Source: Armatimonadota bacterium
Lineage (GTDB): Bacteria; Armatimonadota; Zipacnadia; Zipacnadales; UBA11051
Length of the DNA stretch: 64,000 nucleotides
Assembly: GCA_013178155.1 (NCBI GenBank)
Contig: JABLXH010000008.1
Span: 1 to 64,000, forward strand
Direction: 5' to 3'
The notes under the pieces were generated by a model. It was given only the letters and a program-made list of their open reading frames with translations, did not search any database and was not told the origin of the DNA. Both the position numbers and the translations under genes were made by a program. How positions within the stretch are numbered: position 1 is the first letter of the stretch; each line of letters opens with the position of its first letter. Shown here in pieces: positions 1 through 64,000 of this stretch.

Positions 1-1946
1 CAGAATGTGTACATCGGCTTATCGAGGACCACGCTCAGGCTGCTCCAGAAGCTGCCTACGGCGAACTCCCCGAGGATGACTCCGCACATCAGCGGGATGG
101 CGGCGGCGTGGGTCCGCAGGCCCCCGTACCGCAGTACGAGGACCTTGATGACCCACGAGATCAGCATTGGCAGCCAGACATAGTCCAGGCCGAACACCAT
201 TCCCAGGGCATAGCCCGCGGGGTGGAAGGGCCAGCCCACCACCCGCATGCGCGCCGCGCCCAGAGCCAGGGCGACCAGTGCCCCTGCGCCCATGAAGGCG
301 ATGGGCAGGGGCTCCGGCCCCTTGGGCGCCTCCATCCAGTTCTGCAGTTGCCGGTAGGTCTCCATCGCAAAGCCCGTCCCGCGCGCCCCTTTGCTCCCAT
401 AGGCATCGCTCAGGAGCGCCCAGTACCCGCCCAGCAGCCCCACCAGGATGGCGGCCATCATGGCCACGCCCAAGCGCCGGTAGTCGGTGCCGGACCGCTC
501 GGCCATCTTGAAGCCCTCAAGCTGCACCGGCATCTGATGGCTGCGGACCATGCGGTTGTTGAACCACATCATGGCGAAGCTTACCAGCGTCCCGGGGCCC
601 AGGTTGCGGCTGCCCAGAAGTGACACGACCATGCGCGTGGTCGCCATGCTACCCAGTTCGTGGGTTGGCGGACCGATCTCCGCCCTCATTTTGGATACCG
701 CTGCGAACAGGGCGTAGTAGAGCACGAAGTACAGCGTCAGCGGGAGTGTCGCGCCCCCGGCCTTGACCCAGAAAGCGACCAGGTACACCAGTCCGACCCC
801 AGCCCCCAGCATCGCCCAGCGGTAGCGCATGGGTTCGCGGGAATCGTCCACGCCATCGGGCAGCCCCCAGGTCGTCTGCCACACCGACCCCAGGTGCCGC
901 CGCGCGCTCCACACTGCCAGCGCCGCGAAAGCCATCCACGCTCCCCAGGCCTGCTCCAGCAGGTACGGTGCGCCGGGGAGCTGTCCCCAGCCCGTGGCGG
1001 CGGCGATGATCTGCTGGGCTTTGCGGAAGAGGTAGAAGAACCAGCAGGAGAACGAGACATCCGTGGGCAGAAAGAAGCTCAGTGCCACCACGAAGGGGTA
1101 ATACGACGCGGGTGTCCAGCCGATGGCGTTCCAGGGCTTCCCCACGAAGTACCGCGACAGGTCGTGGAGCTTCACGTTGATCCTGGGCATCGAGGGAATC
1201 AGGAAGGCGATACCGTTGTAGATGTCCAGGCCCGCGCCCAGCAGGAAGCCAATGATGAAGGCCGGTCGCCGGTAGAGCCCCGAGGCTCCGCCGTCGCGGG
1301 TCATTTCCAGCGGCAGGTGGGTCAGCGGGTAGGTCAGCTTCTCGTGTTCGGTCCACTGTCGCCGCATGATGACGTTGAGGCACTGCATCACGAACACGAG
1401 CACCAGAATGAAGCTGCCCCACCAGGCCAGTGGCGCCAGCCACGGCCGGTAGTTGCTCGGCTCCAGGATGCTGGTGCCGCCGTCATAGTAGCCCCGCATG
1501 GCATGCTGGTCGGAGACCGTCAACCAGGCTGGGAGGTGCGGGTGGATGAGCTGCTCCCAGTGGTTCTCGGGGGTGGCGAACCAGTAAGCGTGGGGGATGG
1601 TGGGGATGAGCATCTGCAGCATGTCGTGGGCAGCCACGCTGCAGCCCAGGGAGACCATGATATAGGTGGTCAGCAACTCGCCCTGGGTCAGGGCCCAGGC
1701 GGGTCGCAGTCGCCGCAGCGCCAGGTTGGCGAGGATGACCAGAAGCAGACTGAAGACGGCGTTGGAGAAGATAGAGAGACACGTCGGGTGGCCGGAGTAG
1801 TGGACGATCTCGACCTGCACCACCCAAATGCAGTTAGGCGGGATCAGCAGCAGCCCCAGCAGCACGGAGCGCCAGGTGACGCCACGGTTCGGGCCCGGGA
1901 GTTCCCGGGCCCGTGGCTGTTTCACTAGCGCCCCACCCTCCGGCAT
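1..1946 (-). CDS. DUF6785/DUF6784-type multi-pass membrane protein (3' end cut off by window edge)
   Basis: An open frame runs from an ATG at 1946, preceded by GGCAGGAG and an in-frame TAG, to the left edge, giving 648 codons without the C-terminus. The product is very hydrophobic with many membrane helices. Landmark segments are LLLIPPNCIWVVQVEI near the first helix, TPENHWEQLIHPHLP in a loop, KMRAEIG, and a late GWPFHPAGYA. The gene at the right edge of the window has counterparts to each (TPENHWEEDIFPHLP, RLRAELG, WWPFHPVGYL), so the two are paralogues. From memory of the family, these are DUF6785/DUF6784 proteins of unknown function common in Armatimonadota and Planctomycetota. I infer a transporter, possibly for oligosaccharide breakdown products. 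It lies 68 bp downstream of the aldolase/VOC gene on the same strand and may be co-transcribed with it. Confidence 0.8.
   Translation of the reverse strand, partial: MPEGGALVKQPRARELPGPNRGVTWRSVLLGLLLIPPNCIWVVQVEIVHYSGHPTCLSIFSNAVFSLLLVILANLALRRLRPAWALTQGELLTTYIMVSLGCSVAAHDMLQMLIPTIPHAYWFATPENHWEQLIHPHLPAWLTVSDQHAMRGYYDGGTSILEPSNYRPWLAPLAWWGSFILVLVFVMQCLNVIMRRQWTEHEKLTYPLTHLPLEMTRDGGASGLYRRPAFIIGFLLGAGLDIYNGIAFLIPSMPRINVKLHDLSRYFVGKPWNAIGWTPASYYPFVVALSFFLPTDVSFSCWFFYLFRKAQQIIAAATGWGQLPGAPYLLEQAWGAWMAFAALAVWSARRHLGSVWQTTWGLPDGVDDSREPMRYRWAMLGAGVGLVYLVAFWVKAGGATLPLTLYFVLYYALFAAVSKMRAEIGPPTHELGSMATTRMVVSLLGSRNLGPGTLVSFAMMWFNNRMVRSHQMPVQLEGFKMAERSGTDYRRLGVAMMAAILVGLLGGYWALLSDAYGSKGARGTGFAMETYRQLQNWMEAPKGPEPLPIAFMGAGALVALALGAARMRVVGWPFHPAGYALGMVFGLDYVWLPMLISWVIKVLVLRYGGLRTHAAAIPLMCGVILGEFAVGSFWSSLSVVLDKPMYTF
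1890..1913. repeat. Perfect 11-bp inverted repeat in the 5' coding region of the left membrane protein
   Basis: CGGGCCCGGGA and TCCCGGGCCCG are separated by two bases. The dyad falls 33-57 nt inside the DUF6785-type gene, in the hydrophilic N-terminus before the first membrane helix. In mRNA it would form a very stable hairpin close to the start codon. Confidence 0.7.
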
Positions 1947-2014
1947 CGGCTACTCCTGCCGGTCACGGCCGCCGCTTGCCTGGTGCCCGTTGCTCATCCC
2001 CGCCGTCGCCGTCC

Positions 2015-3049
2015 CTATGAGCCCACACTCGGGTTCCACAGCAGGTGCACGCGGTGGCCGGCGGGGTCCGTGCCCTTGAGATAGGCGGCCTTCAGCACAC
2101 CGGGCTTCTCGCCAAACTCCTCGAAGTCGAAGCCCTTGGCGCGCAGGTCCGCCAGCGCCGCCTCAAAGTCGGACACCAGTACGCACACATGGGCCTTGTC
2201 ATAGAGCGCGTTCTTGGCGACTTCCAGGCGTCCCGCACCCGGGCCGGACAGGAAGATGGACGAGTTGCCGACCGCCAGCTTGAAGCCGAAGGTGTCGGCA
2301 TACCACTGGGCCAGTTCCTCGCCCTTGCCGTCCTCCGTCGGGTAGATGCCGGGGTGCTCGACGCCCAGGAAGATGGGCACGCCGCGGGCCTGCTTGACCC
2401 ACAGCAGGCAGTTCTCGACCTGGACGCGCAGCCCCTCCCAGTCCCTGTTGGCGACGATCTCCCTGGTGATGAGGCCGCTGCCCATACCCACCGCTGCGAC
2501 TCCGGCCTTGATCCAGGCGCTGATGCTCTCCTGCGTGGCGTCCACGCCGCCGGTGGGCATGATGCTGGTCCACGGGCACGGCCCCAGCATGTTCTTGACG
2601 AACCCCGGCCCACCGACTTCCTTGCCCGGGAAGACCTTGACGATCTCCACGCCCAACTCGTGGGCCTGCTGGATCTCGGTGGCGCTGCCACAGCCCGGCG
2701 AATAAGGTATCTTGCGCAGGTTGCAGGTCCTGGCCACGTCCGGGTTCAGCACCGGGCCGACGATGAAGTTGGCGCCATTGGCGATGTACAGCGCCGCCGT
2801 GGGCCCATCGCAGACCGATCCCACCCCCATGATGACCCCCGGCAGCTCAGCCTGGCAGAACTTCACCAGCTCGGCGAAGACCTGGTAGGCGAAATCGCCG
2901 CGGTTGGTAAACTCCACTACCTTTGCCCCGCCGGCCGCACACGCCCGCACAATCTCCTTCGCCACCTCCAGGTCACCGTGGTAGAACACCGGCACAACTC
3001 CGGTGTCATAGATGGCATTGAGCACCTTCATGCGACTGAACTGAGCCAT
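2015..3049 (-). CDS. KDPG/KHG aldolase-like domain fused to a glyoxalase/VOC domain
   Basis: The 344-residue product has two parts. Residues 1-215 are a class I 2-keto-3-deoxy-6-phosphogluconate/4-hydroxy-2-oxoglutarate aldolase-like TIM barrel, with VVEFTNRG at the position of the catalytic Glu and K138 in EIVKVFPG as the expected Schiff-base lysine, plus a late MPTGGV phosphate-loop motif. Residues 225-344 resemble a VOC (glyoxalase/dioxygenase) domain, with a GVEHPGIYP strand and a closing GHRVHLLW. Family knowledge predicts cleavage of a 2-keto-3-deoxy sugar acid phosphate to pyruvate and an aldehyde. The role of the VOC half is unknown. The start at 3049 was chosen because GGAGG sits seven bases upstream; a longer frame to 3205 crosses a hairpin-rich spacer. 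It could act on uronic acids released by the nearby secreted enzymes. Confidence 0.85.
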   Translation of the reverse strand: MAQFSRMKVLNAIYDTGVVPVFYHGDLEVAKEIVRACAAGGAKVVEFTNRGDFAYQVFAELVKFCQAELPGVIMGVGSVCDGPTAALYIANGANFIVGPVLNPDVARTCNLRKIPYSPGCGSATEIQQAHELGVEIVKVFPGKEVGGPGFVKNMLGPCPWTSIMPTGGVDATQESISAWIKAGVAAVGMGSGLITREIVANRDWEGLRVQVENCLLWVKQARGVPIFLGVEHPGIYPTEDGKGEELAQWYADTFGFKLAVGNSSIFLSGPGAGRLEVAKNALYDKAHVCVLVSDFEAALADLRAKGFDFEEFGEKPGVLKAAYLKGTDPAGHRVHLLWNPSVGS

Positions 3050-3077
3050 ACAAGAGCCTCCTTGGACGGCCCCAGGA

Positions 3078-3180
3078 GAAGCGCCAGGAAGGGAACCGAC
3101 CTGGCGCTTCCGTTCGCCACAACGTCCCGCCATCCCTCCCCCGGATGGGGTCAGGGGACGCCGCAGTGGCGTCCCCTGAC
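3078..3180. terminator. Cluster of three adjacent perfect stem-loops
   Basis: Three inverted repeats are packed into about 100 bp between the papain-like gene and the aldolase gene. They are GAAGCGCCAGG/CCTGGCGCTTC (3078-3110, 11-nt loop), CCATCC/GGATGG (3130-3148) and GTCAGGGGACGCC/GGCGTCCCCTGAC (3150-3180, 13-bp stem, 5-nt loop). None is followed by a run of T, so they may be factor-assisted terminators, mRNA-stabilising hairpins or a 5' leader of the aldolase gene. Confidence 0.6.
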
Positions 3181-3205
3181 GACTCCGTATCGCCCCGCGG
3201 GCCAC

Positions 3206-5329
3206 TCACTGGCCCCGAGGAACCTGGATCTGGCGCTCCAACTGGTTGCTTTGCAGGTTGCGCAGTTGCAGGTTAAGCGCGCTCTGGGCAGGGCTGGCCC
3301 AGTTGGTGGGGATGATCACGGCTCGGGTGCCCTGCTGTAGCTGCAGGTCGCGGAACAGCCCGCCTTGCTGGCCCCGTCCTGCCGGGCCAATCAGGCGCAA
3401 GTCAAACTGCAGCCCCGCAGCGCCCCGCACCTCCAGTTGCCCGCCGTCAGGAGTGGTGCCGACGACCAGGGACTGGGCGCCGAGATTGCGGAAGTTGAGG
3501 GCGCGCAGCACCCGGTCTCCGACGCCCCGGCTGCGAATGAAGCCGACTTCCGAGACCTGCAGGGTCCCCGGAGTTGGTAGTTCCGCGCGATAGCTGGGGC
3601 GTAGCAGGTCCAGCAGCCGCACCTCGCCTGCTCCCGCTGCCTGCAGCTCGAACACCATGCCATGGCTGTACAGGTTCAGTTGCTTGGCCTGCTGCCCTGC
3701 CAGCGAGAAAGTCAGGCTCTTGCCCGCAGCCTGGCGGAACACGTAGATGTCGGGGTAGTTGGCCGGCAGCCGAGGGGCCTCCGCACCGCTCGGTGGGTTG
3801 CCACTATAGGGCGGCAGGACCAGCGGCAGCACCCGCATTGAGTTGGTGATACGGGTGTTCGGATCGTTGTTGACGCTGCCATCGGGGTTGAAGAAGCGTC
3901 TCCCCTTCTCGTCGGTGATCTGGGTCGCCCGGGTGCCGGGGCTGAGCACGGCCACGACGGTCTCGGCCCCTGGGCCCCCATACTCGCTGCCTGGCAAGTG
4001 CGGGTTGGCGGGCGTGCATTCCTCATACGACATGCAGACCGCCTTGTTTGCCCCGCCATAGGAAAAGGTGTTAGAACCCCACGCCACGTGGGCCACGTTG
4101 GGGTCAGTGGAGCCCGTCTCGTCTTCTCGGTATGGATTGTTGTTGTCCCAGACGAAGATCCGCCGGTCGTCGCCGGCCACCTCCGTCTTGTAGGGAACCA
4201 TGGCGTGACCCCACGTGGGGGCCCAGATCACCAGCACCGGTCGATTGGTGAGCTGGTTCACCAGCGATGCCGCTCGGTCGAAGACCTGGCGATGTGTCTG
4301 CGCGTTGTAAAGACTGGTGTGAACATCCAGGACTTCCTGTGTGTACCACGCGCCCTGGTCCTCCTGCACCGTCTGGCGGGTCTCCACTCGCCACGGGTAG
4401 AACCAGGTGTAGGCCTGGTGGTTTGCCGGGTTGTCAAACCAGCCGTGCCAGTACGTATGCAACTCGGCGTTCCTCAGGCGCAGGCTCGAGACGCTCATGC
4501 CATAGCAGTTGCCGCCCTGGCCGGCCTTGGTGTAGGCGCTGTCAAACCAGCTCTGCGCAGCCGGGCGGTGGGTGCCGTCGGCGTACTCAACGGTACCTTG
4601 GCCGAAGTAATCTCGGTATAGCTCCCAGGGGATGGAAGTCCAGGAGAAGTTGGCAAACTGCCAGCCCCAGTAGCCACGGTAGCCACGCGGAGCCACAACT
4701 CTGTAGGTGTAGGCGCTAGTGCTCTTGTTGGTGGCCGTGTTGCGTACCACCACCTGGTGATCCACACCCCGGCTCGTCCCCGAGGGTATTCGGAACGCTA
4801 CGCTCCGGGGGAAGAACTCGCTGTACTCGACGTAGTAGCTTTCGGTCATGCTGCCGTCGAGAAGGGCCTTACAGTCGGCGCCGAACCCGACGCCGAAGAT
4901 GTACGCCCAGCCACCGGCTGGCCCCTGGTCAGGCCAGATGCTGCTGATCGCAAAGCGCAACACCAAGTCGGGCCGTACACGAGCGCTGACGATGCTCTCA
5001 CTGATCACACGGCGGTCAAGGGCCTGGGCCACCGACACAGAGGTGTGGGAAAGCAGGTCGAGCTGCAGATCCGGCGGCAGTTGCTGGAAACTGGACTCGT
5101 AGGTGCGGCGCACGTTCTCGGGCACCTTGGCCCGGTCCATGACCTGCCGGAACTCATTGAGTCGGAGCGCCTGGGAGCTCTGGATGGCGGCCAGGTCAAG
5201 GGGTCTAGCGACTGTGAGCCGTGGGTTAGGGTTTCGCTGGATCTGGGCCAGCAGAGGAGACACGACCATCAGGCAGCACAACAGGACCATGACCGAGACT
5301 GCGCGTGGAACCGGTAGGCGATGCCGCAC
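3206..5329 (-). CDS. Secreted IPT/TIG and papain-like (C39-style) cysteine peptidase-like protein
   Basis: This 707-residue protein starts with a Sec signal peptide (VMVLLCCLMVVSPLLAQ). After a helical region, residues about 125-215 look like an IPT/TIG immunoglobulin-like domain (ISSIWPDQGPAGG start). The middle carries what looks like a papain-fold triad: C275 in GGNCYGMS, H375 in WGHAMVPY and D395/N396 in FVWDNNNPY. The C-H-D spacing of about 100 and 20 residues is reasonable for C39-like peptidases. The remainder (450-707) is beta-rich and unassigned. I infer an extracellular peptidase or transglutaminase-like enzyme; the family is not recognised with certainty and activity could be lost. 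It lies upstream of the aldolase on the same strand with a hairpin cluster between them. Confidence 0.6.
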   Translation of the reverse strand: MRHRLPVPRAVSVMVLLCCLMVVSPLLAQIQRNPNPRLTVARPLDLAAIQSSQALRLNEFRQVMDRAKVPENVRRTYESSFQQLPPDLQLDLLSHTSVSVAQALDRRVISESIVSARVRPDLVLRFAISSIWPDQGPAGGWAYIFGVGFGADCKALLDGSMTESYYVEYSEFFPRSVAFRIPSGTSRGVDHQVVVRNTATNKSTSAYTYRVVAPRGYRGYWGWQFANFSWTSIPWELYRDYFGQGTVEYADGTHRPAAQSWFDSAYTKAGQGGNCYGMSVSSLRLRNAELHTYWHGWFDNPANHQAYTWFYPWRVETRQTVQEDQGAWYTQEVLDVHTSLYNAQTHRQVFDRAASLVNQLTNRPVLVIWAPTWGHAMVPYKTEVAGDDRRIFVWDNNNPYREDETGSTDPNVAHVAWGSNTFSYGGANKAVCMSYEECTPANPHLPGSEYGGPGAETVVAVLSPGTRATQITDEKGRRFFNPDGSVNNDPNTRITNSMRVLPLVLPPYSGNPPSGAEAPRLPANYPDIYVFRQAAGKSLTFSLAGQQAKQLNLYSHGMVFELQAAGAGEVRLLDLLRPSYRAELPTPGTLQVSEVGFIRSRGVGDRVLRALNFRNLGAQSLVVGTTPDGGQLEVRGAAGLQFDLRLIGPAGRGQQGGLFRDLQLQQGTRAVIIPTNWASPAQSALNLQLRNLQSNQLERQIQVPRGQ

Positions 5330-5418
5330 GATGACCCTCCTTATCCGGGGTTTGCGTTCGCGGATACCTGCTACAGGTACCCTTCGAGTCCCGCGCCCTA
5401 TCTCCTGCCCTCGGTCAT

Positions 5419-6765
5419 CTAGGAGAGGATGTCAGACCGCCGCTTCCCCTCCGGCCGCATCAGTTCCGGGGTGCGCCAGTCGCCGATGGGGTCGTAGAGG
5501 TCCTTCCGGTACTGCTCGATCTGGCGGCGCTGGGCGGCGGGTATGTCGCGAGGGAAGGGCAGTTCAGCGCTCTGGGCCAGCTCGCCCACCATGCTCGCCA
5601 CCAGGTCGGTGGTCCGGGCCAGGCGCGCCATGTTCAGCTTGTCCGGGGTATCGAAGCGGCTGTGGTGGTACCAGCGCCCGCCGGGGCAATTGCCGCGGTA
5701 TAGCCAGACCGTGGGCACGCCGACCAGGTTGAAGGGGTAGTGGTCCGAGAACGGCGTGATGTCGGGCCTCAGCTTCGCCACGAAGCGCTGCTCCTCCAGG
5801 TGCCGCCGCACGAAGGCGCGCAGCTTCGCATCACCCGTGACCCAGACCTCGTCGGTGCCCATCCAGCAGCCCACAGAATCGATGTTCACCATCAGCGCGG
5901 TGGTCTCCGCCCGGTTGGCCGGGTGGACGACATACTGCCGCGCACCCTCGGACAGGTTCTCCTCCCAGCCGAAGCTGACGAAGCGGATGGGGCGCAGGGG
6001 CTTGCTGTCACGCAACAGCCTTGCCAGCTCCAGGGTGACAACCACACCTGTCCCGTCGTCCTCGGCACCGACGTTGGTGGCCACGCAGTCATGGTGCCCG
6101 CCGATCACCAGGGGCGGCAGCTTGCGGCGGCCGGGGAGGACTGCGACCACGTTCTGGGAGTGGCTCAGGAAGTTGCGCATGTCCAGTTGTAGCCGCACGT
6201 CCCTGACGCCGTCGCGCACCAAGTCCCAGGCCCGCAGGTAGGGCACGGTGGCCGTGGGCAGGCTCAGGTGGTCTATCCACCCGGCAATGAGGCCCGAGGC
6301 GACCTTCTCGTCGGTCGGGAAGCGCTCGTCCACATACAGCAAGGCCACCAGCCCCGAGTTGCACAGCCGCTCCATGCGCTCCAGGGAGGCGTAGGCCGAG
6401 CCGAAGAGCAAGCCGATCTTGCCGGTCAGGTCGCGGCCCTCCAGGTCCCAGGGGTGGGCGGTCTCCAGGTAGACCAGCTCACCCTCCAGCATCCCCGGCG
6501 TGGAAGGCGACTGGGTGTTGGGCTGAACCGGAATGTCCACCCAGCGGCGGCCACGCCTGGCCTGCATGACGGCCTGCCGACACTCCCAGCAGACACAAGG
6601 GAACTCCTGGATCTCGGTCTCCAGGCCCAGAGCCTGGTACTGAGCGGCGATGTACTGAGCGGCCCTGGCCTCATTGGGCGAGCCGGCCAGGCGGCAGCCG
6701 ATGTCGTCACAGAGCACACGCAGGTCGGCCTCGAGACGGGTGGGATTGGCGGGCGCGAGTGACAC
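5419..6765 (-). CDS. M28-family metallo-aminopeptidase
   Basis: The 448-residue product has the M28 zinc-peptidase core: GGHHDC (first metal His), GAEDDGTG (bridging Asp), GWEEN (general base and metal Glu), NIDSVG (metal Asp) and SRFDTPDKL near the final His. An N-terminal half with IGCRLAGSPNE and a PA-like insert (residues about 110-230) precedes it, as in many M28 enzymes. The start is a GTG at 6765 because GGAGG lies nine bases upstream; the longer frame to 6996 has no good ribosome site and runs through a dyad-rich spacer. There is no obvious signal peptide from this start, so it is probably cytoplasmic and works in peptide turnover. It is divergent from the prepilin-like gene. Confidence 0.85.
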   Translation of the reverse strand: MSLAPANPTRLEADLRVLCDDIGCRLAGSPNEARAAQYIAAQYQALGLETEIQEFPCVCWECRQAVMQARRGRRWVDIPVQPNTQSPSTPGMLEGELVYLETAHPWDLEGRDLTGKIGLLFGSAYASLERMERLCNSGLVALLYVDERFPTDEKVASGLIAGWIDHLSLPTATVPYLRAWDLVRDGVRDVRLQLDMRNFLSHSQNVVAVLPGRRKLPPLVIGGHHDCVATNVGAEDDGTGVVVTLELARLLRDSKPLRPIRFVSFGWEENLSEGARQYVVHPANRAETTALMVNIDSVGCWMGTDEVWVTGDAKLRAFVRRHLEEQRFVAKLRPDITPFSDHYPFNLVGVPTVWLYRGNCPGGRWYHHSRFDTPDKLNMARLARTTDLVASMVGELAQSAELPFPRDIPAAQRRQIEQYRKDLYDPIGDWRTPELMRPEGKRRSDILS

Positions 6766-6941
6766 AGGGCAACACCTCCGTCTCCCCATTCCACGGGTGC
6801 GTCGGCAATCCTCTTTTGGGCCAGCCGCGCCTCCCGCAGCACCTGCTGACCAGGGCGTCGGGTGAACTCGGGCGCACGCCACCACCAGCGGTACCGGACC
6901 CCGTCGCCCCTTTTCCTTTCCATTTTGTATGGTTTTCTTCC

Positions 6942-6969
6942 CGCTGTCATGCGCCAGTCCCTGACAGCG
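6942..6969. promoter_or_regulatory. Perfect 8-bp inverted repeat, candidate operator
   Basis: CGCTGTCA and TGACAGCG are separated by 12 bases. The dyad lies in the divergent spacer between the M28 peptidase and the prepilin-like gene and directly abuts a second dyad at 6970. Arrangement and position suggest a protein-binding site; no regulator is identified. Confidence 0.45.
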
Positions 6970-6990
6970 AACGACTACAATGCAGTCGTT
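6970..6990. promoter_or_regulatory. Perfect 7-bp inverted repeat with a -10-like hexamer inside
   Basis: AACGACT and AGTCGTT flank a 7-base loop, and TACAAT (6976-6981) overlaps the left arm. The prepilin start follows 27 bp later. I see no matching -35 at normal distance, so the promoter part is tentative, but an operator over a -10 would fit. Confidence 0.4.
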
Positions 6991-7016
6991 TATCATAGCT
7001 GGAAGGAATGATTACC

Positions 7017-7622
7017 ATGCAGAGCCGCCGGGGGTTCACCCTCATCGAACTGCTCGTGGTCATCGCCATCATCGCGATTCTGGCCGCCATCCTGTTTCCA
7101 GTCTTCGCTCGAGCTCGCGAACAGGCCAGGCGCACCAGTTGTCTGAGCAACCTCAAGCAACTGGCCCTGGCCGCCATGATGTACGGCCAGGACTACGACG
7201 AGCTGCTGCCGGTGGGAGCCACTCAGGGCAACAGCCTGTGGAACGTGGTGCAGGGACTCTACCCGTATGTCAAAAACAGCCAGGTCTTCTACTGCCCCTC
7301 CATCAGCATCCTCGCTGCCTACGACCCACTGCTGTCGCCTACCGCCGACAACTGGGCGCTAGGGAACATCGGTTACTATTACTGGTCGAGTTACGCCATC
7401 CACGCCCATACGGGTCCGTTTGCCAGTCAGCACCCTCCCAGGCAGCTCACGCTTAGTTATAGCCCTGACCTATGGATGTGGTCCGACGTCTTCGGTCAGT
7501 TCTACTGGTCGCGAGGAGCACCCTTCGCTCATGGCATGGGTAGGTGGAGCTTCACGAACGTGGCATTCATGGACGGCCACTGCAAGGCCATTAACGGCAA
7601 GCCGTCCGATGTCTTCAAGTGA
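7017..7622 (+). CDS. Prepilin-like secreted protein with type IV pilin N-terminus and FMDGH tail
   Basis: The 201-residue protein begins [15 protein letters not shown], a class III prepilin signal: basic leader, cleavage before the F, glutamate at mature position 5 and a long hydrophobic helix. The following segment [19 protein letters not shown] and the C-terminal HGMGRW...FMDGH element match the large DUF1559/H-X9-DG group of pseudopilin-like proteins that are highly multiplied in Planctomycetota and Armatimonadota. It would be processed by a PilD-type peptidase and anchored or secreted by a type II/IV-pilus-like machine. AAGGA lies nine bases before the ATG at 7017; the ATG at 7008 abuts it. 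This is the best taxonomic clue in the window. Confidence 0.9.
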
Positions 7623-7668
7623 GGGATGCGTGGGCCCCGAGAACGCATACTGGCGGGAGGTACAAGCC

Positions 7669-9273
7669 GTGCGCAGATTGAGATCGGGCTGTCCGCTGTG
7701 GGCCCCACTCTTGGCGCTTGTCGCCTCTGGTAGCGCTCTGATCCTGGGCGGCTGCGGTCTTCGCACCGGTTCGGCGGTGACACCCGCGGCGAAGACCAAG
7801 GCCAGCAAGCTTCGGGCGGGGGCGGCGGAGTTGACGGTGGCCGCTCCGCAGTTGTTCAAGCGAGCCCTGGATGACATCCACAGGGAGTTCCAGCTTGGGC
7901 ATCCGGCAGCCAGGCTGCAACTGCAGACCTCCATTGTGGATGAGTTGGCTTCCGCGAAGACCGAGAACCCGATGGCCGGTGATGTCGTGGTGGTCATGGG
8001 TGGTCCGGAGCTGGCGGCCCTGCGCGATCGGGACCCCGCTTTGGCCGGTGAACCGGCGCATGTCGCCAACGTGGCCGTCATTGTGGCCGTTCCGCGCGGT
8101 AACCCGCTGAAGCTGAAGGCACTCAAGGACCTGGCGCGGCCAGACGTGAAGCACATCGCCGTCGCCGACCCCGACAGGGACTCCTCCGGCCAGGCGTTCC
8201 GCGAGGCTCTGCGTCAGGCGAACCTCTGGGAGAAGCTGCAGCCAAAGCTGCAAGTCGCGGCCTCTCCGCACGCGTCATGTGAGGCGGTCGAGAAGGGCCG
8301 GGCCGAGGCGGCCGTCACCTATGCGCCCTGCGTCCTCTTCGGCCACTCCCAGTCTACCCTTGGCATCGGCCTTTTCCTACCCCGCGAGACCGTGCCGCTC
8401 GTGCAGGTAGTGGCCCTTGCGCGCGGTCCCGCCAGCGAGCCGGCGCGGGCGTATCTGGACTACCTGCGCCAGGAGCGCGCCCAGGCGCTGTGGGCCAAGT
8501 ACGGCTTTGAGCCAGTGGCCGCCAAGCCGGCGGGCGAGAGCGAAGTCTCGCTGCTCGTCCCTTGCGGGGCGGCGCTGCAACCGGCCATGGACGTCATTGC
8601 CGAGACCTACTACCGGCGCACGGGCGTGCGGGTGGATTTCGCCTACGCCGGTGCGCAGATGCTCCTGGGGCAATTGGCCTACAGCCGCCGGGGTGACCTC
8701 TACATGCCGGGTGAGGCCTTCTGGGTGGACCAGGCCGCCAAGCGGGGATTGGTGGAGGACACACGCACGGTGTGTTGGTTCCTCCCCGTCATCATGGTTC
8801 CCAAGGGCAACCCCAAGAACATCCAGACCGTCCAGGACATGGCCAAACCCGGCGTCCGGGTGGGCATCGGCCATCCGAAGGCGCTGGCCGTCGGACCGGT
8901 CACCAAGCGGATTATGCAGCGTGCCGGAATATGGGAGGCGGTGCAGAAGAACGTCGTCATGCAGGCCGGCTGTATCCCGGAGCTGGCCAACGCGGTGGCC
9001 ATGAAGGCGGCCGACGCCGGCATCCTCTGGGACGCCTGCGCGGAGATGGTGGAGGAGCACGTGGACATCATCAAGATTGATCCCAGACTCAACGAGGTGG
9101 CGGAGGTCATGCTGGCCACCCTGAAGGTCTCCCAGCACCCCGAGGAGGCCCGCAAGTTCATGGAGTACGTGGCTTCGGACGAGGCGGCGGCAATCTTCGA
9201 GGAGCGGGGCTTCCGCACGGAGCGTCCTCAGGGCGTCCGCTTGGCTCCGCGGGATGATGGGGGCGCCAACTAG
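7669..9273 (+). CDS. ABC-importer lipoprotein with two ModA-like solute-binding domains in tandem
   Basis: A GTG start at 7669 follows GGGAGG and gives 534 residues. A lipobox LGGC with C29 predicts a lipid-anchored protein. Two similar halves follow: residues about 45-285 contain VAVPRGNPLKLKALKDLARP, and residues about 295-520 contain IMVPKGNPKNIQTVQDMAKP. Both continue with a QANLWEKLQ or RAGIWEAVQ helix, the usual layout of molybdate/tungstate/sulfate-type (ModA/WtpA) binding proteins. One polypeptide therefore seems to hold two binding lobes. The permease and ATPase follow immediately, so it is the receptor of that importer. Substrate is not readable from sequence; oxyanions such as molybdate or tungstate are the family default. 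An in-frame extension to 7420 overlaps the prepilin gene and is rejected. Confidence 0.88.
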   Translation: MRRLRSGCPLWAPLLALVASGSALILGGCGLRTGSAVTPAAKTKASKLRAGAAELTVAAPQLFKRALDDIHREFQLGHPAARLQLQTSIVDELASAKTENPMAGDVVVVMGGPELAALRDRDPALAGEPAHVANVAVIVAVPRGNPLKLKALKDLARPDVKHIAVADPDRDSSGQAFREALRQANLWEKLQPKLQVAASPHASCEAVEKGRAEAAVTYAPCVLFGHSQSTLGIGLFLPRETVPLVQVVALARGPASEPARAYLDYLRQERAQALWAKYGFEPVAAKPAGESEVSLLVPCGAALQPAMDVIAETYYRRTGVRVDFAYAGAQMLLGQLAYSRRGDLYMPGEAFWVDQAAKRGLVEDTRTVCWFLPVIMVPKGNPKNIQTVQDMAKPGVRVGIGHPKALAVGPVTKRIMQRAGIWEAVQKNVVMQAGCIPELANAVAMKAADAGILWDACAEMVEEHVDIIKIDPRLNEVAEVMLATLKVSQHPEEARKFMEYVASDEAAAIFEERGFRTERPQGVRLAPRDDGGAN

Positions 9274-9274
9274 C

Positions 9275-10111
9275 ATGCAAGACGCCCTCGTGACCTCCCC
9301 CACCAGCCGCGTGAGGCGTGGCCAGGCCACTGCGGCAGTCTTTCACGCCGGAGGGGTCGCGGCGCTGTGGTTTCAGGTCATCTTCGTGCTGGCCGTAGTC
9401 ATCGGGCTCGTAGTCTTCACCGACCGCCGCAGTCTGCTGGAGGCCATCCTGGCCCCGGAGTCCCGTCACGCGACCCGACTCACCCTGCTTACGGTCAGTA
9501 TCACTACAGCGCTGTCGATGCTGCTGGCCATACCCGCTGCTTACGCGCTCTCGCAAAGGCAGACGCGCCTGAACTTCCTGGTGGATACGCTGCTGGACTT
9601 GCCCATCGTGATGCCCCCGATTGCCGCCGGCCTGGCGCTGCTGATCCTTTTTGGCTACTACCTGGGCGACCCGATGCAGAAGCTGGGCATCTACCTGCCT
9701 TACACGAAAGCCGGCATCGTTGTGGCGCAGTTCTTCACCACAATGACCTTCGCCCTGCGCAGCGCCAAAGCGGCCTTCGACAGCGTCAACCCCCGCCTGC
9801 CGGCGGTGGCGCGGACGCTGGGGTCCAGCGACTGGCGGGCCTTCCGCCGGGTCGTGCTGCCGCTGGCCCACAACGGCCTGGTGGCCGGCGCGGTGCTCAC
9901 CTGGGCCCGCTGCATGGGGCTTTTCGGGCCGGTAGTCATGTTCTGCGGCGCCACCGAGTACCGCACCGTCATCCTGCCCACCGCGATCTACCTGAAGAAC
10001 TCCGTGGGTGACCTGGAGGTGGCCGCCGGCGGTACCCTGTTCCTGATGGCGATCGCACTGGTGACTCTCATCGTCTTCAAGCGTCTCGGAGGGCGCGGCT
10101 ACCTATGGTAG
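9275..10111 (+). CDS. ModB/CysT-type ABC transporter permease
   Basis: This integral membrane protein of about 278 residues has six or so predicted helices and a binding-protein-dependent permease signature. The EAA-like loop is readable around LPAVARTLGSSDWRAFRRV, and LDLPIVMPPIAAGLALL is typical of ModB/CysT permeases. The ATG at 9275 starts one base after the TAG of the binding-protein gene; an in-frame ATG at 9254 overlapping that gene is also possible. The stop overlaps the ATPase start by seven bases, indicating translational coupling. It forms the channel for the tandem-domain receptor. Confidence 0.88.
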   Translation: MQDALVTSPTSRVRRGQATAAVFHAGGVAALWFQVIFVLAVVIGLVVFTDRRSLLEAILAPESRHATRLTLLTVSITTALSMLLAIPAAYALSQRQTRLNFLVDTLLDLPIVMPPIAAGLALLILFGYYLGDPMQKLGIYLPYTKAGIVVAQFFTTMTFALRSAKAAFDSVNPRLPAVARTLGSSDWRAFRRVVLPLAHNGLVAGAVLTWARCMGLFGPVVMFCGATEYRTVILPTAIYLKNSVGDLEVAAGGTLFLMAIALVTLIVFKRLGGRGYLW

Positions 10112-11166
10112 AACCCGCGGCGATGGTGTCAGTCACGAACCTGCGGCTGCATGTTGGGAGCTTCTCCCTCCACGACGTCTCGCTGACCGTGCCGCCGGGT
10201 GAGTACCTCTGCATCGTGGGCCCCACCGGCTCGGGCAAGACCCTGCTCCTGGAGACTATCGCTGGCCTGCACCACCCCGAGAGCGGGCGCGTGCTGGTGG
10301 GCGGGGTGGATGTCACCTCCAGCCCGCCCCAGGCGCGCGGGCTGGGCTATGTGCCCCAGGACTACGCGCTGTTCCCCCACATGTCGGTGTCCGACAACAT
10401 CGCCTACGGTCTCGTCGAGCGCGGCGTGGCCCGCACGGAGCGCCTCGAGCGAGTGCAGGGCATGGCGGAGTGGCTGGGCATCCTCCACCTGCTGGAGCGC
10501 CGGCCGGGAACTCTCAGCGGGGGTGAGCGCCAGCGGGTCGCTCTGGCCCGAGCCCTGGTGTTGCAGTGCCAGATCCTCCTGCTGGACGAGCCCTTCTCCG
10601 CGGTGGACCAACTCACCCGCCGCGGCATTATCGCCGACCTCCGACGACTGGTGGCGGAGCTTGGGCTGACGGTGCTGCATGTCACCCACGACTTCCAGGA
10701 GACCCATGCTCTCGCGTCCTGGGTCGGCGTAATGCATGGCGGCAGGCTCCTGCAAGTGGGCCCGTTGGAGGAGGTCTTCCTCCGCCCGGCCAGCCGACGG
10801 GCAGCCGAGTTCACCGGGATGGCCAACGTGCTGCCGTTGTCCCGGCTGCTTGACACGCCCTGGCTGCGGCCTCTGCTGGACAGACTGCATGACCTTCCGC
10901 CCCATGGCGACGGATACGCGGTCTGCATTCGGCCCGATGCGGTCGCGATCTCGCGAGACGGCGACTTGGGGGCGGAGGCTACGGTGACCGCCGAGGTGAG
11001 CCAGATGCGCTGGGAGGGGCTGGCCTACGAGGTCGAGCTGGACGCGGGTGTCCCGCTGGTGGCGGCGCTGACCGCCCGTGAAGTGGCGCGGCTGGGGCTG
11101 CGAGCAGGAGACCGGGTGCAGATTGGCCTGTCGCAGGACGCGGTCCATGTAGTGCCTGGCGACTAG
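10105..11166 (+). CDS. ModC-like ABC transporter ATP-binding protein with C-terminal TOBE-like domain
   Basis: The 353-residue protein has a full nucleotide-binding domain: Walker A GPTGSGKT (39-46), Q-loop at Q85, signature LSGGERQ (137-143), Walker B ILLLDEP (157-163) and H-loop H195. Residues about 285-350 form a TOBE-like domain (ATVTAEVSQMRWEGLAYEVEL), as in ModC, CysA and PotA ATPases, where it senses substrate. It overlaps the permease gene by seven bases. Its TAG shares CTAG with the stop of the next, convergent gene. Together with the two genes upstream it completes a high-affinity importer, probably for an oxyanion. Confidence 0.92.
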   Translation: MVEPAAMVSVTNLRLHVGSFSLHDVSLTVPPGEYLCIVGPTGSGKTLLLETIAGLHHPESGRVLVGGVDVTSSPPQARGLGYVPQDYALFPHMSVSDNIAYGLVERGVARTERLERVQGMAEWLGILHLLERRPGTLSGGERQRVALARALVLQCQILLLDEPFSAVDQLTRRGIIADLRRLVAELGLTVLHVTHDFQETHALASWVGVMHGGRLLQVGPLEEVFLRPASRRAAEFTGMANVLPLSRLLDTPWLRPLLDRLHDLPPHGDGYAVCIRPDAVAISRDGDLGAEATVTAEVSQMRWEGLAYEVELDAGVPLVAALTAREVARLGLRAGDRVQIGLSQDAVHVVPGD

Positions 11167-13412
11167 GGTTCGGGCGTGATCCGGATGGCCAGGAGCTGAC
11201 CGGGATAGAGGTCCAGGACCAGCCGGCGATCACGTGCGGCCAGGGTCTCGCCGGTGGCTGCCGCGGTCGCGCGACCGGCCTGCGGCAGCGTGACTGCCAC
11301 GCCGGCCTTGGTCACCATCCCCGTGTTCACGACGGCTAGGTATGTCCCCCGGCCGCCTGCAGCCATCTCCCGCACCACCACTTCCGGGTCGGACGCGGCC
11401 CCCGTCAGCACGCGGCTGGGGAGTGCGGGGAGGGCCAGGAAGTTGGCGGCAAAGGCCCGGAAGTACTGCGGGAAGCCCCGGTTGAGGGCGTTGGAGGCCA
11501 GGAAGCCGATGTAGCGCGGGTCACCGTAGGCCACCGCCCGGGCCTCGGCCAGCAGGCAGTAGGGGCCCGCACGCTCCACGTCGGCCGCAAAGTACCCGGT
11601 CTTCTCATCCATCTCCCCCTCATTCAGCCCGTAGTGATGGACGATGGCCAGGCCCCCCCGGGTCCGGAAAGCCTCAAAAGCTTCCGGCGAACCCACCGTG
11701 TACAGGCGGTTGCAGGGATAAGTCAGCAGGACTCCCTCGCTGTCCCGGTAGCGTTGGGGGTCGGCCTGGGGCACCGAGTGCTGCCATTCCCATTCGCCCC
11801 AGGTGAAGGGCGGGGCCAGGACCATCCGCAGGTGGGCGTTTTCGCTGACCACCTGGTCGAAGGGCGCCACGGTGAAGCCCCGCGTCTCGTCGTGGGCGGC
11901 CAGGGCTTCTTGCCAGGTTTGGGGGTCGTCGGTCACGAACTGCCGGCCCGGAAGCGGTGGTCCTCCCTCGGAAGCCTCGGCGGTGAACAGCACAACTGCT
12001 TCCGGCAGGCCATTGGCCCGCAGGTAGTCGCGCACAGCCACCAGAAAGTCGCGACGCTTCCCGAACCACCATTCGTAGTACCGCTGCCGCAGGGTCTCGT
12101 CGGCTTGCAGGTCCTCTCGCGTCGCCACCCTTCGGTCGTTGGCCTCGACCGCAAAGCGCAGGAGCGCGCCATCTCCGAAGCTCATGGGCATCGCACTGGG
12201 TCGGGTGCGCAGCCACGCCCCCAGGAAGCGAGCCTTGTCGCGATGCCGAAGGATAGTTAGCTCCAGTACCTTCTTCAGGTCGTCCAGAGTCTCCGGGTCG
12301 GTGATGTCGGCATTGGCTATTTCGGACCAGGACACGTGCGTATACGACCCCGTCTTGCCCAGGGGCCGGCAGCGGCGCTGGATACCGAGGGACTGCTGGC
12401 CGATACTGCCGGCATACTCGTAGTAGGGCAGCACGTCGAAGTCGAAGCCCCGGTCGCGCAGCATGGTCAGGATCTGCTCCCAGCGCTGGGGATGGGGCGT
12501 CTGGTTGACCCAGTTGCTGCCGCCGTAAGGCTCACTGTCCCAGCCCTGGTTGTGGCCGAACTCCAGCAGGTCCTGGCAGAAGGTGTTCACACCCAGGAAG
12601 CGCATCAGCCGGGCGCGATGCTCAAACCACGCGATCTCGTCCGTGACCCCGCGCTGGGCCGGATCGCGGCTCTGGACAACCCCGTCGGACATCTCCTCGC
12701 GCCAGAAGAGATGACGGCGCGGCAGTTCGTCAGGCGGCGGGTTCAGTTTGAGCGCCAGTCGGTCCGGGTCAGGGACAGCATAGAGTCGCAGGCGACTGAC
12801 CGCCGCTCCCGCGGAGCCCAGCACCTTGCTGCCCTGGGGCTGAGAGATGATGACCCAAAAGCCGTCGGCAGGCAGGAGCGGTCGGGGCCCTTCACCGCGT
12901 GGCTGCTGCAGGTCGGGGAAGCGGTCATGGAGAGTGAACAGCGTGCGCCAGGTCTCATACTGGCCAGACAGAGGATACTGCACCGACTCCGGGTTCAGGT
13001 GCACATACCGCGCATGCACGACATCACTTACGGCAGCGCCAGTGGCAAAGCCGAGGTTGGTCTCGCAGCCCCGGTTCTCCACGAAGACGCTGCGCGGCCG
13101 GTCCTCCGGGTAATCCAGCGTCAGCACATACGTGGCGCCCGGCTGCAGGCCCTTGCCGGCGCCAATCCGATAGGCAAAGAAACAGCTCTCCCCCCTTGGC
13201 GGCAGCACGCGACAGGCGCGGCCCAGAAGCGTCTGGATGACGCTGGCACCCTCTGGTTGCTCAGCGAAGAGGTGGGGATCAGCGGGGTCGCCGCAGCGCA
13301 CCTCGTCCACCAGCGGCAGGTCGCCGAAGGGCTCGCCGGCGTCCTCGGCGGCAGTCAGCGAGCCCATCAGGAGCAGCACCACGCCAAGAAACAGGCCAAG
13401 CGAGCGGTTCAT
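11163..13412 (-). CDS. Secreted glycoside-hydrolase-like protein, family not assigned
   Basis: The start is an ATG at 13412 giving MNRSLGLFLGVVLLLMGSLTAA, a clear signal peptide; total 749 residues. The N-terminal quarter looks like a beta-sandwich. The centre (about 230-560) reads like a TIM barrel: RLMRFLGVNTFCQDLLEFGHN, RGFDFDVLPYYEY, RDKARFLGAWLRT, AVRDYLRANGLPEAVVLFTAEAS, then a RLYTVGSPEAFEAFRTRGGLAIVHHYGLNE segment. The C-terminus is an immunoglobulin-like domain ending LDLYPGQLLAIRI, as in many glycosidases. I infer a secreted glycosidase-like enzyme but cannot place it in a numbered GH family or name catalytic residues. It is convergent with the ABC ATPase gene. Confidence 0.6.
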   Translation of the reverse strand: MNRSLGLFLGVVLLLMGSLTAAEDAGEPFGDLPLVDEVRCGDPADPHLFAEQPEGASVIQTLLGRACRVLPPRGESCFFAYRIGAGKGLQPGATYVLTLDYPEDRPRSVFVENRGCETNLGFATGAAVSDVVHARYVHLNPESVQYPLSGQYETWRTLFTLHDRFPDLQQPRGEGPRPLLPADGFWVIISQPQGSKVLGSAGAAVSRLRLYAVPDPDRLALKLNPPPDELPRRHLFWREEMSDGVVQSRDPAQRGVTDEIAWFEHRARLMRFLGVNTFCQDLLEFGHNQGWDSEPYGGSNWVNQTPHPQRWEQILTMLRDRGFDFDVLPYYEYAGSIGQQSLGIQRRCRPLGKTGSYTHVSWSEIANADITDPETLDDLKKVLELTILRHRDKARFLGAWLRTRPSAMPMSFGDGALLRFAVEANDRRVATREDLQADETLRQRYYEWWFGKRRDFLVAVRDYLRANGLPEAVVLFTAEASEGGPPLPGRQFVTDDPQTWQEALAAHDETRGFTVAPFDQVVSENAHLRMVLAPPFTWGEWEWQHSVPQADPQRYRDSEGVLLTYPCNRLYTVGSPEAFEAFRTRGGLAIVHHYGLNEGEMDEKTGYFAADVERAGPYCLLAEARAVAYGDPRYIGFLASNALNRGFPQYFRAFAANFLALPALPSRVLTGAASDPEVVVREMAAGGRGTYLAVVNTGMVTKAGVAVTLPQAGRATAAATGETLAARDRRLVLDLYPGQLLAIRITPEP

Positions 13413-13479
13413 GCTGAGCCTGTCTCTCCCCTCTGCCCCCAGCGCCACAGGGGGCAGCACCGGCGACCCGGAAAAGCGT

Positions 13480-13508
13480 TTGACAAAGCGACGATCTCAG
13501 CGTAAAGT
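13480..13508 (+). promoter_or_regulatory. Sigma-70-type promoter (TTGACA - 17 bp - TAAAGT)
   Basis: A consensus -35 TTGACA at 13480-13485 is followed, after exactly 17 bp, by TAAAGT at 13503-13508. The expected transcript start near 13515 points toward the CorA-family gene about 240 bp downstream, implying a long leader. Confidence 0.6.
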
Positions 13509-13514
13509 ATGCAG

Positions 13515-13752
13515 AGTTGCCATTCGTCGTGCCGGCAGGTGCCATATTCATAATGAGCGAGCCACATAGTACTAACCCTAACTTAGCCAATCTGAGTGCT
13601 GTGCCTGCCAGGACCCCGGAGGAGCCCAGAGCGATGCGCTAGTCGGTGGGCTTCCAAGCTCCGCGTGTCCCCTCCTGCCCTGGCCCATGGCCAGGGCCTT
13701 TCGTTGCCCGGCGGCTCAGCCTCTTCCAGTTTCGCTGCCCAAGGAGGACGTC
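13515..13752 (+). promoter_or_regulatory. Long structured 5' leader of the CorA-family gene
   Basis: No gene is seen in these 238 bases. Two structures stand out: an AGCCCA...TGGGCT stem enclosing a small AGCG-ATG-CGCT hairpin (about 13624-13653), and a perfect 8-bp hairpin CCCTGGCC/GGCCAGGG with a 3-base loop (13678-13696), followed by CCTTTCG. The layout resembles an aptamer followed by an attenuator, but it does not match the M-box or another riboswitch I can recall. The role is unproven. Confidence 0.35.
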
Positions 13753-14775
13753 ATGGCCGCCGTGGCTGAGTTCTGCTATGACATCAGGGGAGGGCTTTTC
13801 ACCCCTTCCCACGACCCCAACGCCCCCATCCACGTGTACGGCATCCCCACAGCCGAGGAGCGGGAGTTCCTGACGACCGAACTGCAGATCGACGAGCACA
13901 CCCTGCAGTCGGCGCTGGACCCCGACGAACTGGCGCGTCTGGAGTTTGAGCCTTCGCACGTCGCGGTCATCCTCAAGCGGCCCGAGAGTGTCACCGATGA
14001 GAGCGGGGCCGAGTTCCGGGTGACCTCTCTGGGCGCATTCCTATTCGAAACACGGCTCGTGATCGTGCAAGGCGACAGCGCTGTGCTTCTTGGCGGCCGC
14101 GGCCCGGGCGGACGCTGCAGTACCCTCCGCGGCGCATTGCTACAGCTCATCTACAGCTCGATCATGAGATTCCTGCAGGACGTGCGACTGGTCCAGCAGC
14201 TCTCCAACAGCATCGAGGAGCGTATTGGCGTCTCGCTGGGCAACCGTGCGCTGTCCAGCATGTTCGACTTGCAGAAGGGTCTCGTGATGTACCAGAGCGC
14301 CGTACAGTCCAACCAGGTCCTGCTGACCAAGCTGCGCATGTATGCGGACCGTATCGGCTTCTCCCGCGAAGAGCGCGAGTTCCTGGACGATCTCATCGTT
14401 GAGAACGAGCAGTGTCTCAAACTCGTGGAACTACATGAGCGGATCCTGACCGAGATGTCGGATGCGCGGGTCTCCATCATCAACAACAACCTCACCGTGC
14501 TGATGAAGAAGCTGACGGTGATTAGCACGATTTTCCTGCCGTTGAACCTGATTGCCTCCATGGGCGGAATGTCCGAGTGGACGGCTATGACCAAGAACAT
14601 GCCCTTCTGGGAATCCTACAGCATCTTCAGCGGGATAATGGTCATTATCGGCCTCGGCACGTGGATAGCAATTCGACGGATCGGAATCGGCGAGCGTCCC
14701 CGGCGCAAGCGGCAGCGCCCAAGCGCGCGGCCCAGCCGCATGCCGGCGTGGTTGGCCGGTCTGCTGGGGCACTGA
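13753..14775 (+). CDS. CorA-family divalent-cation transporter with GMS instead of GMN
   Basis: The 340-residue protein has the CorA layout: a soluble N-terminal alpha/beta domain, long helices (FLQDVRLVQQLSNSIEERIG onward), and two C-terminal membrane helices, LTVISTIFLPLNLIASMGGM and YSIFSGIMVIIGLGTWIAI. The selectivity motif after the first helix is GGMSEW, so the canonical Gly-Met-Asn is Gly-Met-Ser; such variants exist in CorA-like subfamilies, and ion preference may differ. The C-terminal tail is strongly basic (RRKRQRPSARPSR). The ATG at 13753 has AAGGAGG at ideal spacing; the frame extending to 13687 begins inside a hairpin. It probably moves Mg2+ or a related cation across the inner membrane. 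Confidence 0.85.
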   Translation: MAAVAEFCYDIRGGLFTPSHDPNAPIHVYGIPTAEEREFLTTELQIDEHTLQSALDPDELARLEFEPSHVAVILKRPESVTDESGAEFRVTSLGAFLFETRLVIVQGDSAVLLGGRGPGGRCSTLRGALLQLIYSSIMRFLQDVRLVQQLSNSIEERIGVSLGNRALSSMFDLQKGLVMYQSAVQSNQVLLTKLRMYADRIGFSREEREFLDDLIVENEQCLKLVELHERILTEMSDARVSIINNNLTVLMKKLTVISTIFLPLNLIASMGGMSEWTAMTKNMPFWESYSIFSGIMVIIGLGTWIAIRRIGIGERPRRKRQRPSARPSRMPAWLAGLLGH

Positions 14776-14789
14776 AAAGACTGCAAAGA

Positions 14790-14825
14790 GGGGGCGCAAC
14801 TCCGCCTGGCACGGGCCGCGCCCCC
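14790..14825. terminator. Stem-loop between convergent corA-like and glgA genes
   Basis: GGGGGCGC and GCGCCCCC form a perfect 8-bp GC-rich stem around a 20-base loop, centred in the 79-bp convergent spacer. No T-run follows on either strand. Position suggests a shared, possibly bidirectional, terminator. Confidence 0.5.
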
Positions 14826-14854
14826 GTATGCAACTCCCGTCTGTCGGCCGCTGC

Positions 14855-16288
14855 CTAACGCGCCTTCGCCCTCGCCAGCGCCTTCTTGTACAGCGTCACA
14901 TACTGCTTCGCCGAGGCGTCCCAGGAGAAATTGCACCCGAAGGCGTTCTGGACCAGCCTGGCCCACGTGTCGGGCTCGGCATAGGCCGCCAGGGCGCGTC
15001 TGATCGCTGTGAGCATCTCCCCGGCGTCATAGGCGTCGAAGCGGAAGCCGTTGGGTGTCTTCCCTTTCTCCTTGATGGTGTCGGCGAGCCCTCCCGTGGC
15101 ACGCACCACCGGGATGTTGCCGTAGGCCAGGGCGATCATCTGGCCCAGACCGCAAGGTTCGTACCGGGAGGGCATGAGGAACATGTCTCCCCCGGCGTAG
15201 AGGAGCTTGGCCAACTGGTTGGAGAACATCAGCCGCGCCTTGACGTTGGGCAGCCGGCGGCTCACCTGCGCGAGGAACTGCTCGTAGCGGGGGTCTCCGG
15301 TGCCGAGAATGGCCAGTTGCGCCTCCTGGGCCACTTCGTCCACCACGTCGTGCAACAGATCCAGCCCCTTCTGGTCGTCCAGTCGGGTCACCATAGTGAT
15401 CAGCGGAGCGGCGGGGTCCACCGGCAGGCCGAACTCCTGCTGGGCGGCCGACTTGCAGACCTGCTTGCCCGCCAGGTTGTCGGCAGAGAAGTTGGCCGGC
15501 AGCGAACGGTCGGTGGCCGGGTTCCAAAGGTCGTAGTCAATGCCGTTGACGATGCCCGTCATGTCATCGGCCCGGGCCACGGCCAGATCGTCAATGCCGG
15601 CTCCAAACTCCGGGCTCTGGACCTCCTTGGCATACCCCTTGCTGACCGTGTTGATCATGTCGCTGAAGACAAAGCCCACCCGCGCCAGATTCAGCTGCTC
15701 GTCACGCAGGCATTCGCGTACCCGTCGGTCGCCCTGGTCGAGACCCGCCTGGGTGATGAAGTACCACGGGTGGCGTCCCTGGTAGTTGGGCCCCAGGTTA
15801 TGGGCCGTGAAAACCGTCCCGTAGGGCAGATCCCAGGTCACCACATAGGGCGCAATCAGCGTGGTGTGCCAGTCGTTGAGGTGGATGATGTCCGGCTCCC
15901 ACCCCAGACCCTCAAACGAGGCGAGCACCGCGCGACAGAAGAACACCAGGCGCTCGAAGTTGTCCGGGAACCCACCCCCTGGGCCGTACACGGAGTCACG
16001 GTCGAAGTAGTGGTTGTGCTCGACGAAGTAGATGGGAATCTCGGTGCCCGGCAAGGTGGACTCGTCCAGCGCACAGCCGCTGACGAAGCTGGGCATGGGC
16101 ACAATGACACTCTCCAGCCGCCGCCGGAGGGGCTGTCCAGGGGCGGTCACGCCGCGGTACTTGGGCATGATGACGCGGATGTCCACGCCACGCTCATGCA
16201 AAGCCTTGGGCAGGCTGCCGGCCACATCGGCCAGCCCGCCAACCTTTGCAAACGGTGCAACCTCGGCAGAGGCAAGTAGCACTTTCAT
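14855..16288 (-). CDS. glgA: Glycogen synthase (ADP-glucose type, GT5)
   Basis: The 477-residue product begins MKVLLASAEVAPFAKVGGL, the bacterial GlgA N-terminus with the KxGGL ADP-glucose-binding motif (here KVGGL) and ADVAGSLPKAL. IIHLNDWHTTL, FTAHNLGPNYQG and the C-terminal PSRYEPCGLGQMIALAYG with GGLADTI complete the GT5 fold. It extends alpha-1,4-glucan from ADP-glucose in the cytoplasm. AAGGAG sits nine bases before the ATG at 16288; a TTG six codons upstream is less likely. It is last in the run galT - kinase - regulator - glgC - glgA, 52 bp after glgC. No branching enzyme gene is in this window. Confidence 0.95.
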   Translation of the reverse strand: MKVLLASAEVAPFAKVGGLADVAGSLPKALHERGVDIRVIMPKYRGVTAPGQPLRRRLESVIVPMPSFVSGCALDESTLPGTEIPIYFVEHNHYFDRDSVYGPGGGFPDNFERLVFFCRAVLASFEGLGWEPDIIHLNDWHTTLIAPYVVTWDLPYGTVFTAHNLGPNYQGRHPWYFITQAGLDQGDRRVRECLRDEQLNLARVGFVFSDMINTVSKGYAKEVQSPEFGAGIDDLAVARADDMTGIVNGIDYDLWNPATDRSLPANFSADNLAGKQVCKSAAQQEFGLPVDPAAPLITMVTRLDDQKGLDLLHDVVDEVAQEAQLAILGTGDPRYEQFLAQVSRRLPNVKARLMFSNQLAKLLYAGGDMFLMPSRYEPCGLGQMIALAYGNIPVVRATGGLADTIKEKGKTPNGFRFDAYDAGEMLTAIRRALAAYAEPDTWARLVQNAFGCNFSWDASAKQYVTLYKKALARAKAR

Positions 16289-16340
16289 GTTGTTGGTCTC
16301 CTTCAATCACTGTCGTGGAAGCAAGGCAGATCCAGGGCCG

Positions 16341-17576
16341 TCAGTCCAGAGCTGAACGTTTCTGTACTACTACGATGCCGTTATCGGCAACAACAAAGCG
16401 CTCGGCATCGGCCTGCGGGTCATAGCCGATCACATAGCCGGCCGGAATGTGAACGCCCTCGTCCACGATCACGCGCCGTAGCCGGGCGCCTTCGCCGACG
16501 GTGACGTCATCCATGACCACTGACTCTACGACCTCGGCTCCGGGCTCCAGCACCACGCCGGGCGAAAGCACGGAGTCCCGGACCGTGGCGCTCTTGACAA
16601 TGCAGCCGGCGCAGAGGATGGCGCAACCGATGTGCGGCGGCGGATGACCGCCGCTGTGGACGGTCTTGACCGGCGGCAGGGGCGCCTTGTAGGTGTAGAT
16701 GGGCCACAGATCATCATAGAGGTCCAGTTCGGGCAGAGGCGCAATGAGGTCCATGTGGGCTTGCCAGTAGCTGGCGATGGTCCCGATGTCGCGCCAGTAG
16801 GAGTTGGGCGAGCGACCCGCGCCGACGAAGGGATAGGCATAGACCGCCCGCCCGGCGGCCACCATGGCCGGGATGATGTCACGGCCGAAGTCGTGGTGGC
16901 TGTCGGTGCGGGCGTCGGCGACCACCTGCTCCACGAGGCTCGTGGTGCGCCAGGCGTAGACCCCCATGTTAACGAGGCAGTGCTCTTCGTCGTCGGGCAG
17001 GGCCGGGGGGTCAGCGGGTTTCTCGAGGAAGCCGACCACGCGTCCGTCGCGGTCGATCTGCAGGACTCCCAACTGGGTTGCCGACTCTCGTCGCATCTTC
17101 AGGCACGAGACCGTGAGCTCCGCCTCATGCTGGCAGTGGTACTGCAGAAGCAGCGAGTAGTCCATCTTGTAGGCATGGTCACCCGACAGCAGCAGCACGT
17201 GCTGGGGCCGCTCCTCCTGAAGCAGGAAGAGGTTTTGGAAGATGGCGTCCGCGGTGCCGGCATACCAGCGATCCGAGAAGAGGCGCTGGGGCGGCACGAA
17301 GTCCACGAACTCGTCCATGTCGTCGTTGAGCCGGGGGCCCCACGTGCGGCGCACATGGCGGGATAGAGACATGGAGGCATACTGCGTCAACAGGTGAATG
17401 CGGCGCAGGCCGGAGTTGACGCAGTTGCTGAGTGTGAAGTCAATCATCCGGTAGGTGCCGCCGAAGCGTACCCCGGGCTTGGCGCGACTCTGGGTCAGGG
17501 GATGTAGCCGCTGTCCCTCGCCGCCGGCCAGAACCATCACGGTGACATCGCGCTGATGCGGCCGCGCCTGACCCAT
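16341..17576 (-). CDS. glgC: Glucose-1-phosphate adenylyltransferase
   Basis: The 411-residue protein has the ADP-glucose pyrophosphorylase N-terminal motif VMVLAGGEGQRLHPLT with KPGVRFGG and IDFTLSNCVNSG, the regulatory and substrate loops FLEKPADPP and YWRDIGTI, and a C-terminal left-handed beta-helix (VESVVMDDVTVGEGARLRRVIVDEG). It makes ADP-glucose for GlgA and is the committed step of glycogen synthesis. The ATG lies six bases after the response-regulator stop, with GGAGG about 11 bases upstream, so it is likely translationally coupled. Placement directly behind a two-component pair suggests shared expression with the signalling genes. Confidence 0.95.
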   Translation of the reverse strand: MGQARPHQRDVTVMVLAGGEGQRLHPLTQSRAKPGVRFGGTYRMIDFTLSNCVNSGLRRIHLLTQYASMSLSRHVRRTWGPRLNDDMDEFVDFVPPQRLFSDRWYAGTADAIFQNLFLLQEERPQHVLLLSGDHAYKMDYSLLLQYHCQHEAELTVSCLKMRRESATQLGVLQIDRDGRVVGFLEKPADPPALPDDEEHCLVNMGVYAWRTTSLVEQVVADARTDSHHDFGRDIIPAMVAAGRAVYAYPFVGAGRSPNSYWRDIGTIASYWQAHMDLIAPLPELDLYDDLWPIYTYKAPLPPVKTVHSGGHPPPHIGCAILCAGCIVKSATVRDSVLSPGVVLEPGAEVVESVVMDDVTVGEGARLRRVIVDEGVHIPAGYVIGYDPQADAERFVVADNGIVVVQKRSALD

Positions 17577-17582
17577 GCCGAC

Positions 17583-17984
17583 CTAGTCCTCCACCGGTTC
17601 CGGCAATGGCGGCGGCTCGATACCGCGGCTCTTGAGCGCCTTGGCCACTTCCGTCAGCAGTTCCGTGAGGTCGCTGGACTTCACCACATAGGCTTCCGCC
17701 GCCCAGGTCATGAAGTCGTCCTTGTAGCTGGAATAGGCGGTGTTGAGGATGACGGGCAGTTGCTTATTGATGCTCAGGATCTTGCCCAGGGCCTCTACCC
17801 CGTCCATGCCCGGCATGGCGATGTCCAGTACGACCAGATCGACCGGCTGCTGCTGGAGGATATCCAGGCCCTCTTGCCCGGTCTTGGCCGTCAGGACCTC
17901 GTAGCCGGCATAGCTGAGCTCTTCAGAATACAGAATTCGCGTTGGTTCGTTGTCTTCGATGACGAGCACCACAGGCTTGCTCAT
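17583..17984 (-). CDS. Single-domain response regulator (receiver only)
   Basis: The 133 residues form one receiver domain: acidic pair E10/D11, phosphoacceptor D54 in VVLDIAMPGMDG, T82 and K102. There is no output domain; a proline-rich tail (EPPPLPEPVED) ends the protein. Its ATG follows the TAG of the sensor kinase gene directly, so the two are almost certainly a cognate pair. Without a DNA-binding domain it must act by protein interaction, for example on another kinase in a relay or directly on an enzyme. glgC starts six bases after its stop. Confidence 0.95.
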   Translation of the reverse strand: MSKPVVLVIEDNEPTRILYSEELSYAGYEVLTAKTGQEGLDILQQQPVDLVVLDIAMPGMDGVEALGKILSINKQLPVILNTAYSSYKDDFMTWAAEAYVVKSSDLTELLTEVAKALKSRGIEPPPLPEPVED

Positions 17985-20678
17985 CTATGACGACCCCTTT
18001 CCTGTGTCCCCCGATTCGCCCGCAGAAAGCACGGCCGGTGTCGCCGGCTCGCCTTCATCGAGGTTGAAGATGACAGAGAAAGTGCTGCCCACCCCTTCCT
18101 CACTGCTCACCTCCAGGCGTGCTCCGTGGTCTTCGACGATCTTCTTGGCGAGCGCCAGCCCCAGCCCTGTCCCGGTCGGTTTGGTGGTGAAGAAGTGGTC
18201 GAAGATCTGGTCGAGGTGGTGGGCGGGGATGCCCATCCCGGTGTCTGAGACCCACAGAATGACCTGGTTGCCCTCCCGTCGGGCCCCGACCGTGATCTTC
18301 CCGCCGTAGGGCATGGCGTCCAGGGCGTTGATGATCAGGTTCCTGACCACCTGCTCCATCTGGTGGCAATCCACCGGTACCAGCGGCAGGTCCTCGCTGA
18401 TCTGCTCGATGAGCTCGAAGTTGCCGCGTTCACGCTGCCCCTGGGTGGAGACAATACTCGCCCGGATGATCTCCGCCAGCGAGCAGGCCTCGAGGCGGGG
18501 CCGACTCGGCTTCGAGAAGTCCAGCAGCCCGCTCAGGATGTCCTCCAGCTTGGCAACTTCCTCCTCGATGATGCGGGCGTTGCGCTTGACGATCTCCACC
18601 TCATGGCACCGCCGGCGCAGCATGCGGGCAAAGCCACCGATGGTGGATAGGGGGTTGCGGATTTCGTGCGCGACGATGGCGGTGACCTCACCGATAGCAG
18701 CCAGCGCCTCGGACCGCACCAGTCGCTCCGTGGCCGCTTCCAGTTTGCTGTAGGCCTCCTGCAACTCATCGGCCCGGCGCTTGGCCTGGGCGTAGAAGAT
18801 GGCGCCATCAATGGCCAGCGCCGCCTGGTTGGTCAGCGCGGTCAGCAGTTCGATATCAGGGCCGTGGATGCTTTGCTGAGTGATCCTGTTGTCGGCGATG
18901 GCGACGCCAATAATCCGGTCCTGAACCACCATCGGAGCCACTACGAACTCGTCGGCTCCCAGAGCCTCGGCCAGCTCGGGCGGAACCCGAGGGTCTGACC
19001 CGGCATCCAGGACATGGATGGTTTCGCGGCTGTGGGCCGCCAGCGCAGGCAGTCTCTCCTTGTCGTCCAGCGGGAAGACAAGCCGCTCAATCATGTCACG
19101 CAGCGGCCGCTGCTCCGGCGGCGGCAGGTGCTCGTAGTCGGCGAGGAATTGCTCCAGGGTGAGCCGCGTGGACAGCTCACTCCACACGCGCCCCGCTTCC
19201 TCCGGGCTCTCCGGTCCCACGCCCTGCTCAGCCCGCAGCAGCCGGGCTTCCTCATCGGCGAGCAGCACCACCGCCCGGTTGAACCCCAGACCCACTGCCC
19301 CGCCGGCCGTTATGCCAGTCAGAAGTGTATGCACCAGCCGGTCCACGTCCCGCACGCCCAGCATCGCCTCCACGATGTGGTGCAGCACCAGGCGCGCGTA
19401 GAACTGGCGTTGCCGCTCAGTCACATCCTCCAGCGTGACCAGCAGGTACCTCTGCCCCTCGGCCCCCGGGCAGGGCTCGATGGCGATGTCCAGCAGGCGC
19501 TCGTTGTGGTCCGGCGTGGGCTGCCGGTAAGCCGACCAGCGAAGGCGGGAGCCGGTCTCCAGCGTCTGGCGCATCTGATCGAGCAACCCTGCGTCCTCCA
19601 GCAGCTCCCGCGGGAAGACCTCGGTGATGTGCCGCCCGGCGACTGGGTCGGAGTTGCGCCGCTCCTGCAGATAGGCCTGGTTGGCGTGCAGGACGTTCAG
19701 GTTCTCGTCCAGCACCAGCAGCCGAGCGGGCAGGGCATCGATGATGTTTTCCAGGAACGTGCCGAGGCGCTCCAGTTCGCTGACCTGGCCCGCCACTTGC
19801 TCCTGCAACTCATCGGCGCGGCGGGCCAACTCCTCACGGAAACGCACACGCTCGGTGATGTCGCGCATGAGGACCTGTGAGGCCCGGTGCCCGCCGTATT
19901 CCAGGGTGGTCGCGTTGATTGCCACCACCATCAGTGAGCCGTCGCGTCGCCGCAGGGGAAGGTTGTAAGTCGGCGTGCGGCCGTCCGGTCGCGGCGCCAG
20001 GAGCCCGGGCAGGATGAGGGGCAGGTCATCGTGCAAAGCCCGAAGCGGAAGGCCCTGCAGCTCGCTGCGGGTTCGTTCCAGCAGTCTCTCCGCCGCCGGG
20101 TTGGCATCCAGGATTTCCAGGCTTTCCAGGTCCACAATCACGATGGAGTCGGCAGAAGTGTCAAACAGACCCTGGTACCGTTGCCGCTCGGCAACAGCCT
20201 CGGCCAGGAGTCGCCGCGTCTCGTACTCACTGGTTTCCAGGCGCAGGTTGCGTACCGCAGCTTCCAGCAGCATCCGCAGCGGCCGCTTCTCGGCCTCGCC
20301 GATGGTGTCGGTTCGCTCCAAAGCTTCCAGGGTTACATCGCGGAGGGCATGGAAGTGATCCCGGATATTGCCCCGGCTCATCCCCGTCTCGTGCCAGCAC
20401 TGCAGCCAGGCGGCGTGGGCGGGCAGATGCATGTCGTGCCCGCCCTCGCGCACGTGCTCAATCAGAGCCAGCAGTGACGCCGCGACCTCACCCGCACCGT
20501 CCGGCCCCTCGGCGAGGTACGGGCGAGCCACGGCCTCGTCGGCCGCGGAACGCGCCAGCCAGTCCTGGGTTATCTGGCGACCATGGGCCTCCAGGAAGCG
20601 CGCCAGCTTCTCGCGCTCCCCCAGACCCACCGGCACAAACCGATCGTCCGCCAGCTCCTCTTGCCTTTCGCTCGGCAT
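17985..20678 (-). CDS. Soluble PAS-PAS-GAF sensor histidine kinase
   Basis: This 897-residue kinase has no clear membrane helix. Residues 1-165 resemble an RsbRD-type N-terminal helical domain. PAS 1 (about 175-285) starts LFDTSADSIVIVD, a heptad-like linker follows, then PAS 2 (about 315-435; DALPARLLVLDENLNVLHANQAYL) and a GAF domain (about 445-630). HisKA contains the phosphoaccepting H671 in IVAHEIRNPL. The ATPase domain shows the N-box VVRNLIINALDAM, G1 VSDTGMGIP and G2 GTGLGLALAKKI. It should phosphorylate the adjacent receiver protein in response to an intracellular redox, ligand or stress cue. The gene lies 42 bp after galT and upstream of glgC and glgA. Confidence 0.92.
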   Translation of the reverse strand: MPSERQEELADDRFVPVGLGEREKLARFLEAHGRQITQDWLARSAADEAVARPYLAEGPDGAGEVAASLLALIEHVREGGHDMHLPAHAAWLQCWHETGMSRGNIRDHFHALRDVTLEALERTDTIGEAEKRPLRMLLEAAVRNLRLETSEYETRRLLAEAVAERQRYQGLFDTSADSIVIVDLESLEILDANPAAERLLERTRSELQGLPLRALHDDLPLILPGLLAPRPDGRTPTYNLPLRRRDGSLMVVAINATTLEYGGHRASQVLMRDITERVRFREELARRADELQEQVAGQVSELERLGTFLENIIDALPARLLVLDENLNVLHANQAYLQERRNSDPVAGRHITEVFPRELLEDAGLLDQMRQTLETGSRLRWSAYRQPTPDHNERLLDIAIEPCPGAEGQRYLLVTLEDVTERQRQFYARLVLHHIVEAMLGVRDVDRLVHTLLTGITAGGAVGLGFNRAVVLLADEEARLLRAEQGVGPESPEEAGRVWSELSTRLTLEQFLADYEHLPPPEQRPLRDMIERLVFPLDDKERLPALAAHSRETIHVLDAGSDPRVPPELAEALGADEFVVAPMVVQDRIIGVAIADNRITQQSIHGPDIELLTALTNQAALAIDGAIFYAQAKRRADELQEAYSKLEAATERLVRSEALAAIGEVTAIVAHEIRNPLSTIGGFARMLRRRCHEVEIVKRNARIIEEEVAKLEDILSGLLDFSKPSRPRLEACSLAEIIRASIVSTQGQRERGNFELIEQISEDLPLVPVDCHQMEQVVRNLIINALDAMPYGGKITVGARREGNQVILWVSDTGMGIPAHHLDQIFDHFFTTKPTGTGLGLALAKKIVEDHGARLEVSSEEGVGSTFSVIFNLDEGEPATPAVLSAGESGDTGKGSS

Positions 20679-20720
20679 CCCGGTACCCAGCCCTCTCCCT
20701 CAAGAGCCAACCAAGAGGCC

Positions 20721-21791
20721 TCAGGCGCTTGCCGCCTGAGGTTCCTCGATCTCCCCACGCAGGTAGGCCTTGGCGAGCTCCGGAGACACCGGGTTGATGT
20801 AGAAACCGGTTGCCCACTCGAAGCCCGCCTGTTTGGTTAGACGCGGCATGAGTTCCACATGCCAGTGGTAGTCGTACTCAATGGTGCCCCAGTACTCCGG
20901 ATGTCCGGGTCGGGGCACGGCGCAGGGCGCCGTCTGCAGCATCATGTTGTAGGGCGGATTCTTCAGCACGTCACGATACAGCATGAGCGTCTGCTTCAGA
21001 ATGTCAGCAAACGCCCACTGTTCATGTTCGCTCATCAGTGTGAAGTCATGCATGTGACGACGCGGCAGTATCTGCAGTTCGAACGGCCCCCGGGCTGCGA
21101 AGGGCGAGAGCACCAGGAAGTCCTGGTTCTCCAGCACCAGCCGGTCCGGAATGGCCAGCTCCTGCTCAATCAGGTCGCAAAAGATGCAGCGCTCCTTGCG
21201 CGAGTAGTGTTCCAGCGCCGAAGACAGCAGGCTTTTGACCAACTGCGGCACAATCGGCAGGGCAATCAACTGTGAGTGCGGGTGGGGTAGCGAGGCGCCG
21301 GCGGCAGCACCGAAGTTGCGGAACACCACGATATGCCGGAAGCGCTTGTCGCGCCGCAGGTCCAGCACCCGCTGGCGGTAGGCCTCCAGGACCATGTTGA
21401 TCTGCTCCAGGGGCGCCACGGCCAGGTCCATCTCGTGGTCTGGTGTCTCGATGATCACCTCATGGGCGCCAAACCCTCCCATGCGGTCCATCAGGCCGAT
21501 ACCACTCCGCTGCAGATCCGCCTCGATGGTCAGGGCGGGGAACTTGTTCTGCACCACGCGCACGTCCCAGCCCGGCGTGTTGGGCAGGGTTCCGGGTGCC
21601 CGCACTGCCCAGATCTCCGGCGGGGTGGTATGCTCATTGCCGCCGCAGAAGGGGCAGAAGCCTGGCGGCTTGGTCTCCGCCTCCTCCTTGAACTGGTCAG
21701 GGCGCTTGCCCCGCGAAGCGGCGATGATCACCCACCGCTCGACCAGCGGATCCTTCCGGAGCTCCGAAAACTCGAAGGTCGCATTACTCAT
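20721..21791 (-). CDS. galT: Galactose-1-phosphate uridylyltransferase
   Basis: The 356-residue protein has the HIT-superfamily active site H170-P171-H172 in SLPHPHSQ, where the second His is the uridylylated nucleophile, and cysteine pairs CPFC (46-49) and CIFC (202-205) that bind structural metal. It swaps UMP between UDP-glucose and galactose-1-phosphate in the Leloir pathway. The N-terminus reads SELRKDPLVERWVIIAASRGKRP, normal for the family. Related bacterial enzymes can use ADP-glucose, which would suit its place at the head of a glycogen operon. It is divergent from the sugar isomerase-like gene across 296 bp. Confidence 0.93.
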   Translation of the reverse strand: MSNATFEFSELRKDPLVERWVIIAASRGKRPDQFKEEAETKPPGFCPFCGGNEHTTPPEIWAVRAPGTLPNTPGWDVRVVQNKFPALTIEADLQRSGIGLMDRMGGFGAHEVIIETPDHEMDLAVAPLEQINMVLEAYRQRVLDLRRDKRFRHIVVFRNFGAAAGASLPHPHSQLIALPIVPQLVKSLLSSALEHYSRKERCIFCDLIEQELAIPDRLVLENQDFLVLSPFAARGPFELQILPRRHMHDFTLMSEHEQWAFADILKQTLMLYRDVLKNPPYNMMLQTAPCAVPRPGHPEYWGTIEYDYHWHVELMPRLTKQAGFEWATGFYINPVSPELAKAYLRGEIEEPQAASA

Positions 21792-22087
21792 ATCGGGATG
21801 GCTGCTTGGCCAAACTCCTCTCCTGATTGGTGTACTCCGGCCAGACGCCCATCGGCAATGGCGTCACGCGCCGCGGCAGGCCCACAACAGCGCTGCCTCG
21901 TGACTCTGACAGGCCCAGTGAGCCGCCTATCCCACCGCCCCCACCCCCCTGCGACGGTCGGTGGGCTCCCTGAGTTTACCCTATCGCGACCGGCAGTCGC
22001 AAGGTCGGTCTCCGGCGGGGGCCCACGCAGGTTAGCCCTCGCGGGCCGCGGAAATGGCCTTTCAGGCCCACAACCCGGGAGGATACG
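21792..22087. other. Divergent intergenic region between galT and the isomerase-like gene
   Basis: These 296 bases hold no supported gene. They must contain the promoters for galT (minus) and the sugar isomerase-like gene (plus). I see a small GGCCT-TTC-AGGCC hairpin near 22053-22065 and a GGGAGGA ribosome site for the plus-strand gene, but no confident -35/-10 pair. Confidence 0.5.
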
Positions 22088-22930
22088 GTGCGCCGATCGC
22101 ACGGTCTTGGCATGAGCTCCAACCTCTACCCCACCCCGTGGGGGGAGCCTGAGCTGGCGCTCACGGCGCAGGCGGGCATCGCTTACCTGGAGCTATGGGC
22201 CAGTCCGCTGGATTGCCTGCCCGACCCGCCCGCACTGGAGCGGCTGGGCGCCACGGCTCAGGCGCTGGGGCTGCACGTCTGGTCCTTGCACGCTCCCTAC
22301 GGCGAGGCCTGCAATCTGGCCAGTGCCGACGAGACAGGCCGCGGGCTCGCCGTAAGCACGCTCGTGGCGGCCATGGACCGCGCACGGGCCGCCGGCGCAT
22401 CGCTGGTAGTGGTGCACAGCGGCCTGCTCGCGCACCCACGGGAGCCACGGGAGCCGGCCGTTGCACGGGCCGTGCGGAGCCTCAACGAGCTGTGCCAGCC
22501 GGCCTCGGAGCGCGGCCTGGCCCTGGCTGTTGAATACCTTCCGCCGGGTACGCTCGCGCTGGGCGCGGGGACCGAGGAACTCCTCTCCCTGCGAAGTCTC
22601 GTCGACGGCGAAATTGGTTTCTGTGCCGATGTGGTGCACATGCACCCCGCCGAGGACCCGGCGACGGTCATACGTGCCCTGGGCGGCGCGGTCGCCACGG
22701 TCCACCTGTCGGACAACGACGGGGTGGAGGTGGAGCGCCACTGGCTGCCCGGCAAGGGGCAGATCAAGTGGCCGGCGGTGCTGTCGGCCCTGGACGAGGT
22801 GGGCTACCAAGGGCCGATGCTGGTGGAAGCCCATACGGGCTATGAACCGGACCTGCCGCGGGTGCTGGCGGCTCTGGCTGCCTGCGGCCACGAGGTGCTG
22901 GGGTGCCAGTTGCCGGATGCGCCGGGTTGA
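22088..22930 (+). CDS. Xylose-isomerase-like TIM-barrel sugar phosphate isomerase/epimerase
   Basis: The 280-residue protein matches the AP-endonuclease-2/xylose isomerase-like superfamily: AGIAYLELWA, LGLHVWSLHAPYGE, GASLVVVHSG, LALAVEYLP with the first metal Glu, GFCADVVHMH with metal Asp and His, ATVHLSDNDG, and a final MLVEAH Glu. Members isomerise or epimerise free or phosphorylated sugars and keto-sugars using a divalent metal. No substrate can be read. The GTG start at 22088 has GGAGG five bases upstream; an ATG eight codons later is an alternative. The rubredoxin gene follows 48 bp later. Confidence 0.85.
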   Translation: MRRSHGLGMSSNLYPTPWGEPELALTAQAGIAYLELWASPLDCLPDPPALERLGATAQALGLHVWSLHAPYGEACNLASADETGRGLAVSTLVAAMDRARAAGASLVVVHSGLLAHPREPREPAVARAVRSLNELCQPASERGLALAVEYLPPGTLALGAGTEELLSLRSLVDGEIGFCADVVHMHPAEDPATVIRALGGAVATVHLSDNDGVEVERHWLPGKGQIKWPAVLSALDEVGYQGPMLVEAHTGYEPDLPRVLAALAACGHEVLGCQLPDAPG

Positions 22931-22978
22931 GTCAGTGCGTCCCCGGAGAGCACTGCAAAGCCCTGGGAGGTGACGAGA

Positions 22979-23140
22979 GTGCAGAGATACCAGTGCAATA
23001 TCTGCCCATACATCTACGACCCTGCGGAGGGCGATCCCGACAACGGCGTTCCGCCGGGCACAGCCTTCGAGGACCTGCCTGACGACTGGGTCTGCCCCCT
23101 CTGTCAGGTGTCGAAGGACGAGTTCACGGCCATTGACTAA
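22979..23140 (+). CDS. Rubredoxin
   Basis: A 53-residue ORF with a GTG start, GGAGG eight bases upstream, reads [19 protein letters not shown], then [20 protein letters not shown]. The two pairs CNIC and CPLC, about 33 residues apart, are the Fe(SCys)4 site, and Y, P, F and W residues of the rubredoxin core are all in place. It carries single electrons at low potential, commonly in oxygen or peroxide detoxification of anaerobes and microaerophiles. Its TAA overlaps the stop of the next, convergent gene by four bases. No rubredoxin partner (rubrerythrin, oxidase) is nearby. The gene is easily missed because it is so short. Confidence 0.95.
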
Positions 23141-26100
23141 CCTCCCGGCGCACTGCCGGCAGCACCGTATACCCGCAGTTCGCCGAGGCGACATTCGCCG
23201 GGCCGCGCCATCTCACTGAAGTCCTCGGCGCGTCCACCTGGTCCGCCCTTCCCCACGCGCACCGCGACCGGGCTGTCTGGATAGAGGGCGCGCGGGTAGC
23301 TGTGCATGGGGTCCCAGTACTCGCAGTCCACCGAGCTCTCGACCACCACCGCGTCGGCCTCCAGGCGGATACGCAGCCAGTAGGTTTCGTCCGGCGCCGT
23401 CCGTCCGGGGAACACGAAGTCTGTGCCATCATCCACGCCGAAGGTCCCCATGGAGCGCACGTTGATCCGCACCACCCGATCATCCGGCCAAAGCAGCGTC
23501 AGCCCCGGCCCCCACGTCGCCCCAGCGTCGGTTCCCGGCTCCACCCGGCATTGCACCAGTGTCGTCCCCGGCGGCAGCGGGCGTTCAGCAAAGGCGTAGC
23601 AGTTGTCCAGGGCGGAGATGACGATGGCGCTGTCGCGCAACGTCAGAGCCGCCTGTCCCCGTGCCGACAGGGAAACGGTCCAGGGGTCGCCGAGAGCCTC
23701 ACGGTCGAAGTCGTCCTGCAGCAGCAGTTGCCGTCCGGCGTAGGCGTCTACCTGGGGTGGTACCTCGTGGACCTCCTCGTCCAGATAGAGCAGCCAGCCC
23801 CGTCCCGGTGGGACCGGGATGGTGTCCCCTGGCCGGAAGAGCCGCGCGGGCTGAAACCCGTCCACCGCCGGAGCGTAGAACCCGGCCTTGGCCTGGTCCA
23901 GGCCCAGCCGGTCCCAGTCCACGGTCAGCCGGCAGGAGGCCCTTGCGGGCGCCCAACTGGCCAGCGCCACCAGGCTTCGCCCCGGTTTGCGGTACACGGT
24001 AGCGAGGATGCTCTCATGGTCCGTGCGGACCGGGCAGTTCTTCTCCCAGTAGCCGAGCATTTCGGCATCCTGGATGCCGAAGTAATCCCAGAGACGCCAT
24101 ATGGCCCGAGGGTCACCCTGCCAGTGCAGGCGGTTGGTCATGCCATAGAGCATGCCCCGCCAGGGATTGCCGCCGTTTTGCAGCATCTCGCCGTACAGGC
24201 CGAACGGAATGCCCGAGACCTCCACCAGCCAGTAGTCGGGCGGCAAGTCATAGTCATACATCTCCCCGAACCACAGGCTGTCAAGGTAGGGGAAGTGCTC
24301 CATGTAGAGGTTCGCGGGGCTGACGCGGCGGTCCATGTAGGCGTAGTCATTGCCGGAATGGAAGTCTATCAGGCATCCGGGCCGCGAGCGGTCAAGCACC
24401 TTGCGGACACGCTTCATGATCTCGCGGTCGTAGCCGATGCCATCCAGATACAGGCCGTCAACCCCCACCTCGCGCACGAGCCAGGCCAGTCCTTCGAGGT
24501 AGTAGTTGTGCCAGCGGGAGAGCCCAACCGTGGCGATGGCAGCGTCCACTTCGCCGTTGGGGTAGGGCTGATGCCAGGCCGCGGCGTAGTCGCTCACCAG
24601 GTGCTCCTGCAGCCAGGAGTCGCCCCCTCCGCCTCCGCCGGTGAAGACCTCGTGCCCCAGGCTACGCAGCGGGAAAAGCTCGCGAGTGAAGTTGCTTAGC
24701 TCACGGACCGTGTAGTAGATCTTGACCTTGACATTCCTCGCATGGGCAGCGGCGGTATACTGGCGCATCAGGTCCGTGGTCAGGAACGGGTAGTTGATGT
24801 AGGGATTGTGAGCATTGCCCTGATGGATGTTGACAATGTTGGCGCCATTGGCCACGACCTCGGCAACATCGGGAACCGTGTTGTACTCGTGGATGTAGCG
24901 CTGCTGCCAGTGGGCGGGATCCAGCGGCTTCACCGGGGTGATCAGCAGCCCGAAGCGCAGTTCCAAGCGCTCGCCAGCGGCCATCGCCCGCGGGCCCGTG
25001 AAGGCGCGGAAGAGCACAGTGTCCGCTCCCAACTCGGAGACCGTGGCGCCGCCCTTGCCGTCATTGCCCCAGTTGCGCACCGCACCCGGCTCGGCAGCGC
25101 CCAGATGCCACTCGTCGAGAGGCCCTTTCAGTTTGCACTGCAGCCCGGCGTGAACGTCACCCAGCCAGACGGCGTTGGTGGGCTGTCTGCCACTCCAGTC
25201 CCACTTCCACTCGGCCGGCCGGAGGCCCCCCATCTTGCCGAGACCCATCATATAGGTCGCCACTTCCCGCCGGATCGGCACGTCCAGCCGTATATCCTGC
25301 AGTTCGGTAGCTCGGTCCGCCTCCAGGACCACTCTGTAGTTCAGATAGCCATCACTTTCCATCTTCGCCTGGACGGTCTGTCGGAGCCCACGGGCGCGTC
25401 GCGTCGTCTCCCACACCACGGCCCCCGCGGCGCGGTGGGTGACCCGCGCCGGGGCTCCTTCCCACTGCACCGGGCCTTCGGGGGCCTCGACGCTCAACTC
25501 CAGGGGCGCGGCGAGGATCTCCTGCTCGCCGCTGCGGACACTGTCCATGAAGCCGGCGACATTCCAAGTGACCTGTCGCCCCAGGCATCGCACGGTTCTT
25601 CCCTCCACCTCCAGCGGCGTGTAGGGCGCAGTTGGCTCCTCATCGAGACCGATGGTTGAGTTCAGCCACTTCAGGCGCGCCAGGCGGTCCAGGTCTCCTA
25701 CCCCCCCATCGGGCAATACCGTGGAACGCACGGCCAGGGCGATACCTACGGACCGGGGCGGGGCGTTGTCAGCGCTGACCGTTACCGCGCCCCGGTAGGT
25801 GCCGGTGGCGGAGTCGGCCGGGACCTGCAGCCCACACCATAGGGCCTGCACCTTGCCCTGAGGCACCGTAAGCGCCTTGTGCACCGGCCGCCCCAGCCAG
25901 TCCGTGCCTTCCAGGTTGAGGCAGGTGAGGCCCGCGGCCGGGATGACATTGGCGCCGGAAGTCAGGTCGGTGAACGTCACGCGCAGGTTGGTCAGGTCAC
26001 GATCCACGGCGTAGACGCCGACCTGGAAGACGAAGTACTCATTGCGCTGGGCGGCAGCCTCAAGAGCACCGCCGGGGCCGCGCTCAATCCACCGCAGCGG

Positions 26101-26745
26101 CAGGTCGTCGGTCATGCGGATAGGGTACTCGCGGACCTCGGGGAAGAGCAGGAAGGGCTCGCCGGCATGGGCCGCCCGCAAGGCTTGCACCTCGTCGGCC
26201 GTCGCACAAAGCTCCATCGGGTCACGGCGATGGAACGGGCTGCAGGCCTCGAAGCGCAGCAGTTGCGCTTCCGGCAGCGAGCGCCATGCCCCGTCGCCTC
26301 GCTCCTGTGTTCCCAGGTGATGGCGGGCGAGCCAGTCGCTGTGGGCCCGGGATTCGGCCGGCACGTACTGTACCCGTGGCGAGTACCATTCACCGCTGGT
26401 GGTGTAGGGCATGAAGTAGATGTGGTACACGCCAGCCACTGGGGCCTGGAAGACCACATCGCCGGCCTCGCGGTTGACGACCGGGGCGATGCCGTTCTCG
26501 ATCTGCTGACCCGAGGGCCCATGGACCCAGATGGCCTTCCGTTCGGGCTCGGCATCGCGCCGCCGCCAGGGCAGGTGCACCCGCACGGCGTCGGCGGCCT
26601 CGGCTACGCGCACGACGGCACGTTGGTTGCCCAGCTCGGTGGACTTCCAGGAGCCCACGCCGTACTCCACGGCCGCCACCTCCTGGCTCTGCAGGGCCAG
26701 CAGCAGGCTAGCCAGAGCATAGAATAGGGCCAGACATGGTCTCAT
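23137..26745 (-). CDS. Large secreted glycoside-hydrolase-like protein (DUF6067/GH123-N-like, LamG-like C-terminus)
   Basis: The 1202-residue protein begins [19 protein letters not shown], a signal peptide. Residues about 215-340 contain [25 protein letters not shown], like the N-terminal sandwich of GH123/DUF4091/DUF6067 proteins. A supersandwich-like middle leads to a TIM barrel (about 640-900) with [45 protein letters not shown] and [12 protein letters not shown]; an Asp in YLDG or DFHSG is the likely catalytic region. The last 180 residues form a concanavalin-like domain beginning [19 protein letters not shown] infer an extracellular glycosidase on a complex glycan, family unproven. ATG 26745 was preferred over a GTG two codons earlier. 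The stop overlaps the rubredoxin stop. Confidence 0.65.
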
Positions 26746-26926
26746 CGCCACTCACCCCCAGGGGTGGGGTCTTCGGCCAGGCGACAACCTTCCTGGGCCC
26801 ATTCCTCACCCCGAGCCCGAGCCCCTCCGCGACGTTGGCAGGTCGGTCTGTTGGCCGTGAGGAAGTGGTTCCCGGTCGGCCAAGACCAGCCGGTCCCATC
26901 ATGGCAGATAGCCCAGGGAGCTTCGC

Positions 26927-28021
26927 ATGCACACGCTCATTGACCCACTGCCCGACCTGTTTGCGTTCAGCGACGGTACGCGTGTCCAGTCGCCCGACGA
27001 CTGGTGGCGGCGCCGTGAGGAGCTAGGCGAGCTGGTCCTGAGCATCGAATACGGCCATCTCCCGCCCAGCCCCGCGGCGGTCGTGCCGGAGCTGCTCCAT
27101 CCCACCACGTCCGCGCGTCTGAACAACGCCCGCCGCTTCGGCTACCGGCTGCATATCGAGGGCGGCGAGCGTCCCTTCTGGTTTACAGTAGATGTGCTTG
27201 CCCCCGCCGGCGAGGGGCCGCTGCCGGTGGTCGTCAACGGCGATGGCTGCTGGGGGCCACTGCGCGAGGGGATCGTGCTGGACGTACTGGAGCGGGGCTA
27301 CGTCCTCGTGACCTTCAACCGCACCGAGATCGTCCCGGATGCTTACCGCTCTGAGCGCGACGCTGGCCTGTATCTGGTCTACCCTGGCCTGGATTTCGGG
27401 GCCATCGCCGCCTGGGCCTGGGGGTACCACCGCGTGCTGGACTTCCTCCCCACGCTTGACTTCGCCGATCCGCAGCGTGTTGCCATCACCGGCCACTCCC
27501 GCGGCGGCAAGACGGTGCTGCTGGCCGGGGCCACCGACGAACGGATCGCGCTGACCGCGCCCAACAATTCCGGCAGCGGCGGCGCCGGCTGCTACCGTTG
27601 GCACGCAGAGGGTTGCGAGAAGCTGGAGGACGGCATCCGCATGGTGCCTTACTGGTACGCCGAGCGCCTGGCCGGCTTCGTCGGCCGGGAAGGCGAGTTG
27701 CCTTTCGACCAGCATGCCCTCAAGGCCCTCGTGGCCCCTCGCTGCCTGCTATCCACCGAGGCCCTGGGCGACCTGTGGGCCAACCCCTCGGGGACCTACC
27801 AGACCTATGACGCGGCGCGGGAAGTGTACCGCTTTCTGGGGGCCGAGGAGCGTATCGGCATCTGGTTCCGGGAGGGCGACCACGAGCATGGCCCGGCCGA
27901 CTGGGCGGCGTTCCTGGACTTCGCCGACTGGCACCTGCAGGGAGGGAAGCCCGCGCGCCGTTTTGACGAGAACCCCTTCCCGGAGATGCCGCGGGCCTTC
28001 AGTTGGAGCGCGCCGGGCTAG
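26927..28021 (+). CDS. CE15-like glucuronoyl esterase, no signal peptide
   Basis: The 364-residue alpha/beta hydrolase shows the CE15-style nucleophile elbow GHSRGGK (S191), followed by NNSGSGGAGCYR, which matches the conserved (N)NSGxGGA block of bacterial glucuronoyl esterases. The acid and histidine are probably in LLSTEALGDLWANP and GDHEHGPADW (H319 or H321). CE15 enzymes cut ester bonds between glucuronic acid of xylan and alcohols such as lignin. The N-terminus (MHTLIDPLPDLFAFSDG) has no export signal, which is unusual for this role, so it may act on imported oligosaccharides. It overlaps the convergent glycosyltransferase gene by 23 bp. Confidence 0.75.
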   Translation: MHTLIDPLPDLFAFSDGTRVQSPDDWWRRREELGELVLSIEYGHLPPSPAAVVPELLHPTTSARLNNARRFGYRLHIEGGERPFWFTVDVLAPAGEGPLPVVVNGDGCWGPLREGIVLDVLERGYVLVTFNRTEIVPDAYRSERDAGLYLVYPGLDFGAIAAWAWGYHRVLDFLPTLDFADPQRVAITGHSRGGKTVLLAGATDERIALTAPNNSGSGGAGCYRWHAEGCEKLEDGIRMVPYWYAERLAGFVGREGELPFDQHALKALVAPRCLLSTEALGDLWANPSGTYQTYDAAREVYRFLGAEERIGIWFREGDHEHGPADWAAFLDFADWHLQGGKPARRFDENPFPEMPRAFSWSAPG

Positions 28022-29159
28022 AGCCTCTGCGGGGCACATCGCGCGCCAGCTCGGCGTAGAGGGCGAGATGCTGCTGGGCGCAGCGCCGCCACGAGAACCG
28101 CCGGGCCTGGGCCAGGCCGGTGGCCGACAGACGTGCGGCGAGGTCGGCCTCACTCAGCACCCGTTCCATCGCCTGCGCCATCTCTCCGACGGACAGAGGG
28201 TCCACGAGCAGGCCGGCCTCCCCCACCACCTCCGGCAGCGACGTCGTGTTCGAGGCCACCACCGGTGTGCCGCAAGCCATGGCCTCCAGGGCCGGCAGTC
28301 CAAAGCCCTCGTAGAGTGAGGGGTAGACCAGCATCTCTGCCGCCCGGTACAGCTCGGGCAGGTCGGCGTCCGGCACAGTGCCCAGGAAGCGGACGCGATC
28401 AGCCAGGCCCAGGTCCGCCACCCTCTGTCGAACTGCCTGGGCCTCGGGACCGTCTCGCCCGGCGATGGCCAGGGCCAGGTCCCCGTGCTGTCTGGCCACC
28501 AGGGCGAAGGCCTCCAGCAAGCGCGGCAGGTTCTTCCGGGGCTGGATGAGGCCCACAGCCAGTACATAGCGGTCGTCTAACCCGTACGCAGCCGCGACAC
28601 GCTCCCGCGCCGTGTGACGGTCACCGGGGCTGAACTCGGCCCCGGCCGCATAGGGCGTCACCACCACCTTCGCTCGCGGCACGTGGCAGAGCGCGGCTAT
28701 CTCCGCGGCGGCATGCTCGGAGCCGGTGACGATGCGCGTGGCCCAGCGAGCCGACCGGGGGATCAGGCGGCGCATGACCCGGACGGCCTGGCGCGGGAAC
28801 CATTCCGGGTGGCGCAGGAAGCTCACATCGTGGATAGTCACGACCGTCGGGCACGGAGCACGGGGCGGCACGAGATACTGCGCATGGGCCACGTCCATAC
28901 TCCCTCTGCGCAGGAATCTCGGCCAGGCCACGGGGGTCCAGAGCCAGCCGGGGGAGGCGGGGAGCCGATGCACGGCGAAGCTGTCATCTGCGACATCGGC
29001 CGGGAGGTCCGCCGGACCGTCCTGTCCGTAGCAGAGCGCGAAATGCCAGTCGGGGGCCAGTGCCGGGTACTCACGCAGGAGGCTCAGGAGATAGGTGCGG
29101 TCTCCCGAAGGACCCTGCGCGAGCTGCCGGGCGTCAATGGCGACCTTGAGCGCAGACAT
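27999..29159 (-). CDS. GT4-family glycosyltransferase
   Basis: The 386-residue protein is a GT-B glycosyltransferase. The N-terminal domain starts KVAIDARQLAQGPSGDRTYL. The C-terminal Rossmann domain has YVLAVGLIQPRKNLPRLLEAF, VRFLGTVPDADLPELYRAA, and the EX7E-type sequence YPSLYEGFGLPALEAMACGTPVVASN. It transfers a sugar from a nucleotide donor to an unknown acceptor, most often in surface polysaccharide or glycoconjugate synthesis. It is isolated from other biosynthesis genes. The ATG at 29159 has little Shine-Dalgarno match. It is divergent from the URO-D-like gene and its 3' end overlaps the CE15-like gene. Confidence 0.92.
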   Translation of the reverse strand: MSALKVAIDARQLAQGPSGDRTYLLSLLREYPALAPDWHFALCYGQDGPADLPADVADDSFAVHRLPASPGWLWTPVAWPRFLRRGSMDVAHAQYLVPPRAPCPTVVTIHDVSFLRHPEWFPRQAVRVMRRLIPRSARWATRIVTGSEHAAAEIAALCHVPRAKVVVTPYAAGAEFSPGDRHTARERVAAAYGLDDRYVLAVGLIQPRKNLPRLLEAFALVARQHGDLALAIAGRDGPEAQAVRQRVADLGLADRVRFLGTVPDADLPELYRAAEMLVYPSLYEGFGLPALEAMACGTPVVASNTTSLPEVVGEAGLLVDPLSVGEMAQAMERVLSEADLAARLSATGLAQARRFSWRRCAQQHLALYAELARDVPRRGSSPARSN

Positions 29160-29199
29160 CGGCTGGCGGATTGACCAAACTCACGAAGGATTCCTGCCC

Positions 29200-30180
29200 A
29201 TGAACCATGCCGAACGCTTCCGTGCTGTGATGGGCTTCCAGCCCGTGGACCGCCTGCCACGCATCGAGTGGGCTAGCTGGTGGGACAAGACCGTAGCCCG
29301 CTGGGCCGAGGAGGGCCTGCCGGTCACCGACCGCTACGAGATGTACGAATACTTTGGCCTCGACCCTTACTACCAGTGCTGGTTTGGCCCGAGAGCAGCG
29401 GAGTTTCCCGGTCCTGAGGGCGGCTTCCCGGTCACAGGGCACGACGACTACGACCGGATCCGGCCCTACCTGCTGCCGCCCTTTGAGGAGACAGTGGAGA
29501 GCCTGCGTCCGTGGGGCGAGAAGCAGGCGCAAGGCGAGTGCGTGGTCTGGGTGACGATCGAGGGCTTCTTCTGGTACCCGCGCACGCTGTTTGGCATCGA
29601 GGCCCACTTCTACGCCTTCTACGACCACGCCGACCTGATGCACCGCATGAACCAGGAGCTGGCCGACTACCATGTCCGGCTGCTGAAGGCTTTGGCGCCG
29701 GTGTGCACACCGCTGTTTGTAGTCTTCGCCGAAGACATGTCGTACAACCATGGCCCCATGTTGTCCAAACAGCTTTTCGACGAGTTCCTGGCTCCCTACT
29801 ACCGCCAGGTCATCCCCGTGGTGGAAGAGATGGGAGCCCTGGTGATCGTGGACTCCGACGGCAACATCACCGACATGGTGCCGTGGATGCAGGGCGTGGG
29901 CATCCAGGGCGTGCTGCCACTTGAGCGCCAGGCAGGCGTGGACGGCAACGCCCTGCGCGCCGCCTTCCCGGACTTCCGCATGGTCGGCCATTTCGACAAG
30001 ATGACCATGCCTCACGGCGAGGCAGCCATGCGCGAGGAGTTTGAGCGCCTGCTCCCGCTCATGCGGTCCGGCGGCTTCATCCCCGGCGTGGACCATCAGA
30101 CGCCGCCGGGGGTGTCGCTGGAGCAGTACCGCGTGTACCTGCGGCTGCTGGAGGAGTACACGGTTCTGGGCGCGCAGTAG
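29200..30180 (+). CDS. Uroporphyrinogen-decarboxylase-like (URO-D superfamily) protein
   Basis: The 326-residue protein has the URO-D/MtaA fold pattern: MNHAERFRAVMGFQPVDRLP at the start, AEDMSYNHGPMLSKQLFDEF, IVDSDGNITDMV, MVGHFDKMTM and GGFIPGVDHQTPPGVS. Known members are either heme-pathway decarboxylases or methyltransferases acting on methylcobalamin and thiols. This branch lacks the genuine HemE N-terminal arginine motif, so HemE activity is unlikely. In Armatimonadota and Lentisphaerota such genes sit near carbohydrate loci with no known role; demethylation of methylated sugars or aromatics is one speculation. GAAGGA lies nine bases before the ATG at 29200. The secreted TIM-barrel gene follows 34 bp later. 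Confidence 0.8.
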   Translation: MNHAERFRAVMGFQPVDRLPRIEWASWWDKTVARWAEEGLPVTDRYEMYEYFGLDPYYQCWFGPRAAEFPGPEGGFPVTGHDDYDRIRPYLLPPFEETVESLRPWGEKQAQGECVVWVTIEGFFWYPRTLFGIEAHFYAFYDHADLMHRMNQELADYHVRLLKALAPVCTPLFVVFAEDMSYNHGPMLSKQLFDEFLAPYYRQVIPVVEEMGALVIVDSDGNITDMVPWMQGVGIQGVLPLERQAGVDGNALRAAFPDFRMVGHFDKMTMPHGEAAMREEFERLLPLMRSGGFIPGVDHQTPPGVSLEQYRVYLRLLEEYTVLGAQ

Positions 30181-30214
30181 ACGCTGCCCGCCGACACACC
30201 ACGCGAGGTGAACC

Positions 30215-32560
30215 ATGCGTTGCCTGTTGAGCTTGCTCCTGGCGAGCCCGATTCTGGCTGCCACGGTGGATTCTGCGTATTACGCGCCAGATCGGGGCGT
30301 GCTGTACAAGTGGTTTGAGGGGGCTCCGGGGATTCAGCAGTTTGTGGAGAAGGATTACCGGGCTGCAGGGTACCTGTGCCTGTACGTCCGCAACGGCGGC
30401 ACTGAGCCCATCAGCCCCACGAGCTTCACATGGAACGGTACAGCGCTTGATGACCTGCGGGCCAGACATGAAGTGATCTGGTGGCGCCTGCTGCCCCGGC
30501 CCCTGGCCCCGGGCATGGTTGGCGAGGTGATGGTCCGCCTGCGCAATCCGCTAACGGAGGCGGGGACGTTGGCTGTGAGCTTCGATGACGGCACCAGCGT
30601 GAGCGCTCGGATCGACCCCGATCCACACCCGCTGAAGATCGCCACCATCGGCTTCAGCGACAGTCGCGACCGCGTCTTTCTGGTCGCTGAGAGCCTTGAC
30701 GGCGCTGAGCGCCAACTGGCGCGGGTGTTGCTGGATGGCCGCGATGTCACCGCCAAGTGCCGTCTGCTGGCTCCGGGCTTCATCGGCGGGTGCTCGCCGG
30801 TCTCACTCCATCTGCTCGAACCCCTGGCTCTGGGCAGTTACCACACCTACACCGTGGTCACGAGCGACGGTGGGAGAGCCTCTGCCTGCGTGCGAACCCT
30901 GGACGCCTTTGTCCCCCTGGGCTCCTACGGCTATGGCACGCTGGAGGACTACGCCCGCAACGGTTGCAACAGTTACGCCAACTTCGCGCGCAGCGGCGAG
31001 GGTCTGCTGGACGGCATGGCGCGGCTGGGGATGCGCGGGGTGAGCATGATCGGCGACGCGCCGGTGGAGCCGTATGAAGTGAAGCACCCGGGGCTCTACG
31101 CGCACTACCTGATGGACGAGCCAGATTGCGGCGACTACTTCCAGGCCACTGAGTTGCCGCATCCCCTGCGCATCGGGTTTCTGGCGCCCGAGATCGAGCG
31201 GCGGGCCCAGACCGTGCGGGAGGGCAACCCCACCCGGCCCAGCTTCTTGACCATTGACCTCACCTACAAGCCGGCCAACTACTACATCTACGGTCCCATC
31301 GCCGACATCCTCAACCCGGACTGCTATCCGCTCAGCATCGGCGCCGATGCGACAATGGTGCGCGAGGTGGTGGAGACGGCGGTGCTGGCGGCGGGGCCGC
31401 GGCCGGTGACCTTCACCTTCCAGGGCGTCATGGAGGGGCCACGCGACCCCGAGAAGTTCGCCCAGAAGCGTTTCCCGCGTCCGAACTTCGCCCTGGAGCA
31501 GCGGGTGATGCTGTACTACGCCATCGGCGCCGGAGCGCGGGGCTTGTTCAACTACATCCACTGCACCGAGAACTCGCCCACCAACTGGTCCCGAGGGACC
31601 GGAGAGTTCCCCGATATCTGGAATGAGATTGGCCAGGTCTACCGCGAACTGGAACACGTCTCGCCCCTGCTGGCTCTGGCGCACCCGACGAAGCTGGCAA
31701 CCAGCTCGACGGACAAGCTCTGGCTGCGGACCCTTCTCTGCGGCGAGGAGGCGGTGCTGGTGGCATGGGTCAACGACAGCTACCAGCAGAACCGCCTCGG
31801 GGTGCGCTACCAGCCCCTGCAGGACGTCCGCATCAAGTTGCCCGACTTGCCGTGGCTGCGGAACTGGAAGGCTCACACGGTCGGGCCGGAAGGCTTTGCA
31901 CCGCTGGCCCGTTCGGGCGACGAGGTCCTGCTGCCCCGGGCTGAGGTGGCCGGGCTTATCCTGCTGACCCCCCGGGACGGTCTGGTTCGTGAGCTGGACG
32001 CCCGCTACGAAGAGCGGCAGCGCGAGATCGGCGCCTTCCTGCTGGCGGAGTGGCGGCGATCGCTGCAGCGACAGGCGGCGAACCTCAACCTCACGCGCCT
32101 CATCACCGGTGAGCTGGGGGCCTATGCCGTGCGGGGCCAGGGCCTGGGCGCTTACGGGATCAAACTCGACAGCTACTGGAACCCCTTCGAGACCGAGCAC
32201 AACGTGTTCGAGGGGGGGACCGAGGACCGGCAGGACACTGCCGAACGCGGAGCGGCGTTTGCGGTCGGCATACCCGCCGAGGCCGTGGGCGAGCGTTGGG
32301 TGGCCTATGCCTACTGCGGACGCTGGGGCCCCGCAGCGACGATGACAGTCACCGGCCCCGACGGCCGGGTACTGGCAACACGTGAGGTGGAGGCAGGCTG
32401 GGGCGGCGAGCTGGTGGTTCTGGGCTTCACGCCACGTGAAGCGGGCGAGCACCGCGTCACTTACGTACAGGGAGGGCCGGGTGCGCGTGGCATGCGGATC
32501 GCCGAGACCATCTACGTGCTGCCCGTCAGCGAGGCCTTCCCGCCGCTCCCGGTGCCGTAA
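30215..32560 (+). CDS. Secreted TIM-barrel protein, glycosidase-like, family not assigned
   Basis: The 781-residue product has a short signal peptide (MRCLLSLLLASPILA). Residues about 20-225 are beta-sandwich-like (EKDYRAAGYLCLYVRNGG). A TIM-like barrel follows: LEDYARNGCNSYANFA, LGMRGVSMIGDAP, YAHYLMDEPD with an acid pair typical of GH active sites, PSFLTIDLTYKP, DILNPDCYPL, TFTFQGVM, GARGLFNYIHCT. The C-terminal third holds a beta domain (KLWLRTLLCGEEAVLVAWVND) and a further sandwich. I infer an extracellular hydrolase and cannot give a numbered family. GAGGTGAAC precedes the ATG. It heads a plus-strand run of six carbohydrate-related genes. Confidence 0.6.
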   Translation: MRCLLSLLLASPILAATVDSAYYAPDRGVLYKWFEGAPGIQQFVEKDYRAAGYLCLYVRNGGTEPISPTSFTWNGTALDDLRARHEVIWWRLLPRPLAPGMVGEVMVRLRNPLTEAGTLAVSFDDGTSVSARIDPDPHPLKIATIGFSDSRDRVFLVAESLDGAERQLARVLLDGRDVTAKCRLLAPGFIGGCSPVSLHLLEPLALGSYHTYTVVTSDGGRASACVRTLDAFVPLGSYGYGTLEDYARNGCNSYANFARSGEGLLDGMARLGMRGVSMIGDAPVEPYEVKHPGLYAHYLMDEPDCGDYFQATELPHPLRIGFLAPEIERRAQTVREGNPTRPSFLTIDLTYKPANYYIYGPIADILNPDCYPLSIGADATMVREVVETAVLAAGPRPVTFTFQGVMEGPRDPEKFAQKRFPRPNFALEQRVMLYYAIGAGARGLFNYIHCTENSPTNWSRGTGEFPDIWNEIGQVYRELEHVSPLLALAHPTKLATSSTDKLWLRTLLCGEEAVLVAWVNDSYQQNRLGVRYQPLQDVRIKLPDLPWLRNWKAHTVGPEGFAPLARSGDEVLLPRAEVAGLILLTPRDGLVRELDARYEERQREIGAFLLAEWRRSLQRQAANLNLTRLITGELGAYAVRGQGLGAYGIKLDSYWNPFETEHNVFEGGTEDRQDTAERGAAFAVGIPAEAVGERWVAYAYCGRWGPAATMTVTGPDGRVLATREVEAGWGGELVVLGFTPREAGEHRVTYVQGGPGARGMRIAETIYVLPVSEAFPPLPVP

Positions 32561-32585
32561 GCTGGCCTGCAAAGAGAGGGGCTCC

Positions 32586-35219
32586 ATGCGTCGCTTTCAA
32601 CTCACCGTCGCCTTCCTGGCCCTGGGGGCCGGCCTCATGCCTGCGCCGACCAACGCCGGGACCTTCGCGGGTCGGTACGTCAGCGGCGAGGGTGACACCG
32701 ACTACCTGCGCCTGCTGGACACGTGCTACCAGATGCTCTACCCCAGCCCCGACCTGCAGAACATCGGGATGCTCTACACGCCGGCGTGGCACGGCTTCGT
32801 GGAGGGACCGACCTGGGGGGCCTGGTGGATCCAGAACAGCTATGGACCGACTTTCTGCGGCCTGCCGTTCTTCCGGGAGCCCTATTCTACCTGGGTCCGC
32901 AACTCTCAGGACCTGTGGTTCAGTCAGATGGGCGACGGGAAGCGCGAGGGTGGGGGTGACTGGCACTGGATCGCGCCCGATGGCTGTCTGTGCGACGCTG
33001 CCGCGCCGGGCTGGATCTTCTACAAGCAGGGCGACGGGCGGGTGGACATCCACGACTGGGGCATGGAGTTCACGGCCGCCGGCGTGGTCATGCAGGCCGA
33101 GATGCTGCTGGTCACTCGCGACCGGGCGGCCATCGCCCACTATCTGCCCCTGCTCGAACGGTCGGCGAACTTCCTGGAGACGCGGCGCGATCCGGCGAAT
33201 GACCTGTTCCTGGCCGGTCCTGCCGGGAATCTCCTGGCCCCCAGCTACGCCGGCTACAAGCGACCCGACGGGACCTACGACAAGGCCTATCTGACCGGCC
33301 TGTCGGTTACCACCATCGCGGCGCTCGACCGTCTCATCGAGCTGGAGAAGCTGGCGGGACGTGCGGCCGAGGCCGCCCTGTACGCTGACCGCCGCGACCG
33401 CGCGAAGCAGGGCCTGGCGCGGCTGATGACGCCCGCAGGCTACTTCATCAAGTACCTCGACCCCGATGGCACGCGCCACGGGGTCTACGGCGCCGAGAAG
33501 CACGGCTACTTCGAGGCGGTCTGCAACCACGATGCCATCGCGCTGCGGGTGGTGGACGAGGCCCAGGCGCGGCGCATCTGGCGGACCATGGGGGCCATCA
33601 GGGGGCTGCGACCCCATGACCTCATCATCACCAACTACCCCTCCCTGGATGACATGTATACCGAGCCCACCGGACTGTGGGAGTTTGGGCGCTGGGTCAA
33701 CGGCGGACACTGGACCACCTGTGAGGCGCGGATGATGCTGGCCTACTTCCGCCTGGGGGCCTACGAGGACGCGCGGCGGGCCATGGAGCAGCTTCTGGGC
33801 TTCGCGCGGCGTTTCCGGTTTGACAACCCGCTGGTGGACTTCGGCGGCGACGTGTACCAGCCGCAGGAGCCCGTCAACACTGTATATGACTCCTGGGGTG
33901 GGCCGCTGGGGATGCTGCGGGGGCTGTTTGAGTACCTGTACTCGGCTGACGAACTGACTCTCATCCCCCACATCCCGCCGGGCATCACCGCCCTGCGCCA
34001 GCAGTTCCCGGTGCGGTTCGGCGACAAGCAGGTCTTCCTGTCCACTTGCGGCACCGGGGCGGTCGCTGCCGTCTGGCTGAACGGACACCGCTGGAACCGG
34101 CACGACACCGCCTCCGTCACTTTGCCCTATGATGAGCTGCCGGCCCGGGCGCGAGTTGTCATTTGCCTGGGTGGCGCTGAGCCGCGCTTTGAGGCGAACC
34201 GCTGGCCGCCACCCCTGACCGTGCCGGATGAAGCTGACCCCTTGTGGGATATCCGTGCTCTCACCACAAGCCTGGCAGGCAACGGGCGTCCGCTGCGCCT
34301 GGGAGCGGACAGCAACGGACAGACGCGCCTCGTGGGTGACTTCCGGCGGGCACGGCTGTTCTCGCGGGCTCTCACAGAGGAGGAAGTCGCGGGGCTGGCC
34401 GCTGACCCCGGTGGGGAGTTCCCCGACCCGTCGCTGGTGGCCGACTACCTTCTGGACCGCTGCGCCGACGGCGTGTGTCCCAACCCCGCTAACCCCGACC
34501 TGCCGGCACAAGTCGTGGGGACGCTCGAGATGGTCCCGGTGGGCACCGGTCAGGCGGCGCGGTTCGCCGGGGAGGGGTACCTGGAAGTGCCGAGCGACCC
34601 GCGGCTGAACCTCACCACGGCCTATACGCTCGAAGCCTGGGTCCGGCCGGGTGAACTGCCGGGCAGCGGCGGGCGACTCATAGACCGCGTGACCGCCGGC
34701 GTGGATGACGGCTACCTCCTGGACACATGCCCTGGCAACAGCTTGCGCTTCATCACTGAGCAGGGGCACTTGGGCTATGCGGCACGATTGGTGCCGGGGG
34801 AATGGGTCCATGTCGTGGCGACGTTCGCCGAGGCCGAGGGCCTGCGCCTGTATCTGAACGGCTCCCTGGTGGCCAGTGCCGAAGCCTCCCGGCCAGCGGC
34901 CATGGTGGCATTGGCGCGGGTGGGGCGATTCTACAGGCACATGGAGGCCGCCGGCCTGGGTGACACCTTCGAGGCCCAGCAGGCACGTCTGGCTGTGGAG
35001 CACCTGAAGGCCTTGCGCGAGCGGGTAGACCTGATCCGGGCGGGCACGCTGCCATCCTTGCCTGGCCCCTCGGGGCCGGCTGCCGACCGGCTCTACCTGG
35101 ACACGGCGACAAAGCTCGCGGACGGCCTGATGCGACTGATGGAGAGTTACGAGACGGCGGGGGATCCAGTGCACGAACGTGCGCTAAGCGTCTGGCGGGA
35201 GGTTACGAGGGACCAATGA
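32586..35219 (+). CDS. Secreted alpha/alpha-toroid glycosidase-like protein with LamG-like domain
   Basis: The 877-residue protein starts MRRFQLTVAFLALGAGLMPAPTNA, a signal peptide. Residues about 35-480 look like an (alpha/alpha)6 toroid as in GH78/GH15/debranching enzymes: WGMEFTAAGVVMQAEMLLV, YDKAYLTGLSVTTIAALDRLIEL, HGYFEAVCNHDAIALRVVD, GLWEFGRWVNGGHWTTCEARM and YDSWGGPLGMLRG. A small beta domain follows, and residues about 640-790 form a LamG/concanavalin domain (YTLEAWVRPGELPG, WVHVVATFAEAEGLRLYLNG). The last 70 residues are helical. A glycan-cleaving enzyme with a binding module is likely. The start is at 32586 after GAGAGGGG. Its stop overlaps the next start as ATGA, indicating coupling. 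Confidence 0.7.
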   Translation: MRRFQLTVAFLALGAGLMPAPTNAGTFAGRYVSGEGDTDYLRLLDTCYQMLYPSPDLQNIGMLYTPAWHGFVEGPTWGAWWIQNSYGPTFCGLPFFREPYSTWVRNSQDLWFSQMGDGKREGGGDWHWIAPDGCLCDAAAPGWIFYKQGDGRVDIHDWGMEFTAAGVVMQAEMLLVTRDRAAIAHYLPLLERSANFLETRRDPANDLFLAGPAGNLLAPSYAGYKRPDGTYDKAYLTGLSVTTIAALDRLIELEKLAGRAAEAALYADRRDRAKQGLARLMTPAGYFIKYLDPDGTRHGVYGAEKHGYFEAVCNHDAIALRVVDEAQARRIWRTMGAIRGLRPHDLIITNYPSLDDMYTEPTGLWEFGRWVNGGHWTTCEARMMLAYFRLGAYEDARRAMEQLLGFARRFRFDNPLVDFGGDVYQPQEPVNTVYDSWGGPLGMLRGLFEYLYSADELTLIPHIPPGITALRQQFPVRFGDKQVFLSTCGTGAVAAVWLNGHRWNRHDTASVTLPYDELPARARVVICLGGAEPRFEANRWPPPLTVPDEADPLWDIRALTTSLAGNGRPLRLGADSNGQTRLVGDFRRARLFSRALTEEEVAGLAADPGGEFPDPSLVADYLLDRCADGVCPNPANPDLPAQVVGTLEMVPVGTGQAARFAGEGYLEVPSDPRLNLTTAYTLEAWVRPGELPGSGGRLIDRVTAGVDDGYLLDTCPGNSLRFITEQGHLGYAARLVPGEWVHVVATFAEAEGLRLYLNGSLVASAEASRPAAMVALARVGRFYRHMEAAGLGDTFEAQQARLAVEHLKALRERVDLIRAGTLPSLPGPSGPAADRLYLDTATKLADGLMRLMESYETAGDPVHERALSVWREVTRDQ

Positions 35220-37441
35220 CCAGGCTCGCTGCTGCTGTGTCGCTGATCCTGATCTGTCACTGCGCCCTGGCCGCTTCACCCCCGGACATCCCCCGGCTGG
35301 ACTGGGAGGAGCGCTCGGACTGGGTCAACGTCCAGACCGACGTGACGCCGGCGGCCGTAGGCGACGGCCAGGCCGATGACACTGCCGCCCTGCAAGCGGC
35401 GCTGGACCTGCCCGGGGACGGGGTGAGCATCTACCTGCCTGCGGGGACCTACAGGATCACGGGCCCGCTGGTGTGGAACGGCCCCCGCGTGGGCTGTTTG
35501 CTCATCGGGCACGGTCGCGACACCCGGTTGGTATGGGACGGCCCGGACGGGGGAGTGATGTTTCGCAGCAACGGCGTGGCCTACAGCCGTTACGTCGGCC
35601 TGACGTGGGACGGACGGGGCAAGGCAGCGGTCGGCTTTGACCACAAGTCCGATGAACGTTTCGAGACCGAGGTCCGCCACCAACACGAGGCCTACCGCGA
35701 CTTCACCGGCTATGGCATCCGCATCGGTCACGAGCAGAAAGTGGCCTCGGCGGAGATCACCTACCTCAACTGCCTGTTCGAGCGGTGCGGCACTGCGGTG
35801 GCAATGCTCACCTTCAACGACTACGACAACAGCTTTGACGGCTGTGAGTTTCGGGACTGCGGTACTGGCATCTTTGACTTCAAGGGCAACTTCTACGCCC
35901 GCAACTGCCACTTCGAGCGCAGCCGCACCACCGACTTCCATATCCAGAGCGAGCATGGGGACTCCATCCGCCGCTGCACCTCCTTCGGCTCCCAACGCTT
36001 TGTCACCGAGGGGGGGACCATCGCTCCGCTGACCATTCAGGACTGCCATGTGGCGGCCTGGAAGGACGCCGAGGGCGCGGTTGTGCTGGCCGGGGCGCCG
36101 GTGCTGATGTTTGACTGCGTTTTCAGCCGGCCGCCCTCCGCCCGACCGGCGGTGCGGCTGCTGAGCGCTTCCCAGCGACTGCTCATCTCCCAGAACACCC
36201 CCGACGAGGTGGAGAAGCTGGTCGAGCGCGTGCCGGGCGCGGAGATCCATTTCATCCCGCCGGGACAGCGACGGGGAGTCGTGAAGAGCGCACGCCAGAG
36301 CTTCCTGCGGTCGGAGGTCTCACAGCCGGGCAAGGTCTATGACGCCGTCCGCGACTTCGGCGCCAAGGCTGACGGGAAGACCGACGACACCGCGGCACTT
36401 CAGGCGGCCATTGACGCCGCGCGCGAGCACGGTCAGGGCGCGATCGCCTATTTCCCTGCCGCCCACTACGCCATCAGCCAGAGCTTGCGTGTGACCGGTG
36501 GAGGGTACACCGTCGGCGGCAGCGGCTTCATGACCCGTCTGCTGTGGACCGGACCCGCCGATGGGGTGGGCATGGAGGTGTCCGATCCGCAGGAGGTGAC
36601 CCTGCAGGCCTTCACCATCGGCCACCATGACGCCGGGCCGTACCAGACTGCGGCCGACATCCGGCAGACGTCCACCGGCGGTCCCTCTCGCTGCAACTAC
36701 GATTACGTCTTTGCCTACGGGATGTACCAGAAACAGCCCGACCGGCAGGGCATCCTGTTTCAGAATCTGTCGCCCGGGAGCGTCGTTTACGCCCTTCACA
36801 CCCAGGGCAATCTGCGCTTCGATGACAGCGCCTCGGCTCGCTTCCTGTTCGCTAACTCCTATGAGGGCACCGTTTCGGTCCAGGGGCGACGGCGGGAGCG
36901 CGAAGGCATTCTGGGGTTCATGATGCGCCTGGCCACCCTCAGCGATCCTACCGTTCATGTCCGCGACAACCAGTCGCTGGTGATGAGCGACTTCTATGTG
37001 GAGCAGGCGGATCGGCACCTGCTGCTGGAGGGCGAGCCGGAGTTGCCCCCCGGTGCCGTGACCGTTCAGGGCGCGAAGATACACCTGAACGTTGACCAGC
37101 CCATCCTCGAGGCCAGGGGCTACCACGGACGGGTGTACCTGGGCCAGAACCAACTGTACATCAACCCCAAGGAGCCGCGATTCGTCACCACCGGCGAGGG
37201 AGCGCTGGAACTGGCGCTCTGTGGGCTGTTCCTTTACGACGTGACACCGCGCTTTGAGCTCGGGCCGGGCACCCGGCTGATGCTGGCGGCGAACCAGGGC
37301 CTCGACAACGCGGGGGTCGAGCGCCCGGAGGGCCACCAGGCCATCGCGGCCGCGCTGGACGACCTGCGCCGTCTGGGCCAGCTCGATCACCAGATCAACG
37401 GCTGGCTGCCGGTGCCAAAGGGGAAGCTGATCGGAGAGTAG
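35216..37441 (+). CDS. Secreted double right-handed beta-helix protein (pectate-lyase-3 superfamily)
   Basis: The 741-residue protein carries a signal peptide (AAAVSLILICHCALA) and two beta-helix repeats of the Pectate_lyase_3/GH55-like type. Each opens with a similar phrase: VNVQTDVTPAAVGDGQADDTAALQAALD near residue 40 and VYDAVRDFGAKADGKTDDTAALQAAID near 375. Tandem helices of this kind occur in GH55 glucanases and phage-like depolymerases. The first helix has several turns with Asn/Asp/Gly ladders (NCLFERCGTAVAML, CEFRDCGTGIFDFK). I infer an extracellular polysaccharide lyase or hydrolase. It is coupled to the gene upstream by an ATGA overlap. The substrate is unknown; pectin-type or beta-glucan chains are likely. 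Confidence 0.75.
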   Translation: MTRLAAAVSLILICHCALAASPPDIPRLDWEERSDWVNVQTDVTPAAVGDGQADDTAALQAALDLPGDGVSIYLPAGTYRITGPLVWNGPRVGCLLIGHGRDTRLVWDGPDGGVMFRSNGVAYSRYVGLTWDGRGKAAVGFDHKSDERFETEVRHQHEAYRDFTGYGIRIGHEQKVASAEITYLNCLFERCGTAVAMLTFNDYDNSFDGCEFRDCGTGIFDFKGNFYARNCHFERSRTTDFHIQSEHGDSIRRCTSFGSQRFVTEGGTIAPLTIQDCHVAAWKDAEGAVVLAGAPVLMFDCVFSRPPSARPAVRLLSASQRLLISQNTPDEVEKLVERVPGAEIHFIPPGQRRGVVKSARQSFLRSEVSQPGKVYDAVRDFGAKADGKTDDTAALQAAIDAAREHGQGAIAYFPAAHYAISQSLRVTGGGYTVGGSGFMTRLLWTGPADGVGMEVSDPQEVTLQAFTIGHHDAGPYQTAADIRQTSTGGPSRCNYDYVFAYGMYQKQPDRQGILFQNLSPGSVVYALHTQGNLRFDDSASARFLFANSYEGTVSVQGRRREREGILGFMMRLATLSDPTVHVRDNQSLVMSDFYVEQADRHLLLEGEPELPPGAVTVQGAKIHLNVDQPILEARGYHGRVYLGQNQLYINPKEPRFVTTGEGALELALCGLFLYDVTPRFELGPGTRLMLAANQGLDNAGVERPEGHQAIAAALDDLRRLGQLDHQINGWLPVPKGKLIGE

Positions 37442-37550
37442 CGCCACCACGGCCAGCGAGCCCTGGCGTTGGCACCGGAGCAACCAAACGGGGGTCCCAC
37501 TGCCGGCGCCGCTGGCAATGGGCCCTGGCAACTGCCCTGGGAGGCCTCAC

Positions 37551-38630
37551 ATGCCTGCCACACCTCACATCGTCGTCGCTGCCCCCGCCACCGAGGAGTT
37601 CCCTCGGCAGTCAGAGGGGACGATTGCTGAACTGGCCGATGGCCGCCTGCTGCTGGTCTGGCAGGAGTTCTGGAGGGGCGACCAGGGCCACCTGGACAGT
37701 GACTTCTGGCCTGCCCGGCTGATGGCGATGACCTCGGCCGACGGTGGGCTGACCTGGGGTGAGAAGCGGGTCGTGGCCAGGCCCGGAGGCGACGAGGTGA
37801 GCTGCTACAGCCCCAGCCTCCTGCGCCTGCCCGATGGCGGCCTGCTTCTGGGCTTCATGCGCTACCACAGTGTCTCGCCCATCCTGTCCACCGGCGAGGT
37901 CTGGGTCTCCCATGACGAGGGTCAGACCTTTGCCCCTCTGGGCCGTGGCTGGGAGCGTAGACCCTACGGGCCCACGAATAATGTCATCAAGCGGTTGTCC
38001 TCCGGGCGCCTGCTCTGGCCCATCTCGGCGCCAGCGCCGGAGGCCGAAAGCGTGGCCGACCCGTGGGTCAACGGCGTGGTCTACAGCGACGACGGTGGCG
38101 CGACGTGGCGGGAAGCCCGGAACTGGGTGGCCCTGCCCATGCGTGGGGCCATGGAGCCACATGTGGAGGAACTGCGCGACGGCCGCATACTCATGAACAT
38201 GCGGACCCAGCTCGGTGCGATCTTTCACGCCTGGTCGGAGGACAGTGGAGTGACCTGGTCCCTGGCCCAGACCAGCGGCCTGCGCTCACCGGAGTCCTGC
38301 CCGGAGCTGGTGCGCATCCCCCGGACCGGCGACCTCCTGGTCGTCTGGAACAACGCACCCTACGACCCCGGCCACTTCTCTCATTTCGGGATGCGGACGC
38401 CGCTCACGGTGGCCATTTCCCAGGACGAGGGGCAGACCTGGGGCCACGTCCGCGACATCGAGACCGACCCCGGAAGGGCGTTCAGCAACCCGGCCTGCAA
38501 CTTCACCAGCCAGGGCACGGCGGTCTTCAGCTACTGGACCTCCGAGTACCTGCCCACGGGGGCCATGCGCGACGCCCCGATTGACCTGCGCGTGGCGGTG
38601 GTGGACCTGGACTGGCTATACGAAGACTGA
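37551..38630 (+). CDS. Sialidase-like beta-propeller with five Asp-box motifs, no signal peptide
   Basis: The 359-residue protein has a six-bladed propeller signature with five Asp boxes: SADGGLTW, SHDEGQTF, SDDGGATW, SEDSGVTW and SQDEGQTW. The opening EGTIAELADGRLLLVWQEF and MEPHVEELRDGRILMNMR segments match the exo-alpha-sialidase/BNR superfamily. Members cleave sialic or other sugar acids, or are non-enzymatic. An arginine triad could not be confirmed by eye. GGAGG lies six bases before the ATG at 37551, so the longer frame to 37518 is not used. The lack of a signal peptide, unlike all its neighbours, suggests a cytoplasmic role. Confidence 0.82.
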   Translation: MPATPHIVVAAPATEEFPRQSEGTIAELADGRLLLVWQEFWRGDQGHLDSDFWPARLMAMTSADGGLTWGEKRVVARPGGDEVSCYSPSLLRLPDGGLLLGFMRYHSVSPILSTGEVWVSHDEGQTFAPLGRGWERRPYGPTNNVIKRLSSGRLLWPISAPAPEAESVADPWVNGVVYSDDGGATWREARNWVALPMRGAMEPHVEELRDGRILMNMRTQLGAIFHAWSEDSGVTWSLAQTSGLRSPESCPELVRIPRTGDLLVVWNNAPYDPGHFSHFGMRTPLTVAISQDEGQTWGHVRDIETDPGRAFSNPACNFTSQGTAVFSYWTSEYLPTGAMRDAPIDLRVAVVDLDWLYED

Positions 38631-38642
38631 GGTAAACAACCC

Positions 38643-41525
38643 ATGATACGAGGCCCTGCACTCATGCTCACGATGGGACTTGTCGCGACGGCGGGGATGG
38701 CCGCTGACTCGGTGCGACCCGGGTTTGTGCTGGCGAATGAGCAGTGCCGTTACGAGGTCAGCGGTGATGGTCGAAACACTTACTTCGGCTCACCGGATGG
38801 AGAGCACAACGTCTGCGCGCCGGAACAGCCCTTCATGCAGGTGGGCATCGCCGGCAAGCTCTACCCGTCATCGTCCGTACTGCTAGTCCAGCAGACCCTG
38901 CGGGTGGAGTTTGCCGGTACCGACGTGGTCGTGGGCCTGCGGCCCGAGGCCAAGCCCGGCTATCTGGCTCTGACCGTCACCAAGGTCCAGGGGACTGGGA
39001 TCGAGTGGCTGCAACTGGCTAACCTGCACCTGACCATCAGCGAGAACGTGGGCACCCTGGTCAATGCGGCGTGGGATGACCGGTTCGCCGCCTGTGTGCT
39101 GGCCTGCAACGAACAGGTCGAGTCCTTCGGCGCGGACGCCAGCCGTGGCCAGCTCTGCGCCCGCTGCTACCCGGAGTTCGGTATGGTCGGCGCCCGCGTA
39201 GCCATCATTGGGCTGCCCACCGGATCGCCCGAACCGCAACGCCAGCTCCTGAGCGCCATTGGTCGTGTCGAACTGGCCGAGGGCCTGCCGCACCCGACCC
39301 TCAACGGTGTGTGGATCAAGGAGTCTCCCGAGCGGTTCCGGTCCTACCTGATGGTCCATGACCTGGGCGAAGCCAACGTGGATGACGTCATCGAGGTGGC
39401 GCGGAACGGCTTTGGCTGCATCGAGTTCTACCCCTGGCGTTCGACCCCATCCTACGAGATCAACACGGGGCTTTTCCCGCACGGGCTGGAAGGGCTGAAG
39501 GCTGTCTGCGACAAGATCCACGCGGCGGGGATGCAGGTGGGTCTGCACATCATGCAGGGCATGGTCGGCTGGGGCCCCAAGGATGATCCCTACCTTGTGC
39601 CCAGGGCCGATCCCCGGCTGCTGCAGGACCGCCGCGGAGTGCTGGCGGAGGCCCTGGACGAGCAGGCGACGACGCTCACGCTGGAGGGCGGCACAGCGGG
39701 CTGGCCGGATGAAGGCGATGTTCTGGTGGCGGGTGAGATCATCCATTACGCCAGGCGGACCGACAGCGGCTTCACCGACTGTCAGCGCGGCCTGCACGGG
39801 ACCACGGTCGCCGCCCACCCCGCCGGAACGGCGGTCGGCCACCTCGTCAACTGCTTCCCCATCTGGGGCTACACGGTCTACGCCCCGGACATCCAGACCG
39901 ACATGGACGAGGAGATCTGCGACCGACTGGCCGAGGTGTTCAATGCCGTGGGAGCGGATATGTCCTATCTTGACGGGGGCGAGGAATTGCTCTACCAGTC
40001 GGAGCCGCGCTGGCGCAGCATCGGCACCTTTGCCCTCGGTCTGCAGAAGCGCCTCGAGAAGCCAGTCTTCATGGGCGGCAATGCCTGCTACACCCATCAC
40101 TCCTGGCACGTCATCACGCGCGGCAGCCCGCACTTCGACCCCATCCACTTCGGCCGCCGGGAGTACACCCTGCGCTTCAAGGGCATCAACCCGGCCTACC
40201 ACGCCAAGAACCTTCTCAGTGGCGATGTGGGCTGGTTCGCCCCCCATGTCCACTCCCTGACCGCTGAGGCTGTGACGCCCGACGAGGTGCTGCTGTTGTG
40301 CCTGAAAGCGCTGGGCGGGAACGCGCCCATCTCCTTCAGCGTCAGCGCGGCGAACCTGTGGAATAACGAGCGCATGCCGGAGATGCTGGCGATCATCCGG
40401 GCCTGCGACGAGCTGAAGCAGCAGCAGTACTTCAGCCCCTCTGCGCTGGCGGCGCTGACGGAGCCGCGGGCGGAGTTCGACCTGCAGCAACGCGCTGACG
40501 GAGAGTGGGACCTGCGGCCCATGCAGTTTGGGCCGCCCATAGTGGCGAACGCCGCAGACGAGGCTCGGGCGGCGTGGACTGCCGACAACCCCTATGGCGC
40601 ACAGAGGCCATTCATCCGGCTCCGGGCGCGCAGCCGCCTGGCGGCCTACGGCGACCCTGGAAACGTGGTGTTGGTGGACCCGGCAGCGGGCAATCCGTTC
40701 GTGGCCGAGGGCACGGCGGCCGACAACCTCACCCAGAGCATAGAGCCGGCGATTGAGAAAACGCCGGACGGTGCCGCCGCCCTGGCCTACACGGCAGCCA
40801 ACAACGGCGACGGCCCCTCCGGCTGGACCAAGATTGCGGCCAAGCTCCCGGCTCCCGTGGACATCTCACAGCACCGCCGCCTGGGGCTATGGGTGAAGGC
40901 CAACGGCAGCGGTGGCATCCTTAACGTTCAGTTAGCAGGTACCAACTGTCGCCGTGACCACTACATCCCCCTGGACTTCAGCGGCTGGCGGTACGTCGAG
41001 CTGGAGCAGCCCGAGGACCGCCGGTACTGGGAATACTCCTGGCCGGGGACATGGACCGACCTGTTCTACACCGACTGGAGCATTTACAGCGCCACCAGCG
41101 AGGTGGGCCTGTACTTCAATGGCCTGCCCGCCGGCGCGCGGGCGGAGTGCCTCATCGGGCGCCTCGAGGCCCTGCGGGAACTGCCGGGGGCGCTGCAGTC
41201 GCCGGGGCTGGAGGCGGGTGGACAACAGCTCACCTTCCCGGTCAGCCTGCAGCCGGACGAGTATGTGGAACTGGACTTCGCCGGGCGTTGCCGGCACTTC
41301 GACCCCAATGGGAAAGTGCTGGCGACAGTCTCGCCCTCGGGCGAGTTGGCGCTGGAGCCGGGGGCCAACACCGTGCGCCTGGTCTGCGCTGCCGCGGACG
41401 AACACACCACCCGGGCCGAGGTGACCCTGGCTCTGCGCGGTGAACCCTTGACGGGGGCCCGGCGGGCAGGAGTTACGGCACGGACCGGCCGGTACCCGTC
41501 GTTGGCGGCGGATCCACAGGAGTAG
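38643..41525 (+). CDS. Large secreted TIM-barrel protein, family not recognised
   Basis: The 960-residue product has a signal peptide (MLTMGLVATAGMAA). The N-terminal 200 residues form a beta-sandwich with RVEFAGTDVVVGL. The TIM-like barrel spans about 215-590: VIEVARNGFGCIEFYPWRS, FPHGLEGLKAVCDKIHAAGMQVGLHIMQG, YAPDIQTDMDEEICDRLAEVFNAVGADMSYLDGG and KPVFMGGNACYTHHS; the SYLDGGEE acids are catalytic candidates. A small inserted repeat (DEQATTLTLEGGTAGWP...GEIIHYARRT) sits inside the barrel. Residues about 690-850 resemble a galactose-binding domain (WTKIAAKLPAPVDISQHRRLGLWVK). I cannot assign a GH family; related orphan proteins appear in Planctomycetota-type genomes. It starts 12 bp after the sialidase-like gene. 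Confidence 0.55.
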   Translation: MIRGPALMLTMGLVATAGMAADSVRPGFVLANEQCRYEVSGDGRNTYFGSPDGEHNVCAPEQPFMQVGIAGKLYPSSSVLLVQQTLRVEFAGTDVVVGLRPEAKPGYLALTVTKVQGTGIEWLQLANLHLTISENVGTLVNAAWDDRFAACVLACNEQVESFGADASRGQLCARCYPEFGMVGARVAIIGLPTGSPEPQRQLLSAIGRVELAEGLPHPTLNGVWIKESPERFRSYLMVHDLGEANVDDVIEVARNGFGCIEFYPWRSTPSYEINTGLFPHGLEGLKAVCDKIHAAGMQVGLHIMQGMVGWGPKDDPYLVPRADPRLLQDRRGVLAEALDEQATTLTLEGGTAGWPDEGDVLVAGEIIHYARRTDSGFTDCQRGLHGTTVAAHPAGTAVGHLVNCFPIWGYTVYAPDIQTDMDEEICDRLAEVFNAVGADMSYLDGGEELLYQSEPRWRSIGTFALGLQKRLEKPVFMGGNACYTHHSWHVITRGSPHFDPIHFGRREYTLRFKGINPAYHAKNLLSGDVGWFAPHVHSLTAEAVTPDEVLLLCLKALGGNAPISFSVSAANLWNNERMPEMLAIIRACDELKQQQYFSPSALAALTEPRAEFDLQQRADGEWDLRPMQFGPPIVANAADEARAAWTADNPYGAQRPFIRLRARSRLAAYGDPGNVVLVDPAAGNPFVAEGTAADNLTQSIEPAIEKTPDGAAALAYTAANNGDGPSGWTKIAAKLPAPVDISQHRRLGLWVKANGSGGILNVQLAGTNCRRDHYIPLDFSGWRYVELEQPEDRRYWEYSWPGTWTDLFYTDWSIYSATSEVGLYFNGLPAGARAECLIGRLEALRELPGALQSPGLEAGGQQLTFPVSLQPDEYVELDFAGRCRHFDPNGKVLATVSPSGELALEPGANTVRLVCAAADEHTTRAEVTLALRGEPLTGARRAGVTARTGRYPSLAADPQE

Positions 41526-41535
41526 CTGCACCGAA

Positions 41536-41596
41536 GCTTGTCGGTTGCAGCGTGGCAGGCCGGCGCACCGAGCCGACTGCAGACGCTGCGGCAAGC
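41536..41596. terminator. Two-part stem-loop downstream of the 960-residue protein gene
   Basis: Nested complementary arms GCTTG/CAAGC and GCAGCGT/ACGCTGC enclose about 29 bases. It lies just after the stop at 41525 and before the GH123-like gene, so a terminator or processing site is the simplest reading. No T-run is seen. Confidence 0.4.
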
Positions 41597-41694
41597 CCCG
41601 GGGATGACGTGAGGCAGGTACGCTGGCGCGGCTGGGGAAATCGCGCCATTGCTGGACTGCGTCCGGTCCGATACGCGGGGAAGGAGTGGTTTTG

Positions 41695-44600
41695 TTGAGG
41701 GTGACAGTGATTCCTCTGCTCGTCCTGTCGCTGCTTGCTGTGCCAGGCTCGTTCAGCGTTGCCGACCCTGGCGCTCAGGTGTGCCCCACAGCCGTCGTAC
41801 CCCTGGCCACCGGCGCGGACGTCCAACTGGACGGCCGTCTCGACGAAGCGGCGTGGCAGTCGGCGCAACTGCTGGGGCCTTTCCTGAACCTCGACGGTCG
41901 CCCCGCCCGCGGCGAGACGCTGGCCCACGTGCTGTGCGCGGACGGCCACCTCTACATCGGGTTCCGGTGCTCGCTGGAGCTCGCTCGGGCCCCGCAGCTT
42001 ACCGACCGCCAGCGCGACGCGGATGTGTACCTCGATGAGAGCGTCGAGGTCTTCGCCGATGCCGGTGCGACGATGCGCACCTATCGACACTTCATCCTCA
42101 ACCTCGGCAACGTCCAGCGTGACGAGAGCGGCGATATCCAGTCCGCGACGCCCTATGAGGTGTCCTGGAACGCCGACTGGCAGTCAGCCACAAGCCGGGA
42201 GGAGGGCCAGTGGACCGCCGAACTTGCCATCCCGCTGGCTGAGCTGGGTCTGGACCCGGACCGTCCGGGTCTGGTGGGGTTGAACCTTTGCCGGAATGAC
42301 ACGACTCGCGGCGAGTCGACCTGCTGGTCGCCGACGCTGAGTGGCTTCCATGTGCCGCAGCGCTTCGGGCTGGTCACTTTCGGCGGTACCAGCCCAGCTC
42401 TCAAGCTGACGGTCACCGACCATGGTTCACAGGAGGCGGGGACTTCGGTCCAGACCCTGCGGCTGGAGTCAGCGGGGAGTTGGCCGTCGCTGCAGGCTCG
42501 CGCGGTCACCATGACCGGCAAGCGGCGGCAGGAACGGGCTGTGGCGGTGCCGGAACTGGTGGCCGGCATGTCCGCCGAAGTGCGGGTGCCCTACCGGCTG
42601 CTGTCAGCGCAGACCACCGCCGTGCTGGTGACGGTCAGCGTCCCCGGGGGGCCGGTGGTCGCTGCCAGCAGGGCTGTGTACGACCTGCCGACGGTGCTCA
42701 ACGAGGATTTCGGCTACGCGCTGGCCGGAGGAGAGAAGCTGGGCCTGTGGTGGGCGGAGGCCACCTACAAGATCCACCGCGACAAGCCCGCGCCGACAAC
42801 GGTGACACCGGCGGTGACGATGACTGCCGCGGGACGGGAGTACGAGTGCGCTCAGATCGTCTTGCGGCCCCCTGAGGACGTGGAGGTGGAGGTCCGCCTC
42901 GGCAACTTTGTGGGCGTCCAGGGACGTCTGGAAGCGCGACACTTCGAGCTGCTGCATGTGGACTATGTTCCGGTGACCACCCCCACCGACAGCTTTGGCT
43001 TCCCCGGGGACTGGCCGGATCCGCTGCCGCCCGTCGCCGGCCAGATCCAATGCCGCGCTGGCGTCAACCAGCCCATCTGGCTGCGCGCCTATGTCCCGGC
43101 CGGTACGCGGCCCGGTCTCTACCGCGGAGCCGTGACCTTCCGCGCCGGCAGCGACGTCTGCGTGGTGCCCGTGCACCTGCGCGTGCGGGCCTTCAGCCTC
43201 ACGGAGGAGACCCACACCGCCACCGCCTATGGGATGTCGCCGGACTACAGCTTCCTGGGTATCACCGACCCGGCGCAGCAGGAGCGGGTCTATGACCTGT
43301 ACCTGCAGAATATGGCTCGGCATCGCATGGCGCCCTATGACCCGCTGCGCTACTACCAGCCGGTCATCCGCATGCAGGGCCCGGGGCGGACCTACCAGTT
43401 CGGGCGCTTCGGGATAGCCCTGGACCAGACGCAGGAAAGCCCCTGGACCTTCACCTGGGACGGCAAGCCGGTCGCGTGGCAGCAGACCTCGATGACGCAC
43501 TTTGAGAAGGTCGGCGTGGGTTACCAGGGGAGTGGCGTGAGCTGGCCCTACGTGAACGCCATCCAGTCGGTCAAGGAGGTTAGCGCGACGCCGACCATGC
43601 GGGTGCTGGAGGTGGTAGCGGCGTATACCGGCTCTCAGCCGGCACAGCGCAGCTTCCGGCTGGTCTTTCGCATCTACGTGCCCAACGGCGACAACTGGCT
43701 GGCGATGCGGCTGCTGCGCATGGAGGGTACCGATCCGACAGAGGTGGAAGTGCGCGAGTTCTACCACCTGCCGCGCACCGCCTTCACCGCCAAGCAGGTC
43801 GCCAATGGCCCTGACTATGCCGCCTGGTCGGGCGACGGGCTGGGCTTCGGCATGATCTGGCTCGACGGGGCTGTACGCACGGCGGGCATCACCGTCGGCG
43901 CCGAGGCCCTCAATGTTGCCAATCCGGTGGAGCCGTTCCGTATCCGTGAGGGCCAGACCCACGAGGGCTGGGGGCCGCTGGCGGTGTACTTTGTGACCGA
44001 CAAGACCTCAGCGGACGGCCTGACGGAAGCTGTCCAGGCGATCAAACAGCGCCTCGACCCTCGCGACCCGGGAAGCTATCAGCCCGCTGCGCCCACCAAG
44101 GCGGAGGTGCAAGAGCGCCAGGACTTCACCTTCTCCCATGACTTCACGAAGCTCGACGAGGGCTGCCGCAAGTACCTGGACGGCTACGGCTTCACGGCCT
44201 TCAACCTGGCCTGCATGCCCGGCAGCATCGGCGGGTACGGCCGGGGCACGCCAGAGTTCGCTCGCCTGCACAAGCTCATGTACGGCCCGCTCATCGAGCA
44301 TCTGCGCGAGAAGGGGTGGCTGAGCAAGGCGTACTCCTACTGGTATGACGAGCCGGACGAAGCGGCCTATCCCACAGTGATCGAGGGCATGAAGCTGTTG
44401 GGCGAGAACTGTCCGGGCCTGCGACGGCTGCTGACCGAACAGCCAGAACCGCCGCTGTATGGGTATGTGGACCTTTGGGTGCCTGTCACCGCGGCCTTTG
44501 ACCCCGCCCGCTGTCGTCAGCGTCAGCGGGCGGGCGACGAGGTTTGGTGGTATGTCTGCTGCGGCCCGCACGCCCCCTATGCCAACGACTTCATTGACCA

Positions 44601-45102
44601 CCCGGCGCTCAACCCGCGCCTGCGTGCCTGGCAGGCCGAGAAGTACGGAGTGACGGGCGAGCTCTACTGGCACCTGAACTGGCGTGCCAACAAGCCCGAC
44701 GGCACGCCCAAGAACCCCTGGACCGACGCCATGAGCTACACGCCCGACGGCGGCACCTGGGGCAACGGCGATGGGTTCATGCTCTACCCGGCCTGCCGCG
44801 AACCCAGCGACACGCCCGTTATCGCGGGGCCAGTGGACTCGATCCGATGGGAGATGCTGCGCGAGGGGCTGGAGGACCGCGAGTACTTCTGGCTGTTGCG
44901 GCAGGAAGTGGCGCGGCTGGAGGGCATGTCGGCCGGGGATGGCCCCGCAGCCGCGGCCCTGGACCAGGCCCGGCGCGCGCTGCGAACACCGGACCGACTG
45001 TCGCGCAGCCTCACTGACTATACTCATGACCCACAGGACCTCTATGCGGCACGCGAGCAGGTGGCGGCCGCCATCGAGGCATGCCGCCGTGTCACACACT
45101 GA
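41695..45102 (+). CDS. Secreted CBM9-like and GH123/DUF4091-like glycosidase
   Basis: The N-terminus is a signal peptide (VTVIPLLVLSLLAVPGSFS). Residues about 30-220 match a CBM9-like carbohydrate-binding domain (LDGRLDEAAWQSAQ, LYIGFRCS, YLDESVEVFADAG). The rest is a GH123/DUF4091 architecture: YECAQIVLRPPEDVEVEV, GDWPDPLPPV, YSYWYDEPDEAAYPTV with the adjacent Asp-Glu catalytic pair used in GH123 by substrate assistance, and the closing GDGFMLYPACRE...IRWEMLREGLEDREYF. Known GH123 members are beta-N-acetylgalactosaminidases; this one may differ. About 1135 residues. The start is uncertain: AAGGAG is followed by GTG 41686, TTG 41692 and TTG 41695, and the last has the best spacing. Confidence 0.82.
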   Translation: MRVTVIPLLVLSLLAVPGSFSVADPGAQVCPTAVVPLATGADVQLDGRLDEAAWQSAQLLGPFLNLDGRPARGETLAHVLCADGHLYIGFRCSLELARAPQLTDRQRDADVYLDESVEVFADAGATMRTYRHFILNLGNVQRDESGDIQSATPYEVSWNADWQSATSREEGQWTAELAIPLAELGLDPDRPGLVGLNLCRNDTTRGESTCWSPTLSGFHVPQRFGLVTFGGTSPALKLTVTDHGSQEAGTSVQTLRLESAGSWPSLQARAVTMTGKRRQERAVAVPELVAGMSAEVRVPYRLLSAQTTAVLVTVSVPGGPVVAASRAVYDLPTVLNEDFGYALAGGEKLGLWWAEATYKIHRDKPAPTTVTPAVTMTAAGREYECAQIVLRPPEDVEVEVRLGNFVGVQGRLEARHFELLHVDYVPVTTPTDSFGFPGDWPDPLPPVAGQIQCRAGVNQPIWLRAYVPAGTRPGLYRGAVTFRAGSDVCVVPVHLRVRAFSLTEETHTATAYGMSPDYSFLGITDPAQQERVYDLYLQNMARHRMAPYDPLRYYQPVIRMQGPGRTYQFGRFGIALDQTQESPWTFTWDGKPVAWQQTSMTHFEKVGVGYQGSGVSWPYVNAIQSVKEVSATPTMRVLEVVAAYTGSQPAQRSFRLVFRIYVPNGDNWLAMRLLRMEGTDPTEVEVREFYHLPRTAFTAKQVANGPDYAAWSGDGLGFGMIWLDGAVRTAGITVGAEALNVANPVEPFRIREGQTHEGWGPLAVYFVTDKTSADGLTEAVQAIKQRLDPRDPGSYQPAAPTKAEVQERQDFTFSHDFTKLDEGCRKYLDGYGFTAFNLACMPGSIGGYGRGTPEFARLHKLMYGPLIEHLREKGWLSKAYSYWYDEPDEAAYPTVIEGMKLLGENCPGLRRLLTEQPEPPLYGYVDLWVPVTAAFDPARCRQRQRAGDEVWWYVCCGPHAPYANDFIDHPALNPRLRAWQAEKYGVTGELYWHLNWRANKPDGTPKNPWTDAMSYTPDGGTWGNGDGFMLYPACREPSDTPVIAGPVDSIRWEMLREGLEDREYFWLLRQEVARLEGMSAGDGPAAAALDQARRALRTPDRLSRSLTDYTHDPQDLYAAREQVAAAIEACRRVTH

Positions 45103-45126
45103 GAGGAGTACAGGAGGCCGCCGGGA

Positions 45127-46008
45127 ATGGGCAAGCGCTTCTATGTGACAGTTGACGACCCCGGGGGCCTGATCCAGGACCTGGCCATCTTCGAGCGAGC
45201 GCGGCGCTTCTTCGACCAGGAAGCTGTCCCGGCGACGTTCTTTGTGGTGCCCCGAGGGGAGGGTGACTGGCAGCTTGACCGGCAGCCGGACTGGCTCGCA
45301 GCGCTGCAGGGCGCCGAGGCCGACGGTCATGACTGCCAGCTCCATGGCCTGGACCACAAGGGCTGCGAGTTTGGGCCCATCCCGGACATGATCGTGGCCC
45401 TGGGGGGAGACCTGGAGGCCGGACGGCAGCGCTACCGCGACCAGTACTGGCACATGTGGCGACCCGACGCCTACCGCGATAAGCTGCAGATCGCCATCGG
45501 CATCTTCGCGGCAGCCTTTGGACGACAGCCCTTGTGCTTCCGGACGGGCGCCCTGTCCCAGGAGCCGGTGTTATATGAGGTGGTGGCTGACCTGGGGATG
45601 AAGTATGTCTCCAACAAGGTCACTGACCCGCGGGGTTGGAGGTACATTATCGAGCAGTACGATGACCCCGGCGACTGGGACCCCGAGGTGCCTTCGCAGC
45701 CATACTGGCTCACCGACCGGGTGATCAACCTCCCCATCATCAGCGAGTACGCCTGGTACTTGACCCCGGAGAAGATCGCGCCGCACCTGGCGCTGGCGGT
45801 GGAAGACATGGGCCGCGTGTATGCTGAGGGCGATGTGTTCCTGCTGGTGTGTCATGTGCAATGCGTCGGGGCGGAGGACGGGTTGTCGCAGGAACTGCTG
45901 AGACGTCTGTTTCGGGTGGCACGGCAAGAGCATGATGTCACGTTTGAGACGGTGAGGGACCTGGTCCAGGGCATTGAAGAGGGTTCCTTGCCGGTCCTTG
46001 GCAAGTAA
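45127..46008 (+). CDS. Polysaccharide-deacetylase-like protein (CE4/NodB fold)
   Basis: The 293-residue protein has the CE4 metal and catalytic motifs in abbreviated form: VTVDDPG with D10/D11, QLHGLDH with H73 and H77, and FRTGALSQ later. These residues bind Zn or a similar metal and deacetylate N-acetylated sugars in cell-wall or exopolysaccharide. There is no signal peptide, so a cytoplasmic role or an unusual substrate is likely. AGGAGG lies nine bases before the ATG. The DegT aminotransferase gene follows 42 bp later, and a small winged-helix-like gene after that. It is not the standard extracellular PgdA type. Confidence 0.78.
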   Translation: MGKRFYVTVDDPGGLIQDLAIFERARRFFDQEAVPATFFVVPRGEGDWQLDRQPDWLAALQGAEADGHDCQLHGLDHKGCEFGPIPDMIVALGGDLEAGRQRYRDQYWHMWRPDAYRDKLQIAIGIFAAAFGRQPLCFRTGALSQEPVLYEVVADLGMKYVSNKVTDPRGWRYIIEQYDDPGDWDPEVPSQPYWLTDRVINLPIISEYAWYLTPEKIAPHLALAVEDMGRVYAEGDVFLLVCHVQCVGAEDGLSQELLRRLFRVARQEHDVTFETVRDLVQGIEEGSLPVLGK

Positions 46009-46050
46009 CTATACCTGGCCCCGCCCGGCGGGCCGCAGAGGGAGATCAAG

Positions 46051-47199
46051 ATGGGCATTGACCGCTTTGACGGGAAGGAAATCGAATACCTGCAGGAGGT
46101 GTTGGCCAGCGGTCGCTTGTCCGGCGGGCAGTACGCCCGGCGCCTGGAGGAGGCCTTCGCCGAGGCCTATGGGGTGAAGCACGCTATCGTGGCCAACTCG
46201 GCGATGTCGCTGCTCATCTCCGCGTGGTACGCAGCCGGGGCCGGCGTCGGTGACGAAGTGATCTGCGACCCGCTGGTGCAGTTTCACGCCATCGCCGCGC
46301 TATGGCAGAATGCCCACCCGGTGTGGGCCGATGTCTGCGCCGACACCTGGCTCATGGACCCGGCCTCGCTGCGCGCCAACATCACACCACACACCAAGGC
46401 CGCCTGCGTCACTAACCTCTGGGGCCTGCCGGCGGAGCTGGACGCCCTGCGCCAGGTCGCTGACGAGGCGGGCATCGTGCTCATCGAGGACAATGCCCAC
46501 GCCATGTTCCTGCCCTACAAGGGCAAGTACGCCGGTCTGTGGGGCCACATCGGGGTCTTCAGCCTGTGCCAGGGCAAGCACATGACCACCGGTGACGGCG
46601 GCATCGCGGTGACCGATGACGACGCCCTTGCCGAGGGGATCCGCAGCGTTATCGGCTTCGGGGAGTCGCCGCCGAACCTGGCCACGGTCTTTCGCATGAC
46701 GGACCTGCAGGCGGCCGTGGGCCTGGCGCAACTGGAGAAAGTGCGCGCCTACATCGCCGAGTACCAGAAGTCCTACGCACATCTGGCGGCGGTCGTGGAG
46801 GAGTGCCCGTGGCTGCAGCCGCGGGCCATCAGGGAGGGCTGCGGAAACTCGCCCTACATCTTCTCCTTTCTCTTCCGGGGCGATGAGCACGGAGTGGACC
46901 TCGAGACCTTCAAGGCGGCGCTGTTTGAGACCGGCGACACCTGGAACGTGGGCTTCACCCAGGTTCCGGCGTACAAGTACCGGTTCTTCCAGGTGCCGGT
47001 GGCCTACCAGAGCAAGGGCTGTCCCCTGCATGGCTGCCCCTACTACAAGGGCAGCTATGAGTACAAGGACGGTCTGTGCCCGACCGCAGAGGCCATCCTG
47101 CCAAGGCTGGTGAACCACAACTGCATGATCTCTGAGGAGGCGGCGAAGGGCGTAGCGGACCGGCTGCGCCAGGCCATTGCGAAGGCTGAGGCGGGGTAG
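46051..47199 (+). CDS. DegT/DnrJ/EryC1/StrS-family PLP aminotransferase
   Basis: The 382-residue protein is a fold-type I aminotransferase: SGGQYARRLEEAFAEAYGVKHAIVANSAMSLLISA at the start, LIEDNAHAM with the PLP-ring Asp, and FSLCQGKHMTTGDGG with K176 as the PLP lysine. The family typically converts keto-sugar nucleotides to amino sugars for O-antigen or glycoconjugate synthesis. Typical NDP-sugar partner genes (dehydratase, epimerase) are absent. A Cys-rich segment near the C-terminus (GCPLHGCPYYKG) is unusual and could bind metal. Its neighbours are a CE4 deacetylase and a winged-helix-like protein. Confidence 0.9.
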   Translation: MGIDRFDGKEIEYLQEVLASGRLSGGQYARRLEEAFAEAYGVKHAIVANSAMSLLISAWYAAGAGVGDEVICDPLVQFHAIAALWQNAHPVWADVCADTWLMDPASLRANITPHTKAACVTNLWGLPAELDALRQVADEAGIVLIEDNAHAMFLPYKGKYAGLWGHIGVFSLCQGKHMTTGDGGIAVTDDDALAEGIRSVIGFGESPPNLATVFRMTDLQAAVGLAQLEKVRAYIAEYQKSYAHLAAVVEECPWLQPRAIREGCGNSPYIFSFLFRGDEHGVDLETFKAALFETGDTWNVGFTQVPAYKYRFFQVPVAYQSKGCPLHGCPYYKGSYEYKDGLCPTAEAILPRLVNHNCMISEEAAKGVADRLRQAIAKAEAG

Positions 47200-47201
47200 G
47201 C

Positions 47202-47432
47202 ATGTCAGACCTGACCAAGCTCACGCCGGAGAACTCCGAGCGCATCCTGGACATCGTGGCTGACCTGGGCCGCCCGACGGCGGCCCAGGTGCAGGCCGAG
47301 TTGGCATCGCGTTACGGCCTGAAGGCCCCGCTGGAGCAGGTCGTGCGCTACATGGAGTTCCTGCGCAGCGGCTTCCCCCGGAAGCTGGCCCACGCCGGAC
47401 CCGACCACTGGGTCATGGTGGACCTGGGCTAG
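47202..47432 (+). CDS. Small winged-helix-like protein
   Basis: A 76-residue protein starts two bases after the DegT stop. It reads SERILDIVADLGRPTAAQVQAEL, then LEQVVRYMEFLRSGFPRK and HWVMVDLG. Helix-turn-helix spacing with a short beta-wing is plausible, as in small wHTH regulators. No family is recognised. Its TAG forms a CTAG with the stop of the convergent regulator gene. Possible roles are transcription control of this cluster or an accessory protein; the evidence is only predicted secondary structure and position. Confidence 0.6.
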   Translation: MSDLTKLTPENSERILDIVADLGRPTAAQVQAELASRYGLKAPLEQVVRYMEFLRSGFPRKLAHAGPDHWVMVDLG

Positions 47433-48607
47433 GGCCGCTCGCGCACTATTCTCGGGCCACTCTCACAGCGTGTCAGCAACCGCTTGGCCAGCGCTGGAAC
47501 CTCGTCGTAGCCGGTCTCTCCAGCCATGGCGATGGCGGATTCCACCTCCGCCTCGGCCGCCTGCCGGTCTTCAGTGGCCAAGGCCCAAGCTGCCGCCATC
47601 AGCGCCCTCGAGCAGCCGGCGAACGGTGCACCATGCCAGCGGGCCAGGACCGCGAGATGCCGTTGCGCCCGGTTCAGGAGCCCGAGGTTGAGACTCGTCC
47701 AGAATAGCTGGAAATCCACCTCCTCCCAGCCATCTGCCCAGCCGCGCAACCGGTCGCACTGGGCCAGGAGCTCGGCTGCCGATTCCGGTTGAGGGCCCTC
47801 GGAAGCATAGTTGGCTGCCCGGGTCAGGCTGACCACCGCCGCCCCGCGTTCGCCCCGCGCCCACAACCCCGCGTAGAGCTCCATCTGGCGCCGCGCACAA
47901 TGGCCACTGACGCCGCTCGTCTGGATCCCCGCACTTTTGACATAGGCGGCCACATACTCCTTTTGCACCGCCCTGGAGCGAAGCACAAGTTCGGTCAGAT
48001 CGCCTCCCAGGCCGCTCGGTCCGAAATCCGTGGCGGCGACGTCAGCCGCCTCGGCGAACAGCCGGGCCGCCACAGTCTCTCTCCCGGAGTAACCGTGCCG
48101 CCGGGCGAGGACATCGAGCATCCGCACCAGAGCCGCCTGTCTTGCTCGGCCTGTTCGTCTCCCGCGGGTTGACAGCAGGTCGGCCTGGCGGGCCTGGCGC
48201 AACTCCTCTACCCCGATGGTCAGCGTGACCAGGCTGAGTGTCCCTCGCTGGACGTCCTCCCGCGCGCAGAGTGCCTCCGTCACTTCCTCAAGATCGGGCA
48301 GATCGGCCAGGGACTCGCCGCCCAGCAACCCCTCATAGTGCCGGTCCAGGCAAGCTGCGAACACCGCTTGCCGGAACTGCTCCACCTCCGGCCGCGACAG
48401 GCCGTGCCGGCCCATGACCTCCAGCAGCGCCTGCAACTCCTCGGTGCTCCCAGGCGCCTGTCCCATCTCCCAGGCGCGGATGACAGGCACGGCCACGTTG
48501 CGGCCGGCGGCGCGGCTAACCGCCAGCGCGAGCTGGCCCCGCGTCAACCCGGCCCACTCGCTCCGCCAGGTCCTCAGAAACAGCCCCATGCTCTGCGCGG
48601 CGCGCAT
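47429..48607 (-). CDS. XRE-like regulator with a long helical-repeat C-terminus
   Basis: The 392-residue protein begins with an HTH domain: FLRTWRSEWAGLTRGQLALAVSRAAGRNVAVPVIRAWEMGQAPGS, the layout of Cro/C1-type repressors in which the final WEMG helix follows the recognition helix. The rest (about 80-392) is almost all helical with TPR-like repeats (AARLFAEAADVAATD, LGLLNRAQRHLAVLARW), a plan shared by Rgg/PlcR-type and other signal-binding regulators. ATG 48607 is supported by GGAAG eight bases upstream. A perfect 8-bp dyad lies 22 bp upstream of the start, so autoregulation is likely. Divergent from the TolB-like lipoprotein gene. Confidence 0.8.
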   Translation of the reverse strand: MRAAQSMGLFLRTWRSEWAGLTRGQLALAVSRAAGRNVAVPVIRAWEMGQAPGSTEELQALLEVMGRHGLSRPEVEQFRQAVFAACLDRHYEGLLGGESLADLPDLEEVTEALCAREDVQRGTLSLVTLTIGVEELRQARQADLLSTRGRRTGRARQAALVRMLDVLARRHGYSGRETVAARLFAEAADVAATDFGPSGLGGDLTELVLRSRAVQKEYVAAYVKSAGIQTSGVSGHCARRQMELYAGLWARGERGAAVVSLTRAANYASEGPQPESAAELLAQCDRLRGWADGWEEVDFQLFWTSLNLGLLNRAQRHLAVLARWHGAPFAGCSRALMAAAWALATEDRQAAEAEVESAIAMAGETGYDEVPALAKRLLTRCESGPRIVRERP

Positions 48608-48628
48608 GCCAGTCACTTCCGCAAATTG

Positions 48629-48648
48629 AGTGAGTCTACGGACTCACT
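48629..48648. promoter_or_regulatory. Perfect 8-bp inverted repeat upstream of the HTH regulator
   Basis: AGTGAGTC and GACTCACT flank a 4-base loop TACG. It lies 22 bp before the regulator start in a 154-bp divergent spacer. The position fits an operator for the adjacent XRE-like protein, and the perfect symmetry fits a dimeric repressor. Confidence 0.5.
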
Positions 48649-48761
48649 TCGGACACACATCACCCAGCCATTAGTACCATGATACGACACGCAGACGGGC
48701 ATTCCTGCAACGCTTGCAGCCTGCCAGGCAGGGCGCAGCAGACCAAAGGGAGGTCGTAACC

Positions 48762-49736
48762 ATGTCCAAGGCATTTGGGTTGGTGGTGCTCGTGTTAGTC
48801 GCCGGAATGGTGTTGGGGCTGTGTGGCTGTGGCGGGATGACGGAGACGGGCGGCATGGTGGATACCGCAGCCAAGCCGCCACCCCCGCCGCCCCCGTCCC
48901 CGAACACGCCTGATTGGATTGCCTTCCAACGCTATGTGGGCACGAGCAAGAAAGCCGGGGACCAGATCTTCATCATGGGCAGCGACGGATCCGGCTTGCG
49001 TCAGCTAACGAACTTCGATGCACACGGCCTCAACATCACTCCTTCCTGGAACGGAAGCCGGACACGGATCGTCTTCCGCTCTCTCCGCACGGTTGCGGGC
49101 ATCTACAGCATGGCCCAAGACGGGACAGACCAGCAACTGGAGCGCCCGGGCGTATACGGCCGCTTCCCGGACTGGTGCCCAGCAGCGGCCAAGGCCAGCT
49201 GGGTTGCCTTGCATCAGGACAGTGTGCCTGGATCCCCGGATGACGGGATCTACGTCGTTGATACCAGCGGGGGCGCCAGTGTTGGGACGAAGGTGGCGGG
49301 CACGCAGCCGGAGGACATGTTCCCGACCTGGTCGCCGGACGGCAACCTGATCGCGTTCTACAGCTCGGGGAGGCCAGAGCCTGGCGGCCTGTTTGTGATC
49401 CCGGTGATGGGCGGAACGGCCACCTATGTGGGTGTGCAGGGGGCGTACCCCGACTGGTCACCCGACGGCACCCGCATCGCCTACAGCCGGGCGGGCAACG
49501 TCTACTACGTCACGGTAGACCCGGCGACGGGCGTGAAGACGGGTGCTGAGCAGCTGGTAACGGAGAGTTCGGTCGACGGCTACGGTGAGCACCCCACCTG
49601 GTCGCCGGACGGGAGTTACCTGACCTGCCGGCTGGGCACCAATGTCGCCAAAGTCAACGTCAGCACGGGCGCAGTGACGCCTCTCTTCGCCACAGGCGAC
49701 GCGTACAGTTGGCCTGACTGGTCGCTGATGCCGTAG
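48762..49736 (+). CDS. TolB-like beta-propeller lipoprotein
   Basis: The 324-residue protein has an N-terminal hydrophobic segment and a likely lipobox at C23 (LCGC), then a proline stretch KPPPPPPPSPN as a linker. Four or more PD40/WD40-like repeats follow: GLRQLTNFDAHGLNITPSW, DMFPTWSPDGNLIAF, YPDWSPDGTRIAY and HPTWSPDGSYLT. The PxWSPDG pattern is diagnostic of TolB-type propellers. The protein should sit in the periplasm or on the cell surface and may bind proteins or glycans. No Tol-Pal genes are nearby, so it is not the TolB of that system. GGGAGG lies eight bases before the ATG. Confidence 0.88.
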   Translation: MSKAFGLVVLVLVAGMVLGLCGCGGMTETGGMVDTAAKPPPPPPPSPNTPDWIAFQRYVGTSKKAGDQIFIMGSDGSGLRQLTNFDAHGLNITPSWNGSRTRIVFRSLRTVAGIYSMAQDGTDQQLERPGVYGRFPDWCPAAAKASWVALHQDSVPGSPDDGIYVVDTSGGASVGTKVAGTQPEDMFPTWSPDGNLIAFYSSGRPEPGGLFVIPVMGGTATYVGVQGAYPDWSPDGTRIAYSRAGNVYYVTVDPATGVKTGAEQLVTESSVDGYGEHPTWSPDGSYLTCRLGTNVAKVNVSTGAVTPLFATGDAYSWPDWSLMP

Positions 49737-49770
49737 CGCTGGGGCGCGGGCCAAGAGACGGACGCAAGCA

Positions 49771-49794
49771 GGGCCCGGCCTTGCCGCCGGGCCC
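49771..49794. terminator. Strong bidirectional-type terminator hairpin
   Basis: GGGCCCGGC and GCCGGGCCC form a perfect 9-bp stem with a 6-base loop and are followed by TCTCTC on the plus strand. It sits between the TolB-like gene (plus) and the ADP-ribosylglycohydrolase gene (minus), whose stop is five bases away. Confidence 0.7.
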
Positions 49795-49798
49795 TCTC

Positions 49799-51475
49799 TC
49801 ACTCGCTGACCACTGCCACCTTCCCCCAATACGCTGCCTCGCACATCCAACCGGTGGGCTGGTTGACCACTTCCAGGTCCACCGTTCGTCCGGCGTAGGG
49901 CGTCAGGTCCACCTGCGTCTCCAGCCACCCACCTGTGGCCGTCTCCGGGCCCACCGGCAGTTCCAGCACTGCCGTTCCGTCGGCTCTCACCACCAGCAGC
50001 CAGTCCCCCGCCTCGTGGTGGCCGGCGGCAATCTCCAGGCGCGTCTGCCTGTTGGACGGCACTTCCAGCCGGCGCACCAGCCGGGAGCCGGTCGTCCGGT
50101 TCAGCGGGTGGGTCTGCAAGACCCGCTCACGGCCCCGGAACTCACCATGAAAGATCGGCGAGGCCATGTCGGGGCCGCAGTCCCGTAGTGCAAAGCCGGG
50201 CGCCACCGCCGCCAGGCCGGCCGTGAGCTCATCCGGGAAGCGGATGCGGGCGCGTTCGGCGGGGGTGAAACGGCTACCGGCGATGGGGCCGGGAGCCCAC
50301 GAGCGCAGCAGCGGGCCGGGCCTGGGGGTCTGGCGGGGGATGAGCATCACTTCCTCGCCGTTCTCGACCACGATTCTCCCGCCCGCCTTGATGACCGCCT
50401 GCCGCGCCAGCTTTTCGCACACGGCCACCAGGCTGTCCCAGTTGTACTGCGTGTGGGCCCACCTGGTCTCCCGGTTCAAACGGGCCTTGAACCGCTCGGG
50501 GATGCGCTCATAGCCCAGCGAAGCAAAGAGTACGCCCGCCGCGCTGGAGGGATTGCAGTCGGAGTCCTCGCCACAGCGGCACGAGATGACGATGGTGCGC
50601 TCGGGGTCCCCCTCCCCGTACAGCAACCCCAGCACCACGTAGGCCCCGTTGAGGGTTGCGTCCACCGAGTTATCGCCGGTGCCCCAACTGGAGAAGCGGC
50701 GGTAGGCCGGGTTGCGCAGGTATTTGGCATTGACCCGTTCCCAGGTCGCCACCCAGTCGCTGGGCTCCTCTCGGTACCACTGCAAGACGTCCCGCACCAT
50801 CTCGGCGTACTGGCTCCCCGCCGGGATGCAACGCAGGCCGGCTTCGACAATCCTTACGCGGTCACGACGGAAGAAGGCCTCGGTGTACATGCCGCCCATG
50901 AACTGACCGCCGTAGAGGCCATCCCCGTAGTTCATCAGCCGCCCGAACTTCTCGCCCAGGGCGATGGCGATGTTCGGCAGACCCGGGGCGATCAGGCCCG
51001 AGAAGTCGGCCTCAATCTGGTAGTCAATGTCATCGGCGTTGCGGTTGAAGCGCGGATGACTGGAGTCCGGGGGCGCGATCCCCTTACGCAGGTTCTCGCG
51101 CCCGGCGCGGTTGGCACACCAGACCGCATACTCACTGTTGGCGAAGTCGATTCCCGCCTGGCGGATGGAGACGTCCAGGCCGTACTGCTCCAGTGTGCGC
51201 AGGAAAGTCATCTCGACATAGAGGTCGTCCTGGCCGAAGGCGGCGTTGACCCAGTCCTCATTCCAGCGTGGCATCTCGGCCTCGGGGATGAGTTGGCCGC
51301 ACCACTTGAACTCAGTGGGTGCCCCCCAGGCCACGCCCACCATCTGCCCCAGCCACCCGCCCATCATGCGGTCACGGTAGACCGCCAGCGGCAGGCGCCG
51401 GTAGGCAGGGGACTCGGCAGCCTGCAGCAGCGAGACCGAGACGGCGAGCAGGGCGATAGTGGTCAGGGCGCGCAT
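49799..51475 (-). CDS. Secreted ADP-ribosylglycohydrolase-family protein
   Basis: The 558-residue protein has a signal peptide (MRALTTIALLAVSVSLLQA) and then the ADP-ribosylglycohydrolase core: RMMGGWLGQMVGVAWG, FGQDDLYVEM with the first metal Asp pair, NADDIDYQ, and GEDSDCNPSSAAGVL, the C-terminal di-metal motif. Residues about 420-558 form a beta-sandwich or carbohydrate-binding-like domain (TRLEIAAGHHEAGDWLLVVRADG). Known members remove ADP-ribose from proteins or hydrolyse related glycosides inside cells. The export signal and location among CAZymes suggest an extracellular glycan substrate instead. The start overlaps the end of tcdA by 13 bp. Confidence 0.82.
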   Translation of the reverse strand: MRALTTIALLAVSVSLLQAAESPAYRRLPLAVYRDRMMGGWLGQMVGVAWGAPTEFKWCGQLIPEAEMPRWNEDWVNAAFGQDDLYVEMTFLRTLEQYGLDVSIRQAGIDFANSEYAVWCANRAGRENLRKGIAPPDSSHPRFNRNADDIDYQIEADFSGLIAPGLPNIAIALGEKFGRLMNYGDGLYGGQFMGGMYTEAFFRRDRVRIVEAGLRCIPAGSQYAEMVRDVLQWYREEPSDWVATWERVNAKYLRNPAYRRFSSWGTGDNSVDATLNGAYVVLGLLYGEGDPERTIVISCRCGEDSDCNPSSAAGVLFASLGYERIPERFKARLNRETRWAHTQYNWDSLVAVCEKLARQAVIKAGGRIVVENGEEVMLIPRQTPRPGPLLRSWAPGPIAGSRFTPAERARIRFPDELTAGLAAVAPGFALRDCGPDMASPIFHGEFRGRERVLQTHPLNRTTGSRLVRRLEVPSNRQTRLEIAAGHHEAGDWLLVVRADGTAVLELPVGPETATGGWLETQVDLTPYAGRTVDLEVVNQPTGWMCEAAYWGKVAVVSE

Positions 51476-52257
51476 GGCGGCTCCATTCCGGAGGGGTGTG
51501 GGTGAGGCCAGAGGTCGCCCAGCAGCAGCCGCAGCGCCTCGTGGGCCATCGTCAGGCCGAAGATGCCGGTGAGAGTGGGCAGGCTGCCCAGCACGCGCCG
51601 TGGCCGGCCCTGGTTGAAGGCCTGCTCTGGCGCGTCGCGAGGCTCCGGAGGCCGGACGAACCGGGTGTTCACGGGTTCGTCGCTGTAGACACAGGGGATG
51701 TCGGTGGTCACCCCGCGCCGCCTCAGGAGTTTGCGAAGACGTCGGGCGAGAGGGCAGTGTGTGGCCTCGGTGAGAGGCCCGACGCGAATCCGGCCGGGAT
51801 CCGTCCGCAGCGCCGCTCCCATGGAGGACAGCACAGGCAGCCCTCGCTCCACGGCGGCGCCAATCAGCTCAAGCTTCGGGTTGAAGGAGTCGATGGCATC
51901 GAGGACCAGGTCCGGCGGCCCCGCCAGAACCTCGTCCAAGGTATCGGTGTGGCAGAATACCCGCAGCGCCTCCACCTGGCAGCCGGGGTTGATGTCACGG
52001 ACCCGCGCTGCCGCCAGCTCCACCTTGGGCTGATCGAGGCTTGAGTGCAACGCCAGAAGCTGGCGGTTCAGGTTCGAGACCTTGACCGTGTCATGGTCCA
52101 CCAGCCGCAGATGCCCTACTCCAGCCCGGGCCAGCGCTTCGACCGCGTAGCTCCCCACGGCCCCCAATCCGACCACCACCAGCCGCGACTGCTGCAACCG
52201 CTCCAGCCCCTCCAGGCCCAGCATGACCTCGATGCGAGCAAACTGCCCACCCCGCAT
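51463..52257 (-). CDS. tcdA: tRNA threonylcarbamoyladenosine dehydratase (TcdA/CsdL-like)
   Basis: The 264-residue E1-like protein has QFARIEVMLGLEGLERLQQSRLVVVGLGAVGSYAVEAL, the TcdA N-terminus plus Rossmann nucleotide site, RLVDHDTVKVSNLNRQ, and DLVLDAIDSFNPK. The C-terminal SLPTLTGIFGLTMAHEAL is also family-typical. TcdA uses ATP to cyclise threonylcarbamoyladenosine-37 of tRNAs. A MoeB/ThiF role is less likely because no zinc CxxC pairs are seen. The start at 52257 keeps the conserved RFSR-like N-terminus. It overlaps the ADP-ribosylglycohydrolase start by 13 bp, and the beta-sandwich gene ends three bases upstream. Confidence 0.88.
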   Translation of the reverse strand: MRGGQFARIEVMLGLEGLERLQQSRLVVVGLGAVGSYAVEALARAGVGHLRLVDHDTVKVSNLNRQLLALHSSLDQPKVELAAARVRDINPGCQVEALRVFCHTDTLDEVLAGPPDLVLDAIDSFNPKLELIGAAVERGLPVLSSMGAALRTDPGRIRVGPLTEATHCPLARRLRKLLRRRGVTTDIPCVYSDEPVNTRFVRPPEPRDAPEQAFNQGRPRRVLGSLPTLTGIFGLTMAHEALRLLLGDLWPHPHPSGMEPPCAP

Positions 52258-52260
52258 GGC

Positions 52261-53307
52261 TCAGGGCACGAACTGGATGTCGCAGACCATGATCAGGCCC
52301 TGCAGGTTCTCACCCTGCGGCGTGCCATGGCAGCCGATGTTGACACGAGCCAGTTCGGCGAGATCGAGCTGATTGTTGTCGTCCCGGCTCCAGGTGGCGA
52401 ACTTGAAGGTGCTGAACGGCAGGGTCACCGTCGTCCACTCGGCGCTGGGTGGCGGGCCAGGGTCGGCGTAGTACTGTGCTCCGCCCCGCTCCTGGACACT
52501 CACCAGCAGGTTCCCCTGCCCCTGCGGGATGGTGGCCTTGTAGGTGAAGCGCAGGCCCGTGTATCGCTCCACGTCAGCGGTGGGAACACTGGTGCCGGGG
52601 ATGCAGTACATGTGCCGCCCGGCCGGGACCGTGAACTCGTACTTCATGCAGGGACGACCGTCGGGGCCCTCGTTGGGTGTGGTAAGGGTGGAGACGACCG
52701 CCGGGTCCTGGCTCACACCCCATTGCCCGGGGTTGTCCCCGGTCACGATCAGGGGCCGCGAGGGACGATAGGGCTCGTTGGTGAGCCTGGCCTCCTGGAA
52801 GTCCACCGTGCCACGCACCGCCCCGTCGGCCGCGAACCCGAACCACAGGTGCGTCACCTTGTTCCACACCAGCTCTGCGCCGGGGGTGGCACTGAAGGCG
52901 GTCGGGCGGAGGCCGGACAGCGACACTCGCCCCTCTGCGGGCTCGCCAGGGCTCATGGCCTCGCCGACGCGGTACCAGCTCCCACCATCCTCGTCGAAGG
53001 CCACGACGGCCAGGCTGGGAGGGGCGCCCTCGGCCAGTTGCAGACGGTAGCGCACGACCAGGGCCTTCACGCCGGTGACCGGCCCCACCGGTACCGCCTG
53101 AATCGCCAGCAGGCGTCGCTCGGCACCGGCCTTGGAGAAGTCGCCGCGGGCGACACTGCCATCGCCGAGGGTCAGCGCGGTCTCAAACCCATTGGCGATG
53201 CCCACCCGGAAATCCTTGAGTGGGACGTTGATCGGCGCCTCTTGCGCAGCCACCAGGGACGTGATCCCGATGGCCACCAGGATGGCAGCAACCGTCAAGG
53301 ACTTCAT
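52261..53307 (-). CDS. Secreted protein with two beta-sandwich, carbohydrate-binding-like domains
   Basis: The 348-residue protein has a signal peptide (LTVAAILVAIGITSLVAA). Two beta-sandwich regions are suggested: about 25-180 (VKALVVRYRLQLAEGAPPSLAVVAF) and 185-348 (YTGLRFTYKATIPQGQGNLLVSVQER, WTTVTLPFSTFKFATWSRDDNNQLDLAELARVNIGC). The second resembles a CBM11/galactose-binding fold, which often binds beta-glucans. No catalytic motif is evident. It lies 33 bp downstream of the beta-helix gene on the same strand, so it may be a partner of that protein. ATG 53307 is the third ATG in the frame and has GGAG at nine bases. Confidence 0.65.
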   Translation of the reverse strand: MKSLTVAAILVAIGITSLVAAQEAPINVPLKDFRVGIANGFETALTLGDGSVARGDFSKAGAERRLLAIQAVPVGPVTGVKALVVRYRLQLAEGAPPSLAVVAFDEDGGSWYRVGEAMSPGEPAEGRVSLSGLRPTAFSATPGAELVWNKVTHLWFGFAADGAVRGTVDFQEARLTNEPYRPSRPLIVTGDNPGQWGVSQDPAVVSTLTTPNEGPDGRPCMKYEFTVPAGRHMYCIPGTSVPTADVERYTGLRFTYKATIPQGQGNLLVSVQERGGAQYYADPGPPPSAEWTTVTLPFSTFKFATWSRDDNNQLDLAELARVNIGCHGTPQGENLQGLIMVCDIQFVP

Positions 53308-53340
53308 CTGCATCATCTCCCTCGTGGCCTCGCCTGGAGC

Positions 53341-56079
53341 CTAGGGCAGTGGCTGATTGCCAAACTCCAGGTCGTCCAGATAGAAGACCGTTTTGGCTTT
53401 GGCGGAGCTACTGAAGCCCAACCACGTCAGGTTCCGGAAGTCCGGGCTGCCGCAGGGCAGGTTGGCATAGGTCCGTGGTTCCTCCCCCGGCAGCGTGACG
53501 CGAAGCGTCCACAGCCCGTCGGCGTCGCGTCCCACTCGCGCGCTGACCTCAAACAGGATCCACTCGTCACTCGGCAGGTCCAGTTGGTCCTGGCCTGCCA
53601 CTTGCAGCTTCCCGTCGCGCACCCAGAAGCTGGGGCCCACGCGGTAGGGCTGCACATCCCAGCTTCGCCATTCGTGGTACATCACCACCCCCGCTCCCAC
53701 TCGCATGGCGAAGCGGCAGGTGGTGACGCCGGAGTTATGGTTCGGCCCGTAGACCAGGTGCGGGTTGAAGTCGTGCTGCAGTCCCTCCGCATCCATGATC
53801 TTTAGGCTCTGTCTGCCACTGTAGGCCGCTTCGTCGGTCACGACGATGGCGTCGCCCTTGTTCTCCGTGTTGGCCTGGGCATCCACCGGCGGCGTGTTGA
53901 CGGGCTGTTGGTCGAAGTTGTCGCTGATGCTGAGCGGTGGCGGCGGGGGCGGCGGCGGGCAAAACTCCAGCGGGGCGTAGGTCAGGCCCGCTGCGAGCGC
54001 TACCCACGCCGGGTCACCATAGACGCCCGCCTGCGTGTAGTCAAAGGGCGTGAACCCTACCTGGGTTGCCGGGGAACCCTCACGCAGGCGGAAGTCTCCA
54101 TTCTGCGGGTCCACAAACAGCGGGTCGGCGACGATGGACCCCTCCTCCTTGCCCTGCGCCTGCCATTCCTCCAGCGTGAACTCATGGAACTTCACCGGTT
54201 CGCCGGACGCGTTCCAGTAAAGGTTGTGATCTGATTCCACATTGGCGTCGCGCATGCTGCCAGCGCCGTACAAGGGCCCCTGATCCCAGTAGACCAGATT
54301 GTTGCGGAAGGTGAAGGAGCGGTGCTGCTCAACCCGCGACCGCTGTATCTGGCCATCCATGCTGAAGGCCAGGATGTTGTTGCGGATCAGGTTGTCCTGG
54401 CCATAGTGCTGGTGGTAGGTGCCGGTCTTCACTCGATAGACGAGATTGTTCTCCATGGTGATGTTGCTGGAGCCCTCGTCGTTGTACAGTCCCCAGCCGC
54501 CGCGGCCATACAGGTCATAGGAGTAGACGTCATGGATGCGGTTGTTGCTGACTGTGGCGCCGTCCTGCAGGCCCAGGGTGTAGACCCCGCCCATATCGCT
54601 CAGCACGCCCTGGCCGATGTGGTGGATATGATTGAAGTCAATGGTGTTGCGGTGGCAGATGGTGGGGTTGTAGCCCCAGCTCCAGCCCACCGAGATGCCG
54701 GTGTAGTAGGTGTCGGAGATGTCGTTGTGGGTGACCTTGTTGTCGCTGCTTTGGCCGATCCAGACGCCAATGGCGCCGGGGAAGATGCGCCCCACCTGGT
54801 AGATGATGTTGTTGTCTACTGTGATGCGGTGGGTCTGGTTGCTCTCATCGGGATCAATGCCGCCCTCGCCGATGCGGACGCCCCCCGCCCCCAGGTCGTG
54901 CAGGTACGTCCGGGTTACGCTGCAGTCCCGGCAGCCACGCCGGAACCAGACTCCGTAGATGCCGGTGTGGGCCACCTCGCACTGGTCAATGGTGACGTTC
55001 CGCGCTCCGTCGGCCATGATGACCGCGGGCACGGTGAAGGCGGCCTGTCCGTCCGCATGGCCCTGGGGCGGAGTAACCCACTGGGAGTATCGGAAAGACA
55101 GCCCACGGAGCGTCACGTGCTCCACATACATTCCCAGGGCCGGGTCCCCAGCAAACCGGACGAAGGCATCGGGGCCGGCCGGGGCGATGACCTCGGCGGT
55201 CGTCATGTCCTCTCCGGGGCGAGGGATGTAGGACAACGTGCCGTTACGGTCCAGGAACCACTCTCCTGGCTGGTCGAGGGCGGACTTCAGGTTCTCCAGG
55301 ACGTAGCGCTGGTTGGCACCCCAGTAGCCGAAGCCCCAGCCGATGGGCGCGGCGACGACGATCATGTTGGTGGCCGGATCCACGGCGGTGATACGGCTGC
55401 GGGAGACCTCCCAGGAGTGATAGGCCACCAGGTTGACGTCCTTGAGTTCCTCCGGACTGAGGTCCAGGAGGGGCGCGACGTCCTCGGGGTAGCCGATGAG
55501 AGCGCGGCTATTGAGGTCGGCGACTTCGCTGGTGACGGGGTCCTTGGCGTATCTCACCTTCTTGGCCATGAAGTGGTAGAACTTGTTGGGCGTCCGGGCC
55601 CGGATGGCGCGCTTGCCGTTGACCCAGAGCTGCTCGAAGGTCCAGTTGCCGGCAGCGACGTCCGGTAAGTTGGCCCTCCATACGCCATCAGGTCCTTCCT
55701 GCCAGCCCGCAATGCGCCGGCCTGCCGACAGGACTACCTCTGCCCCGGGCGCGGCCTCGTAAGCCACGGGGGCCCCTTCGGTCCCACTGTCCTGGGGCCC
55801 AAAGATGACAGGCTCGGTCAGCGGGTAGGTTCCAGCGGCGAACTCAACGCGGACTGGTTCCACCAACTGCCCGGCGGCCTTCAGCTTGCGCACAGCGTCG
55901 CGCGCGCCCACGAGCGAAGCCAAAGGCCCGTCGGTGCCGGCTGCATTCGGCGTGGCGATGGTACCCGACCAGGCGTCGTTGCCGTTCGGAGCGACGAATA
56001 GGGTTGCCGCTACTGCGGGTCGCACGGCGAGGGCCAGCATTAGTGGTATCGCGAGAAGCAGAACTCGTTCCGGCACCAT
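53341..56079 (-). CDS. Secreted right-handed beta-helix protein with LamG-like C-terminus
   Basis: The 912-residue protein has a signal peptide and then starts [20 protein letters not shown], as in DUF1565/GH141-type parallel beta-helix enzymes. Residues about 325-560 carry many helix turns: [84 protein letters not shown] linker with PPPPPPP (about 705) joins a C-terminal concanavalin-like domain ([13 protein letters not shown]). Such proteins are pectate-lyase-like or GH141 glycosidases. Active-site residues could not be assigned. GGAGG sits five bases before ATG 56079. Confidence 0.8.
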
Positions 56080-56205
56080 ACGCACCTCCGGCAGATACGG
56101 ACGCAGGCAGCGCAGCGGGTGTAAAGTTCGTCGCCAGCTTGGCCGCCTCCTGTATGGAATTCGCTTCAGTTATGCCAACTTGCTCGCCCAAAAAGGGAAG
56201 AGGTG

Positions 56206-56214
56206 TGCTATAAT
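56206..56214 (+). promoter_or_regulatory. Extended -10 promoter for the HAF-repeat gene
   Basis: TGCTATAAT is a perfect consensus -10 hexamer with the TGn extension. No convincing -35 lies at 16-18 bp (TTGCTC is 23 bp upstream). It would give a leader of about 140 bases before the GTG at 56360. The rest of the 280-bp divergent spacer shows no gene. Confidence 0.55.
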
Positions 56215-56359
56215 CTATGATGTCCCGAAATCGGTGTTCGCTTGAGTCGTGGTGACCCCTGTCGTATCCTCTCACCGTGGTCACCCCCTTCAGGTACTCG
56301 CAGCCTACGGGCGACGTTCGGCCACAGGCCGGCACTGCGTGCACTGAGGAGGGAGAGAG

Positions 56360-57502
56360 GTGGCCAAGTTCGCTCCCAATGGCGCCAGCGTTCGCTGGTT
56401 CACCGTCCTGGCCCTGGCAGCACTGGTTGCATCTGGGCTGTCCATGGCATCCGAATACTCCATCGTTGATCTGGGTACGCTCGGCAAACCGACGCAGACG
56501 CGCGCCAGCGGACTGAGTTCCGATGGAGTGGTCGTGGGTTCGAGCATTCCCGTGGCAACCGGCCGTCGCGGCTTCGTGTGGGATTCCGTCAATGGCATGC
56601 GCGAGCTTCCTACCCTGGGAGGCGACTATAGCTGGGCCTATGACGTGAACGACAGTGGCCAGATGGTCGGTGATAGCTGGTTACTCGGCTGGAGCAAGGG
56701 TGCCCGTGCGTTCCTGTGGGACCAGAGCAACCCGATGGAGGACCTGGGTACCCTGGGCGGCAAGTTCAGTTACGGCCGCGGGATCAACAACCAGGGGCAG
56801 GTCGTTGGGCACAGCCACATAGGCCGCAATCTCGGCGTTCGCGCCTTCCTGTGGGACGAGACCAATGGTCTGCAGGACCTCGGGACTCTCGGCGGGCGCG
56901 ATAGCTGGGCCAAGGACATTAACGAGAGCGGTGTCGTCGCGGGCACCAGTCGCATCGCCAACACACAGCGCCGGGCAGCGCTGTGGGATGAGACCTCGGG
57001 TTGGACCCAGATTCCGGTCACCCCGGACACGGTCGGCGCCCACGGCATGGGCCTGAATGAGGCTGAACAAGCAGTCGGGTTCCTCTGGGGAGAGGATTTC
57101 ACCCATGCCTTTGTCTGGGACGTAACCTCCGGGCTGACGGAGATCGGCACCCTCGGGGGAAACGTGAGTGAGGGCCTGGGCATCAACTCCGAGGGCACAA
57201 TCGTCGGGCGATCCAAGCAAGCCGACGGCAAGTACCGCGCGTTCATCTGGGATGAGACCAACGGCCTGCGCAATCTCAACGACCTGGTGGATCCCGGGTC
57301 TGGTTGGACCCTGATCCGTGCGACACGAATCAACGATGCCGGGCAGATCACGGGCTTTGGGATTGTCAACGGCGAGCAACACGCGTACCTTCTGATACCG
57401 GAGGGCAACGAGTACGGGACGACGCCGGAGTTGTCAACCTGGGCCCTGCTGCTCTGTAGCGCCGCGGCGGGGGTTATGCTCTGCCGGCGACGACGTGGCT
57501 AA
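56360..57502 (+). CDS. Extracellular HAF-repeat protein with PELSTW exosortase-type anchor
   Basis: The 380-residue protein has a signal peptide (FTVLALAALVASGLSMA) and about five HAF-family repeats, recognisable as FxWD..NG...LGTLGG..S.A..IN..GQVVG, near residues 70, 120, 165, 240 and 290. The C-terminus reads PELSTWALLLCSAAAG, then LCRRRRG: a short motif, one hydrophobic helix and an arginine cluster, the tripartite form of PEP-CTERM-like sorting signals recognised by exosortases. It should be a surface or matrix beta-propeller-like protein. GTG 56360 follows GGAGG. A hairpin terminator lies just downstream. Confidence 0.85.
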   Translation: MAKFAPNGASVRWFTVLALAALVASGLSMASEYSIVDLGTLGKPTQTRASGLSSDGVVVGSSIPVATGRRGFVWDSVNGMRELPTLGGDYSWAYDVNDSGQMVGDSWLLGWSKGARAFLWDQSNPMEDLGTLGGKFSYGRGINNQGQVVGHSHIGRNLGVRAFLWDETNGLQDLGTLGGRDSWAKDINESGVVAGTSRIANTQRRAALWDETSGWTQIPVTPDTVGAHGMGLNEAEQAVGFLWGEDFTHAFVWDVTSGLTEIGTLGGNVSEGLGINSEGTIVGRSKQADGKYRAFIWDETNGLRNLNDLVDPGSGWTLIRATRINDAGQITGFGIVNGEQHAYLLIPEGNEYGTTPELSTWALLLCSAAAGVMLCRRRRG

Positions 57503-57523
57503 CACCTTCAACAAGAGCCCTAC

Positions 57524-57556
57524 CGGAGGCCGCCTGTCCACAGCAGGCGGCTTCCG
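57524..57556. terminator. 13-bp stem-loop terminator after the HAF gene
   Basis: CGGAGGCCGCCTG pairs with CAGGCGGCTTCCG (12 Watson-Crick pairs and one G-U) around a 7-base loop. It lies 21 bp after the HAF stop. No T-run follows. Confidence 0.6.
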
Positions 57557-57639
57557 TGCTGTCAGGGCGAAGGTTGACGGACGCACGGGGAGGAAGTGCC
57601 GGCCAGATGCACCGAGACCACCGTGCAAGGTGTTCACCT

Positions 57640-58947
57640 ATGGAACCCGTCAAGATCGTGCTCATCGGGGCTGGCAGCAGTAGCTTCGGTCCCGGCACCA
57701 TCAACAGTCTGCTGGCGGCGCGAGACCTGCTGGCGCACCGCTCGCTGCACCTGGTGCTGGTAGACACCAACGAAGCCGCTCTGGACCGCATGTCGCGCTA
57801 CGCTGCAGCCATCAGAGCCTACCGGGGCCTGGAGGTCGCGCTGGAGGCCACCACAGACCGGTGCGAGGCGCTCCCGGGGGCCGACTTCGTGGTCACGGCC
57901 GTCTCCGTGCGGCGTTACGAACTCTGGCGCGAGGACTTCCTGGTGCCGCTGGCCTATGGCTTCCGCCATCCGTACGGCGAGTGCGGCGGACCGGGCGCGG
58001 CCTTCCACACCCTCCGCAGCCTGCATCTGATCATCCCCATCGCTCGCGACATGGAGCGCCTGTGCCCGGACGCCTGGCTGCTGAACTTCACCAACCCCGA
58101 GAGCCGGGTCTGCCAGGGTGTGAGCCAACTGACGCAGGTCCGCTCCGCCGGCCTGTGCCATGGCTTCCACAGCACCTACCAGACGGTGGCGGAGGTGCTC
58201 GGCCGCCCGGCTGAGGGGTTGGAGCTGGACCTGGGCGGCCTCAACCACTTCCACTGGGTCCTGGGCATCCGCGACCGTGCCACCGGGCAGGATCTCCTGC
58301 CAGAGTTCGAGCGCGCCATGAGTCAGGGGGGGAGCGGCAATCTGCCACCCCTGACACGCTTCCTCTACGAGACCTTCGGCCGGCTGCCCTTCCCCTCGGA
58401 CGACCACATCGGCGAGTATCTCCGTTTCGGCTATGAGTTCCTGGGGCCGCACTACCTGCAGTACGAAGCCCGGGTGGAGGCTGGGGCTGCCTGGGAGAAT
58501 GCCCCGGCGCAGGTGGTCAGCAGCATCGCCGATGGCACCAGAGCAGTGACCGAGGAACTGGCGGCGCCCAGTGGCGAACTGGTGGCGCCTCTGATCACGG
58601 ACATCATGCTCAACACCGGCGCAAGACGGGAATCGGTCAATGTGCCGAATGTGGGCCCCGCCATCGCCAATCTGCCGACTGATGCCGTGGTGGAGGTCCC
58701 GGCGACGGCGGACGCCGACGGCATCCATCCCGCGCCGGTGGGACCGCTACCCGAGCCGGTCGCGGCCCTGTGCCAGACCCAGGTCGCCATCCAGAAGCTG
58801 CTGGTGGAGGCCTACGCCACCGGGAGTCGCCAGGCGCTGCTGCAGGCGCTCCTCCTGGAGCCGACGGTGGACGACACCCGGCGCTGCCGGCAGATGATGG
58901 ACGAGATGCTGCGGCGCCAGCAACCCTACCTGCCCGAACTGACCTGA
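57640..58947 (+). CDS. GH4-family NAD/Mn-dependent glycosidase (alpha-galactosidase/6-phospho-glucosidase type)
   Basis: The 435-residue protein begins VKIVLIGAGSSSFGPG, the NAD-binding loop of GH4. Further family signatures are DFVVTAVSVRRYELW, WLLNFTNPES, GLCHGFHSTYQ with the metal-binding Cys-His, and GLNHFHWVLGI with another His. GH4 enzymes open glycosides by an oxidation-elimination mechanism with NAD and Mn2+; members act on alpha-galactosides, alpha-glucuronides or 6-phospho-glycosides. The absence of a PTS here favours a non-phosphorylated substrate. It has no signal peptide, so it acts on imported oligosaccharides. ATG 57640 was chosen since the upstream extension crosses the terminator. 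Confidence 0.9.
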   Translation: MEPVKIVLIGAGSSSFGPGTINSLLAARDLLAHRSLHLVLVDTNEAALDRMSRYAAAIRAYRGLEVALEATTDRCEALPGADFVVTAVSVRRYELWREDFLVPLAYGFRHPYGECGGPGAAFHTLRSLHLIIPIARDMERLCPDAWLLNFTNPESRVCQGVSQLTQVRSAGLCHGFHSTYQTVAEVLGRPAEGLELDLGGLNHFHWVLGIRDRATGQDLLPEFERAMSQGGSGNLPPLTRFLYETFGRLPFPSDDHIGEYLRFGYEFLGPHYLQYEARVEAGAAWENAPAQVVSSIADGTRAVTEELAAPSGELVAPLITDIMLNTGARRESVNVPNVGPAIANLPTDAVVEVPATADADGIHPAPVGPLPEPVAALCQTQVAIQKLLVEAYATGSRQALLQALLLEPTVDDTRRCRQMMDEMLRRQQPYLPELT

Positions 58948-58968
58948 GATCCCGCGAGGAGTGCATAT

Positions 58969-60195
58969 ATGCCAAGCCGCCCCGACCCTGTCCTGACCGA
59001 CCTGGCAGCCGAGGCCATGACGCTATGGGCCTCCCCGGAGCAGGAGCGCCGCCGGAGACTCTGGGCCGACCACTTCAACGGTCGGACCCGTGAGGTCCCG
59101 GTCAGTTGCGCCATGTTCCAGGGCTGGCAGGACCTGGTGTGGCAGCAGATACTGCCCGAAGACGTGTTCGTCCACAAGACCGGTATGGCGCGCCTGATCG
59201 AGACCCACCTGCGGCACACGCTCTGGCGGGCCAGGAACATCCCTGACGACACCCCGGCCGACCCGACGCTGAAGCTTTCGTGCTTGCCGGCCCTGGCGGC
59301 AGACGAGCTATGGGGCGTGCCCCTAGCGTATGAGAGCCCGGAGGTTGCCGGGGGTGCTTACAAGCCGGTCCCGCCCCTGCAGGAGGACACCGACCTGAGT
59401 CGCCTCCGGTGGCCGGAGTTCCGGTCGGACGAGGCCAGCCGGCAGCAACAGGAAGCGCAGGTGCGAGAGCTCGTGGGCGACGCCCTGCCGGTGGTCTTTC
59501 AGTGCAACGCGCTTCACAACGGCCCCTTTGAGTGGGCGGTGCGGCTGCGTGGCATGGACAACCTGCTGCTGGACTGCTACGACCGCCCGGAATGGCTGCA
59601 TGCGCTCATGGACCACCTGACTGAGGGCATGGTGCGCTACCACCGGGCGCGGGAGGCGGCGGGGTATGCGGTGGGGCTGGCCGAATGCCAGCTCCACAGC
59701 CCCTGGGATGACCTCCCGCCGGGACAGGAGCGCTTGCTGTCGGGGGCCTGGGGCTACCTGCATGCCCAGTCAGCGGCGTCCTACGGGCCGGACACCTATG
59801 CCGAGTTTGTGCATCCGTACAATGTCCGGATCGCTGAACTGTGGGGGAAGGTCTACTACCATGGCTGCGAGGACCTGACCCGCAAGGCCGCGATCATCCG
59901 CGACCTGCCGCACCTGCGGCAATTCCATGTCTCCCCCTGGTCGCAGGTCGCGCCCATCGCGGCTGCCCTGCCGGCGCATGTGGTGCTGGAGGTCCACTCC
60001 CACCCCACCAATGTGCTCTTCCTGTGGGGCGAGGCGGAGATGCGGGAGGAACTGGTCCGCCTGACGGACGGCGCGGGCGACCACCTCTTCAACCTGAAGC
60101 TGTGCGACATCCAGACCATCAATGCTGATGGTGGCCGTGCGCTGATAGCCTGGTCACGGCTGGCGAAGGAAGCGGCAGCGGCCTGCCGGGGCTAG
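58969..60195 (+). CDS. Second, divergent URO-D-superfamily protein
   Basis: The 408-residue protein keeps the URO-D barrel pattern: GMDNLLLDCYDRPEWLHALMDHLTEGMVRYHRA, SYGPDTYAEFVHPYNVRIAEL, VYYHGCEDLTRKAAIIRDLP and VVLEVHSHPTNVLFLW. It is longer than and only distantly similar to the one at 29200. The HGC and HSHP segments could hold a zinc site as in MtaA/MtbA methyltransferases. Function is unknown; a C1-transfer reaction on methylated sugars or aromatics is a guess. It starts 21 bp after the GH4 gene with GAGGAG upstream, so the two are probably co-transcribed. Its TAG overlaps the convergent gene stop. Confidence 0.72.
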   Translation: MPSRPDPVLTDLAAEAMTLWASPEQERRRRLWADHFNGRTREVPVSCAMFQGWQDLVWQQILPEDVFVHKTGMARLIETHLRHTLWRARNIPDDTPADPTLKLSCLPALAADELWGVPLAYESPEVAGGAYKPVPPLQEDTDLSRLRWPEFRSDEASRQQQEAQVRELVGDALPVVFQCNALHNGPFEWAVRLRGMDNLLLDCYDRPEWLHALMDHLTEGMVRYHRAREAAGYAVGLAECQLHSPWDDLPPGQERLLSGAWGYLHAQSAASYGPDTYAEFVHPYNVRIAELWGKVYYHGCEDLTRKAAIIRDLPHLRQFHVSPWSQVAPIAAALPAHVVLEVHSHPTNVLFLWGEAEMREELVRLTDGAGDHLFNLKLCDIQTINADGGRALIAWSRLAKEAAAACRG

Positions 60196-62069
60196 CGGTG
60201 CGGGACCTCAAGCCAGATGATCTGGCGGCTGCCTCTGCTGCCCCAGAACTCCTGCCACTCACTCCAGGGGGCGTCGGGGGCGCCCCGGCTGCGGGCGCGG
60301 ACACGGTAGGACGCCCCGATGAGCAGCCCATCCCACCGCCACACGCAGCGGCCATCGGGCTGCGTGACCGTGTCTCCGACGACCACCGGCCGCCACTTCA
60401 GGTCAACCCCTCTGGCCTGGAGTTCGACCTGGCAGGCCTCAGGACGGCGGGACGAGGTGCACCAGACCTCCAGCGGCATGGCCCCTGTCTCGTAGCAGTG
60501 CAGCCCCCAGCCGTTTGGCGCGGTTGGCGACGGCACGCGGGTGGGCACAGGGGCAGCCCACCCTCGATCGTTGGGCTGCGCGGTGACCAGCCAGTACCAG
60601 CCGGCCGGCAGTTGGGCCGCACACCTGCCCCTGTCGGGCCCGTCATCCGGGAACCTGAGCGAGTACTCGGTCTGTGCCGGGCGCGGCGGGGCGGGGTCGA
60701 GCCAGGTGCCATCGAGCACAGCCACTGCCGTACCCCCGCAGAGCTCAAACTCAGGCATCGCAAAGGGGTCGGATGAGACAACGACGCGGCATAGCTCGAG
60801 CAGCGCTGTGCCGACAGTGGGCGAAAGGGGCGAAAGGAACGGCGCCCCGCTCTCCTCCGCCACGAGCTTCCAGACAGCTCCCAGCGGCGCCGGCGGGCCG
60901 GCCTGGTAGTGCCGCACATCTGTGGCGGTCCAGGAGTCCGCGATGGCTCGAGCAACGGTCCTGCACGGTGTCTGGCTCCCGTAGGCGGCGGCGAACTGCT
61001 CCTGTGCTCGCTGCTGAAGTCTCTCGGCTCCGATGTCGGCATAGCGAGGGTGCCCCTGGTAGGGAAAGACAACCAGGGCGGTGATCTCCGGCCGCAGGCG
61101 CACCGGGAAGTGCACGACACCTTGGCTCAGGGGTGGCACCGGAGCGCCCTTGAGAGCGAGCTCCGTCTGGCTCAGGTCGCCCCAGGCGGCCTTCTGCTCG
61201 GCCTCCCATGTCTGCCAGGCGCTGGTGGCGGTGGCCGATTCGGTGTCAGACAGTCCCGCGACAGCCGCCTCCACGTGCACAACCTGACTTCGTCTCAGCC
61301 AGTGAAGCGGGGCGACAGAATAGCCACACGCGCCGTCGTTTCGGATCTCGTTGCCGCCGGCGCAGCCCTGCACCCATTGAGGTGGCCCCACCGCCACCTT
61401 GCCTTCAGTTTCCTCCGGGCTGCCCCCCGGGTGGCTCAGGTCGGCCACCGGACAGGCGTCACGCTCATCGCCGCGGTTGACGTCCCAGGCGTACACAAGC
61501 CTGACAACGGCGCCGTCCACCGAGGGACTGAGGATGCCCAGCCGCAGGAGCACGGCATCGCTGCCGCGGGCATACGCTACCAACTCGAATAGCTTGGAGC
61601 CGGCAGCCACGGCGCAAGAGCCCGTGACTGTCGCCCCTCCTCCGCCAGCCCAGGCGACGTACGGGTCCGCACTCGAGTCGCAGTCATTGACCACGACTCT
61701 GCCCAGCCGCCGCTGCTGATCGCAGATGGTGAACTCGAGGGCCATCTCGCGGTCGGTCACGGGTTCCAGGTGGGCCCAGCCAAAGGGGGGCGTCGGGGCG
61801 TTGATCTGTCGCTGCGCCCAGGTCTCAGGGTCGGCCGTCACGTGCTCCTCGGCGCCGAAGGCAGCCACAAGACACTCGCCTCTGCCCCACCGTTCGCGCA
61901 AGGTACTGTGGTCGAGCCAGAGCCCGCGTTCCGCGACATACACCGACAGCGCCGGGTCATAGGGCACGGCCGTTAACTGACGGGTGGGGGCGGCAGGGGC
62001 TGGGGACAGGAGTAGCGGCATCAGCGCGGCCACAAGCGGGGCTGCGAGCGACCACCGGCGGCATGGCAT
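60192..62069 (-). CDS. Secreted protein of unknown function, beta-rich
   Basis: The 625-residue product has a strong signal peptide (RWSLAAPLVAALMPLLLSPAPA). No family is recognised. The first 300 residues read like a large beta-sandwich similar to supersandwich domains of glycosidases (LSVYVAERGLWLDHSTL, VRLVYAWDVNRG). A middle helical stretch follows, and the C-terminus has two immunoglobulin-like segments, the last resembling fibronectin III (GLLIGASYRVRARSRG). There are several cysteines suited to disulfides. A surface binding or structural role is possible. ATG 62069 follows GGGGGTGG; the frame to 62255 overlaps the divergent promoter and is rejected. Confidence 0.6.
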   Translation of the reverse strand: MPCRRWSLAAPLVAALMPLLLSPAPAAPTRQLTAVPYDPALSVYVAERGLWLDHSTLRERWGRGECLVAAFGAEEHVTADPETWAQRQINAPTPPFGWAHLEPVTDREMALEFTICDQQRRLGRVVVNDCDSSADPYVAWAGGGGATVTGSCAVAAGSKLFELVAYARGSDAVLLRLGILSPSVDGAVVRLVYAWDVNRGDERDACPVADLSHPGGSPEETEGKVAVGPPQWVQGCAGGNEIRNDGACGYSVAPLHWLRRSQVVHVEAAVAGLSDTESATATSAWQTWEAEQKAAWGDLSQTELALKGAPVPPLSQGVVHFPVRLRPEITALVVFPYQGHPRYADIGAERLQQRAQEQFAAAYGSQTPCRTVARAIADSWTATDVRHYQAGPPAPLGAVWKLVAEESGAPFLSPLSPTVGTALLELCRVVVSSDPFAMPEFELCGGTAVAVLDGTWLDPAPPRPAQTEYSLRFPDDGPDRGRCAAQLPAGWYWLVTAQPNDRGWAAPVPTRVPSPTAPNGWGLHCYETGAMPLEVWCTSSRRPEACQVELQARGVDLKWRPVVVGDTVTQPDGRCVWRWDGLLIGASYRVRARSRGAPDAPWSEWQEFWGSRGSRQIIWLEVPHR

Positions 62070-62114
62070 CCAAACCACCCCCTGCGGGTGACGCGGCGAC
62101 CAGGGCTGATTCTC

Positions 62115-62129
62115 GCACTGGCCCAGTGC
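62115..62129. promoter_or_regulatory. Perfect 7-bp dyad in a divergent promoter region
   Basis: GCACTGG and CCAGTGC are separated by one base. It lies between the divergent secreted-protein and membrane-protein genes, 46 bp from the former start. A compact operator is plausible; nothing else in the window repeats it that I noticed. Confidence 0.35.
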
Positions 62130-62192
62130 CGAGTCAATAGGACCCACGGGGCGCGGGAGGAGAACACCCCGCCTGAGCCGAACTGGCAGCGC

Positions 62193-64000
62193 GTGTCGGC
62201 ATCCCCCCGTGAGCAGAACGTCAGGGACGCGGCTGGTGGGCGCCGTGCGGCCCACTCTCGGCCGTCAGGCGTCACGCCGCGTGCGGTGGTCATCGGCCTG
62301 CTGCTCATCCCGGCCACGACCTGGTGGCTGGCGCACATCGAGCATGTGCGGTACTCCGACAATGCCACCACCTCGGCCATCTTCTTCCACTGCCTCACGA
62401 TCCTGCTGGTTCTGGTGGGCGTGAAGGCGCTGCTGCACCGTTTCGCGCCACGCTGGGAGCTTTCCCGCGGCGAGATCCTGACCATCTACATCATGCTCGT
62501 CGTGACCAGTGCGCTGGCGGGACACGATCAGCTCCAGATCATCTTCCTGATGATGACCTGGGTCTTTCGCAACGTTACACCCGAGAACCACTGGGAAGAA
62601 GACATTTTCCCGCACCTGCCACGGCACTTGCTGGTGGATGATCCGCTGGTGCTGCGCAAGCTCTATGGTGGCGAGGCCAGCCTCTATGAGTCCGGGCTGT
62701 GGCAGCCGTGGGTCGGGCCCGTGTTGTGGTGGGTGCTGTTCGCGGCGCTGGTGGTCTGGACGCAGCTTTGCCTGATGGCCGTTTTCCGCCGCCAGTGGGA
62801 CCGTGAGCGGCTGAACTACCCCATCGCGCAGGTCCCGCTGGACATCACCTCGCCGGCCGTCGGGCTGCTGCGCAACAAGGCCTTCTGGGCCGCCTTCGGC
62901 CTCGGCGCTGTGGTGCAGCTCTGGCGGCTAGCCAACAACCTCTGGCCGGCGTGGCCGCCGCTGAATGTGGGCGTGTTCTACCACAGCTTCCGCGAGTTCC
63001 CGCTCAGCGCCATGGGGGCAGTGCCTCTGTCCTCGTACCCGTTCAGCTATGGCCTGGCGTACCTGCTGCCCCTGAACCTGGCCTTCTCGGTGTGGTTCTT
63101 CTTCTGGTTCGCGCGGCTGGAGATGGTAGCGGGGGCGCTCATCGGCCACCGTCAGGCCCAGCGGTTCCCGTACATCCAGCAACAAGGGGTGGGGGCTTAC
63201 TTCGGGCTGGCGTGCTTCATCCTCTGGGCAGCGCGGGACCATCTCGCCAAGACCTGGCGCGCGGCCTGGGGAGACCGCAGCGCGGAGGTGCGAACGACCA
63301 CCGGCTCCGGGCGTGAGCCGCTGCCGAGCCCCGTCGCGGTTTGGGGCTTTCTGGGCGGCACAGCCGGGCTCATCGTTTTCTCCATGGCTGCAGGGGCGAG
63401 TTTCACGGCGGCGTTGCTGTACTTCGCCATCTTCCTGACTCTGAGCCTGGTGCTGTCACGTCTACGGGCGGAACTGGGTCTGCCGACCATCGAGTTGTAC
63501 CAGGTCGGCGCCGATGACATCCTCCCGGCCATCACCGGCAGCCGCGCCTGGTCGGCCCGCGACAGGACGGTCATGGGGATGTACTTCTGGCTGCACCGCA
63601 CCCACCGCCAACTACCCATGCCCATTCAGGCCGATGCTCTGCGCATCGGCCATGAGGCGGGCATGGCCCTGCCCAGCCTGTCTCGGCTGCTGCCGCTGAC
63701 GGCCGTGGTAGCAGCTCTGGCGGCCTTCTGGGCGTATCTGCACGTAGTGTACCAGACCGGCGTGGAGTCGGCGCAGTTCGCCGACATCATCCGCTGGGCC
63801 TTCGGGCGTGACCCGTGGCAGAAGCTCAGCACGGTGCTCAACGTGCCGCGTGACCCGGACTATGGAGCCATGGGCGCCTACGCCTATGGAATCGCCTTCA
63901 CGCTGTTTCTGGCGGCCATGCGCACCCGGTTCGTGTGGTGGCCCTTCCACCCGGTGGGGTACCTGGTGTCGGGGAGCTTCGGGCTATTCCGGTTGTGGCT
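62193..64000 (+). CDS. DUF6785/DUF6784-type multi-pass membrane protein (3' end cut off)
   Basis: An open frame continues to the right edge. It shows AVVIGLLLIPATTWW, GEILTIYIMLVV, TPENHWEEDIFPHLP, RLRAELGLPTIEL and WWPFHPVGYLVSG, paralogous to the left-edge gene. Many membrane helices alternate with short loops. At least 600 residues are present; the rest lies beyond 64000. The start is uncertain: GTG 62193 has no good Shine-Dalgarno, GGGAGGAG lies 30 bp before it, and no ATG exists in frame upstream of the first helix. Function is unknown; a transporter is inferred from topology and carbohydrate context. Confidence 0.75.
   Translation, partial: MSASPREQNVRDAAGGRRAAHSRPSGVTPRAVVIGLLLIPATTWWLAHIEHVRYSDNATTSAIFFHCLTILLVLVGVKALLHRFAPRWELSRGEILTIYIMLVVTSALAGHDQLQIIFLMMTWVFRNVTPENHWEEDIFPHLPRHLLVDDPLVLRKLYGGEASLYESGLWQPWVGPVLWWVLFAALVVWTQLCLMAVFRRQWDRERLNYPIAQVPLDITSPAVGLLRNKAFWAAFGLGAVVQLWRLANNLWPAWPPLNVGVFYHSFREFPLSAMGAVPLSSYPFSYGLAYLLPLNLAFSVWFFFWFARLEMVAGALIGHRQAQRFPYIQQQGVGAYFGLACFILWAARDHLAKTWRAAWGDRSAEVRTTTGSGREPLPSPVAVWGFLGGTAGLIVFSMAAGASFTAALLYFAIFLTLSLVLSRLRAELGLPTIELYQVGADDILPAITGSRAWSARDRTVMGMYFWLHRTHRQLPMPIQADALRIGHEAGMALPSLSRLLPLTAVVAALAAFWAYLHVVYQTGVESAQFADIIRWAFGRDPWQKLSTVLNVPRDPDYGAMGAYAYGIAFTLFLAAMRTRFVWWPFHPVGYLVSGSFGLFRLW

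Follow-up and report, generated by a model that had tools for sequence, protein, structure and literature searches.

Introduction

Few enzymes have been studied as thoroughly as those of the papain type. An oxyanion glutamine six residues before the catalytic cysteine (position -6) is common in the papain-like superfamily, although not universal. Three further points come from passages of a 2023 survey (PMC10318531). These give a cysteine at the N-terminus of the core helix as a feature of the superfamily, allow an exchange of aspartate for asparagine at the third triad position among papain-like families, and describe most of the survey's cluster III (deamidases and transglutaminases) as lacking the -6 glutamine. 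The studied enzyme closest in layout to the protein described below is T-Mac (TDE0362) of Treponema denticola. In T-Mac, a signal peptide and Ig-like domains precede a papain-fold thiol protease that cleaves complement factors (PMC11833123). For uncultured bacteria of the class Zipacnadia, extracellular peptidases have been detected by similarity to MEROPS; the relevant passages of that genome paper name S8A and S8B, together with C40 for the paper's other class (PMC10290634).

We analysed a window of 64,000 nucleotides, namely positions 1 to 64,000 of contig JABLXH010000008.1 from a member of the Zipacnadia (assembly GCA_013178155.1). The product of one of its genes is predicted to be a papain-fold thiol hydrolase that is exported, with a peptidase as the likeliest kind, and we consider this assignment probable. 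The protein belongs to a new family inside a known superfamily, rather than to a new kind of enzyme, and this family is absent from the Pfam and NCBIfam copies searched. It may already be named in UniProt, InterPro or MEROPS. In the open-licence literature, searched by titles and the beginnings of abstracts for LGFP, C39, Armatimonadetes and IPT cysteine protease, no paper on the family was found.

The gene and its neighbourhood

The family gene is the open reading frame 5329-3206 of the minus strand, which begins with GTG at 5329, has a stop codon ending at 3206 and encodes 707 amino acids. This start is well supported by the predicted Shine-Dalgarno sequence AAGGAGGG (Table 1). Frame 1 of the plus strand is interrupted by stops across the same interval. 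A sequence-only reading had reported, with no strand given, the motifs GGNCYGMS, WGHAMVPY and VWDNNNPY with C275, H375 and D395/N396 as a candidate triad; all three motifs are present and the numbering agrees.

The genome carries a single copy of the gene. NCBIfam, PHROGs and PADLOC gave no match to the 707-residue protein, and sequence searches of the PDB returned chance-level matches only (E 0.2 or more). Viral contigs and phage records gave no match to the family, and neither did plasmid records queried with two of the distant relatives. An Rfam search of the window and a scan for promoters and terminators found nothing.

An M28-type peptidase gene (5419-6996, minus strand, Pfam E 3.5e-27) lies on the same strand and ends 89 nt upstream of the family gene start, while a KDPG/KHG aldolase fused to a glyoxalase-like domain (2015-3205, minus strand) is encoded directly downstream. 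Nearby are genes for a prepilin-like protein with an N-methylation motif and DUF1559 (7008-7622, plus strand) and for a DUF6785/DUF6784 protein (3-1949, minus strand), the latter with distant counterparts in L061 and L062. When the open reading frames of the window's first 24 kb were sought in the neighbourhoods of nine relatives, only the family gene recurred in all nine; ORF 3-1949 had distant counterparts in two of them and ORF 23140-24000 in one. An operon-based assignment of function was rejected because no neighbouring gene, the M28 gene included, is conserved among these neighbourhoods. No finding points to a substrate.

Table 1. Coordinates of the family gene's features in the window.
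Feature	Position	Strand	Evidence
Shine-Dalgarno sequence AAGGAGGG	5335..5342	-	5 nt upstream of GTG; sequence; strong
GTG start and predicted signal peptide, residues 1-29	5243..5329	-	helix 7-31 in model; hydropathy maximum 3.11
N-terminal helical region, residues 44-112	4994..5200	-	model; L84, P85 and Q89 conserved 20/20
IPT/TIG-like Ig-fold domain, residues 123-212	4694..4963	-	sub-threshold Pfam TIG; structure Z 11.2
Predicted papain-fold catalytic domain, residues 213-500	3830..4693	-	model pLDDT 89.3, pTM 0.88; structural matches; alignment A3
C275 codon, putative nucleophile	4505..4507	-	N-terminus of helix 275-286
H375 codon	4205..4207	-	start of strand 374-385
D395 codon	4145..4147	-	just past strand 388-394; every copy has D or N
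C-terminal all-beta region, residues 525-707	3209..3757	-	model; common to some LGFP-type relatives

Domain organisation outside the catalytic domain

The whole protein was modelled with AlphaFold from 23 homologues (pLDDT 84.8, pTM 0.78). In the model, a signal helix (7-31) is followed by a helical region at residues 46-103, by Ig-like strands at 127-212 and, starting near residue 213, by a mixed domain; the remainder up to the C-terminus is beta structure. The hydrophobic N-terminal region closes with an Ala/Gln end, and the N-termini of close homologues in which the start is present look alike, as measured by a hydropathy proxy rather than by SignalP. The signal peptide proposed by the sequence-only reading is thus borne out by the model helix and by this proxy. 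The helical region that follows is possibly a prosegment.

The Ig-like domain, which the same reading had called IPT-like, is also borne out as a fold. Over residues 128-209, Pfam TIG (PF01833) scores 14.5 bits (E 0.036), below its curated cut-off of 20.9 bits, and the modelled domain superposes on the IPT/TIG domain of EBF3 (3n50) with Z 11.2 over 83 residues at 2.3 Å. The IPT/TIG-like domains of CGTases, galactose oxidase and SGBP-B resemble residues ~118-216 with Z of 9.2-11.2; those domains sit on carbohydrate enzymes or binding proteins, whereas the present one sits on a papain-fold domain.

The C-terminal beta region matches L083, L088, L093, L094 (on the contig of L051) and L049 at E <= 1e-5, while shuffled proteins gave nothing below E 2.4. 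The match to L098 has E 0.007, and other distant copies match weakly or not at all. Some LGFP-type relatives carry this region together with the catalytic domain, so the working enzyme probably includes it. The N-terminal helical region, by comparison, matches no distant relative, which suggests that the unit of catalytic domain and C-terminal region probably predates the TIG architecture.

The predicted catalytic domain and its putative triad

The catalytic domain was also folded alone with AlphaFold, from the 39 sequences of alignment A3. In this model, as in that of the whole protein, C275 occupies the N-terminus of the core helix 275-286, H375 lies on the second strand and D395 follows just after the third, as in clan CA. 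Whether the three residues lie far apart in a predicted structure, which would speak against a triad, was assessed at the level of topology, where the modelled elements that carry them have the papain layout.

In alignment A1, built from 23 homologues, H375, D395, N396 and N397 are invariant (23/23), as is C275 in the 22 rows that cover it. Among the 648 columns with at least 18 rows, 40 are fully conserved among the rows present, including the triad, N396, N397, L84, P85 and Q89. Over 47 distinct copies, many of which served to build the profile, the cysteine is present in 46 of 46 covering rows and every one of the 47 has the histidine. Asp occupies position 395 in 44 copies and Asn in the other three; at position 397, 45 copies have Asn and two have Val. 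The sole copy without the cysteine, L016, begins at a contig end. As 16 distant loci were found through the pattern GGNC[YF]GM, their cysteine motif is conserved by construction; the histidine and the Asp/Asn lie outside that pattern. The sequence-only reading had left the third residue as D395 or N396. The alignments favour D395, which is D or N in all 39 rows of A3, and N396 was rejected because its position is Pro or Cys in 16 of the 39.

The triad is invariant down to ~20% identity, over 47 copies, and this argues against a protein that has the papain fold but no catalytic activity and serves in structure or binding. Such a protein would be compatible with the modest fold match described below and with a family of no known activity, and we hold it to be most improbable.

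The glutamine at -6 is missing. Position 269 is A, V, I, M, L or N in 38 of 39 rows of A3 and Lys in L095; a glutamine is present there in L086, which lies outside A3. In comparison sets from genomes of the same clade the -6 glutamine occurs in 10 of 13 C39 and 12 of 12 C1 sequences. Its absence here, as in most of the survey's cluster III, keeps alive a rival reading as a transglutaminase or other thiol transferase that would cross-link or modify surface proteins. An Ig-like domain ahead of a papain core, with a C-terminal beta region behind it, also recalls transglutaminase 2, the first row of a whole-protein Foldseek search. That row has a TM of 0.12-0.14, an rmsd of 23 Å and a probability of 0.30, and deserves little weight. 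Moreover, Transglut_core (PF01841) gives no Pfam match, and no transglutaminase appears among the 50 listed matches of the domain model, a list from which several other papain families are missing too. We regard a transferase as quite improbable, and a hydrolase as the better reading. The whole-protein Foldseek rows as a group (transglutaminase 2, C0362) were rejected as structural homologues, with TM values of 0.12-0.21 and rmsd of ~20 Å or more.

Structural matches

We searched the PDB with the domain model using Foldseek, which gave no match at E <= 0.001 (best E 0.047); a viral fold library likewise held nothing at E <= 0.001. Fifty listed entries drawn from Foldseek's first 1000 ranks were re-aligned with VIA, and all rows have Z of 6.9 or less, within the range (Z below 8) that the tool calls common. 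The top row is the C39 domain of PCAT1 (Z 6.9, 121 residues, 3.6 Å), followed by staphopain (Z 6.7, 125 residues, 3.5 Å), the type VI effector domain BtaeB (Z 6.6, 147 residues, 4.6 Å) and IdeS (Z 6.2, 161 residues, 4.0 Å). T-Mac (Z 5.0), cathepsins (~4 to 4.8), ZUP1 and AvrPphB are also listed. By title and general knowledge, we take 48 of the 50 entries to be papain-type cysteine hydrolases; the titles of BtaeB and CtaG are silent on this point. Single rows are weak, and it is the uniformly papain-type list, at modest Z, that suggests the fold of the modelled domain: its matches to solved clan CA members are consistent among themselves, with Z no higher than 6.9 and with Foldseek alone non-significant.

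Some weaker matches have amidase-type folds (Tse1, Z 4.2; Gsp amidase, Z 4.4). These fit a second rival, in which the protein would be an amidase or endopeptidase of the cell envelope, with peptidoglycan or some other wall polymer as its substrate in place of proteins. LGFP repeats in relatives point the same way, as does the endolysin family PHROG 2998, which matches the LGFP repeat region in L049 and L092. The window protein itself has TIG and not LGFP, the better structural matches are peptidases, and no wall-enzyme Pfam family matches; we consider a wall enzyme unlikely. A peptidase remains our preferred reading, as a preference among peptidase, amidase and cross-linker, which sequence does not separate.

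Comparison with known families

Using hhalign, we compared the family with sets of C39 (13 of 21 matches), C39_2 (7 of 29) and C1 (12 of 15) sequences from same-clade genomes, chosen for length and open frame. The score for Peptidase_C39_2 was 35.5, at a pairwise E of 5.4e-5 and a probability of 67%, over 48 columns that pair its His and Asp with H375 and D395; C39 scored 18.0 and C1 17.8. The best scores over 60 column shuffles of the query were 15.8, 14.5 and 17.9 for C39_2, C39 and C1, respectively, and 0 of 60 reached the C39_2 score. This match is significant over the His/Asp half only; the fourth alternative alignment, which puts both cysteines together, is non-significant. The median spacing from Cys to His is 100 residues in the family (93-144), 98 in C39_2 (91-114), 79 in C39 and 136 in C1, and that from His to Asp in the family is 20.

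The known family that comes nearest to the present one is Peptidase_C39_2, in the profile comparison as in the spacing of the triad. The two differ in the cysteine motif, which is GGNC[YF]GM here, and in the larger domain and extra modules of the present family. The Pfam model of Peptidase_C39_2 (PF13529) does not match the 707-residue protein up to E 10, and it does not appear when 23 members are searched to E 1. The profile match and the spacing suggest that the domain works like C39_2 and is probably related to it. By the Pfam criterion, the domain falls outside that family.

Peptidase_C39 proper (PF03412) has no Pfam match, and its profile score of 18.0 against a best shuffle of 14.5 is not convincing. 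Although the C39 domain of PCAT1 is the top structural match, the family departs from PCAT1-type enzymes in its Cys-His spacing (100 versus 79), in lacking the -6 glutamine and in standing apart from an ABC transporter, with no ABC domain in the 707 residues and no membrane bundle in the model. Of the C39/papain fold that the sequence-only reading had proposed, the papain type is therefore supported by the model, the structural matches and the Peptidase_C39_2 profile, and membership of C39 itself is not. Peptidase_C1 (PF00112) has no Pfam match either, and its profile score lies within the shuffles.

T-Mac shares the order of domains, with Ig-like domains that are Big rather than TIG. Its Cys-His spacing is 149 (C412, H561) and that of IdeS 168 (C94, H262), against 100 in the family (PMC11833123). 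No PDB sequence match to IdeS or T-Mac (C66 type) was obtained up to E 10. Unlike T-Mac, the window protein showed nothing here that suggests a host target. Staphopain, of C47 type, matches in structure but not in sequence, and its matched chain of 173 residues would be too short to carry the family's accessory domains.

Distribution and module architectures

With the whole protein as query, 22 of 101 genomes gave a match; a profile picked up 33 of 291 genomes from the phylum. Judged by the matched ranges, eight of the 33 match outside the catalytic domain, in or beside TIG (G086, G115, G121, G127, G129, G168, G253, G274); G152 and G184 are LGFP-type, and G005 is a C-terminal fragment. The catalytic-domain profile A3 found 27 of 291 genomes at E <= 1e-4. 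The patchy occurrence within its own order fits an accessory rather than a housekeeping enzyme.

A scan of genome contigs with the single protein gave nothing, and one with an alignment gave 32 loci. Close homologues occur in candidate division WS1, Candidatus Zipacnadia and other Armatimonadetes MAGs. L052-L056 were rejected as relatives because their similarity to A1 falls in the TIG region or immediately ahead of it and leaves out the catalytic domain. Sixteen of the 32 loci (L083-L098) are distant; by record title they belong to Acidobacteria, Actinobacteria, Chloroflexi, Firmicutes, Bacteroidota and, in one case, Armatimonadetes, two being without a phylum label. The catalytic module is spread across about six bacterial phyla.

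Pfam and NCBIfam were run over the full length of eight of these 16 loci. LGFP occurs in five of the eight (L083, L085, L087, L090, L098), Laminin_G_3 in two (L090, L098) and BspA-type LRR_5 with Big_2 in two (L084, L095); L089 has a Listeria-Bacteroides repeat and L087 a NosD-type beta helix. LGFP is also carried by L049 and L051, and Laminin_G_3 by L057. Over the catalytic domain itself, neither database gave a family in the eight scanned loci or in L049, L051 and L057.

A second, more distant group consists of Armatimonadota ORFs of 780-1100 aa that place this catalytic core in a different context (L057, L123, L124, L127 and similar ORFs in G004, G011, G013, G019 and G031).

Several genomes hold paralogues. 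Contig G017:C323 carries two tandem family copies (L014, L023), and a third lies on another contig of that genome. On G001:C109, the paralogue match L024 contains TAG; on G023:C130, a paralogue is split near its C-terminal part (L019, L047), with TGA in the second piece. The latter two are either decaying copies or assembly errors.

The LGFP/LamG-type copies L083, L088, L090-L094 and L096-L098 have no hydrophobic N-terminal segment, unlike the TIG-type and LRR-type copies; L093 starts at the locus end and the start of L083 is doubtful. Among ten genomes of such relatives, in which no signal peptide is visible, three (those of L083, L092 and L094; loci L193-L195) contain Pvc16_N, a contractile-injection-system family, as against 0 of 14 control genomes, which is a thin lead.

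Proposed function

The enzyme would be exported by the Sec route and, after removal of the signal peptide, act outside the cytoplasmic membrane. C275, at the tip of the core helix, would be activated by H375, itself oriented by D395, and would attack a carbonyl group; the fold and the invariant triad suggest that the reaction passes through an acyl-enzyme intermediate. As the canonical -6 glutamine is missing, the oxyanion is probably held by the backbone amide of C275 and another group, which may be the near-invariant N274. The TIG domain may serve as a spacer or as a binding module. For the N-terminal helical region, a role as prosegment is possible.

On a wider and more speculative view, which is unlikely to be right, the family would be an uncatalogued pan-bacterial group of papain-fold peptidases used as an exchangeable warhead behind TIG, LGFP, LamG, BspA-type LRR or beta-helix modules, with the C-terminal beta region as partner in part of the family. 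The copies of Zipacnadia and gut Firmicutes would be exported through Sec; the LGFP/LamG forms, in which no signal peptide is visible, would be delivered differently, perhaps by a contractile injection system.

The interest of the family rests on its breadth and its exchangeable modules rather than on new chemistry. It combines a fixed signature, GGNC[YF]GM followed by GH or PH and then [DN]xN, with a range of about six phyla, yet is unrecognised by the Pfam and NCBIfam copies searched, and the MEROPS-similarity survey of the class Zipacnadia, to judge from the passages cited, may have overlooked it (PMC10290634). If active, the enzyme would add a secreted peptidase to uncultured bacteria that are thought to feed on complex organic matter, and would offer a testable case of one catalytic module shifted among surface-binding modules.

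Follow-up and report, generated by a model that had tools for sequence, protein, structure and literature searches.

Six carbohydrate-related genes follow one another in the genome of an uncultured Armatimonadota bacterium, and the locus raises the question of whether such a run is a coordinated cascade for depolymerising one complex glycan, as a sequence-only reading had proposed, and whether some of its products are new at family level. The window analysed here is a stretch of 64 kb within one contig of a 5.5-Mb metagenome-assembled genome (MAG; 211 contigs, 66.5% GC). The six genes (g19-g24) are all encoded on the + strand and span 30215-45102. Every open reading frame was recovered at its place and all of them carry the coding signature of the genome (GC3 of 0.84-0.86 vs. 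~0.5 at codon position 2), so the genes are real and their consecutive arrangement on one strand stands.

The run is enclosed by a nine-gene same-strand directon (g18-g26) at 29200-47199, with successive gaps of 34, 25, -4, 76, 12, 160, 24, and 42 bp. The junctions had been described as very short or overlapping; they are short, and those between g21 and g22 (76 bp) and between g23 and g24 (160 bp) do not overlap. The 178 nt by which g19 seemed to overlap g20 were dismissed as an artefact of start-codon annotation, because the signal peptide of g20 begins at the ATG at 32586 and its homologs align from about there, whereas the first listed start is a GTG at 32382. On these two grounds, the ATG is probably the true start of g20, leaving a g19/g20 gap of 25 bp. 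Scans of the locus for promoters and terminators returned sites no more frequently than in shuffled sequence, so the argument for an operon is one of spacing, and the genes of the directon may be co-transcribed. Signal-peptide-like N-termini were detected in g19, g20, g21, g23, and g24 and none in g22; the five former proteins are probably secreted, and each would cleave one linkage type. The features are listed in Table 1.

Table 1 Coordinates of the directon genes and of the residues and modules discussed in the text.
Feature	Coordinates	Strand	Basis
g18, URO-D / MtaA-CmuA-like, opens the directon	29200..30180	+	PF01208 5e-11; ATG 29200 start by translation
g19, 781 aa, secreted (predicted), beta-sandwich + (beta/alpha)8 barrel + C-terminal beta-domain, no known family	30215..32560	+	AF2 model; no relative in Pfam/NCBIfam/PDB
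g19 Asp301-Glu302-Pro303-Asp304, end of barrel strand 4, putative catalytic acid	31115..31126	+	17/17 invariant; strand E294-301 (DSSP of model)
g20, 877 aa (corrected start), signal peptide, alpha-toroid, LamG-like C-terminus	32586..35219	+	LamG 3e-24; MGH1-like 0.0017
g21, 741 aa, secreted (predicted), two pectate-lyase-like right-handed beta-helices	35216..37441	+	PF12708 4.7e-28, 3 stretches
g22, 370 aa, sialidase fold (BNR_2), no signal peptide	37518..38630	+	PF13088 2e-29; GH33 profile match
g22 Asn324, at the sialidase Tyr nucleophile position	38487..38489	+	family alignment, 28 members
g23, 960 aa, secreted (predicted), clan GH-D/GH36-like barrel, CBM11-like C-terminal part	38643..41525	+	hhalign, PDB, CBM_11
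g23 barrel insertion, residues ~325-410, like a phage tail/baseplate module	39615..39872	+	phage profile matches
g23 Asp444 (Y-x-D motif), putative nucleophile	39972..39974	+	15/15 invariant
g23 Asp499, putative acid/base	40137..40139	+	15/15 invariant
g24, 1138 aa, secreted (predicted), CBM9-like + GH123-type catalytic domain	41686..45102	+	GH123_cat 7.6e-23; CBM9_1 9.8e-7
g24 Asp888-Glu889, catalytic dyad	44347..44352	+	matches DE of 8k2j in alignment; 14/14 invariant
g25, polysaccharide-deacetylase-like / DUF2334, no signal peptide	45127..46008	+	domain search, N-terminus
g26, DegT/DnrJ/EryC1/StrS aminotransferase, closes the directon	46051..47199	+	PF01041 1.2e-61

The first of the six proteins, g19, had been guessed to be a TIM barrel, and a confident AF2 model built from 11 sequences (pLDDT 87.3, pTM 0.82) bears this out, with a long helix accompanying the beta-sandwiches, the barrel, and the C-terminal beta-domain. 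No relative of g19 was found in Pfam, NCBIfam, or the PDB sequences, and the Pfam and PDB searches were also negative when the profile of its 17-member family or the individual members were used. Comparison of the predicted model with PDB folds retrieved only generic TIM-barrel hydrolases (GH2, GH5, GH66, GH30, and GH101) at TM ≤ 0.44. The proposal that this 781-residue protein is new at family level is thus well supported relative to Pfam, NCBIfam, and the PDB, in sequence as well as in fold. The records retrieved by a scan of the collection with g19 relatives were mostly from Armatimonadota, a Candidatus Zipacnadia MAG among them; one was from Phycisphaerae.

The putative active site of g19 was read from the secondary structure of the model rather than from its coordinates. 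Eight residues (D301, E302, P303, D304, D307, D369, Y371, and E428) are invariant in all 17 family members. Like the clan GH-A enzymes (for example, GH2 glucuronidase and GH5 mannanase) and GH66, g19 combines a beta-sandwich with a TIM barrel in which a Glu ends strand 4; unlike them, it has an Asp-Glu-Pro-Asp motif, lacks a conserved strand-7 carboxylate, and shows the low structural similarity given above. The position at the end of strand 7 (alignment column 403) is mostly Gln (11 of the 17 sequences) and is Glu in three, Asn in two, and Ser in one, so the Glu nucleophile that ends strand 7 in clan GH-A is not conserved, and an assignment of g19 to the retaining enzymes of that clan was rejected. 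A distant relationship to GH123, with which the DEP motif is shared, was not supported by profile comparison (hhalign probability of 0.2%). We propose that g19 would be a secreted TIM-barrel hydrolase using Glu302, within the Asp-Glu-Pro-Asp motif, as general acid. Among the six, it is the best candidate for founding a new GH family, with novelty judged against Pfam, NCBIfam, and the PDB.

The 960-residue product of g23 had also been considered new at family level, and as with g19 its placement outside the Pfam families was confirmed by the Pfam and NCBIfam searches, in which Melibiase stayed under the Pfam cut-off both for g23 and for its family members. The claim of a new family is only partly supported relative to these two databases, as the g23 profile matches GH36, and the family is a large one that occurs in 47 of the 101 genomes. 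Against a GH36 set gathered from Armatimonadota, hhalign gave 91-93% (E 1e-6 to 2e-7) over 90 columns only, with two controls at 0.1 and 2%. A search of the PDB with the 15-member profile matched alpha-galactosidases (0.0016), marginally, and an A-type blood-group galactosaminidase (E ~0.002). With the GH36/GH27 alpha-galactosidases of clan GH-D, g23 shares the profile pattern 'GD...NP..FP.GL..L.D.iH..Gl.fGL', the Asp of the Y-x-D motif, and a second invariant Asp. The pair Asp444/Asp499 is as would be expected of clan GH-D; the strand positions (4 and 6 in that clan) are inferred, because the single-sequence model (pLDDT 34) had no usable fold. It differs from those enzymes in the missing Pfam Melibiase match, in a CBM11-like C-terminal part (CBM_11 was detected in 7/15 family members), and in a phage-tail-like module within the barrel. 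This insertion of ~80 residues matches virion structural (5e-8), baseplate wedge (3e-7), and tail (phrog_1101; 8e-6) profiles, and a tail match at 5e-8 was obtained in a relative. No relatives of g23 were found in the scanned collection of viral contigs. The protein may be a secreted enzyme that targets an alpha-linked sugar through a two-Asp retaining mechanism (Asp444/Asp499), comparable to alpha-galactosidases or alpha-N-acetylgalactosaminidases.

Recently created CAZy families exist for which there is no Pfam model. It could therefore be that g19 and g23 belong to existing CAZy families beyond the coverage of Pfam and NCBIfam, with nothing new at family level, and the wide distribution of both families in Armatimonadota fits this. 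As solved structures resemble g19 only in the generic barrel, and as the match of g23 to the alpha-galactosidases in the PDB is marginal, we regard this explanation as a serious one that is nevertheless doubtful.

For the other proteins the domain guesses hold, namely LamG and a weak MGH1-like toroid in g20, two pectate-lyase-like stretches in g21, BNR_2 in g22, and CBM9 with GH123_cat in g24. The g24 match to GH123_cat (81.8 bits vs. a curated cut-off of 23.1) is accompanied by beta-N-acetylgalactosaminidases as the closest solved structures (8k2j, E 7.8e-35). The study from which 8k2j originates described GH123 and four sister groups with a DE motif and substrate-assisted catalysis in common (PMC11087588). 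In its GH123_cat domain, N-terminal-type beta-sandwich, Asp-Glu dyad, and domain order, g24 resembles GH123 and the sister beta-N-acetylgalactosaminidase groups 1-4 (NgaDssm, NgaCa, NgaLy; PMC11087588), and it differs from them in carrying an additional CBM9-like module at its N-terminus and in the long segment that separates its N-terminal part from the catalytic one. The predicted activity is the removal of beta-GalNAc by a secreted enzyme through substrate-assisted catalysis at Asp888-Glu889. GH123-type domains are abundant, with 18 in this genome and up to 37 in one relative.

The toroid of g20 (residues ~25-540) scored below threshold for MGH1-like (18.5 bits vs. a cut-off of 27). Its profile match to the MGH1-like set was weak (20%) and co-linear over 341 columns, a likeness to the MGH1-like / GH63-type alpha-toroid hydrolases (PF22422) from which g20 is set apart by its score under the Pfam cut-off and by the LamG-like C-terminus present in part of its family. 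The assignment of g20 as a remote GH63/MGH1-like toroid with LamG is accordingly a weak one, under which it may be a secreted toroid hydrolase bearing a LamG-like lectin. PF12708 matched g21 at 98.9 bits (cut-off of 27), which places it in the pectate-lyase-like beta-helix superfamily; it is possibly a secreted uronan- or rhamnogalacturonan-type beta-helix enzyme.

The g22 protein is a BNR_2/Asp-box propeller whose profile matches GH33 sialidases at E ~1e-21. Five residues, R30, D62, E213, R229, and R293, are unvarying in 28/28 family members, and by mapping to the Micromonospora enzyme (1eur) they would be the Arg triad (R30, R229, and R293), the acid/base Asp, and the Glu. Likewise, Asn324 presumably occupies the site of the Tyr nucleophile, a placement made via the same enzyme, as the PDB alignment ends before this position. 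Thus g22 resembles GH33 sialidases such as that of Micromonospora viridifaciens in its propeller and in the three Arg, acid/base Asp, and Glu positions, and is unlike them in having Asn in place of the nucleophilic Tyr and in lacking a signal peptide. In the corresponding column of the family alignment, 24 of the 28 members have Tyr, one is ambiguous (assembly gap), and Asn is shared by g22 and the two intact relatives nearest to it (L095 and L096), the Tyr-bearing members being more distant. On this alignment, the replacement is a trait of the subclade formed by g22 and its close relatives. As reported where PMC6254351 cites Watson et al. 2003, Tyr mutants of a retaining sialidase work by inversion. 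Because of this and of the Asn at the Tyr position, g22 may by analogy be either an enzyme that naturally works by inversion or a binding protein; it would be a cytoplasmic sialidase-fold protein in which the usual Tyr nucleophile is not usable.

The loss of the Tyr in g22 and its close relatives, the absence of a conserved strand-7 nucleophile in g19, and the presence of LamG, CBM9, and CBM11-like modules are what would be expected if the locus encoded, for the most part, surface or carbohydrate-binding proteins, or enzymes that have degenerated, in place of hydrolases, with g22 in particular a non-catalytic lectin. We consider this improbable for the group, since acidic residues are invariant in g19, g23, and g24 across many genomes and the 52-69% identity that g20 shares with its best homologs across the phylum suggests an active site under constraint. 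That g19 founds a new GH family characterised by the strand-4 Asp-Glu-Pro-Asp and by a catalytic arrangement unlike those of clan GH-A and GH123, and that g22 at the same time represents a natural Tyr-replaced inverting lineage of the sialidase fold, is a joint proposal that we put forward as rather unlikely in its entirety.

All six genes were searched against the same 100 relatives. With E cut-offs that differed between genes, homologs were detected in 47 (g19), 27 (g20), 18 (g21), 47 (g22), 47 (g23), and 81 (g24) of 101 genomes. In ~40 neighbourhoods, comprising the surroundings of the best homologs and ten named loci (all of them g19 relatives), none had a second of the six genes nearby, except for weak GH123/CBM9-type matches (26-32%) near the g19 homologs of the relatives G042 and G075; many contigs of the relatives are short, which could conceal some clusters. 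Occasional GH123-type neighbours are expected, because such domains are numerous in the group. The best homologs of the six genes lie on separate contigs or far apart. For example, in a relative assembled into ~40 contigs (G016), 130 kb separate those of g20 and g21, which share a contig, and a different contig holds that of g19.

The proposed conserved, coordinated depolymerisation cascade is not supported by these data: spacing is in its favour and conservation is not, as the best homologs are not co-located, the phyletic spreads differ, and g22 has no signal peptide. Under this explanation the six genes would be a dedicated polysaccharide utilisation cluster, whose products would attack, one after another, a single complex glycan in which alpha-Gal/GalNAc, beta-GalNAc, and acidic sugars are abundant. 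The tight spacing of nine genes on one strand agrees with it, as do the similar sugars suggested by g23 (alpha-Gal/GalNAc-like, from the PDB matches), g24 (beta-GalNAc), and g22 (sialidase fold), and the weak neighbours in G042 and G075. Polysaccharide utilisation loci are recognised by conserved co-localisation together with transport or sensor genes, and g18-g26 show neither; domain annotation identified no transporter, sensor, or binding-protein genes among them. Together with the dispersed best homologs, their unequal spreads, and the non-secreted g22, this makes such a cluster unlikely. We favour, as somewhat the more probable account, a group of glycan-processing genes that is operon-like and specific to this lineage, with the individual roles proposed above; it would have been put together from families each of which is common in Armatimonadota and shuffled between loci.

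Hardly any Armatimonadota have been cultured, and some of their sugar enzymes escape family-based annotation. The locus offers expressible targets, including a TIM-barrel family (g19) that is present in 47 of 101 genomes and absent from Pfam, NCBIfam, and the PDB, and a GH36-like family (g23) with a phage-tail-type module inside the barrel. The g22 subclade, which lacks the catalytic Tyr, would allow a test of whether the GH33 fold gives rise to inverting sialidases in nature. More generally, adjoining carbohydrate genes in Armatimonadota need not be a conserved pathway.

The run of six carbohydrate-related genes (g19 to g24) has further glycan genes nearby, encoding a glucuronyl-esterase-like protein, a GH141-like beta-helix protein and a GH4 enzyme. 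Two URO-D/MtaA-CmuA-like proteins adjoin carbohydrate genes, the second of them beside the GH4 enzyme. The two ends of the window carry related proteins with about 33% identity.

Features in and around the gene run (window positions)
Feature	Position	Strand
DUF6785/DUF6784-domain protein, one window end	3-1946	-
1204-residue protein, full GH123_N domain (1202 bits)	23137-26751	-
Glucuronyl-esterase-like protein	26927-28021	+
URO-D/MtaA-CmuA-like protein, first	29200-30180	+
Asn324 of g22	38487-38489	+
Tail/baseplate-like module of g23	39615-39872	+
GH141-like beta-helix protein	53341-56085	-
GH4 enzyme	57556-58947	+
URO-D/MtaA-CmuA-like protein, second	58969-60195	
Relative of the DUF6785/DUF6784 protein, other window end	62088-63998	+

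Within the GH36-like barrel of the 960-residue protein g23, residues ~325-410 appear to form an inserted module similar to phage tail/baseplate proteins, with the motif GEIIxY...C.RG..GT...H..G, and its key residues were conserved in 15/15 aligned family members. In a subclade of sialidase-fold proteins, comprising g22 and its two closest intact relatives (L095 and L096), Asn occupies the Tyr position; Tyr was kept there in 24 more distant members, and the remaining catalytic residues were invariant.

A distance of 3.5 kb separates the run from the protein carrying the full GH123_N domain, which is encoded upstream on the opposite strand. The lineage shows a strong expansion of GH123-type catalytic domains: the window's own genome has 18, the count reaches 37 in a relative, and at least one was detected in every genome considered (31/31, the window's genome and 30 relatives).
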